NCBI GenBank assembly: GCA_003696075.1
Contig: RFHH01000078.1
Location: forward strand, 1-33,748
Length of the DNA: 33,748 bases
Origin: Acidobacteriota bacterium
GTDB taxonomy: Bacteria; Acidobacteriota; Polarisedimenticolia; J045
Direction: 5' to 3'
Of the stretch, positions 1-33,748 are shown piece after piece. Numbering within the stretch: position 1 is the stretch's first letter; each line of letters begins with the position of its first letter. The notes beneath the pieces were generated by a model. It saw nothing but the letters and a program-made list of their open reading frames with translations. It ran no database searches and was not told the origin of the DNA. Both the position numbers and the translations under genes were made by a program.

Positions 1-1
1 G

Positions 2-472
2 CGGCTGGCTCCCGACCTCGCCGCGACGGCCGCCCGCGGCCTCGGGCCGCGCTCCGACGTTCCCGCCCTGCTCGGCGCTGCGGACGCCCTCGTGCTCACC
101 TCCGACTCGGAGGGTTGCCCGAATGTCGTTCTCGAAGCGCTGGCGGCGGGAACGCCGGTGGTCGCCGCCGACGTGGGGGACATCCGCGACATGGTTGCGC
201 CGGGCGAGACCGGGTTCGTCGTTCCCGCCGGAGATCCGGATCGGTACGTCGAGGCGCTTTGCGAGGTGATCGCGCGGCGGGATTCGTTCGCAGCCCGGGT
301 CGCGGCGCGGCGGCAGGCCCTGGCGGAGCGATGGGGCGTTCCCGCGATGGTGGAAAGGACGATCGCCCTCTGGGCCGAGCTGGCTCGGCCGGGGGCCGCG
401 CCCCCGGCCGAACCCCGGGACGCCGTCACACCGCCTGATCCAACCCCGCTCCGGCCGACGCGGAGCCCGTGA
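2..472 (+). CDS. GT4-family glycosyltransferase, C-terminal part (truncated by window edge)
   Basis: The reading frame is open from the left edge to the TGA at 470-472, so only the last ~156 residues are seen. They carry the donor-binding half of a GT-B fold enzyme: a hydrophobic strand ending in LVLTSDSEG, then the E-x7-E signature (SEGCPNVVLEA), the loop AGTPVVAADVG and GFVVPAGDP, all typical of GT4 retaining glycosyltransferases. The nucleotide-sugar donor is bound here; the acceptor-binding half lies outside the window. It probably belongs to a glycan gene set extending leftwards. The last ~25 residues are Pro-rich and overlap the end of the convergent gene at 426-1331 by 47 bases. Family assignment is firm; donor and acceptor cannot be told. 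Confidence 0.9.
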   Translation, partial: RLAPDLAATAARGLGPRSDVPALLGAADALVLTSDSEGCPNVVLEALAAGTPVVAADVGDIRDMVAPGETGFVVPAGDPDRYVEALCEVIARRDSFAARVAARRQALAERWGVPAMVERTIALWAELARPGAAPPAEPRDAVTPPDPTPLRPTRSP

Positions 473-1331
473 CGCTGACCCGCGCGTAGAAGCCGACCGC
501 CACCTCGAAGGACGCGTAGGCCGGCGGTGCCGGCGGCGAGGGCGCGGGGGTCTCCGCTCGATCCGCGACCGCCGGCTCGAGCAGCGACCGGAGCCGATCC
601 AGGAACCGCCCGAGGAGTTCCCCCAGGCGAGCGGCGAACGGATCCCCGACAGGCGCCGGGGTCTCGGCCGGAACCTCGTCCGGTCCGGACGTCGATGCTG
701 CCGCGGCGAAGGGATCCGGAGCCGCCGGGACGGGTGCGCCGGCGGGCGTCCCGTCCGCGGGCGCGACCGGGAGTGGTTCCGCCGGGGCCGCTTGCAGCGG
801 CGCCGCCTCCGGCTCCGCAGCGGGCGCATCCGCCTCGGGGGCCAGGCGGTCGGCCGCCTCGGCGAGCGCGGCGGAGACCTTCCGGAAGGCGCGGGCCAGC
901 GCCGCCGGGGCCGCGTCGTCCTCGTCGCCGTCGTGCTCGACCTTGCCGCGGAAAGCCGCCTTGACGGCCTTCTCGAGCATCTTCGCCAGCTTCTTGCCGA
1001 CCGACTTGAGCGCCTTCCTCTCCTCCTCGCCCAGCCCGAGCCGGCGGGCCTCCTCGTCGAGTTGGCGGCGCAGGGCCTTGCCCAGCTCCTTCACCGCCTT
1101 CTTGACCGCCTTGAAGCGCAGGTGTCCGGAACCTTCCGCGAACGTCAGGCGGATCCGGATGTCCAGAGCCGTCTCGAGCTCCAGTGAGGGGGCCGCCGGA
1201 GCCGGCGTCGATCCGGGGCTCTCCGGGATCGTCGTGCGGGGCTCGGAGACAGGGCGGCTGGCCGGATCGGCCGCCGGGGCAGGCGCGATCGGGTTCGCCT
1301 GCGGCGTCAGGGCGTCCAGGGACACGTTCAT
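426..1331 (-). CDS. Protein of unknown function, Lys-rich helical core with Ala/Pro-rich linkers
   Basis: I do not recognise this 301-residue protein. The ATG at 1331 is chosen because purine-rich Shine-Dalgarno sequence (GGAGGAG) lies just upstream; the decamer CGGAGGAGAG occurs twice there, 15 bp apart. Residues 1-50 are Pro/Ala-rich. Residues 55-70 look like a beta strand (DIRIRLTFAEG). Residues 70-130 form a highly charged Lys/Arg/Glu amphipathic helix region. Residues ~140-260 are low-complexity Ala/Pro/Glu, and the C-terminus (~275-295, FEVAVGFYARVSV) again looks beta-stranded. There is no signal peptide or membrane segment. The N- and C-terminal strands flanking a helical, disordered middle could belong to one small domain. 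It is transcribed divergently from the methyltransferase gene at 1455. Existence is well supported by codon-position GC bias and start context; function is unknown. Confidence 0.7.
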   Translation of the reverse strand: MNVSLDALTPQANPIAPAPAADPASRPVSEPRTTIPESPGSTPAPAAPSLELETALDIRIRLTFAEGSGHLRFKAVKKAVKELGKALRRQLDEEARRLGLGEEERKALKSVGKKLAKMLEKAVKAAFRGKVEHDGDEDDAAPAALARAFRKVSAALAEAADRLAPEADAPAAEPEAAPLQAAPAEPLPVAPADGTPAGAPVPAAPDPFAAAASTSGPDEVPAETPAPVGDPFAARLGELLGRFLDRLRSLLEPAVADRAETPAPSPPAPPAYASFEVAVGFYARVSVTGSASAGAGLDQAV

Positions 1332-1454
1332 GGGGCTCTCCTCCGCGGAACTCTCCTCCGGGGGCCTCATCGGCCGCGAGGCGCCCGCCTTGACCCCCTT
1401 GGTCCCGGAGGGGGTTATCCTTCGGGCAGGCGGGTGACGGGAAGGAGACCCCCG
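1332..1454. promoter_or_regulatory. Divergent intergenic region between unknown gene and methyltransferase
   Basis: Contains a possible plus-strand -35 (TTGACC, 1390-1395) and TTATCC (1415-1420), but with a 19-base spacer, so it is a weak promoter call. An inverted repeat ACCCCC/GGGGGT (1393-1398 and 1410-1415) overlaps it and could be an operator. The plus-strand ribosome-binding site AAGGAG is at 1442-1447. Confidence 0.3.
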
Positions 1455-2114
1455 GTGAGCACCTACGTGCTGATGCGCCTGTTCGAGGCGTCGCCGAGGC
1501 GGTACGACATCGGCCTCCGGGTCCTGACTCTCGGTCGGATCGACGGCGTGCGCCTGAGGGTCGCCTCTCTCGCCGCAGCGCCGGGCGTCCGGTTGCTCGA
1601 CCTCGGATGCGGCACGGGGGAGCTGAGCCTCGCCTGCGCGGCCCGGGGTGCGGAGGTGATCGCCGTCGATCACGACCCCCTCCTCCTGGCGGTGGCGCGG
1701 AACAAGCTCCAGGACCGAGCGCGGGGCGGGCGCGTCCGGTTCGTCGAGGCCGGCGCCGGGGAGCTGGCGCAGCGGTTCTCCCCCGCGAGCTTCGACGCGG
1801 CCGTTTCCTGCCTTTGCCTGAGCGAGATGGAGCCGCCCGAGCGCGGTTATGTCCTCGGCGTCGTGCACGGCCTGCTCCGCCCGGGAGGCCGCCTGGTGGT
1901 GGCGGACGAGGTGCTTCCCCGTCCCGGGCCGCGACGGGTCCTCTACCGGTTGGCCCGCGCCCCCTTGGCCGCAGCGACGCGCCTGGCCTGCGCCGCGGCG
2001 TCGCGGCCGATCGCCGACCTCGAGGCCGAACTCGGCGCGGCGGGGTTCGCCATCGAGCGGAGAGAGCGGCGCGGAGGGCTGGCGATCCTCGCCGCACGCC
2101 GGGAGGAGCGGTGA
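1455..2114 (+). CDS. Class I SAM-dependent methyltransferase, CpaM-like (corrinoid-protein-associated)
   Basis: A 219-residue methyltransferase. Motif I (LLDLGCGTGELSL, ~47-59), the acidic end of strand 2 (VIAVDHD, ~68-74) and a post-motif strand (FDAAVSCLCLSEM) give a standard SAM-binding Rossmann fold; the later LRPGGRLVVAD motif is typical of the Ubi/menaquinone-type branch. GTG 1455 is preferred over the in-frame GTG 1434 because AAGGAG stands 7 bases before it. Its TGA overlaps the GTG of the HgcAB-like gene (GTGA at 2111-2114), so the two are translationally coupled. A methyltransferase beside an HgcA-like corrinoid protein matches the group called CpaM, so the inferred role is methylating, or being methylated through, that protein or a shared substrate. 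The substrate is unknown. Fold is certain; the CpaM label rests on context. Confidence 0.85.
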   Translation: MSTYVLMRLFEASPRRYDIGLRVLTLGRIDGVRLRVASLAAAPGVRLLDLGCGTGELSLACAARGAEVIAVDHDPLLLAVARNKLQDRARGGRVRFVEAGAGELAQRFSPASFDAAVSCLCLSEMEPPERGYVLGVVHGLLRPGGRLVVADEVLPRPGPRRVLYRLARAPLAAATRLACAAASRPIADLEAELGAAGFAIERRERRGGLAILAARREER

Positions 2115-3232
2115 GCCGACGCGCCCGGCTCCGGGAGCTGGCGGGATCGCTGCGGGACACCGTGCTGCGCATGTTCCCGCACCGCGCGCCGACCGGCCTG
2201 CTCGCGGTGGGCCGGCCCGGGCCCGACTCCCCCGTGCTCCTGACCGGCAACTACACGCTCACCGTCCGCCGCGTGCTGCGCGCCCTTCGCGGCGTCGACG
2301 CCTGGCTGCTCGTCGCCGACAGCCGGGGCATCAACGTGTGGTGCGCCGCCGGCGGAGGCCACCTCACCCACCACGACGTCATTACCGCGATCCGGGCGGC
2401 CCGCCTCGACGAGAAGGTCCGCCACCGCCGGATCGTCCTCCCGCAACTGGCGGCCCCCGGGGTGGAGCGCCGGAAGGTGGCCGAGGCGACCGGCTGGAAG
2501 GTCGTCTGGGGGCCGGTCCGGGCCGAGGATCTCCCGGCGTTCCTCGGACGGGGGCTGCGGGCGACTCGCGAGGAGCGGGAGGTGCGCTTTTCCCCCGCCG
2601 ATCGCCTCGAGATGGCGGCCGTGTGGGCGGGTCCGATGACGGCGATCGCGGGGCCGGTCGCCGGCCTGGCAGGGGGCTGGCCGGTCGGGCTGGCGGCGGC
2701 GCTGCTGGTTCCGGTCCTGGTGGGAGCGCTGTTCCTCGCGGCGGGACGCCTGCCGGTGCAAGGGGCGTCCGGCGCGGTGGTGTACGCCGGTGCCGCGCTG
2801 GCCGGAACCGTCGCGGGGGAAGGGATGCTCGCGCTGGCGGGCGCGGCATCGCCCGGCGGAGCCGTCGTGCTGCTGCTCGTCCTCGGGGCCGCCATGGCCG
2901 TGTTGTCGATCGACCTGGCCGGGACGACCCCCCTCATGCCGAGTACCGTCAACCGGTTCCGGAAGGGCCTCGACGTCGAGCTCCTCCCGGACCGCTGCAC
3001 CGGAGGAGGCGAGTGCCTGCTCGTGTGCCCGCGGGGCGTCCTCCGGATGGATGGGCGCCGCCGGAAGGCCGTGCGGGAGCGCCCGGAACGGTGCCTTTGG
3101 TGCGGCGCGTGCATCGTGCAGTGCCCGGCGGACGCGGTGCGCTTCCGCACCCGGGACGGGCGGGTCCTCCCGCCGGACGAGGTGCGCGGCACCCGGCTCG
3201 ATCTTCTCGGCCGGCGCTCCATCCGGATCTGA
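2111..3232 (+). CDS. HgcA-like corrinoid protein fused to HgcB-like ferredoxin (HgcAB-like fusion)
   Basis: A 373-residue membrane protein starting at a GTG that overlaps the upstream stop, with GGAGG just before it. Residues ~35-150 are a CdhD/HgcA-type corrinoid domain with the cap-helix motif INVWCAAGG (Cys78), close to HgcA's N(V/I)WCA(A/G)GK but with Gly at the usual Lys position. Residues ~165-272 hold four to five hydrophobic helices like HgcA's membrane part. Residues ~290-345 are a ferredoxin domain. Its second cluster motif is canonical (CLWCGACIVQCP, Cys328/331/334/338); the first reads CTGGGECLLVCP, with Gly where the second Cys should be (Cys296/302/306 remain). HgcB's C-terminal Cys pair is absent. 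In HgcAB, reduced ferredoxin activates the corrinoid for methyl transfer to Hg(II). This fusion looks like the non-mercury relative. The substrate is unknown. Confidence 0.88.
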   Translation: MSRRARLRELAGSLRDTVLRMFPHRAPTGLLAVGRPGPDSPVLLTGNYTLTVRRVLRALRGVDAWLLVADSRGINVWCAAGGGHLTHHDVITAIRAARLDEKVRHRRIVLPQLAAPGVERRKVAEATGWKVVWGPVRAEDLPAFLGRGLRATREEREVRFSPADRLEMAAVWAGPMTAIAGPVAGLAGGWPVGLAAALLVPVLVGALFLAAGRLPVQGASGAVVYAGAALAGTVAGEGMLALAGAASPGGAVVLLLVLGAAMAVLSIDLAGTTPLMPSTVNRFRKGLDVELLPDRCTGGGECLLVCPRGVLRMDGRRRKAVRERPERCLWCGACIVQCPADAVRFRTRDGRVLPPDEVRGTRLDLLGRRSIRI

Positions 3233-3254
3233 GCGCGTCGCGGGGCGCGGAGCG

Positions 3255-5243
3255 TCACCAGATGTAGTCGCGGGCGATCCGCCTCTTGTCCCGTCCCGCG
3301 AGCAGATGGACCACGCGGATCTTCCTCAGGGTGACCGGAGAGAGCGAGGCCAGTGGAATGTGCACGATGCGCTTGCCCTGGGAGGCCGCGTAGGCACGGA
3401 GGCGTTCCGCGGGCGGCCTTTCGGCGACGTGGACGACGAGCTTCTCCCGGCTGTAGTCGACGGCGGCCATGATCAGGACCTCCGCCTTCTCCCGCGCCGC
3501 CGCGTAATCGGGATCGATCCAAACGTCGAACAGCCGGCCCGGGGGCATGGTCATCAGGAACCCGCCGTAGGTCGCGCGCATGATCCCCGGCCCCACCACG
3601 TGCTGCGTCGGGTCCGTGGCGTAGAAGGCCATGTCGGACTCCTGTTCGCTCTCTCCGAGCCAGGTCATGCGCAAGGGGAAGCGGGTGTCGTCGCGGTCGC
3701 GATCGAAGATCACGACCACGGAGCCCGCGCCGCCCGGCACGCGCAGCAGCTCGCGCACCCAGACCTTCCCCTCGTGGAACCTCCGCATCGTCTCCCGGAT
3801 ATCGATGCCGTCGAGCAGGCTGGTCGAGAACGGTTCCACCCGGGCGCGCTCGGCCGACAGGATCGCGACCGCCTTCCGCCGGAGAAAGCGGCCGTAGTCC
3901 TCGATGACGAGATCCTCCGGCGGGAAGGAGCAGATGTCGGCGTCGTCGAAGGCTTCGAGCCACCGCGCGGGGTTGTCGGCTTCCGGGCGCCGTCGAACCG
4001 GAAGCCTCACCGGCCGGTCCTTGACCCGGAAGAACCGCCTGCGGAACCGCACCTTCCGCGTTCCCAGGTCGAGAAGGCCGCCTTCGACCCGGGCCGTCGG
4101 CAGTTCGGCCTCGCTGTCCTGCCACGGATACGTGCGGGCCGCGTCGTAGAGCTCCCAAGCCAGATTGTCGTCGGCCACACCGCGAGCGGCGACCGTCCAT
4201 TCGTACAGGCCGGGGACCAACAGGCCCTCCACCCGCGCGTACCGGCGCGCGAAGTCGAAGAAGAGGCGCCGCTGCCACGTCCGGACCGTCTCGCCGGCGC
4301 GGCGCTCGTAGGACCGCGCGGCGACCTTCCACAGGAACGCTCCCAGGAGCATCCGGTCGAGCGCGAAGCCGCGCCCCAGGGGGCGGGCGGCGGCCGCCGC
4401 CGCGGCGTCGACGAGGAGGCGCCGGCGGGAGTCCTCGGCGCCGGGCGTCCGGCCCCCCGCCAGGACCCGGAAGCCGCCCCGGACCAGCGTGAGCGGCCGG
4501 GCCGCGACCCGGTCGACCGGAGGAGCCGCCGGGACGGTGCCGCCGCGCAACCGTTCCCAGACCGCGTGGGCGAGGGGGGCTTCCCGCAGCACGCCGGGGA
4601 GCGAGTCGGGATGGACGTGCAGGCAATGGACCTCTCGGCGGGCGGTCCTGGCCAGCGGGCGCGCGAGGGGGCCCTTCAGGTCCGACGCGATCCGCTCGGC
4701 GTGCGCGGCCCCCACGAGCGCCAGCACGAGGCCCTTGGCGGACGCGGCGATGCGGAGAAGCCGCCAGGCCATGCCCCGCTCGCGGGCCCGGTCTTCCGGG
4801 GCGGCGGGACGCCGGGCCAGCGCCCGGGCGACCAGCGCGAGGAAGCGTTCGGGACCGAGAACGAAGGCCGCGTGCGCGTCCGGCAGCGGGTCGGCGTGGC
4901 TCGTCCGGTAAGGGATGTCCGGATCGATGAAGGCGGCCGCCGCGCCCCGCTCCTCCGCCCAGCGCAGGGCCTCCGCCAAGGGGTCTCCGGGTGCGCAGAA
5001 CCAGACGAGAGGCTCCTCCGCTCCCTCCTGCGACACCACCGCCGACACGCGCGGCAGTCGCCGGACGGCGCGGCGCACCGCCCCGGAGATCGTGTCCGGC
5101 AGCTCGACGGCCACCACCGCCGGCTCGAGCGTGTCGAGCACCGCGCGAACCACGGCGGCGAGATCGACGCTCTCGTGGAGCACCGGCAACAGCCGGATCC
5201 CCGGCCCCACCTCGGGTGCGAGCAGGCCGGGATCGAGTCTCAT
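3255..5243 (-). CDS. Large protein of unknown function with degenerate TraB/Tiki-like N-terminal domain, partner of MoxR ATPase
   Basis: A 662-residue soluble protein that I do not recognise as a named family. The first ~190 residues carry spaced motifs reminiscent of TraB/Tiki/ChaN-type domains: LPVLHES (His23), VAVELPD (Glu47), ERGMAW (~155-160) and LVGAAHAERI (~177-186). Those families are metal-dependent hydrolase-like folds; the match is by eye and tentative. Residues ~200-660 are Arg-rich with no motif I know, including FDRDRDDTRFPLRMTW and the C-terminal VHLLAGRDKRRIARDYIW. There is no signal peptide or membrane helix and no clear vWA metal site (DxSxS). It sits 57 bases downstream of the MoxR-type ATPase, same strand. 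MoxR ATPases usually remodel or load metal into a neighbour-encoded protein, so this is the likely client. Confidence 0.75.
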   Translation of the reverse strand: MRLDPGLLAPEVGPGIRLLPVLHESVDLAAVVRAVLDTLEPAVVAVELPDTISGAVRRAVRRLPRVSAVVSQEGAEEPLVWFCAPGDPLAEALRWAEERGAAAAFIDPDIPYRTSHADPLPDAHAAFVLGPERFLALVARALARRPAAPEDRARERGMAWRLLRIAASAKGLVLALVGAAHAERIASDLKGPLARPLARTARREVHCLHVHPDSLPGVLREAPLAHAVWERLRGGTVPAAPPVDRVAARPLTLVRGGFRVLAGGRTPGAEDSRRRLLVDAAAAAAARPLGRGFALDRMLLGAFLWKVAARSYERRAGETVRTWQRRLFFDFARRYARVEGLLVPGLYEWTVAARGVADDNLAWELYDAARTYPWQDSEAELPTARVEGGLLDLGTRKVRFRRRFFRVKDRPVRLPVRRRPEADNPARWLEAFDDADICSFPPEDLVIEDYGRFLRRKAVAILSAERARVEPFSTSLLDGIDIRETMRRFHEGKVWVRELLRVPGGAGSVVVIFDRDRDDTRFPLRMTWLGESEQESDMAFYATDPTQHVVGPGIMRATYGGFLMTMPPGRLFDVWIDPDYAAAREKAEVLIMAAVDYSREKLVVHVAERPPAERLRAYAASQGKRIVHIPLASLSPVTLRKIRVVHLLAGRDKRRIARDYIW

Positions 5244-5255
5244 GTCCTCACGTTC

Positions 5256-5277
5256 CCCGCCGAACGGGAGCGGCGGG
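5256..5277 (-). promoter_or_regulatory. GC hairpin upstream of the TraB-like gene start
   Basis: Inverted repeat CCCGCCG / CGGCGGG (5256-5262 and 5271-5277) with an 8-base loop, ending 13 bases before the ATG at 5243. A second small hairpin (GGCGG/CCGCC, 5276-5289) abuts it. No T-tract follows, so it does not look like a classical terminator. Confidence 0.35.
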
Positions 5278-5300
5278 CGGTGCGCCGCCGCGTCCTCGCT

Positions 5301-6131
5301 TCAGAATTCGAGCTCCTCCGCATCCTCACCGAGCGCCGCCCGCAGCGCGAACTCGACCGCCTCCTCCGGCGAAGAGCGGTCGCCCCGCCGCAGGACCTTC
5401 ATCGCGTATCGGGCGATGTTGATTCCGTCCCGGACCGTGTAGCGCAGGTCCCTTCCGTGCGCGGCCCTGAGGAACGCCAGAACGTGCGCGAGAACCGCCT
5501 CGTCGGCGAAGGGCACATGTTCGGCCAGGATCGCCCTCTCTTCGTCCTCCTCGGGAAAATCGACGACGATCTGCGGCATCAGCCTGGAGTGGATGTACTC
5601 GGGGATCTCGTAGGTCGAGGCGTCCTCGTTCATCGTGGTGACGAAGCGGAACTGCTCGTTGGCATCGATTCGGATCCCCGCGACCAGGCTCTCCACGTAA
5701 CGCCGGTGGTCCAACAGCGGCGCGAGAGAGGCCCACGACTTCTCGCTCATCCGGTTTCCCTCGTCCAGGACGAGGGCCCCGCCACGCACCATGGCGGTGA
5801 CCAGGGGGGAGGCCATGTAGCGGATCCCCCCACCGGGTGCCAGCACCGGGGACACGATGAGGTCCTCGGGCCGCGTATCCATCGTCGCCTGCATCACGTA
5901 GACTTCGAGGCCGAGCTCGCGGGCCGCGGCGCAGGCAAGGGTCGTCTTGCCCACGCCGGGCTTGCCGAGCAGACGGGGGTTCAAGGGCAGGTCCTCGGGG
6001 CCGACCTTCGTCCACGCCGCGAGAAGCTGGAGCAGGACGTCGCGCTGACCGATCCACCGGGGTATGCGGGCGACGGGCTGGGCAAGGTGGAGGGTCACGC
6101 CGTCGATCTCGACCGTCCGTTCCAGGGCCAT
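5301..6131 (-). CDS. MoxR-type AAA+ ATPase
   Basis: A 276-residue AAA+ ATPase. Walker A is GKPGVGKTT (~56-64), Walker B is ALVLDE (~119-124, followed by GNRM), sensor 1 lies in TTMNED (~165-170), and IHSRL (~180-184) supplies an arginine-finger candidate. The helix-2 insert region (TRPEDLIVSPVLAPGGG) is typical of MoxR/CbbQ/NorQ ATPases, which act as chaperones that assemble or activate a partner, often a metalloenzyme. The ATG at 6131 is preferred to a GTG at 6155 because GGGGGAAG lies just upstream and the protein then begins like its family. It is followed 57 bases later by the TraB-like gene. No vWA protein is nearby, which is unusual for MoxR pairs. Confidence 0.9.
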   Translation of the reverse strand: MALERTVEIDGVTLHLAQPVARIPRWIGQRDVLLQLLAAWTKVGPEDLPLNPRLLGKPGVGKTTLACAAARELGLEVYVMQATMDTRPEDLIVSPVLAPGGGIRYMASPLVTAMVRGGALVLDEGNRMSEKSWASLAPLLDHRRYVESLVAGIRIDANEQFRFVTTMNEDASTYEIPEYIHSRLMPQIVVDFPEEDEERAILAEHVPFADEAVLAHVLAFLRAAHGRDLRYTVRDGINIARYAMKVLRRGDRSSPEEAVEFALRAALGEDAEELEF

Positions 6132-6190
6132 TCGTCTTCCCCCGATCCGCGGCACCGGCGCGACCTATCCTGCCGCACTCGGCTCATCCG

Positions 6191-7060
6191 TCAAACCAGT
6201 CCCTCGAGCCGCCGGCGAAGGCCGGCCACCAGCGATTCGAGAGCCGCCGGCCCCTGCCGGAAGAAGAGCGACGGCTCGATCAGCTCCAGCTCCATCACCA
6301 GCGGCTCGCCGTCCGGACCGGGAGCGAGATCGGCGCGCGCGTAGAGGAACGGCCCTCCCGCGGCTCTCGACGCGCGCAAGGCGACCTCCTCCTCGGCCGG
6401 CGCGATCGGCACCGCTTCGTCCGACACACGCTCGTCCTGGCCGGAGAAACGGGGATTCTTGCGCACCGCGTGGGTGACCTTCCCCTCGATCATCACGACC
6501 GCCCGTTCCCCGTAGCCCTCGACCGACTCGAGGTACGGTTGGACCAGGACATCGCCGCGCTGGGTCAGCCTCTCCAGGTGGCGTTGCCCTTCCTCGACGA
6601 CATCGGGGGTCACCAGGATCGTTTCGAGAGAGGCCGCGGAGATCGCGGGCTTCACCACCGCGCGCTCCCAGCCGTGCCGCCGGAGGATCTCCACCAGCGA
6701 GGCCCGCGTCCCCCGTTCGACGAGCTGCGTCGGGACCGTGGGAACGCCCCGGCGCCGCAGCTCCAACAGATAGCCTTTGTGGAGGTTCCAGCGCACGGTC
6801 CGGAACGGGTTGAGCAGGCGCGAAACCCGGGCCACCGAGCCGGCCCACGCGAGGAACCGGCTCGCGTGCCGCGGGTAGTTCCAGCAGGATCGCAAGAGGG
6901 TCAGGCGCGCGCGGCTCCAGTCGACCGTCTCGTCGTCCCAGGCTCGAACGGCGTGGCGGATGCCCGCCGCGGCGAGAGCCTCCGAGAGCGGCCGCGCATC
7001 GGGATCCGGCTCCGGAAGCCTGCGGCAGGTCACCAGCGCCACGTCCAGCCGGGAGTTCAT
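6191..7060 (-). CDS. ATP-grasp domain ligase
   Basis: A 289-residue soluble protein of the ATP-grasp superfamily (RimK/glutathione-synthetase-like branch). The N-terminal third is a pre-ATP-grasp domain with the conserved-looking stretch LLRSCWNYPRH; the middle holds the ATP-binding lysines (RAVVKPAIS, ~133-141) and the adenine-loop strand VLVQPYLESVEGYGER; the C-terminal metal site is in PLVMELELIEPSLFF (~250-264), where the E-x-E-x-x-E/N pattern coordinates Mg-ATP. Such enzymes join a carboxylate to an amine or similar nucleophile through an acyl-phosphate. Its ATG overlaps the stop of the GT4 gene upstream (4 bases), so an amidation or ligation linked to the glycan pathway is a reasonable inference. 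Substrates cannot be read from the sequence. Confidence 0.85.
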   Translation of the reverse strand: MNSRLDVALVTCRRLPEPDPDARPLSEALAAAGIRHAVRAWDDETVDWSRARLTLLRSCWNYPRHASRFLAWAGSVARVSRLLNPFRTVRWNLHKGYLLELRRRGVPTVPTQLVERGTRASLVEILRRHGWERAVVKPAISAASLETILVTPDVVEEGQRHLERLTQRGDVLVQPYLESVEGYGERAVVMIEGKVTHAVRKNPRFSGQDERVSDEAVPIAPAEEEVALRASRAAGGPFLYARADLAPGPDGEPLVMELELIEPSLFFRQGPAALESLVAGLRRRLEGLV

Positions 7061-8193
7061 GCGCGCCGCCCTTCCTTCAGGAGCGAGCGGTACAGGTCGG
7101 CCGTCCGCGCGACCATCGCCTCGATCGCGAAGTGCCGAGCCGCCCTCTCCCTCGCACGCCGGCCCAGATGGCGGCGCCGCTCCTCGTCACCGAGCAGCTC
7201 CTCGATCGCCTCCCGGAGGGCTACCGCATCGCCAGCTGGAACCAGCACTCCGGTGTCGCCGAGGCACTCCCGGTTCCCGCCGACGTCCGTGGCGACGACC
7301 GCGCATCCGGCGGCCATCGCCTCGAGCAGGGCGTTCGACATCCCCTCGGAGAGCGAGGGAAGGACGAAGAGATCGAGCGCGGCGAGCAAGCCGGGGATGT
7401 CCTCGACATTCCCGGCCAGCCGGACGCGGCCGGCCAGTGGGCCGGACGCGGCCTGCCTCCGGATCCGCTCGGCATACGGTCCAGCGGCCGTTCCGGCCAG
7501 GATCAGCAGCCGCCGCGGGTCCTCGGCCAGGAGCGGCTCCATCGCCCTCACGAGCACCGCCTGCCCTTTGACCGGCTTCACCGTCCCCGCCGTACCGACG
7601 ACCACGGCATCGGGCGGGATGCCGTGCTCGCGGCGGAAGGCGGCGCGGTCTCCCGACGCCATCCGCGTGGTGTCCACCCCGTTCGGGATGACGACGAGCT
7701 TCTCCGGCGGGACGCGTTCCCGCTCGAGCGTGAAGCGGCACACGGCCTCCGAGTTGGCGACGATCCGGTCCGCGAACCGGTTGGTGAGCCGATATCCGCG
7801 AATGTGGTGCGGCCGGTTCCGCTTGATGGCGCGCCGGGTCGTCACCACCGCCCTCGGTCGTCCAAGCCGGGCCGCGAGCATCCCGTACACGTCGGCGTCG
7901 AAAAGGAATGTGTGCACCACGTCGATGGACTCGCGGCGGACGATTCCCGCCAACCGCAGCAGCCGAACGGCGTTGTCCGGGCGCCAGAGGCGCCCCGAGA
8001 GTCGAAGCTCGGTCACCGGCACGCCGGCGGCGCGCAGCCGGTCCGCCCGCGTGCCTCCCTCCCCCAGCAGCGCCACGTGCGGCCGGGCCGCGCCGGAGGC
8101 GGCGAGGCCGCGTGCGAGGGCCTCGACGGAGAGCTCGGTTCCACCCGGCCCCAACGAGCCGGTGATCAGCAGCACCCGGAGGGGCGCCCTCAT
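7057..8193 (-). CDS. GT4-family glycosyltransferase
   Basis: A 378-residue GT-B glycosyltransferase. The N-terminal acceptor domain begins with VLLITGSLGPGGTE (the GGxE loop at ~16-20) and the C-terminal donor domain has the PSLSEGMSNALLEAMAAG stretch with the E-x7-E donor motif, then VLVPAGD. VVIPNGVDTTRM marks the hinge region. The ATG at 8193 is set by the 4-base overlap with the S9 peptidase stop (8190-8193). The stop likewise overlaps the ATP-grasp start. It lies far downstream of the lipid-loading step, so it probably adds an internal or late sugar. Donor and linkage are unknown. Confidence 0.92.
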   Translation of the reverse strand: MRAPLRVLLITGSLGPGGTELSVEALARGLAASGAARPHVALLGEGGTRADRLRAAGVPVTELRLSGRLWRPDNAVRLLRLAGIVRRESIDVVHTFLFDADVYGMLAARLGRPRAVVTTRRAIKRNRPHHIRGYRLTNRFADRIVANSEAVCRFTLERERVPPEKLVVIPNGVDTTRMASGDRAAFRREHGIPPDAVVVGTAGTVKPVKGQAVLVRAMEPLLAEDPRRLLILAGTAAGPYAERIRRQAASGPLAGRVRLAGNVEDIPGLLAALDLFVLPSLSEGMSNALLEAMAAGCAVVATDVGGNRECLGDTGVLVPAGDAVALREAIEELLGDEERRRHLGRRARERAARHFAIEAMVARTADLYRSLLKEGRRA

Positions 8194-10367
8194 CGTTCCG
8201 ACGGCGGTGCCTCCTCGCTTCCCGCGCGGTCGATCCTCTTCCCCGTCTCGGTGTCGAACACCCGGTTCGCGGCGAAGTCCTCCACGGACCAGGGAGGTCC
8301 GCCGCCCCCGAGCCACCGATGGAACCAGTCGAGGTGGGCCGTGTAGTACAGCGCCATTTCGTACCAGCCGGGCCAGTGCCCCGCCTCGGGAAAAACGATC
8401 AAGCGGGAGGGCACGCCCCTCCGCTGCAGCGCCGTGAAGAGCTGGAGGCCCTGGGTGTAGGGCACCCGGTAGTCGAGCTCGCCCGTGATCACGAGCGTCG
8501 GGGTCTGCATCCTGTCCGCGAACCGGGCGGGGTTGAACCGCTCGTAGAGCGGCGAGTCCCAGGGCCGGCCGCCGAGGTCCCACTCCGGGAACCACAGCTC
8601 TTCCGTGGCCCCGTAGAAGGAACGCAGATCGAACAGGCCCATCATCGTGGCGATGGCCTTGAACCGCGTCGTGTGTCCGAGCAGCCAGTTCATCATGTAG
8701 CCGCCGTAGGACCAGCCCATGGCCCCCATCCTGTCTTTGTCCACGTACGGCAGCTTCTCCAGGGAGTCAGCGACCCGCATCACGTCGCGATACACGCGCC
8801 CTCCCCAGTCGCGGGAGATGGCGGCCGTGAACGCCTGGCCGTAGCCGGTGGAACCGGTGGGATTCGGGAAGGCGACGATGTAGCCGGCCCCGGGATAGAC
8901 CTGCCAGTCCCCGCGGAACGCGTCCGCCCACTGCGACTGGGGCCCCCCGTGCACGTTGAGGATGAGCGGGTATTTCCTGGATGGATCGAAATCGTGCGGC
9001 TTGATGAGGAAGCACTCCACCTGGTAGTCCCCGGCACCGGGCAGCCACAGGCGCTCCGCGGGCCGGATGTCGACCTCCCGCTCCAGCTTCGCGTTGTGGA
9101 ACGTCAGGCGGCGGGGCGAGCCGCCGGTCAGGTCGTAGGCCCAGATCTCCGGCGGCTCCGCGATCGCCCGCCGCACGGCGTAGACGGTCTTCCCGTCGGG
9201 CGCGATGGCGAAGCTGTCGATCGTCGCGTGCTCGACGATTTTCTCGAGAGGGCCGCCGTTCAGCGGAACCCGGTACAGGGGAGTCGCACCGTGCTCTTCG
9301 GCCAGGAAGAGGAGCGCTTCGCCGTCGGGGAACCAGGCGAAATCGTCGACCCAATTGTCGAAGTGGGCGGTGAGGATCCGCTCCTCGCCGCCGTCCACCG
9401 CGCGCACCGCAAGCTCGTATTCGTCCGACTCGTAGCCTGGCTGGCGCTGGCGGCGGTAGGCGATCAGGCTCCCGTCCGGGGAGAACCGCGGCGTCCCGTC
9501 GTACGCGGGATTGTCCGCCGTGATGTCCCGCGCCGGCGCGTCTCCGGAGAGCGGCACGACGAACAGGTCGTCGTTCGTCGACCAGGCCAGCTCCTCGGGC
9601 GGACCCGGGTTCTGCTGGAAGGCGAACCGCCTCCCATCGGGTGAAAAGGCGTAGCTTCGCGGACTCCACAGGTAGAACTGCGGGGGGCCGCTGCGCTCGG
9701 GAGTCAGGTCGCGCACCTGCCGCGTCTCGAGATCGAGGACGAGCACGTGGGGGACCTTGCCGTCCCACCACCGGGTCCAGTGCCGGTAGAACAGGCGATC
9801 GGCGACATGGGCCTTGAGCGGTCCCTTCTCGCGTTTCTCGTCGATTTCCCGGTTACAGGCGTCATCGGCTCCGCACTCGGGATAGACCTCGCTGGTGAAG
9901 GCGATGGACCGCCCATCGGGCGAGAAGAGGAGATCCTCGGCGCCCGTGGCGATGTCGGTCACCGTGTAGGGCTCCCCCCCCTCCATCGGCAGCAGCCAGA
10001 TCTGGTCCTTCTCCTCCTTCTCGGCGACGAAGGCGAGGAAACGCCCGTCCGGCGACCACGCCAGTGAGGACTCCGACCGTTCGGGCGAGTGCGTCAGGCG
10101 CCGGGGCTCCCCTCCGGAGGCCGGCAGGAGCCAGATGTCCTCGTACTGCTTCCCCCGTGGGAGGTCGCGCTCGCGTTTCACGTAGGCGATCCACCGGCCG
10201 TCCGGTGACAACGCGAATTCGGGCACGTAGACGACGCGGTAGAGATCCTCGATGGTGAAGGCCCTTTTCTCTCCGGCTTCGACCGTGGGGGCCGGGGCCA
10301 GCAACGCGGTGACGAGCGCGAGGAGGCCGACTGAGGCGAACGGGCAGCGGGAACGGCTCGGCAACAT
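8190..10367 (-). CDS. Secreted S9-family (prolyl oligopeptidase/acylaminoacyl-peptidase type) serine peptidase
   Basis: A 725-residue exported peptidase. Residues 1-31 form a signal peptide (hydrophobic GLLALVTALLAPAPTVEA). Residues ~40-420 are WD40/PD40-like propeller blades, seen as repeated FSPDGR(W/S)IA(Y/F) units. The C-terminal alpha/beta-hydrolase has the oxyanion loop NVHGGP, nucleophile Ser553 in GWSYGGY, Asp632 in GELDYRVP and His664 in EAGHWP. Enzymes of this group cleave short peptides, often removing acylated N-terminal residues or dipeptides, in the periplasm. It is embedded between the CapK-like ligase and a GT4 gene, with its stop overlapping the GT4 start. The context may be coincidental operon packing or may mean a peptide decoration is processed. 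A ribosome-binding site GGGGAG precedes the ATG at 10367. Confidence 0.93.
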   Translation of the reverse strand: MLPSRSRCPFASVGLLALVTALLAPAPTVEAGEKRAFTIEDLYRVVYVPEFALSPDGRWIAYVKRERDLPRGKQYEDIWLLPASGGEPRRLTHSPERSESSLAWSPDGRFLAFVAEKEEKDQIWLLPMEGGEPYTVTDIATGAEDLLFSPDGRSIAFTSEVYPECGADDACNREIDEKREKGPLKAHVADRLFYRHWTRWWDGKVPHVLVLDLETRQVRDLTPERSGPPQFYLWSPRSYAFSPDGRRFAFQQNPGPPEELAWSTNDDLFVVPLSGDAPARDITADNPAYDGTPRFSPDGSLIAYRRQRQPGYESDEYELAVRAVDGGEERILTAHFDNWVDDFAWFPDGEALLFLAEEHGATPLYRVPLNGGPLEKIVEHATIDSFAIAPDGKTVYAVRRAIAEPPEIWAYDLTGGSPRRLTFHNAKLEREVDIRPAERLWLPGAGDYQVECFLIKPHDFDPSRKYPLILNVHGGPQSQWADAFRGDWQVYPGAGYIVAFPNPTGSTGYGQAFTAAISRDWGGRVYRDVMRVADSLEKLPYVDKDRMGAMGWSYGGYMMNWLLGHTTRFKAIATMMGLFDLRSFYGATEELWFPEWDLGGRPWDSPLYERFNPARFADRMQTPTLVITGELDYRVPYTQGLQLFTALQRRGVPSRLIVFPEAGHWPGWYEMALYYTAHLDWFHRWLGGGGPPWSVEDFAANRVFDTETGKRIDRAGSEEAPPSER

Positions 10368-10479
10368 GGCATTCTCCCCGTGGGCGAGGCCGTATTCTGC
10401 CCCGAAGGCGAAGGCGGGCGCACGCCCCGGCTCGCCGCTCCGCGCCCGGTGGTTGGCGGAATCGGCGCGCCGGCTCCGC

Positions 10480-11820
10480 TCACCCGGACCGGCCGCCCCC
10501 GACCTGCGAAATCACGAAGCGGTGTTTTCCCGACGGCGAAGGGGGGATCTCGGGCACCTCCAGCAGTTCCACCGAGACCGTGCGGCCGAGGGCTCCCGCC
10601 AGCGTGTCGAGAACCCGCTGTCGCACCGCGGGGCCGTAGCCGGGACCGGGGACCACCCGCACCACCAGGTGGTCCGGCCGGTCCTGCACCACCTGGAACC
10701 GCTCGATCGTGCGGTCGAAGGGGCGGAGCTGAAGCGTGAAGAAGGTGCCGCCGAAGGCGCGGCCGTCCGGGGTGACCACGACGTCGAGAGCGCGGCCCTC
10801 GATGCGGGACAGGAGTCCGAACGGGCGGCCGCAGGCGCACGGCCCCGGCGCGGGGAGCGCGAGGTCGTCGATCCGATAGCGGATCATCGGCATCGTGCGG
10901 TTGTCCAGGTCGGTCACGAGGATCGGGCTCGGTTCCCCGGGCGCGGGACCGGGCTCGAGCTCGAGGTAGAGCCGCATGTCCATCACGTGCAGCCCTCCCC
11001 CCTCCGGGCACTCGGCGGCGATCATCCCGAACTCGCGGCTGGCGTATCGATCCCGCACCGCCGCGCCGAACAAGTCCTCCAGGTCGGCGCGTACCGGATC
11101 TTGCAACACCTCGGCCGAACTGTAGATCAGCCGGACCCCGAGCCGGCGGCAGGCTTCGCGTCCCATGCGGCGGGCGAGGTGGTGGAGGATGGACGGGTAG
11201 GAAGTGATGACCTCGGGGCGGAAGCGCTCGAGGCGCCGCCAGTGCTCGGCGAGCCGTTCTTCACCCACGCCGTAGACGGACAGGAAGAGTCGGTTCGACA
11301 GCAGGTCGGCCACGCGGGAGGCGACGGAAGGCTCGGCGTCGAGGGCCGCCCCCCACAGGAAGGCAATCCGGGTCCCCGGCCTGACACCGTCCCACTCCTC
11401 GGTGAGCCGCCCGGCGGCCCGGCGGCGGTCTTGCGTTTCGCGGTCGAGTCGGAACCAGACGTTGTGCCCCGTCGAGCCGCCGGTGGACCGTTCGCGCACC
11501 CCGCGGCCCGGGCGCCGGCTGGTCAGATCGTCGCGCCGGGCGTTGATGGTGGCCTTGTCGAGGGGAGGGATCGACCGGAACCCGGCAGGCGCCGCCAGGT
11601 CGGCCGGCTTCGCCCCGAGACGGTCGAACTGCTCGCGCCAGAACGGCGTCGTCTCGTAGGCGTGTTCGAGCAGCGCGCGGAGCCGTCGCCACCGCCACGC
11701 CTCGAGCCGCTCTCGCGTCCAGCCTTCCATCCGCCGGAACCGGCGGAAATAGGACGGGTAGCGCCTCCCGGTGGCGAGGGCGGCGACCCTGTCGATGGCG
11801 CCGACGAGCGGGGGCCACAC
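10480..11820 (-). CDS. CapK-like adenylate-forming enzyme (phenylacetate-CoA-ligase family)
   Basis: About 446 residues with the start uncertain. The ATGA overlap at the end of the NeuD gene (11867-11870) is out of frame and hits a stop after 13 codons, and the in-frame GTG at 11820 is the best visible candidate. The N-terminal region (YPSYFRRF, WRWRRLRALLEHAYETTPFW) is typical of CapK-type proteins. The phosphate-binding loop is STGGSTGHN, the acyl-adenylate motif is YASREFG, and TDLDNRTMPMIRYRIDD is the A8/A10-like region; FGTFF and a C-terminal SGKHRFV lysine loop complete an ANL fold. ACACGRPF contains two Cys as in many family members. These enzymes activate a carboxylate as AMP ester; in capsule loci they are suspected to decorate sugars with acyl or amino-acid groups. 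The substrate is unknown. Confidence 0.85.
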   Translation of the reverse strand: MWPPLVGAIDRVAALATGRRYPSYFRRFRRMEGWTRERLEAWRWRRLRALLEHAYETTPFWREQFDRLGAKPADLAAPAGFRSIPPLDKATINARRDDLTSRRPGRGVRERSTGGSTGHNVWFRLDRETQDRRRAAGRLTEEWDGVRPGTRIAFLWGAALDAEPSVASRVADLLSNRLFLSVYGVGEERLAEHWRRLERFRPEVITSYPSILHHLARRMGREACRRLGVRLIYSSAEVLQDPVRADLEDLFGAAVRDRYASREFGMIAAECPEGGGLHVMDMRLYLELEPGPAPGEPSPILVTDLDNRTMPMIRYRIDDLALPAPGPCACGRPFGLLSRIEGRALDVVVTPDGRAFGGTFFTLQLRPFDRTIERFQVVQDRPDHLVVRVVPGPGYGPAVRQRVLDTLAGALGRTVSVELLEVPEIPPSPSGKHRFVISQVGGGRSG

Positions 11821-11866
11821 GGCGCCGCTCAGTACCCGGCCCGCCGGCCCCGCGAGCCGGCGCCGG

Positions 11867-12523
11867 TCATTGGGATGGCCCCCGCGCCGGCCGCGGGTGC
11901 GGGCGCGCGGGGTTACCGAAGACTGCCGCGCCGGCCGCGACATCCCGCAGGACCACGCTTCCAGGCCCGACGTGGGCACCGTCGCCGATGGTGATCCCGG
12001 GAACGACCGTCGCGTTGGTTTGGACCTCCACGCCCTCCCCGATGACCACGTTCCCCGTGATGTTCACCCCGGGCGCGACCGTCGAGAACCGTCCGATGCG
12101 GCAATCGTGACCGACCGTCGCGTTCAGATTGATCGTGGTGTGCGCCTCGATCCGGGTGTCGTAGGCCACGACCACCCCGGCGCCGACGATGGCCCCCTCC
12201 GCCACGGTCGTGCCCGATCCGAGTACGGCCGTAGGGTGGACGACCGGGCCGGCCCACTCCACACCGGCCGCCGCGAGGCGCTCGAAGAGAAGCCGTTTCG
12301 ACCGGGAGGAGGCGATGGCGAGCACGGCGGCGAAGGTGGCACCGCGCGCCTCGAGCCAGGCGACCGATCCGAGGACGGGTAGGCCGCCGACGGGCCCCGC
12401 CGCCGCGTCGTCGACGAATCCTTCGACATCGGGCACCGGGAGGCCGGCCGCCCGGCGGGCGCGGAGGATCTCGAGCACCCCGCGGCCGTGTCCACCCGCT
12501 CCCACGATGACCAGACGCTTCAT
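11867..12523 (-). CDS. NeuD/PglD-family sugar O/N-acyltransferase
   Basis: A 218-residue two-domain acyltransferase. An N-terminal Rossmann-like domain (LVIVGAGGHGRGVLEIL, 4-20) binds the nucleotide-sugar, and a left-handed beta-helix of hexapeptide repeats (residues ~95-205, e.g. VVHPTAVLGSGTTV, GAHVGPGSVVL) binds acetyl-CoA. His139 in NATVGHDCRIG sits where PglD keeps its catalytic His. In PglD the product is UDP-N,N'-diacetylbacillosamine; in NeuD it is acetylated sialic acid. Its ATG overlaps the stop of the PglC-like sugar transferase by 4 bases, recreating the pglC-pglD pairing of bacillosamine pathways. No PglE-type aminotransferase is in view, so the exact sugar is open. Confidence 0.9.
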   Translation of the reverse strand: MKRLVIVGAGGHGRGVLEILRARRAAGLPVPDVEGFVDDAAAGPVGGLPVLGSVAWLEARGATFAAVLAIASSRSKRLLFERLAAAGVEWAGPVVHPTAVLGSGTTVAEGAIVGAGVVVAYDTRIEAHTTINLNATVGHDCRIGRFSTVAPGVNITGNVVIGEGVEVQTNATVVPGITIGDGAHVGPGSVVLRDVAAGAAVFGNPARPHPRPARGPSQ

Positions 12524-13194
12524 CCCTCTCCCCCTCCGCTCCTGCTCCGCGCTTCCTTCTCCTCCCGGCGCTTCTTCCAGTAGTCGGCGTCGGCGATCTG
12601 ATCGGCGCCGCTGAGGACCGCGGGAATCGTGCGGGCGAGGATGAGCAAGTCGCGGCCCAAGGACAGGTTCGCGATGTACTCGAGGTCCTTTTCGATTCGT
12701 TCGGGCCAGGTGATCGCGTTCCGCCCGGAGACCTGGGCCCACCCGGTGATTCCCGGCTTGACCGTCAGTCGCCGTCGCTGGACGTCGTCATACAGTTCCA
12801 CCTGGTAGGCGAGGCCGGGGCGGGGCCCGACGATCGACATGTCTCCCCGGATCACGTCGAAAATCTGCGGCAACTCGTCCAGGCTGAGCTTGCGCAGGAT
12901 CCTCCCCACGCGGGTCACCCGCGGGTCGTTCCTCTCCACGAGAATCCCCGCCCCCATCCGCTCCGCCCCGACCACCATGGAGCGGAACTTGGTGAGCTTG
13001 TACGGCCTCCCTCCCTGGCCGATCCGCTCCTGCCGGTAGAAGACCGGTCCGCCGTCCTCGAGTTTGATCGCGAGAGCGATCAACAGCATCAGCGGCCCGA
13101 GGAGAATCAGGACGAGCAACGAGACGGCGAGATCGAGCCACCGTTTCCCGTGGCGCACGTAGAAGGTATCGGGCGGTCCTTGCGGTCGCGTCAC
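12520..13194 (-). CDS. PglC/WcaJ-type undecaprenyl-phosphate sugar phosphotransferase (initiating enzyme)
   Basis: A 224-residue monotopic phosphoglycosyl transferase of the short PglC form. It has an amphipathic start (RHGKRWLDLAVS), one membrane helix or reentrant hairpin (~19-43) that contains the Pro of LLGPLML, VFYRQERIGQGG (52-62), KFRSM (69-73), the catalytic DE pair in LDELPQIF (Asp106/Glu107), the IVGPRP loop (121-126) and PGITGWAQVSGRN. It transfers a sugar-1-phosphate from UDP-sugar to undecaprenyl phosphate at the inner membrane face and so starts the repeat unit. The GTG at 13194 overlaps the LarA-like stop (GTGA). A charged tail (WKKRREEKEARSR) follows the domain. With WbpM and NeuD in the locus, a diacetylated or N-acylated 6-deoxy sugar is a plausible substrate. 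Confidence 0.95.
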   Translation of the reverse strand: MTRPQGPPDTFYVRHGKRWLDLAVSLLVLILLGPLMLLIALAIKLEDGGPVFYRQERIGQGGRPYKLTKFRSMVVGAERMGAGILVERNDPRVTRVGRILRKLSLDELPQIFDVIRGDMSIVGPRPGLAYQVELYDDVQRRRLTVKPGITGWAQVSGRNAITWPERIEKDLEYIANLSLGRDLLILARTIPAVLSGADQIADADYWKKRREEKEARSRSGGGEG

Positions 13195-14453
13195 CGTTCC
13201 GCCTCCTGCGGGGCCGCCCGTGGCAGCGTCAGGGGTGCGGTGGGGAGGACCACGATCCGGCCTCCTCCCGGATGCCGGCGCCGAAGGAGCTCGAGCACCT
13301 CGCGCCAGCGCCGCGCGTGCGGGTAGCCGCTCCAGAACGAGTGCCGCACCTCCCGCGTGGCGAGATTCGGGGCGTAGACCACCAGCTCGCGCCCGGCGAG
13401 GTAGGGCCGCTCCACGGGTCGCCGGTAGAGACGCATCCCGGGCCCGTGAAGGCCGTGATGACCGACGCCCTTCGGGCACGCCGCGGTGACGACCACCGTG
13501 CCGCCTTCGCGCACGAGAGGGAACGGCGCCGCGCGCCACGCGTTGAACACGTTGCCGACCTGCAGCAGCTCGACATCCTTCGGGTACGCGTTGAGCAGCG
13601 CGGCATCCGCGCCCGGGGCCACCGGAACGGCCAGGGCTTTCCGCGCGAACCGGACGGCGTGCCGGTGCGCCGACACCGGGTGGCCGTAGAAATGCCCCAA
13701 GGGCCGCCTGCGGGGGCCCGGCACGATGTTCAGCACCGCCTGGAGGCCGGCTCCGAGGGCGATCTCCTCCATCTCGGCCCGCGCGCGATTCCCCTCCACG
13801 ACGCCCACACCCGCGCCGGCCAGGCCGGTGACGGCGGGGCGGTGATTCGCCTCGAGGGTCTCGATCCCCGCCAGCCCCGGCAGGACGATCTTGCCACCCC
13901 CGCCGAATCCGGCGTACGGGTGCGGCATCACGGAGCCGAGCGCGAGCTTCACGTCCGCTTCGTGAAAGGCGCGGTTGATGCGGACCGGCAGACCTGCCGG
14001 CGAGCGCCCGAGGTCGACGAGGTTTTCGTAGGGATTGTGGTTCGATACGTCGCACCGCTCACAGGCGAACTCGCCCAGCTTCATGCGGAGCTCCGGCCCG
14101 GTCGCCGGAGCGTGGGCCCCGACGGCGAGGATCACCCGAACCCGGTGAGGGGGGATGCCCCCCGACTCCAGCCGCTGCAGCATCGCGCGCAGCGCCCTCC
14201 CGGCGGGTGCCGGCCGCGTCAGATCTTCGACCGCGATGGCCGCCGTCGCCCGATCCCCCCGCCGCCGCACGGCTTCCCGCGCCAGCTCGTCGATCGGGGG
14301 GGCCCCGACGGGAGCGGCGAGCGCCTCCTCCAGCGAAGGGCCGGCCGGCTCGTCACCCGGAGCGGCCGCTTCGACGCGCCAGCCGGGGGGCAGCGGGAGC
14401 CGCTCTTCGCCCTCCCAGTGCCACGCACCCCACGGAATCGCGATCTCGGCCAT
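13191..14453 (-). CDS. LarA-like nickel-pincer (lactate racemase family, DUF2088) enzyme in a glycan operon
   Basis: A 420-residue protein of the lactate racemase family. Residues that bind substrate and the nickel-pincer nucleotide in Lactiplantibacillus LarA have clear counterparts: Asp77 and Arg80 (EDLTRP), His114 (VGAHAP), His178 (MPHPYAG), Lys188 (GGGGKIVLPG) and His204 (EANHRP). The His-Lys-His spacings of 10 and 16 are those I recall for LarA (H174/K184/H200). LarA homologues epimerise or racemise alpha-hydroxy acids by hydride transfer. Its ATG shares one base with the preceding GT4 stop (14453), so it is fully inside the polysaccharide operon; an epimerase acting on a lactyl group, sugar acid or glycan building block is the inference. 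The cofactor-making LarB, LarC and LarE are not in the window. Confidence 0.85.
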   Translation of the reverse strand: MAEIAIPWGAWHWEGEERLPLPPGWRVEAAAPGDEPAGPSLEEALAAPVGAPPIDELAREAVRRRGDRATAAIAVEDLTRPAPAGRALRAMLQRLESGGIPPHRVRVILAVGAHAPATGPELRMKLGEFACERCDVSNHNPYENLVDLGRSPAGLPVRINRAFHEADVKLALGSVMPHPYAGFGGGGKIVLPGLAGIETLEANHRPAVTGLAGAGVGVVEGNRARAEMEEIALGAGLQAVLNIVPGPRRRPLGHFYGHPVSAHRHAVRFARKALAVPVAPGADAALLNAYPKDVELLQVGNVFNAWRAAPFPLVREGGTVVVTAACPKGVGHHGLHGPGMRLYRRPVERPYLAGRELVVYAPNLATREVRHSFWSGYPHARRWREVLELLRRRHPGGGRIVVLPTAPLTLPRAAPQEAER

Positions 14454-15733
14454 CAGGCGTCGCCCGCCTCTCGATCCGCGACGAGCCTTGGCCCCGGCGC
14501 GGATGAGGGTTCGCGCGGGTCCCGGCCCGCCAGCTTTCCGAACACTTCCAGGAGACGCCACGCCAGCTCGCCGCGGTGGAAGTTCTCGATCGCGTAGCGG
14601 CGCCCCGAAGATCCGAGGCGCGCCAGCTCCTCCTCCCGCATCGCCGCCAGCTCGCGGACCGCCCGCGCGAGCGCCGGGGGATCCTCGGGCGGGGTCACCA
14701 GCCCGCAGCCCGCCCGGCGGACGAGCTCCGCCATCTCCCCTTCCGCCGCCACGATCACGGGACGGCCGGCGGCGAGATAGTCGAAGATCTTGTTGGCGAG
14801 GACCATCCGCTGGAAGGGGTGCCGCCAGGTGACGACCACGTTGGCCGAAGCGGCGCGGAGTTGTTCGAAGGCCTCCCGCTTGGGAACCGCCCCGACGAAT
14901 CGCACGTGGTCGAGTCCGGCGCGGCGGGCCCGCTCTTCGAGCCGGGCACGCTCGTCGCCGTCACCTATGAAAACGAACTCCACCGGATCCTCGCGCAGGA
15001 GCTCGGCCGCCTCCAGGATCTGGTCGAGCCCGTTCCAGCGCCCGTGCGCCCCGCAGTACACGACCCGGAAGCGATCCGGCCGCTCGGGCACCGGCCGCTC
15101 CCCGGCCTCCAGCATCCAGTCGTCCACGCCGTTCGGGACGAAGAGCACCTTCTCCGGCGGAACGCCCTCGTCGATCAGCCCCGACTCGATGCCGCGGGTC
15201 ACCGCCACCACGCGCGCCGCCCGCCTGTAGAGCCGCCAGGCGAACCACCGAGCGGCCAGGGTGAGCGGCCCCCGTTTCCGGAGGACGCCGGCGACGACCG
15301 CCGACTGGGGCCAGAGGTCCCTGACCTCGAAGACGAACGGCGCGCGGCGCACGGCGGCCGTGAGCGCCCCGGGCAGGCCGACCGTGAGCGGGGTGGACGA
15401 GGCGTAGACGATGTCCGCGGATCCCGCGCGGATCAGGCCGGCCAGCGTCGCGGTCACGGCGTAGCTGAGGAAGTTCAGCAGCCGGCGGCCGAAGGAGCCG
15501 CGGATTCCGGCGTAGGACCAGACCCGCAGCACGCGCACGCCGTCGATGGTCTCGCGGGCGATGAGCCGGCCGCGGAAACGCTCCGGGACGGTCAGCGTCT
15601 TGTGATTCAACGCCCCGGTGACCACGGTCACCTCGTGGCCCGCCCGGGCCCACTGACGGGCGAACTGATAGGGGCGCGAGCCGCCGGGCTCGTCGGGGAG
15701 ATTGAAGTACTGGACGAAGTAGAGAATCCGCAC
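14453..15733 (-). CDS. WbuB-like GT4 glycosyltransferase
   Basis: A 426-residue GT-B enzyme. The opening (ILYFVQYFNLPDEPGGSRPY) is characteristic of the WbuB group, which transfers N-acetylated amino sugars such as FucNAc in O-antigen loci. Further markers are FEVRDLWPQSAV, VLFVPNGVDDWM (hinge) and the donor-domain stretch NKIFDYLAAGRPVIVAAEGE. It is soluble or peripheral, with hydrophobic patches near 80-110. The start is a GTG at 15733. It follows the WbpD-like gene by 42 bases and overlaps the LarA-like start by one base. As the GT closest to the initiating transferase it probably adds the second sugar. The C-terminal ~25 residues are Pro/Ala-rich and not conserved-looking. Confidence 0.92.
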   Translation of the reverse strand: MRILYFVQYFNLPDEPGGSRPYQFARQWARAGHEVTVVTGALNHKTLTVPERFRGRLIARETIDGVRVLRVWSYAGIRGSFGRRLLNFLSYAVTATLAGLIRAGSADIVYASSTPLTVGLPGALTAAVRRAPFVFEVRDLWPQSAVVAGVLRKRGPLTLAARWFAWRLYRRAARVVAVTRGIESGLIDEGVPPEKVLFVPNGVDDWMLEAGERPVPERPDRFRVVYCGAHGRWNGLDQILEAAELLREDPVEFVFIGDGDERARLEERARRAGLDHVRFVGAVPKREAFEQLRAASANVVVTWRHPFQRMVLANKIFDYLAAGRPVIVAAEGEMAELVRRAGCGLVTPPEDPPALARAVRELAAMREEELARLGSSGRRYAIENFHRGELAWRLLEVFGKLAGRDPREPSSAPGPRLVADREAGDA

Positions 15734-15745
15734 GGCGCCAGGATA

Positions 15746-15767
15746 GCGCGGCGGCCCGCGGCCGCGC
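15746..15767 (-). promoter_or_regulatory. GC hairpin upstream of the WbuB-like gene
   Basis: Inverted repeat GCGCGGC / GCCGCGC (15746-15752 and 15761-15767) with an 8-base loop in the 42-base gap, ending 13 bases before the GTG at 15733. There is no T-tract. Confidence 0.3.
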
Positions 15768-15775
15768 GCAACGGG

Positions 15776-16546
15776 CTATTGGTTGTCCAGCAGTTGCTCC
15801 TCCGGAACCTCCCGCACGGGCCGCGCGGGAGCCCCCATGACGACGGTCCGCGGCGGGACGTCCCGGGTCACCACCGAGCCGGCGGCGACGAGTGCGTCGG
15901 CCCCGACGGTGAGTCCCGGCAGGAACGTGGCGTTCGCACCGACCCTCGCTCCCCGCTCCAGCGTGATCCCCTTGTGGTGTTTGAAACGCTCCTCCGTCCG
16001 CCCGAGGAAGTTGTCGTTGGTGAACGTCACCTCCGGGGCGATGAAGCACCCTTCCTCGATCCTCGAAAGGGCGGTGATGTAGGCCTCGGTCTCGATCTTG
16101 CACCGGGCTCCGATGGTGACGCGGTTTTCCACCGTTACGCCCCGGCCGATGATCGTGCGCTCCCCCACCGAGACCTCCTCCCGCACGGTCGCGAGGTCGG
16201 CCACCATCACCTCCGCGCCGATCTCGGCGCCGCGATAGAGAACGACCCCCGCCCCGATGAGAACCCGATCGCCGATCCGCAGGGGAGGCAGCTCCTTTTC
16301 CCGGGTGATCGCGGAGGCCGCAGCACGCATCGGGGGCTTGCCCAGGACGGCATGGTCGTCCACGCGGACACCGTCTCCGATACGGGTACCGGGATGGAGG
16401 ATCGCGTAACAGCCGATTCGGCACCCGCGCCCGATGATCACGTCGGCACCGACCACCGTCCCGTGTCCGATCTCCGTTCCCTCGCCGATCCGGGCGCTCG
16501 GATGGATCAGGGGGCCGGCGCCCGGGATTCCCCCGCTGGCGTTCAC
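15776..16546 (-). CDS. WbpD-like sugar N-acetyltransferase (left-handed beta-helix)
   Basis: A 256-residue protein made almost entirely of hexapeptide repeats ([LIV]-G-x-x-x-x), e.g. ARIGEGTEIGHGTVVGADV and ERTIIGRGVTVENRVTIG, followed by the usual C-terminal closure RDVPPRTVVMGAPARPVR. The loop with TFTNDNFLGR resembles the WbpD/WlbB active-site region of acetyltransferases that acetylate the 3-amino group of UDP-GlcNAc(3NH2)A. The GTG at 16546 overlaps the stop of the upstream dehydrogenase (GTGA), matching the wbpB-wbpD pair of the UDP-2,3-diacetamido uronic-acid pathway. The pathway's aminotransferase (WbpE) and UDP-GlcNAc 6-dehydrogenase (WbpA) are not seen here. Confidence in family is high; the exact sugar is inferred. 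Confidence 0.88.
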   Translation of the reverse strand: MNASGGIPGAGPLIHPSARIGEGTEIGHGTVVGADVIIGRGCRIGCYAILHPGTRIGDGVRVDDHAVLGKPPMRAAASAITREKELPPLRIGDRVLIGAGVVLYRGAEIGAEVMVADLATVREEVSVGERTIIGRGVTVENRVTIGARCKIETEAYITALSRIEEGCFIAPEVTFTNDNFLGRTEERFKHHKGITLERGARVGANATFLPGLTVGADALVAAGSVVTRDVPPRTVVMGAPARPVREVPEEQLLDNQ

Positions 16547-17559
16547 GGCGCGGGCGCCCCGGGGACGGGCACCGGCCGGCCGCCGTCCTCCAGCGAAGCC
16601 TGCGCCGCGGCGAGCAGGCGAACCACCTCCACGCCGTGAGAGGCTCCGGTCCGCGGCGGGTCGCCGGTCCGGATCGCCTCCACGAAGGCGCGCGCCTCCT
16701 CGCGAAGCGGCTCCGACATCGGGATCTTGGGAATCAGGATGTCCCCCGAGCGGACGGTGAGGTGCTCCGCGTAGCCCACCGCGTCGGGGAGCGCCCCCTT
16801 GTCGTAGATGCGGACCTTCTCCTGGGCTGCCATGTCGTCGAAGACGGCCATCTTTCGGTCGCCCACCAGGACCACGCGCCTCGATTTGTGCGGGTCGAGC
16901 CACGAGACGTGGAGGTTCGCCATCCGGTGATCGCCGTACCTCAGGTTGGCGAAGACCACGTCGTGCACCCCCGGAGTGATGTAAGCGGCGCCCCGGGCCG
17001 AGACGTCGCTCACGCCGTCACCCAGGAGGAAGAGCGCGAGCGAGAGGTCGTGAGGTCCGAGCGACCACAGGGCGTTTTCGTCGCGGCGAATCACGCCCAG
17101 ATTCACCCTCTCGCAATACAGGTACAAGGGCCGCCCGAGTTCCCCCTCGTCGAGCAGGCGCTTGAGATAGAGCACCGCCGGGTGGTACAGCAGCAGGTGC
17201 CCCACCATCAGCACCCGGCCGCATTTCCGGGCCAGCCGTTCCAGTTCCTCCGCCTCCCGCACGTCGAGCGCCAGCGGCTTTTCCACCAGGACGTGCTTGC
17301 CGGCCTCGAGCGCGGCCCGGGCGAGCCGTGCATGGGTCGGGGCCGGCGTGGCGAGGACGACCCCGTCGATCGAGGGGTCCTCGAACGCCTGCGCGGCGTC
17401 CGCGGCACAGCGCACGTGGGGGTGATCGCGGGCGATCCGGCGCCGCACCTCGGGCGAGCGGTCCGCGACGACCGCCAGCTCCGCCTCCTCCAGCGAGGCG
17501 AACGTCCGGACGTGGTTCCTCCCCCACGCCCCGGCGCCGATCACGCCGATCCGAACCAC
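16543..17559 (-). CDS. WbpB-like Gfo/Idh/MocA NAD-dependent sugar dehydrogenase
   Basis: A 338-residue oxidoreductase with an N-terminal Rossmann domain (VIGAGAWGRNH, ~6-16), the family's catalytic-lysine motif LVEKPLAL (~90-97) and a C-terminal beta-sheet domain containing WSLGPHDLSLALFLLG, whose histidine is conserved in WbpB/WlbA enzymes. These oxidise C3 of UDP-GlcNAc-uronic acid so that an amino group can be added there. The start is a GTG at 17559, preceded by an 88-base gap with a striking hairpin, and the stop overlaps the WbpD-like start. Together the pair argues for a 2,3-diamino uronic acid in the glycan. The last ~12 residues are Pro-rich. Confidence 0.9.
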   Translation of the reverse strand: MVRIGVIGAGAWGRNHVRTFASLEEAELAVVADRSPEVRRRIARDHPHVRCAADAAQAFEDPSIDGVVLATPAPTHARLARAALEAGKHVLVEKPLALDVREAEELERLARKCGRVLMVGHLLLYHPAVLYLKRLLDEGELGRPLYLYCERVNLGVIRRDENALWSLGPHDLSLALFLLGDGVSDVSARGAAYITPGVHDVVFANLRYGDHRMANLHVSWLDPHKSRRVVLVGDRKMAVFDDMAAQEKVRIYDKGALPDAVGYAEHLTVRSGDILIPKIPMSEPLREEARAFVEAIRTGDPPRTGASHGVEVVRLLAAAQASLEDGGRPVPVPGAPAP

Positions 17560-17591
17560 CGCTCCGTCCCCGCGCCGTCCGCGGGCCGCTG

Positions 17592-17633
17592 GCGGGAGGT
17601 CCTCCGGCGCCCCTTTCCGGAGGATCCTCCCGC
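17592..17633. repeat. Long imperfect inverted repeat built from two palindromes
   Basis: Arms 17592-17607 and 17617-17633 (16 and 17 bases, one bulged base) face each other across a 9-base loop. Each arm contains its own near-perfect palindrome: GGAGGTCCTCC and GGAGGATCCTCC. It lies between the small HTH gene (stop at 17648) and the dehydrogenase start (17559). It has no T-tract in either direction. It could be an RNA stem that punctuates the operon, or a pair of operator sites for a DNA-binding protein such as the HTH protein next door. Confidence 0.55.
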
Positions 17634-17647
17634 TCCGCCGGCAGCGG

Positions 17648-17857
17648 TCACGCCTGGACCCGATTCCTCTCGAGCCAGGCCAAGAGTTCGGACTTCTTGT
17701 AGCGCAGCGACGAGGTGCGGCCGGAGCCCACCCGGTAAGCGGGGAGCTGCTTGCTCTTGGTCAGCTCCCACAGCTTGGTGCGCCCGATCTTGAGAAACTC
17801 CTGAGCCTCCCGGCTGGTGAGGATCTCTTCGTCGCGGTCGATCATCTCGGAGGCCAT
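17648..17857 (-). CDS. Small excisionase/BldC-type helix-turn-helix protein
   Basis: A 69-residue protein consisting almost only of a winged MerR-like HTH (HTH_17): ILTSREAQEFLKIGRTKLWEL is helix-turn-helix (~12-32), followed by the wing with YRVGSGRTSSLRYKKSELLAWL. AGGAGA precedes the ATG at 17857 by 9 bases. Such single-domain proteins are phage excisionases or small regulators like BldC. No integrase, attachment repeat or phage gene is nearby, and it is the first gene of the glycan array, so a regulatory role is favoured. Divergent from the nucleotidyltransferase at 17968, with which it shares a 110-base control region. Confidence 0.85.
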   Translation of the reverse strand: MASEMIDRDEEILTSREAQEFLKIGRTKLWELTKSKQLPAYRVGSGRTSSLRYKKSELLAWLERNRVQA

Positions 17858-17903
17858 TGGGTTTGTCTCCTGTTGTGCCGGACCGGCCTCGAACCGGCCC
17901 GGG

Positions 17904-17930
17904 TTGCCTGGTTGTTGAACGTGCTATAAC
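17904..17930 (+). promoter_or_regulatory. Candidate sigma-70 promoter for the nucleotidyltransferase gene
   Basis: An extended -10 box TGCTATAAC (TATAAC at 17925-17930) with TTGCCT at 17904-17909 and a short 15-base spacer, ~38 bases before the GTG start. The TG extension can compensate for a weak -35. The run of AT-rich sequence is conspicuous in this GC-rich DNA. Confidence 0.5.
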
Positions 17931-17967
17931 CCGCTTCCCCGCATCGAGCGCCGGAGAAACGAACCCT

Positions 17968-19185
17968 GTGCGTCGTGAGACAGCCGTCTGGCTGCTGCGA
18001 TTGATCCGGGACGAACCGCCGCCAGTGGCCGCGGTGCCGCCCCGGTGCTGGGAATCGGTGGCGGATGCCGCGCGCGCCGCGGGTGTGGGCGCCCTGGTGG
18101 CCCACCGCGTCCTCGGCGGAGCAGCGCGGCTCCCGGAGCCGGCAGCGCGGCGGTTCCGCGAGTTTCTCGATCTTTCCCGCCGGCGCAGCGCCCTTTTCCT
18201 CGGCGAGGCCGACCGCGCCCTCCGCGCGCTCGACGCGGCAGGCGTGCCGGCCGTCGTGTTGAAAGGCGTGGGCCTCGCCGGCGCCGTTTACCGGCCGCCG
18301 GAACTTCGGGAATTCCGCGATATCGACATCCTGGTCGAGCCGGCGGCGCTCGAGGCGGCGCTCGGAGCCCTGGGGCGGGCCGGCTTCGGGCCCGCGGTGG
18401 CTCCCGAGGTGGTCGAGCTTCACCGGCGCTACCATTTCCACCTGCAGCTCGAGCGCGCCGGGGCTCCACCGTTGGAGCTCCACTGGTCCGCCGCGCGCCC
18501 CGACGACCCGTACCGCCTGGAGGCGGAACTGCTGTTGAGCCACCCCCGGAAGGACGGCCCCCTTCCCCGCCCGTCGGACGAAGCGCAGCTCCTCCACGTG
18601 GCGGTCTCGGAACTGCGGGTCGGATTCACCGACCTGCGCCGGCTCGTGGATCTCGACCGCGTCGTCCGCGCCAATCCGCGGCTCGACTGGCGCGCCGCCG
18701 CCGCGCTGGCCCGCGAGCGCGGCCTCGCGCCCGCCCTGCGGGCGGCGGTCGAGCTGGCCGCCGAACTGCTCGGCACCCCTACCGGCACGGCGTTCGCCGC
18801 CCTCCGCCCGCTCGGCGCACGCCGTCGCCGCCTCGACGAGCTGGGCTTCAGGGGATTTCCCCTCGGGCTCCCGCCGTCGGACCGGCCCACCGCCCGTCAT
18901 CTCGTCCGCCTCCATCTCGATCCCCGCCCGGCCCGCGCGGCTCTGCGCCTCCTTCGGCTCCCCGCGTTCGAGCGGAAGCGATTGAAGCTCGCGCACGTCT
19001 CCCCGGCGGCCCGGCTGGCGGGCTTCCTCAAACGCGCCGGCTGGCTCGCGGCCATCGCGGTTTCGCTGCCGGTCCTGCGCTTCCGCCCGCATTCGTCTCC
19101 GCTCCCGCTCACGACGAGCGCTTCGCCACCCAGCTCTGAACGTCCGGGGGCAGGTACGGCTGGTACTCGGGGACGAGACGCTTGA
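17968..19185 (+). CDS. PF14907-like nucleotidyltransferase
   Basis: A 405-residue protein of the 'uncharacterised nucleotidyltransferase' family. The diagnostic block is VVLKGVGLAGAVYRPPELRE followed by RDIDILVE: Lys99-Gly100 and Asp118/Asp120 form the polymerase-beta-type metal site. A helical middle and a basic C-terminal region (~300-370) follow. The GTG at 17968 has GGAGA upstream. Members occur in exopolysaccharide loci and modified-peptide loci, in the former often with PqqD-like and HPr-kinase-like proteins; their substrate is unknown. The last ~25 residues are low-complexity and overlap the convergent WbpM gene by 77 bases. It is the only plus-strand gene within an otherwise minus-strand glycan locus, so it is regulated separately. 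Confidence 0.82.
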   Translation: MRRETAVWLLRLIRDEPPPVAAVPPRCWESVADAARAAGVGALVAHRVLGGAARLPEPAARRFREFLDLSRRRSALFLGEADRALRALDAAGVPAVVLKGVGLAGAVYRPPELREFRDIDILVEPAALEAALGALGRAGFGPAVAPEVVELHRRYHFHLQLERAGAPPLELHWSAARPDDPYRLEAELLLSHPRKDGPLPRPSDEAQLLHVAVSELRVGFTDLRRLVDLDRVVRANPRLDWRAAAALARERGLAPALRAAVELAAELLGTPTGTAFAALRPLGARRRRLDELGFRGFPLGLPPSDRPTARHLVRLHLDPRPARAALRLLRLPAFERKRLKLAHVSPAARLAGFLKRAGWLAAIAVSLPVLRFRPHSSPLPLTTSASPPSSERPGAGTAGTRGRDA

Positions 19186-21028
19186 GCGTCCGGCGGATGG
19201 CGAGGTCGTCCATCGCCACCGCTTCTTTGATGAGCTGTTCCACGTGCCGGTCGATTTCTTCCACCGGCACCGGCTCCCCCCGAACCCTGAAGATCTTCGG
19301 GTGGCTGGTCCGCTCCTTGACCTCCCCCGGACCGATCAGCTCCTCGTTCAGCTTTTCGCCCGGCCGCAGTCCGATGTAGGTCATCGGAATGTCCTTGTCC
19401 GGTTCCAGACCATGGAGTCGGATCACGCGGCGGGCCAGATCGTCGATCTTGATCGGATCCCCCATGTCCAGCACGTAGATGTCCCCACCCTCCGCCATCG
19501 CTCCGGCCTGGATCACGAGCGCGACCGCCTCGGGGATGGTCATGAAGTAGCGGCGCACCTCCTTGTGGGTCACGGTGACGGGGCCGCCGCGCTCGATCTG
19601 CTCCTGGAACAGCGGTATCACGGAGCCGCGGCTGCCGAGGACATTGCCGAACCGGACCGCGGTGACGCGCGTCTTGCGCCCGGCGGCGGCCAGGACGTAG
19701 AGCTCCGCGACGCGCTTGCAGCAGCCCATGATGCTGGTCGGGTTCACCGCCTTGTCCGTGGAAATGCAGACGAGGCGCTCGACACCGTGCTCGTCGCAGA
19801 TCTCGATGACGTTCTTCGTGCCGAGGATGTTGTTGAGCACCGCCTCGTCCGGATTCAGCTCCATCAACGGCACGTGCTTGTCGGCGCCGGCGTGGAACAC
19901 GATCTCCGGATGGAACCGCTCGAAGACGCCCTGAAGCTTCCGCTTGTTGATCACGTCCCCGATGATCTCGTAGAGCTTGGTCGCCCCCCGCTTGGGTGCG
20001 AGCTCGTGGTAGATCGCGAAAATGCTGTTCTCGCCGCGCCCGAGCAGGTACAGTTCCGAGGGCCCGTACCGGAGAACCTGGCGACAGAGCTCCGATCCGA
20101 TCGAACCGCCGGCGCCCGTCACCAGCACCCGCCGCCCCTTGAGGTAGGCGGACACGCCGTCCGTGTCGAGCTCGATGCGGGGGCGTCCCAGCAGGTCCTC
20201 GATGCGCAGGTCGCGCACGTCCGCCAGCCGCGGCGTCCCGTGCACGAGACTGGCCAGATCCGGGAGGATCTTCAGCTTGACGCCGGTCCAGCGGCAGATG
20301 TCGACGATCGGCCGGATCTGCTCCGCAGTGGCCGAGGGAATGGCGATCAGGATCTCGTCGACGTCGTGCTGGGCAACGAGGCGTGGAATGTCTTCACGGT
20401 TGCCGCGGACCTTCACCCCGTGGATCCGGAGGCCTTTCTTCGCCGGGTCGTCGTCGACGAAGCCGACCGGCAGGTACCCGAGGCGCTCGTTGCGGGACAT
20501 CTCCCGAACGAGACTCTCCCCGGCGTCGCCCGCGCCGACCACGAGGATCCGCCGCTCCGCGCCCCGCCGCCTGGGCGCGATGGCATCGACGAGGAACTCC
20601 GGGAGCGTGGCCAGCAGGGTCGCCTGCATCCGCTCGCGCGCGACCCGGGGGGCGAGTCGAGCCGCGCCGCAGAGCGTCAGCGTCAGCATCCCGTCCAGCA
20701 CCAGCACGGAGGCCGGAACCCGCAGCTGGAGGAAGTAGAGCACGGTGGCGAGCATCAGCAGCGATGCGACCGACGAGCGGATGAGCCGCAGCAGGTCGTT
20801 CACCGAGCTGTAGCGCCACAGTGTCGCGTAGTTCCCGAAGGCCCAGAAGAGCAGCAGCTTGATCACCGCCGAGAGCGGCAGCACCCGCAGCAGGACGCGG
20901 GCCTGCTCGGGCGGGAGCGCCGGGCCGAACCGGAAGAGGTACGCGGCGACGAGCGACACCGCGATCAGCGCCAGGTCGAGGCCGACCTTCGCCAGGACCA
21001 GCCAGGAGTTCTGCAGGCGCCTGTTCAT
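19109..21028 (-). CDS. WbpM/PglF/CapD-type membrane UDP-GlcNAc 4,6-dehydratase
   Basis: A 639-residue protein, the full length expected for WbpM-type enzymes. Residues ~10-125 form four membrane helices. A first Rossmann-like domain starts at VVGAGDAGESL (~163-173), and the catalytic SDR domain starts at VLVTGAGGSIGSEL (301-314). Active-site residues read CISTDKAVNPTSIMGCCKR, with Asp425/Lys426 and the Met434-x3-Lys438 that replaces the usual Tyr-Lys pair. RPGEKL and the C-terminal EEL motif are conserved. It makes UDP-4-keto-6-deoxy sugars from UDP-GlcNAc, the entry to bacillosamine, FucNAc or QuiNAc. It is last in the core operon; its ATG overlaps the YvcK stop (ATGA). This supports a 6-deoxy amino sugar as first residue of the glycan. 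Confidence 0.95.
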   Translation of the reverse strand: MNRRLQNSWLVLAKVGLDLALIAVSLVAAYLFRFGPALPPEQARVLLRVLPLSAVIKLLLFWAFGNYATLWRYSSVNDLLRLIRSSVASLLMLATVLYFLQLRVPASVLVLDGMLTLTLCGAARLAPRVARERMQATLLATLPEFLVDAIAPRRRGAERRILVVGAGDAGESLVREMSRNERLGYLPVGFVDDDPAKKGLRIHGVKVRGNREDIPRLVAQHDVDEILIAIPSATAEQIRPIVDICRWTGVKLKILPDLASLVHGTPRLADVRDLRIEDLLGRPRIELDTDGVSAYLKGRRVLVTGAGGSIGSELCRQVLRYGPSELYLLGRGENSIFAIYHELAPKRGATKLYEIIGDVINKRKLQGVFERFHPEIVFHAGADKHVPLMELNPDEAVLNNILGTKNVIEICDEHGVERLVCISTDKAVNPTSIMGCCKRVAELYVLAAAGRKTRVTAVRFGNVLGSRGSVIPLFQEQIERGGPVTVTHKEVRRYFMTIPEAVALVIQAGAMAEGGDIYVLDMGDPIKIDDLARRVIRLHGLEPDKDIPMTYIGLRPGEKLNEELIGPGEVKERTSHPKIFRVRGEPVPVEEIDRHVEQLIKEAVAMDDLAIRRTLKRLVPEYQPYLPPDVQSWVAKRSS

Positions 21029-22077
21029 CGGCGCGGCCTCTCCGCCCGCACCCCGGCACCGCGCGGGCGGCCCGCGGCGGTCCAGCGCCCGTACGCCGCC
21101 ACGACGGCCGTGGCCGTGCGCGCCGGCGCGTGCCTCACCTTGCGTCCTCCGGCCAGCAGGAGCCGCCGGTCCACCACCGGCACCAGCATGTCGAGGCCCG
21201 GATCGTTCGGGTCGACGCGCTCCGCGCCTTCCGCCCGGTAGCGCTCCAGCGTGTCCTCGGGAATCGGATCGGAAGCCACGAGCGCGGCATCGATCACCGG
21301 CGCGCCGACGTGGGAGGTGATCGCCTGCACGTGCTCCGAGGCGCCGAACCGGGTGGTCTCCCCCCGCTCCGTCATGGCGTTGACCACGAGCACCCGGCAG
21401 GCCCGCGTCCGCCTCAGCGCCTCCGCGATCTCCGGGATGAGCAGGTTCGGGAGGATGCTCGAGTAGAGGCTCCCCGGTCCGAGCACGACGATGTCGGCGT
21501 CCAGCACCGCGTCGGCGGCCCCCGGGGCGGCCGGCGGCGCCGGCGGATCGAGCCGGAGCGAGCGGATCGCGCCGTCGCCCCGCTTGATCGCCGTCTCTCC
21601 GGCGATTTCGCGGCCGTCCTCGAGGGTCGCCACCAGGCGGGTCGGCGCGAGCGTGGCCGGAAGCACGCGCCCCTGGATGTTCAGCACCTCCCCGGCCAGC
21701 CGCACCGCGGCGAGAAAGCCGTCGGGCTCCTCCTGGGCCAGTGCCGCCAGAATGAGGTTCCCGACCGAGTGGCCGTCGAGGCTTCCGTTCGAGCGGTAGC
21801 GGGCCTGGAACAGGCGCGACATCAGCGGCTCGTTGTGCGACAGGGCCACCATGCAGTTCCGGATGTCCCCCGGCGGAAGCATCCCGAGCTCGTCGCGCAA
21901 CCGGCCCGAGCTGCCGCCGTCATCGGTCACGGTGACGATCGCGACCAGGCGAGAAGGATCGTCGGCGCCATCCGGGAACAAAAGCTGCTTGAAGCCCCGG
22001 AGGACCACCGGCAGACCGGTCCCACCCCCGATCGCGACCACCCGCAGTCGCGGGCCGCCGGCCGCGACGCGCCTCAT
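21025..22077 (-). CDS. yvcK: YvcK/CofD-family protein (gluconeogenesis-factor type)
   Basis: About 350 residues. Family hallmarks are VVAIGGGTGLPVVLRG (13-28), TVTDDGGSSGRLR (~49-61), PPGDIRNCMVALS, GHSVGNLILAAL and the later DIVVLGPGSLYSSILPNL. YvcK proteins bind UDP-GlcNAc and influence cell-wall precursor metabolism and cell shape; CofD relatives transfer a lactyl/PEP-phosphate to F420 precursor. The ATG at 22077 is preferred to a GTG at 22131 because GGGAGG lies 8 bases before it and a strong hairpin fills the region further upstream. Found between the tyrosine kinase and WbpM, where a UDP-GlcNAc-sensing protein would be well placed to balance wall and polysaccharide demand. In most genomes yvcK sits with rapZ and whiA instead. 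Confidence 0.92.
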   Translation of the reverse strand: MRRVAAGGPRLRVVAIGGGTGLPVVLRGFKQLLFPDGADDPSRLVAIVTVTDDGGSSGRLRDELGMLPPGDIRNCMVALSHNEPLMSRLFQARYRSNGSLDGHSVGNLILAALAQEEPDGFLAAVRLAGEVLNIQGRVLPATLAPTRLVATLEDGREIAGETAIKRGDGAIRSLRLDPPAPPAAPGAADAVLDADIVVLGPGSLYSSILPNLLIPEIAEALRRTRACRVLVVNAMTERGETTRFGASEHVQAITSHVGAPVIDAALVASDPIPEDTLERYRAEGAERVDPNDPGLDMLVPVVDRRLLLAGGRKVRHAPARTATAVVAAYGRWTAAGRPRGAGVRAERPRR

Positions 22078-22091
22078 CGCACCAGCCTCCC

Positions 22092-22110
22092 GCGGCGCGT
22101 CCCGCGCCGC
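22092..22110 (-). promoter_or_regulatory. GC hairpin upstream of yvcK
   Basis: Perfect inverted repeat GCGGCGCG / CGCGCCGC with a 3-base loop, ending 15 bases before the ATG at 22077 and next to the ribosome-binding site. No T-tract. It supports 22077 as the translation start. Confidence 0.45.
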
Positions 22111-22137
22111 CGCCGGGTCATCCGCTGCCACCTGTCG

Positions 22138-22941
22138 TCAACCCCGATCACGGTCGTAGTAGTAGCCGCCGTACTCGTCGTAGCGGTAGTAGTAGCGATC
22201 CAGAACGGTGTACCGGACGTCGTTGAGAACGACGCCGATCACCCGCCCCGTCGTCACCTGCGACAGCGCCTTCTTCACGATCTGACGCGAGGTAAGACCG
22301 GCGCGGATCACGAAGATCAACCCGTCGGCGTAGGAGTTCAGGATGTTGGCATCGACGAAGCGCATCAGGGGTGGAGCGTCGAGGATGATCGCGTCGAACC
22401 GATCCCGCAGCTGCCGCAGAAGGCGCCGGAACCTCTCGGACTTGAGCACCTCCGCCGGCTTCTCCGGCGGCCGGCCCGCCGGCAGCAACTTCAGCCGCGT
22501 TTGCGTGAGATCGACCACGGCCGCGTCGAGATCGGCGCGGTCCTCGAAGACATCCATCCAGCCGATGCGCGGCTTGCTGAGGAGGAAGTGGTGGACCCGC
22601 GGCCGGTGCAGGTCCACGTCCATCAGGACCACCTTGCGATCCCGGTCCTCGGCCATCACCAGAGCGAGATTCATCGACGTGAGCGTCTTGCCTTCCGCCT
22701 CGCGGCTCGAGGTCATGACGATCACTCGGTAGGGATGGTCGTCGCGGACTCCGAGGTGGTCGATGTGCGTCATCATGCGGCGGTAGCGCTCCGTCACCGG
22801 AGACCGCGGATCGATCAGCGGGAGCAGGCGCGGATTGGGCGCGAGATCGCGCGCCGACCGCCTTCCCCCGGGGCGACGGCTCGCCGGCGCACCGCCCGCC
22901 GGCGGCGGGCCCACGCGCGGAATGCGGGGCTTCTGGTTCAT
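22138..22941 (-). CDS. BY-kinase: CpsD/Wzc-C-type tyrosine autokinase
   Basis: A 267-residue cytoplasmic kinase domain without the membrane half, i.e. the split (CpsD-like) form; the partner Wzz gene is just upstream and overlaps it by 4 bases. Walker A is SSREAEGKTLTSMN (~78-91), Walker A' is VVLMDVDLHRP (~104-113) and Walker B is AIILDAP (~184-190). The C-terminus is a tyrosine cluster of nine Tyr (residues 244-262, ending YYYDRDRG), the autophosphorylation site that controls polymer length and export. Residues 46-60 (SPVTERYRRMMTHI) are the usual E-x-x-R-x-x-R-type oligomer motif region. The Walker A has Ala-Glu where many relatives have Pro-Gly/Glu, a mild deviation. Confidence 0.94.
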   Translation of the reverse strand: MNQKPRIPRVGPPPAGGAPASRRPGGRRSARDLAPNPRLLPLIDPRSPVTERYRRMMTHIDHLGVRDDHPYRVIVMTSSREAEGKTLTSMNLALVMAEDRDRKVVLMDVDLHRPRVHHFLLSKPRIGWMDVFEDRADLDAAVVDLTQTRLKLLPAGRPPEKPAEVLKSERFRRLLRQLRDRFDAIILDAPPLMRFVDANILNSYADGLIFVIRAGLTSRQIVKKALSQVTTGRVIGVVLNDVRYTVLDRYYYRYDEYGGYYYDRDRG

Positions 22942-24392
22942 CCTGCCGCCCTCGTCACGGTCCGCCGCGTCCGCCGCCGCTCGGCCGCGCGCTCGAGGTC
23001 GGGAATGACGGCCAGGATCGGCAGGTCGATCGCCGCGGCGAGCTGTTCTTCGCTCTTGAACGACTGGTCGAAAACTTCCAGCAGGAGGACGAGCCCGATG
23101 CCCACGCCGCCGCCGACGGCGAGACCCATGAAGATGAACAGCTTGAGGTCGGGCCAGAAGGGTTCGCTCGGCGGCCGCGCCATGTTGAGGATCTCGAACC
23201 GTTCCCCCTGCTTGAACTCCTCCACCGCGGCGCCTTCCTCCGCGTCGAGCTCCTTCGCCCGGGCTTCCTGGTACTGTTCCTGCAGGGCCTCTTCGATGTG
23301 CAGGAGCTTGTCCAGCTGGATCTGAAAGTCCGGCGTCCGCTCGAGCCGCCGCTCGATCTCCTCGTTCTCCGCGACGAGCTGCTCGCGCTTCTTCTCCAGA
23401 ACCGCGATCTCGCGCTGGAGCCGCGCCTTCTCGTTCGCGATCTGCTGGAGCTGGAGGCTCTCTCCCTCGGGCACCGCCGGCTCCTCTCCCGGCGCCAGCC
23501 CGAGCTCGCGCTCGAGCCGCGCGATCTCCCGCGTGAGCGCGGCCACGCTCGGATGAGCCTCCTTGTAGCCGGAGCCGAGCAGTTCCTCCCGGCGCCGCCG
23601 GGCCTCGCGCAGGCGGGCCACTCGCGGGTCCGCAACGGCGTCCGGCTTGGCCGGCGGCACCTCCAGCTGGAGTTCAAGGTCGCGGATCTTGTCCTTGAAA
23701 TCGCGGATCTGGGCGTCGATCCGCTCGATCTCCACCCGGTTGTTCTGGAGTATGTCCTGGTTCGTCTTCTGGTAGCTCTCCAGCTCGAACTTGTGCTCTG
23801 AACGGAACTTGTGGATCCGGGCCCGGATGTCGTAGAGCTGGCGCTCGATCTGCTCGCGGTTTTCTCGCAGCTTCCCCAGCGTCTCCTCCGCCATCCGCTG
23901 GCGGATCTCCGCGTTGCGGCGGATGTAGATCGCGGCCAGTTCGTTGGCGATCGAGGCGGCGATCCGGGGATCCTCCCACGTCACGCTGAGGTCGAAGTAG
24001 TTGTTCTTCTTGTTCGGTACGAGCGAAATCCGCCGGTCGAGCCGCTTCGCCAGGTCCTCGAGGTTCTTCGGGCCGCCGGGGGTGCCGATCAGGTGGAGCT
24101 CGTCCTCCACCTCCTGGACATACTTCTCCGAGGTGATCTCGGCGGTGATCGTGGTGACCAGGTCGGTGGAGTCGATCTCGACGATCGGGCTGAGAAGATT
24201 GCGGGAGATCGTCTGCGGGCGGATCTGCACCCGCGTCCGCGCCCGGTAGAGCTTGTCCGACCAGAAGAACAGGGCGATCGAGCAGAGCACCCCGACCACC
24301 GCCGGCACGATGATCCACCAGCGGCGCCGGAGGAGGATGTCGAGGTACTCCTTCAGCAGCGGGTTCTGCTGGGCCGGCATCACGGTGCTCAT
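22938..24392 (-). CDS. Wzz/GumC-family polysaccharide chain-length determinant
   Basis: A 484-residue inner-membrane protein. An N-terminal Wzz domain with membrane helix at ~24-45 (RRWWIIVPAVVGVLCSIALF) is followed by the periplasmic region ~46-415 with coiled-coil helices at ~165-245 and ~315-395, and a second membrane helix at ~417-440 preceded by the Pro-rich MARPPSEPFWPDLK motif typical of the family. The C-terminus (SFKSEEQLAAAIDLPILAVIPDL) is the conserved cytoplasmic link to the kinase. It sets chain length and couples polymerisation to export with the BY-kinase. Its ATG at 24392 overlaps the stop of the barrel protein (ATGA), and its stop overlaps the kinase start. Confidence 0.95.
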   Translation of the reverse strand: MSTVMPAQQNPLLKEYLDILLRRRWWIIVPAVVGVLCSIALFFWSDKLYRARTRVQIRPQTISRNLLSPIVEIDSTDLVTTITAEITSEKYVQEVEDELHLIGTPGGPKNLEDLAKRLDRRISLVPNKKNNYFDLSVTWEDPRIAASIANELAAIYIRRNAEIRQRMAEETLGKLRENREQIERQLYDIRARIHKFRSEHKFELESYQKTNQDILQNNRVEIERIDAQIRDFKDKIRDLELQLEVPPAKPDAVADPRVARLREARRRREELLGSGYKEAHPSVAALTREIARLERELGLAPGEEPAVPEGESLQLQQIANEKARLQREIAVLEKKREQLVAENEEIERRLERTPDFQIQLDKLLHIEEALQEQYQEARAKELDAEEGAAVEEFKQGERFEILNMARPPSEPFWPDLKLFIFMGLAVGGGVGIGLVLLLEVFDQSFKSEEQLAAAIDLPILAVIPDLERAAERRRTRRTVTRAAG

Positions 24393-25654
24393 CGTCCCGC
24401 TCCCGGCGCCCATCGGAGGCCGAAGCCCCAGATCCGGTAGTCCACTTCCAGCGGAGTCAGGCCGGCGGTCGTGGTCTGCCGCATCTGCTCCACGCTGAGC
24501 ACCAGCGCCGTCGTTTCTCCGAGCGCGGCATGCCACTCCCCGCCGAGCGCCGTGGTCCGCGTCGGCGGCGAGAGCGACCGATCTGCGCCAAGCGGGCTCC
24601 GGTCGGTCCAGCGCCCGGCGAAGCTGATCTTCGACCACTTCCCCGTCGGCCAGAGCAGGCCGGCGTGCACGGCGGTCGTCTCGGACGGGCCGCCGGTGCC
24701 GCCGCTGGCACCCACGTCGCGCGTGACGCCGCCGGAGAACTCCCCCTGCCGGGGCAGGCGGGCCCTGATCAGGGCCGTGCCGACGAAGCCGAGATCACCG
24801 TCCAGCCCGGGGGGATCGTCCGGTGCGGCCCGGCGCACCTCCGTCCGGCTGATCCCTACCGCGACGGTGAAGCCCACCGCCTCGGGCCGGCCGCCGCTCC
24901 AACCCGCCAGGAGGCGGTGGACATCCACCTCGCCCCGCAGGCCCTCGTCGATGCGGCTGCCCCGGTAGCCGAGGCTCAGCCGCTGGGTTCGCGTCACGTC
25001 CCGCCCGAGCGTGCCCTCGACGGTGACCGTGCTCGAATCGGCGAGGGGCACCGCCGCCGATCCGGGGACCGAGGCCTCGGGCCGGTCGAAGCTGGTCGCG
25101 TGGTAGGCGACCGAGGCCGAGAACTCGCTCCGCGGGCCGGTCCTCGCCGACATCGCCAGCCGGCTCGTGAGGGTGTCGGTCTTCGTGCGGGGCAGCGCCA
25201 CCAGGTCCGCCTCCGGGGCGTCGAGCGCGAGCCGGGCGCGGTCGGCGCGCGACCAGCTCGTCCGCAGCTCCCAGCGGGACCGTTCGGAGCGCCGGCGGGT
25301 CCAGGAGAAGGCGGCGTAGTGCGCCGTGTTGTCGAGCGCCCCCGAGGGAACCGAGTCGAGCCCCCGGTAGGTCTCGCGCACCGGCCTGTAACTGAGGATC
25401 CAATCGTCCCGCCGCCCCCGGTACCCGAGCGGGAGGAGGAGGTCCGCGGTGACCACGGTGGCGGCTTCGCGCGCATCGGCGGTCGCCACGAGCCCCGCGT
25501 TGTCGGTGCGCTGGGCCGAGAGGGTGACGACGGGCGAGAAGCTCCAGGGACCGGCGGCCGCGCCGGGGGCGAAGCCGACTCCCGCCGCCAGCAGGACCGC
25601 CGCCGCCCGAGGGGCGGGCCACCGGCGGGCCGGAACGCGATTCCCGACAGGCAT
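24389..25654 (-). CDS. Outer-membrane beta-barrel protein of polysaccharide locus
   Basis: A 421-residue exported protein with signal peptide (residues ~1-35, AAAVLLAAGVGFAPGAAA). The mature part is a run of alternating amphipathic strands with Arg/Ser/Thr turns (e.g. TTALVLSVEQMRQTT, VDYRIWGFGLRWAP at the end), typical of 12-18-stranded barrels. The ATG at 25654 follows GGAGGAG by ~9 bases; the frame is open further upstream but that part lacks sequence appropriate for an exported protein. Barrels of this kind lead EPS operons in bacteria lacking a Wza-like protein nearby and may form the export pore or modulate it. It is the first gene of the core operon and lies under the sigma-54 promoter. 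The specific function is inferred from position. Confidence 0.8.
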   Translation of the reverse strand: MPVGNRVPARRWPAPRAAAVLLAAGVGFAPGAAAGPWSFSPVVTLSAQRTDNAGLVATADAREAATVVTADLLLPLGYRGRRDDWILSYRPVRETYRGLDSVPSGALDNTAHYAAFSWTRRRSERSRWELRTSWSRADRARLALDAPEADLVALPRTKTDTLTSRLAMSARTGPRSEFSASVAYHATSFDRPEASVPGSAAVPLADSSTVTVEGTLGRDVTRTQRLSLGYRGSRIDEGLRGEVDVHRLLAGWSGGRPEAVGFTVAVGISRTEVRRAAPDDPPGLDGDLGFVGTALIRARLPRQGEFSGGVTRDVGASGGTGGPSETTAVHAGLLWPTGKWSKISFAGRWTDRSPLGADRSLSPPTRTTALGGEWHAALGETTALVLSVEQMRQTTTAGLTPLEVDYRIWGFGLRWAPGAGR

Positions 25655-25920
25655 CCTCGCTGCTCTCCTCCGGCTCCGGCTGTGGCGCATCGCCGTCGCA
25701 GATCGCCACGCCGCGCGAACCTCCGGACGGCGCCGGACCGGCGCCTCCCAGAGATGGCTACGGCGTTCCCCGTCCCAAGTCAAGCTCCGAATTATCCCGG
25801 AGATGTTGGCACTTGTTTTCATGTGTTCGGAGGATGACCACCCTTCAGCCCCCGAAAGTGTTCCTTTTTTGGACCTCCCCCACCGTTGCCGGGCGATTCC
25901 CCCTCCCCCCCGGAGAATAC

Positions 25921-25937
25921 TGGCAAAGACCGTGCCG
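25921..25937 (-). promoter_or_regulatory. Sigma-54 (RpoN) promoter of the EPS core operon
   Basis: Read on the minus strand this is C-GGCACG-GTCT-TTGC-C, matching the consensus GGCACG-N4-TTGC of the -24/-12 elements exactly, with invariant GG and GC ten bases apart. It faces the outer-membrane barrel gene. Transcription would start near 25911, leaving a leader of about 257 bases. Its -24 half is inside an 8-1-8 palindrome (25929-25945). Confidence 0.75.
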
Positions 25938-25950
25938 GGCACGGTCTCCC

Positions 25951-25964
25951 GCGGAAACTTCCGC
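25951..25964. repeat. Palindrome GCGGAA-AC-TTCCGC upstream of the sigma-54 promoter
   Basis: Perfect 6-2-6 inverted repeat starting 14 bases upstream of the -24 element. A possible binding site for a regulator or the result of chance; no family is recognised. Confidence 0.35.
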
Positions 25965-26025
25965 ACAGCGCCGGGTTCCGAAGAGCCCCCCCGCCATGGA
26001 CCGGTCGGGGACGGCCCGCGTTACC

Positions 26026-26047
26026 CGGTGTCCGAATCCCGACACCG
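26026..26047. promoter_or_regulatory. Candidate activator-binding dyad 1 (UAS)
   Basis: Perfect inverted repeat CGGTGTC-N8-GACACCG, about 90-110 bases upstream of the -24 element, in the distance range used by sigma-54 enhancer-binding proteins. A related, less perfect copy lies about 31 bases further upstream. Confidence 0.55.
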
Positions 26048-26057
26048 CCCCCCCGGA

Positions 26058-26077
26058 GGTGCTCGATCCCGCGACAC
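26058..26077. promoter_or_regulatory. Candidate activator-binding dyad 2 (UAS)
   Basis: GGTG-CTCGATCCCGCGA-CAC resembles the first dyad (GGTG, CGA, ATCCC, GACAC in the same order) and is offset by ~31 bases, close to three helical turns, as is usual for paired enhancer sites. Confidence 0.4.
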
Positions 26078-26275
26078 TCGGCCGATCGCGTCACGGCCCG
26101 TTCGAAACACGCCGCGGGAGCGGCCGGGCGGGCCGATTCGCGCTTGACGGCGCGTTCGCTCCGGCGTACCTCCAACCGCGGAGCCGGTTTGGGGACCTCG
26201 ATCGGTTCCCGGGCCGAGGGCAGGTCCGGAAGACTCCGGCCGACCCCGGGTCTCCCCGAGCGGGTGCGGCGCGCA

Positions 26276-26281
26276 TATACT
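26276..26281 (+). promoter_or_regulatory. Possible -10 box for the PqqD-like gene
   Basis: TATACT, ~36 bases before the GTG at 26318. No good -35 is seen at the right distance, so an activator or a different sigma factor may be needed. Confidence 0.3.
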
Positions 26282-26317
26282 GGTGACCGTTCCCGCGAGG
26301 GGAGTTCAGGAGGCCGG

Positions 26318-26614
26318 GTGAAGGGCTGCCCCCAGACCCGCGTCGACGTTCGGACGGTGGAGATCGGTTCCGAGTTGTTCGTCTACGACGACCGGAAGCG
26401 GCTCCAGCACCACCTGAACTCGACGGCCCGGCGCATCTGGGAGTTGTGCGACGGAACTCACTCGGTCGACGAGATCGTGGCCGAGATCCGCCGCCTCTTC
26501 CCGGGTGAGCCGGAGGAGCGGGTGCGAGCCGACGTCGAGCGGACGCTCGAGCTGATGCGGGAACGGGAGCTGCTCGTCTGGGTCACCGCCGAGGTCCCGC
26601 GGGAGGATCGCTGA
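26318..26614 (+). CDS. PqqD-family protein (RiPP recognition element)
   Basis: A 98-residue stand-alone PqqD-like winged-helix protein. The family core is HHLNSTARRIWELCDG (31-46) followed by SVDEIVAEIRRLF (49-61) and the C-terminal helix VRADVERTLELMRERELL (69-86). GTG 26318 is chosen because AGGAGG lies 4 bases upstream and the protein then has the usual PqqD length. PqqD-like domains bind the leader of a precursor peptide and present it to a modifying enzyme; in polysaccharide loci they accompany HPr-kinase-like and PF14907 nucleotidyltransferase genes. It is followed 62 bases later by a small peptide gene, so a peptide-carrier role is inferred. No radical-SAM enzyme is in the window. Confidence 0.9.
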   Translation: MKGCPQTRVDVRTVEIGSELFVYDDRKRLQHHLNSTARRIWELCDGTHSVDEIVAEIRRLFPGEPEERVRADVERTLELMRERELLVWVTAEVPREDR

Positions 26615-26643
26615 GCGTCGAGGGGGCGCCCGCGGGGCGCTAT

Positions 26644-26662
26644 GGCCGCCGGGACGGCGGCC
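26644..26662 (+). promoter_or_regulatory. GC hairpin between PqqD-like gene and peptide gene
   Basis: Perfect inverted repeat GGCCGCC / GGCGGCC with a 5-base loop, ending 15 bases before the ATG at 26677. No T-tract follows. It could stabilise or partly terminate the transcript and so set the ratio of peptide to PqqD protein. Confidence 0.4.
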
Positions 26663-26676
26663 GGGGAAGGGATCCG

Positions 26677-26895
26677 ATGGGCATGGCAGGAAAGGACGGC
26701 ACCATGAGCCCCGACGAACGGAAGACCCGGCCGGACGAGGGCTCCAACACGTACGTCGCACCGGAGATCGTCACCTACACTCCGGAGGACTTCCTCGCGC
26801 TGCTCGGGCCCGCGCAGGGCTACGGAGGGCATCACCCGCCGGTGGGAGGCCGCGGCTTCGGGCGGCTCCGCCGCCTGTTTCCGGGCATGCGCTGA
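26677..26895 (+). CDS. Small peptide, candidate RiPP-type precursor (GPAQ motif)
   Basis: A 72-residue peptide (or 63 from the in-frame ATG at 26704, which has AAAGGA 7 bases upstream). A charged N-terminal half is followed by YVAPEIVTYTPEDFLALLG and PAQGYGGHHPP (GPAQ at 44-47). The Y-x-x-P-x-I-x-x-Y-T-x-E-x-(F/L)-L layout resembles the recognition sequence of leader peptides bound by PqqD-like domains, and the Gly/His/Pro-rich stretch after GPAQ would be the core. A basic tail (GRLRRLFPGMR) follows. I know of small proteins with a P-x-(I/L)-x-x-Y-(T/G)-x-E...GPAQ pattern, but cannot name a described family. The gene lies directly downstream of PqqD, before tRNA-Arg. A non-modified carrier or toxin-like peptide is the alternative. 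Confidence 0.65.
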   Translation: MGMAGKDGTMSPDERKTRPDEGSNTYVAPEIVTYTPEDFLALLGPAQGYGGHHPPVGGRGFGRLRRLFPGMR

Positions 26896-26935
26896 CCGCC
26901 CGGAGTGCGGACGGGCCGCCGGCCGCACCCGTGTC

Positions 26936-26964
26936 TTGACCCCCCAGCGACCGCGCGCTAGTAT
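26936..26964 (+). promoter_or_regulatory. Sigma-70 promoter of tRNA-Arg
   Basis: TTGACC (26936-26941), 17-base spacer, TAGTAT (26959-26964), 21 bases before the tRNA 5' end. The best sigma-70 promoter in the window. Confidence 0.75.
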
Positions 26965-26985
26965 CCGCGCGCTTCAGCGGAGCGC

Positions 26986-27062
26986 GCGCCCGTAGCTCAA
27001 TTGGATAGAGCACTTGACTACGGATCAAGAGGTTCGGGGTTCGAATCCCTGCGGGCGCGCCA
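26986..27062 (+). tRNA. tRNA-Arg (anticodon ACG), CCA encoded
   Basis: 77 bases that fold as a standard cloverleaf. The acceptor stem is GCGCCCG/CGGGCGC with discriminator G and an encoded CCA (27060-27062). The anticodon stem is CTTGA/TCAAG with loop CTACGGA, giving anticodon ACG, and the T arm is CGGGG-TTCGAAT-CCCTG. It reads CGN arginine codons after A34 is converted to inosine. No repeat of its 3' end or integrase gene was seen nearby. Confidence 0.97.
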
Positions 27063-27074
27063 GCCGTCCGATCC

Positions 27075-27569
27075 TCACTCGCAAATGCCGCACGCCTCGG
27101 GGCCGTCCAGCGCGACCGGACGGTCCCTCTCGGCGTTGACGATGCACAGGAAGCCGAACGGCTCGTCCGCCTGGGCCGGGCACAGGAACTGGTGCGGGTC
27201 GTCGGGGGCGACGTAAATCACGTCGCCCACCCCGACGGCGAACCGCCCGCAGCCGAGCCGAACTTCCCCCCGGCCGCGGAGCACGACGACGGCGTGCTCG
27301 TGCCGGTGCCGTTCCAGGCTGCTGAAGCCTCCGGGATCGATCTCGAAGTAGCGCACGTGGAACAGCGGCGATTCCCCGCGCCGGCCGATCAACTCCCTTC
27401 TCGTCATGCCGCGCCACGTGGAACCGCTCGCCTTGTACGCCTCGCAGCGGACGCCTCGCCATCTCCAGCCGCCCTCGTGGCGGATCACCTTGCTGTGATT
27501 CCCCTCGAGCGCGGGCTCGGCCGTGTCCCTTCCCGAACCGCCTCCGCCTGTCTCTCGCCGCGCGTCCAT
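27075..27569 (-). CDS. Cupin-domain protein
   Basis: A 164-residue soluble protein. Cupin motif 1 is ERHRHEHAVVVLRGRGEV, with metal-ligand histidines 88, 90 and 92, and motif 2 is VGDVIYVAPDDPHQF, with His126. It ends in CGIC (Cys160/Cys163), a possible extra metal or disulfide site. Residues 70-85 (FHVRYFEIDPGGFSS) match small-molecule-binding cupins that act as sensors or isomerases/dioxygenases. The ATG at 27569 has only a weak GGGA upstream. It lies 11 bases after the M64 peptidase stop on the same strand and converges on the tRNA, so it is the last gene of that transcript. The ligand is unknown. Confidence 0.8.
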   Translation of the reverse strand: MDARRETGGGGSGRDTAEPALEGNHSKVIRHEGGWRWRGVRCEAYKASGSTWRGMTRRELIGRRGESPLFHVRYFEIDPGGFSSLERHRHEHAVVVLRGRGEVRLGCGRFAVGVGDVIYVAPDDPHQFLCPAQADEPFGFLCIVNAERDRPVALDGPEACGICE

Positions 27570-27580
27570 TCCCGTGCCGC

Positions 27581-28993
27581 TCACTCCGTGTAGCCGTCGA
27601 TCACGCGATCGATCGCCGCCGCGCACACCGGACAGAAGCCGACCTCGTCCCGCGTGAACATGATGCAGTCGGTGCTGGGCCGGTAGAGCCCGCGCGCCCG
27701 GTATCCCGCACCCTCGAACGCTCCCACCTTTCCCGCATACCGTTCCGAAGCGAGCATGGCGGTGAACAGCGAGCGTTCCTCGGCGAACAGGCGCTCGAGC
27801 TCCTCCTCCGGCGCCCCCTCCGCGCGGAGCCGGCGCCGCCGCTCCTGGCGCGCCCGGGACTCCTTCTCGAAGGTCTCCTTGTCCCACGGCGTGGGAACCG
27901 GGACACCCTCGCTCAGCAGCGCCCGCCACTTCGGCATTCCGTCGGGGAGGAGCGCGCTGATGTTGGGCTCCCAGGGCTCCACCTCGATCGGCGGCAGCTC
28001 TTCGTAGGCCACGTCGGATGTGTAGTACTCGTCAGCGAGCCCGGCGATGTGATGCCCGAATTCGTGGACGAACAGATAGTCGGCAAAGGCCGAGTCGGCG
28101 GCGAAGGTGCAGTAGAGGTTGAAGATGCCGCCTCCGCCGTACTTCCGCTCGTTGACCATGATCGCCACCACGTCGTAGGGCGCACTGGCCGCGATGTCAC
28201 GCCACCGGTGGTCGTCGAACGTCAGCACGTACCTTTCCGAATCGAACGCGTTGTACCGCGTCCCGAGAGGCGTGTCGCGGAAGATCCCCGCACGCGGCCT
28301 GGTGATTCCCGGCTGCGGCGACGGGGTGAACAGGGCGCGGACGTTGAAGTCCTCCTTCCGGCTGCGGAACGGCTCGACCGCGAACAGCGCGGCCAGCGCC
28401 CGCCGCGCGTCCGCGAGGAACTTCGGGCGCTGGGCCGCCGTGTACCCGTCGCCGAGGACCAGCAGGTCCACCTTGCGCGCGGGATCCCCGCCGATCATCA
28501 GCTCGGTCACGTCGGCCTCCTGAATCGCCGGCCGGTCCACGAACCGCGAGCGGGGATCGACACTCGTCCTCCAGATCTCCCGGAACGTGCCGTCGGGTCC
28601 CCGCTTGCGCAGGCGGAGCTGGAAGGGCCGGCGCGGCTCCGGCACCCGGACCGCCTCCTCGAAGGTCCCCCACTCCCTGTCCGCCTCCGCCGTCGTCTCC
28701 CACTCCCCGTAGATGCTCGCGAACCCCCGCGAGTACAGGACCCTGTTGGTGGCGAGGTCGGCGACTTCGACCATGTACTTGCCGAGGTTGGAGGTGTCGA
28801 TCAGCCTCGTCCGGCTGCCGGGCCAGGGGCCCTCGACCCTCAGCCTCCGGATCGCGAAGTGCTCCTCCGACGAGGTTCCCGAGTGGTAGAGATCGACGCG
28901 CAGCGTGGCCCCGGTGAAATCGGCCGCGAACGGCGCGCCGCCCCCCGGGGCGGCGGAGGCGAGTCCGGCGGCGAGCAGCAGTGACGGCACCAT
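27581..28993 (-). CDS. Secreted M64 (IgA-peptidase family) zinc metallopeptidase
   Basis: A 470-residue exported protein with a short signal-like N-terminus (LLLAAGLASAAPGGG). Residues ~25-150 look like a beta-sandwich accessory domain. The catalytic domain starts at ~175 (VDLLVLGDGYT) and the zinc motif is HEFGHHIAGLADEY (His310, Glu311, His314; Asp321/Glu322), the M64 signature. C-terminal Cys454 and Cys457 (CPVC) may bind metal or form a disulfide. Members of the family, first known from Clostridium IgA protease, cleave large extracellular proteins. The start at ATG 28993 has a usable purine stretch. The stop is 11 bases before the cupin gene. Natural substrate unknown. Confidence 0.9.
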   Translation of the reverse strand: MVPSLLLAAGLASAAPGGGAPFAADFTGATLRVDLYHSGTSSEEHFAIRRLRVEGPWPGSRTRLIDTSNLGKYMVEVADLATNRVLYSRGFASIYGEWETTAEADREWGTFEEAVRVPEPRRPFQLRLRKRGPDGTFREIWRTSVDPRSRFVDRPAIQEADVTELMIGGDPARKVDLLVLGDGYTAAQRPKFLADARRALAALFAVEPFRSRKEDFNVRALFTPSPQPGITRPRAGIFRDTPLGTRYNAFDSERYVLTFDDHRWRDIAASAPYDVVAIMVNERKYGGGGIFNLYCTFAADSAFADYLFVHEFGHHIAGLADEYYTSDVAYEELPPIEVEPWEPNISALLPDGMPKWRALLSEGVPVPTPWDKETFEKESRARQERRRRLRAEGAPEEELERLFAEERSLFTAMLASERYAGKVGAFEGAGYRARGLYRPSTDCIMFTRDEVGFCPVCAAAIDRVIDGYTE

Positions 28994-29098
28994 GGATCCG
29001 CTCCCTCGACCGGCGGCAACGGCCGGCCTGGCGCCCCATGATGCCTCAAGACCGGCCGCGGTTCCCGCCGCCGGGCGGGGGGGCGCGCCGCGCTCGGC
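28994..29098 (-). promoter_or_regulatory. Intergenic spacer with GC hairpins
   Basis: Holds the hairpins CCGGC/GCCGG (29010-29026, 16 bases before the peptidase start) and CCCGCC/GGCGGG (29064-29079, downstream of the Fn3 gene stop). No T-tract. No recognisable promoter. Confidence 0.25.
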
Positions 29099-30859
29099 TC
29101 AGTTCAGCCGCACCCAGTGCACCATCCCGCTCGTCGAACCCACGACGATCCCCTGGTTGAGGCCGTCGTTGTAGTCGAACGTCGGATCACCGATCGTCTT
29201 TCCCGCCTCGAGGAGCCAGCTCCTGATGACGGTCCCGGTCGGTACGTCGACCTCGTACAGGTGTCCGTCGGAGGAGCCCACATACGCCCGGGTGTTGGGA
29301 ACCCCGCCGACCCACCGGAGCAGCACGGGCGCGGAGGCGCCGGGGACGTTCACCGACCAGTGCGTCGAATCGCCCAGCTTGGCCGTCCCGGCCGTCACCT
29401 TGATGCCATGGAGGGTGTTGTCGGTCGTCCAGACGACCCAGTGCTCGTAGAACCCGTTGCCGGCGGCGATCCGCGAACTGACCGCGACCGCCTTCACCGG
29501 GCCGTCGCTGACGGGCGGCGTGTAGCTGTCTCGCCGCGCCAGCGGCGCCGGGTAGGGCCCCGTGCGGTTCACGGCATCGTAGAGATAGATCGTCCCCGCG
29601 GTGTTCCCGAAGACGAGGAAGGTGTTGTTCGACGTTCCGTAGCGGAAGACGACGGGTGTGGTATCGATGTCCCCGAGCCCGACGGTCTCCGAGTACGGCG
29701 GCACCACGAACCGGCCGTCGTGGGTGACGCGGATGACGAGGATCGACTCGTTGTCGTCGCCGTCGCCGTGAAGCGGTACGTAGATCAGGTTGTCGGCCCA
29801 GTCCCGGTAGAGGATCTTCGGGGCCGCGTTCGAAATCCCGAGGGTCGGCGATCCGACCTGATCCGCGCTGCTGCCCGACTCGTCCCCGTCGTAGCTGTCC
29901 AACAGGTTGAGCATGTGGTCGTAGAGCAGGACTTTGTTGTTGGAAACGCCGCATCTCGTCGCGACCACGACGACGTCGTCGGCCGGGTTGTTGTTGTTGT
30001 CGAAAGCGTCGAGCATCACCACCGGTCCCGCCTGCAGGGAAGACGACGCGGGATCGCATCCGGCGTCCGCGAGAACGTTGGCGCTCGCCTCCGGCGGCGC
30101 GGGCGTGTCCAGCCGGAACCGGTAGAGCATGCCGTCCTGAGTCGTCAGGAAGGCGGTGAAATCGTTGGTGCCGTCGTAGTCCGGATCGAGGTCGCCGACC
30201 TTGGGCCGCGACTGGACCGCCCCTCCCACCGCCGGCGGCGTCCACCCGGCGCGCCGTCCGTCGAGTTCGCCCATGCGGTAAAGGAGGCCGTCGTTCCCCA
30301 CGGTCACGACGTGCTCGCCGGGGGTGGCACCGATCGGTGCCAGGCTGGCCGCCCCGGTGGTGAATTCCCACTTGTAACTGAGGCTCGTCCGCGGCAGGCC
30401 CCGGGTTTCGACGCCGGGTGCGTAATTGAACGACGTGTCTCGCGAGAAGACCTTGTAGTAGTGAATGGTCCCGTCGTTGGACGCATCGAGATCGACGCAG
30501 CTCGACGCGCCGGCCGGCGTCACGCAGGCGACGATGCTGGCTCCGACGGTGTCGCCGAGGTTGTAGCTGCTTCCGGGCGCCGGATCGTCCGTCACCGGGC
30601 TCCCGAGCCGGCGCAGCACCAGGACACCGGCGAAGTCGGGATCCGACGGATTCACCCATTCCAGGGCCACCTGCCCCTCGGCCGCCGAGGCCGTGAGGGT
30701 GCTGACGTCGCCCGGGGGCGTGACGTCGGGACCGCCCGCCGGCGGCCTTGCGGCTGCCCCCGGGATCGTGAGCAGCGCGCAGCAAACCCCGAGCAGGGGC
30801 GGCCACAGCGGACCTTTGCCGGACGATGACGAAACGGAACGATCACTGTCGCGAGACAC
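29099..30859 (-). CDS. Secreted Fn3 plus beta-propeller-like repeat protein
   Basis: A 586-residue exported protein. The signal sequence is atypically preceded by a Ser-rich stretch (residues ~1-40, hydrophobic LLGVCCALLTIPGAA). Residues ~45-140 form a fibronectin-III domain (PPGDVSTLTASAAEGQVALEW). The rest is a run of beta-sheet repeats with D-x-(D/N)-x-D-like calcium loops (e.g. GDLDPDYDGTNDF, DGDGDDNES) and glycine turns (GSSDGHLYEVD), in the style of PQQ/VCBS propellers. The start is a GTG at 30859 that lies inside a 13-bp inverted repeat. No enzyme motif is seen; it is likely a cell-surface or secreted binding protein. The neighbours are the small secreted protein upstream and the M64 peptidase downstream. 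Confidence 0.8.
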   Translation of the reverse strand: MSRDSDRSVSSSSGKGPLWPPLLGVCCALLTIPGAAARPPAGGPDVTPPGDVSTLTASAAEGQVALEWVNPSDPDFAGVLVLRRLGSPVTDDPAPGSSYNLGDTVGASIVACVTPAGASSCVDLDASNDGTIHYYKVFSRDTSFNYAPGVETRGLPRTSLSYKWEFTTGAASLAPIGATPGEHVVTVGNDGLLYRMGELDGRRAGWTPPAVGGAVQSRPKVGDLDPDYDGTNDFTAFLTTQDGMLYRFRLDTPAPPEASANVLADAGCDPASSSLQAGPVVMLDAFDNNNNPADDVVVVATRCGVSNNKVLLYDHMLNLLDSYDGDESGSSADQVGSPTLGISNAAPKILYRDWADNLIYVPLHGDGDDNESILVIRVTHDGRFVVPPYSETVGLGDIDTTPVVFRYGTSNNTFLVFGNTAGTIYLYDAVNRTGPYPAPLARRDSYTPPVSDGPVKAVAVSSRIAAGNGFYEHWVVWTTDNTLHGIKVTAGTAKLGDSTHWSVNVPGASAPVLLRWVGGVPNTRAYVGSSDGHLYEVDVPTGTVIRSWLLEAGKTIGDPTFDYNDGLNQGIVVGSTSGMVHWVRLN

Positions 30860-30922
30860 GGCCGTTCCCCCTTCCGCTCCGACGACCCCCGCGTCGGAAT
30901 CTAGTGCCCGGGGGAACGGCCG
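30859..30922 (-). promoter_or_regulatory. Nested inverted repeat that would hide the Fn3 gene's ribosome-binding site
   Basis: Outer arms CGGCCGTTCCCCC (30859-30871 on +) and GGGGGAACGGCCG (30910-30922) are perfectly complementary over 13 bases. Between them lies a second perfect pair, TCCGACG/CGTCGGA (30878-30898, 7-base loop). In the minus-strand transcript the arm next to the start contains the purine-rich SD region GGGGGAAC and the first base of the GTG, so folding would mask translation initiation. Alternatively it ends the transcript of the upstream gene. Confidence 0.55.
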
Positions 30923-30940
30923 GCGAGCCGTCCCGGTTCT

Positions 30941-31699
30941 TCAGCGCAACCCGAGTTCGTGGAGGGTGCGGTAGAGGTAGTCCACCTTCTTGTAGTCCGC
31001 CGGCGGCGAGTAGGTGTCGGGCCCCGGCGTGACGGTTCGGACGCTCTTGACCTCGCGGCGCGACACGACCGACACCCCGCCGGCCTGAAGGCGGTTCTCC
31101 TCCACGACGGGAACCGCTCCGGTGTCGGCGATCTTCTCCAGCACCGCGCCCGCCAGCGGCTGCGAGAGAGCGGCCGCGCGCAGCAAATCGGCCAGAAGTT
31201 CGCGGTCGACCCCGATCTCCGAGCTGAGCCAGAGCGTCCGCGTCACGTGAAGACCGGCCCCGTCGATCACCGCCTCGTACCGGCGGCAATTCCAGGAGCC
31301 GAACGCCTTCCGCTCGTCGGAGGCGGTGAAAGTGACCGTCGCCCGCTTCTCGAGCGCGCCCCCGGCGATCTTCTCCGCCAGCTCCGGCGGCACGAGTGTC
31401 TCGAGACGGGCCGGGAGCTCGGCCTCGACGTAGGAGCGCCGGGAGTGATCCACGTAGTAGACCTTCCCCAGGTCGCGCCGCAGGATCACGCTCTTGCGCA
31501 GGTCGTCGTAGCGCGCCCGGTCCTCGCCGAGCCAGATCCGCGATTCCTTCTTCGGCGCTCCTTTCTGCTCCTGGCCCGAGTGGAGCGAGAGTGTCCGCCC
31601 CGGCGCTTCGACCTCGACGGTGATCAGCGTGTCGGCGGACACCAGAGTGGGCAAGAGCAGGCAAGCGAGCCAGCACAGGACGCGAGCGACTCCTTGCAT
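30941..31699 (-). CDS. Small exported protein, DUF4412-like
   Basis: A 252-residue exported protein with signal peptide (MQGVARVLCWLACLLLPTLV, cleavage near SA-DT). The mature part is beta-rich: VEVEAPGRTLSLHSGQ, RIWLGEDRARYD, KVYYVDHSRRSYVEAEL. That layout (basic residue at the strand start, then 'yyvDh..rsY') is familiar from DUF4412-like periplasmic proteins, but the match is by eye. ATG 31699 has GGGAGG 6 bases upstream. It is downstream of the TgpA-like gene (89-base gap with an 18-base palindrome) and upstream of the Fn3 gene. Function unknown. Confidence 0.75.
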   Translation of the reverse strand: MQGVARVLCWLACLLLPTLVSADTLITVEVEAPGRTLSLHSGQEQKGAPKKESRIWLGEDRARYDDLRKSVILRRDLGKVYYVDHSRRSYVEAELPARLETLVPPELAEKIAGGALEKRATVTFTASDERKAFGSWNCRRYEAVIDGAGLHVTRTLWLSSEIGVDRELLADLLRAAALSQPLAGAVLEKIADTGAVPVVEENRLQAGGVSVVSRREVKSVRTVTPGPDTYSPPADYKKVDYLYRTLHELGLR

Positions 31700-31710
31700 C
31701 GGATCCTCCC

Positions 31711-31728
31711 GCCGGCCGCGCGGCCGGC
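31711..31728. repeat. 18-base perfect palindrome
   Basis: GCCGGCCGCGCGGCCGGC, self-complementary over its full length. It lies 12 bases before the ATG at 31699, directly next to the ribosome-binding site. No T-tract. It may form a cruciform or hairpin or be a protein-binding site. Confidence 0.5.
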
Positions 31729-31788
31729 CGACGAGACTCTACCGTATCCGGCGGTCCGGTGCCCGGAGAAGCGGAAGGTGGCGGCGAT

Positions 31789-33748
31789 TCACGCGACGGA
31801 GCTCCGTCGCCGGCGGCAGCGGCCCCTTTCGGCGAGGCGGGCGAGCGCGTCCCGGGCGGCGGCGATCTCGTGCGGCGCCGGTTCGTCGCCGCCGAACCGG
31901 ATGCGCTCGTACAGCGAGACGAGCAGCCGCACCGACTCCGGGTCGCCGAGAACGGTTCCGGCCCGCGCCGCGAACTTGCGGGCAGTCTCGGAAGGCGCCG
32001 GAACGAGTCCGGCGCGGCCCGCCAGGCGCAGGAACGAGGCGAAGAAGCGAGGCAGCGGTGCGGGCGGGCGGCGCCGCCTCCTCAGCATCCATCCTCCCGC
32101 GAGCGCGGCGAGGCCGGCGGGAAGGAGGGTGCGCGGATCCAACAGCGCGCGGGCCGCCTCGGCCGCGGCGGCCAGCCGGAAGCGCGCGGCCTCGATGAGC
32201 CGCGCCTGATCCTCGAGGTCGAGCCCCACGACCCAGGTGTCCCAGAGGACCACCGCCGCATCCCATCCCGAGCGGATGGCCAGAACGGGGCCGGACGCCG
32301 GCTCGCGGCCCGACGGAGGCGTCGGATCGAAGGGGACCCAGCCTCGTCCGGGGACCCACACCTCCACCCAGAGGTGAGCCCGGGCGTCGCGGACGACCAG
32401 CCTGTCGCTCAGGGGCACGCGGTCGGCCCCGAGCCAGCCGCCGACCACCCGCGCGGGGACGCCCCTGAGCCGCAGTCCCAGCGCCATCGCCGTGGCGAAG
32501 TACTCGCAGTGGGCGGGCGCTCCCGCGAGAAACGAGGCGAACGGCCGCTCCGGGTCGATCGCACTCAGATCGAGGCTGTAGGGACGGCGGGCGAGATCGC
32601 GCACGAAGGCGCGCGCCAGACCGTCCGGGCGGCGCTCGTCCGGAGCGACCGAACGCGCCCAGGCGGCGAGGGCCGGCTCGATGCGGCCGGTCCGGAGGAA
32701 CGCGGCGGCATCGGGCCCCCCGTCCCCGGAACCGCACGCGGTGGCCACACCCACGGCGAAGCGGCGGGGCGGCCGTCCGGACACGGTGCGGATGGCCCCT
32801 CCCGGCGTGACCCTGACCAGGGTGTCCCGGAGCGTGCGGATCCACACCGCGTGGCCCGGCACGGGGAGAACGTTCAGGCCCACTCTGCGAACTTCGATCT
32901 GAGCCACCAGGCGAACTCGCTGCGAGCGGCACGCAGGCGGGAGCGGCGCGAGCCGGCCGCCCGGGAGGTGAACGATCCGGTCGTCGGTTCCGTCGGCACG
33001 GGCCCACCCGCGCCCCGTCCACGCGCCGTACTCCTTCGCCCGCCAGTACAGGGCGGAAGGATCGGCGTCCTGGTCGGTCAGCCGGGCCTCGAACACGATG
33101 TCGCGGCTGCGCTTGATCCTCCCCAGGGCACCGAGCCGGACCTCGTCGGCGAGGCCCGTTTCCCGCGCCGTGCCCCGCCGGTCCTCGCCGTTTGCGCGCC
33201 CCCACCCGCCTCCGCTGTGGGGAAGCACGAAGAACAGGCCCAGTCCGAGGATCAACGAAGCGGCCGCGATCGACGCGGCTCCCCGGGCGGACGTCCGGCA
33301 GCCGGTACGGCGCGACGGGGGGAGGGCCTCGACGAGGGTGGCGCGCGTCCGCGCGCGGATCGCCGTCACCATGAACGCGGACAGTGGCAGGATGAACCAC
33401 AGCTCGGTGGTTTCCGCCGCCGCGATGACGATCAGGAGAGTCGCCAGGAGCACCGGCCGGTGCGAGCGCGAGGGATCCCCGGCGAGAACCTCGGCGACGA
33501 CGATGAAGACCACCAGGCGTGCGAGCGCCATCACCGGGTCTCGCTGCGCCGAGACGAACAGGTCCACCGCGAACAGCGGGAGATAGGCGGCCGCGAGCCA
33601 GGTGAAGAGACGGGGGCGGTCGAGCCAGGACGCCAGCGACGATCCCCGCGCCCGTGCCACGCCGAGCGCCAGTGCCGCGAGGCAGACGGCAAAGGCCGCC
33701 GGTCCCAGCGCCCCCGCAGCGAAAGCGGCGGAAGATCCGACGGCGACC
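31789..33748 (-). CDS. TgpA-like membrane transglutaminase (5' end outside the window)
   Basis: The frame is open to the right edge. A GTG at 33660 exists, but the ~29 codons before it encode a further hydrophobic helix (AAFAAGALGPAAFAVCLAAL), so the true start is probably beyond the window. At least 652 residues are seen. The N-terminal part holds several membrane helices (the DUF3488-like region). The transglutaminase core has the Cys of HCEYFATAMALGLRLRGVPA, the His of AHLWVEVWV and the Asp of FDPTPP. A C-terminal membrane helix and a cytosolic DUF4129-like region follow. TgpA proteins are periplasm-facing and usually lie downstream of MoxR and DUF58 genes. Those would be to the right of this window if the usual order holds; the MoxR gene at 5301 is far away and is not its partner. 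Confidence 0.88.
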   Translation of the reverse strand, partial: VAVGSSAAFAAGALGPAAFAVCLAALALGVARARGSSLASWLDRPRLFTWLAAAYLPLFAVDLFVSAQRDPVMALARLVVFIVVAEVLAGDPSRSHRPVLLATLLIVIAAAETTELWFILPLSAFMVTAIRARTRATLVEALPPSRRTGCRTSARGAASIAAASLILGLGLFFVLPHSGGGWGRANGEDRRGTARETGLADEVRLGALGRIKRSRDIVFEARLTDQDADPSALYWRAKEYGAWTGRGWARADGTDDRIVHLPGGRLAPLPPACRSQRVRLVAQIEVRRVGLNVLPVPGHAVWIRTLRDTLVRVTPGGAIRTVSGRPPRRFAVGVATACGSGDGGPDAAAFLRTGRIEPALAAWARSVAPDERRPDGLARAFVRDLARRPYSLDLSAIDPERPFASFLAGAPAHCEYFATAMALGLRLRGVPARVVGGWLGADRVPLSDRLVVRDARAHLWVEVWVPGRGWVPFDPTPPSGREPASGPVLAIRSGWDAAVVLWDTWVVGLDLEDQARLIEAARFRLAAAAEAARALLDPRTLLPAGLAALAGGWMLRRRRRPPAPLPRFFASFLRLAGRAGLVPAPSETARKFAARAGTVLGDPESVRLLVSLYERIRFGGDEPAPHEIAAARDALARLAERGRCRRRRSSVA

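Follow-up and report, generated by a model that had tools for sequence, protein, structure and literature searches.

The pair of overlapping genes at positions 1455–3232 raises the question of what a relative of the mercury-methylating proteins HgcA and HgcB does when it is encoded as one polypeptide beside a SAM-dependent methyltransferase. The chief mercury neurotoxin in food webs is the product of one branch of the HgcA superfamily. We studied the locus in its window, the whole stretch of 33,748 nt that makes up contig C78 of an Acidobacteriota draft genome (3.29 Mb, 98.6% complete). The reading we favor, tentatively and with a probability of roughly 0.48, is that the pair is a co-translated unit for SAM-fed corrinoid methyl transfer at the membrane, in which the methyltransferase would load the corrinoid and the acceptor is probably not mercury.

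The Gene Pair and Its Families

Both genes and all their features described below lie on the forward strand. The upstream gene (1455–2114) has a GTG start at 1455 with AAGGAG just 5' of it and a TGA stop at 2112–2114, and encodes CpaM, a class I SAM methyltransferase of 219 aa (AlphaFold pLDDT 90). The downstream gene (2111–3232; GTG start at 2111, TGA stop at 3230–3232) encodes an HgcAB-like fusion protein of 373 aa. They share the four bases GTGA at 2111–2114, formed by the start codon of the fusion and the stop codon of CpaM, which may couple the translation of the two genes. Direct reading bore out the coordinates, frames and overlap given in a first-pass annotation of this DNA.

The names that the annotation had chosen also hold, each protein scoring over the cut-off of its NCBIfam model. 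CpaM matches NF043040 with 242 bits (cut-off 180; E = 3.9e-72) and, as expected for that family, adjoins an HgcAB-like fusion with a 4-base overlap. The fusion matches NF043039 with 386 bits (cut-off 285; E = 2.4e-115) over profile positions 4–349 of 350, which span the corrinoid, membrane and ferredoxin parts; with such E values neither match is due to chance. At the same time the fusion falls below the cut-offs of both the true HgcA model NF040863 (176 bits against 275, first half only) and the HgcB model NF040864 (48 bits against 99). A better fit to another B12 family, which the annotation had considered as an objection, was not found, the score against HgcA being well above that against the large subunit/gamma of CFeSP (NF003195, 81 bits against a cut-off of 306).

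Since both names already exist in NCBIfam, the window pair is of a known, uncharacterised kind, to which, judged by sequence, it adds one member. It shares gene order, overlap, domain order and invariant residues with the other NF043039/NF043040 pairs, including those of the Thermococcales and Methanococcoides lineages. In the literature searched, no paper dealt with what CpaM or NF043039 proteins do, and no match was found in plasmid records.

The genes flanking the pair lie on the opposite strand and belong to no related family. A 662-aa orf without Pfam or NCBIfam match (3255–5243, reverse strand) adjoins a MoxR/GvpN-like AAA ATPase gene (5301–6155). Further on are an ATP-grasp-like gene (6191–7060, reverse strand; 211 bits against a cut-off of 360 for the D-cycloserine synthetase DcsG model) and a polysaccharide-type cluster (7057–21028, reverse strand) with group 1 glycosyltransferases, a bacterial sugar transferase and a Polysacc_synt_2 epimerase.

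Linkage and Co-inheritance of CpaM and the Fusion

The first-pass annotation had left it to a survey how often the methyltransferase is adjacent. We scanned the genomes of 84,980 species, found 237 relatives, kept the best 80, which come from many bacterial and archaeal phyla, and looked upstream of them with a CpaM profile built in this analysis. Among these best 80, CpaM was revealed upstream of the fusion in 76 loci, and in 76 of the 77 that had room for it. In three of the four remaining loci the fusion starts within ~115 bases of the contig end; the fourth (L047) has ~0.9 kb of upstream DNA without CpaM. By contrast, no CpaM was present within 1.5 kb of split hgcA at any of 16 loci. The two genes overlap or are separated by at most 30 nt in 72 of the 76 loci, with the 4-base overlap as the commonest arrangement, although small gaps are favored by our choice of the fusion start codon nearest to the CpaM stop.

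The same linkage was seen within the phylum. Among 396 of its genomes, nine contain fusions over the cut-off and seven contain CpaM; all seven are a subset of the nine and carry CpaM adjacent to the fusion (Fisher p = 1e-13). Of the two fusion genomes without CpaM, one has its fusion at a contig edge and the other contains the variant locus L015. The pairwise distance matrices of CpaM and the fusion correlate with r = 0.91 (at most 0.21 in shuffles), a value to which the common ancestry of the hosts contributes. Among the relatives' loci, we found no third gene that is conserved within 10 kb of the pair.

It should be mentioned that L015 (816–2919, genome G060) encodes a member of NF043039 that is longer by ~140 residues at its N terminus and has a cysteine tail; CpaM is absent from this locus, but another class I SAM methyltransferase follows immediately downstream. 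The radical SAM protein AmrS of the AmmeMemoRadiSam system was considered as a third partner and rejected. It was found near the pair at 10 loci (L043, L046 [11.8–13.1 kb], L065, L071, L076, L077, L095, L105, L108, L112), downstream in Myxococcales and divergent in Heimdallarchaeota; as only these two host groups have it there and as it lies on a separate contig in the window's own genome, it is a weak lead.

The CpaM sequence contains the SAM motif DLGCGTG, and comparison of conserved residues showed S123 and E152 to be near-invariant. The fold search was not specific and retrieved many class I methyltransferases (TM-score ~0.6–0.76). Among solved folds, those closest to CpaM belong to methyltransferases that act on small molecules and lipids (TM-score up to ~0.76), and both profile and fold searches relate CpaM to UbiE/Coq5, PE N-methyltransferase and other small-molecule enzymes. 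To our knowledge, none of its nearest solved folds methylates cobalt.

This resemblance speaks for the main rival explanation, namely that the two proteins methylate a common substrate one after the other (e.g., a metalloid, quinone or lipid), one position receiving its methyl from the corrinoid of the fusion and another being methylated or prepared by CpaM with SAM, so that CpaM never touches cobalt. The coupling of the L015 fusion to a different SAM methyltransferase points the same way. Moreover, HgcAB takes its methyl group from SAM without a partner methyltransferase (PMC11588087), hence loading may not depend on CpaM, which could instead have the acceptor as its target. However, the near-obligate pairing, which extends over bacteria and archaea and involves no third gene, fits a direct protein–protein function at least equally well, and CpaM has no conserved set of cysteines like that of ArsM. 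We consider sequential action on one substrate possible, if on balance unlikely.

Corrinoid and Membrane Domains of the Fusion

The AlphaFold model of the fusion (pLDDT 91) consists of a corrinoid domain, four long helices at residues 162–272 and a 2x4Fe-type ferredoxin domain at residues ~288–346, in agreement with the membrane helices and fused ferredoxin of the earlier annotation. Its best matches among solved structures are 9a0b (the HgcAB model) and CFeSP. With HgcA/HgcB the fusion has a membrane domain and a dicluster ferredoxin in common.

The corrinoid-binding domain (residues ~23–145; 2177–2545) matches PF03599 CdhD at residues 23–144, and ~128 of its columns align with CFeSP structures at 1.6–2.2 A. 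With the CFeSP large subunit (AcsC/CdhE, NF003195, PF03599) it thus has the C-terminal corrinoid-binding fold in common. However, CFeSP is a soluble protein fed by methyl-THF that has a TIM-barrel domain and no cap-helix Cys ligand, whereas the window fusion has membrane helices and Cys78 and is without the TIM-barrel domain.

Cys78 belongs to the cap-helix motif NVWCAAGG (residues 75–82; 2333–2356), which the annotation had pointed out as HgcA-type and in which N75, W77 and C78 are invariant in all 89 fusions. In HgcA the cap-helix Cys is the lower axial ligand of cobalt (PMC7305189; PMC11588087), and by analogy to HgcA Cys93 (PMC7305189) the same role is predicted for Cys78. At its last position the motif has Gly in the window fusion, as in nearly all the others, where HgcA has Lys (NVWCAAGK in 15 of 16 split hgcA loci).

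The membrane domain (2594–2926) comprises four helices predicted by AlphaFold (residues 162–188, 190–209, 218–242 and 248–272), as against five in HgcA (PMC7305189). Four hydropathy peaks were found in 73 of the 89 fusions, but a simple hydropathy count gave no clean split between four and five helices in HgcA; the number four is therefore taken from AlphaFold for the fusion and the number five from the published work for HgcA. An even number of helices would bring the corrinoid and ferredoxin parts to one side of the membrane, as their fusion requires.

A Missing Cysteine in the First Ferredoxin Motif

The first-pass annotation was right about the ferredoxin but overlooked that its first motif, CTGGGECLLVCP (2996–3031), has Gly299 in place of the second cysteine. 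The window fusion thus departs from the two complete CxxCxxCxxxCP motifs that define HgcB. The second motif, CLWCGACIVQCP (3092–3127), is intact, and its four cysteines are invariant in 89 of 89 fusions. The second cysteine of the first motif is missing in 77 of the 89 fusions, the window included, and in all 23 inspected sequences of the window branch; it is kept in 12 fusions.

So consistent a loss might indicate that the distal cluster is an open-site [4Fe-4S] cluster binding SAM or substrate, with B12/Fe-S chemistry beyond electron transfer. We find this very unlikely, because a dozen fusions retain the cysteine, a separate SAM enzyme is already there, and in 7Fe ferredoxins the loss of the same cysteine leads to an ordinary [3Fe-4S] cluster. 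Radical-SAM chemistry was ruled out for HgcB on the grounds that both of its clusters have four Cys ligands (PMC11588087), an argument that would not extend to CTGGGECLLVCP. The lost ligand, however, comes from the cluster far from cobalt. In HgcB, cluster A is bound by Cys 20, 23, 26 and 60 and cluster B, the nearest to cobalt, by Cys 50, 53, 56 and 30 (PMC7305189); by this assignment the fusion would lack a distal-cluster ligand while its proximal cluster is spared.

The Window Branch and Its Hosts

In a tree built on the corrinoid domain, all HgcA sequences form a single clade (support 100/100). The window lies outside it, in a separate clade of 22 members (100/99), so that the placement within a branch proven to methylate mercury, feared in the annotation, did not occur. 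The great length of the CFeSP root branch leaves the root and the deep branching order of the fusions uncertain, and we rely on well-supported clades only. The clade of 22 includes Acidobacteriota, Myxococcota, Gemmatimonadota, Actinomycetota, Deinococcota and Planctomycetota, together with one Xanthomonadales bin and one Thermoplasmata bin. The Methanococcoides and Thermococcaceae fusions, among whose lineages are the two cultured organisms that did not methylate mercury (see below), fall outside this branch.

A further fusion, L014 (3–1924, genome G231, same family as the window genome), has canonical ferredoxin motifs, CpaM upstream and a cysteine-rich, HgcB-like tail (GVCSCPTC...CGCGSC). 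In the tree it joins split HgcA, with moderate support (91/91); it is possibly an intermediate between HgcAB and the fusion/CpaM systems.

The hosts of the window branch differ from those of the other members. The heme-copper oxidase family PF00115 was found in 19 of 21 tested window-branch hosts, 11 of 37 other fusion hosts and 5 of 16 split-hgcA hosts, and acetyl-CoA synthase in 0 of 21, 11 of 37 and 4 of 16, respectively (Fisher p = 7e-6 and 0.005, host kinship ignored). As PF00115 also covers NO reductases and many of the genomes are drafts, these counts describe respiratory gene content and not proven aerobic growth. The window's own genome contains two genes of the heme-copper oxidase family and a methionine synthase B12 activation domain, from which it follows that the host uses B12; neither acetyl-CoA synthase (CdhC) nor any CFeSP-like match beyond the window locus was found in it.

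These data bear on the source of the methyl group. Since the corrinoid domain is homologous to CFeSP, the methyl could come, as in CFeSP, from methyl-THF and the Wood–Ljungdahl pathway, with CpaM as an accessory. Such a source is highly improbable given the lack of acetyl-CoA synthase throughout the tested branch and of CFeSP in the own genome; besides, no further family is conserved beside the pair, and hence no methyl-THF:corrinoid methyltransferase. The first-pass annotation had suggested SAM, and not a methyl-THF enzyme, as possible methyl donor or acceptor; SAM as donor fits the same absence of acetyl-CoA synthase and the fact that SAM feeds HgcAB (PMC11588087).

Absence of the Mercury-Handling Cysteines

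The C-terminal tail of the fusion (3128–3229) contains no cysteine, so both the GVGC motif with HgcB Cys73 and the C-terminal Cys are absent. GVGC was present in 15 of 15 split HgcB found; the window fusion and nearly all the others lack it, and 74 of the 89 fusions have no cysteine after the second ferredoxin motif. In Desulfovibrio desulfuricans ND132, loss of Cys73 alone abolishes mercury methylation in vivo, and without the two C-terminal Cys 95% of the activity is gone (PMC7305189). As the annotation had correctly stated, archaea with fused homologues were tested and did not methylate mercury: Methanococcoides methylutens and Pyrococcus furiosus, both with fused hgcAB, made no MeHg above controls (PMC5893877; PMC5038027). 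The least probable of all explanations is therefore that the protein is a true mercury methylator whose fusion is merely a difference in gene structure, since the domain order and fold shared with HgcAB and the conserved cap-helix Cys are outweighed by the missing cysteines, the negative cultures and the separate, fully supported HgcA clade.

Discussion

SAM is the proven methyl donor to the Co(I) of HgcAB, through a Cys-ligated methylcobalamin intermediate (PMC11588087). Together with the co-inheritance of the two genes and the absence of acetyl-CoA synthase, this makes the loading of cobalt the simplest role for CpaM, while mercury as acceptor is argued against by the missing cysteines and the negative cultures. 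In the mechanism that we favor, the four helices would anchor both the B12 domain and the ferredoxin at the cytosolic face of the membrane, and the intact proximal [4Fe-4S] cluster would reduce cobalt to Co(I). CpaM, carrying SAM, would pass a methyl cation to the Co(I) of the fusion corrinoid, and the Cys78 thiolate below cobalt would favor handing the methyl, in carbanion or radical form, to a soft electrophile. The gene neighborhood offers no clue to the acceptor, for which some metal or metalloid that is not mercury, or else a different membrane-borne acceptor, is the probable candidate. We infer the direction of methyl flow, the loading role, the cluster types and the acceptor from the comparisons above.

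A more specific version would be that the window branch performs B12/SAM membrane methyl transfer in bacteria with oxygen-respiration genes, free of Wood–Ljungdahl and mercury, with CpaM as a dedicated SAM:corrinoid methyltransferase and a distal cluster that is [3Fe-4S] or open-site. Taken as a whole it is doubtful; we are not aware that an enzyme of the class I fold has yet been established as a dedicated SAM:corrinoid methyltransferase.

Our analysis adds numbers for the linkage of the two genes, the pattern of cysteines and a branch whose tested hosts mostly bear oxidase genes and have no acetyl-CoA synthase. Found in many lineages, the fusion/CpaM pair keeps the corrinoid chemistry after losing the cysteines that handle mercury; it thus isolates a function of the superfamily other than mercury methylation, and the SAM enzyme beside the fusion offers a testable handle on the source of the cobalt methyl. 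Metagenome surveys should leave fused genes of the NF043039 type out of their count of mercury methylators. Finally, the occurrence of the window branch in oxidase-bearing hosts suggests that this chemistry is not limited to strict anaerobes.
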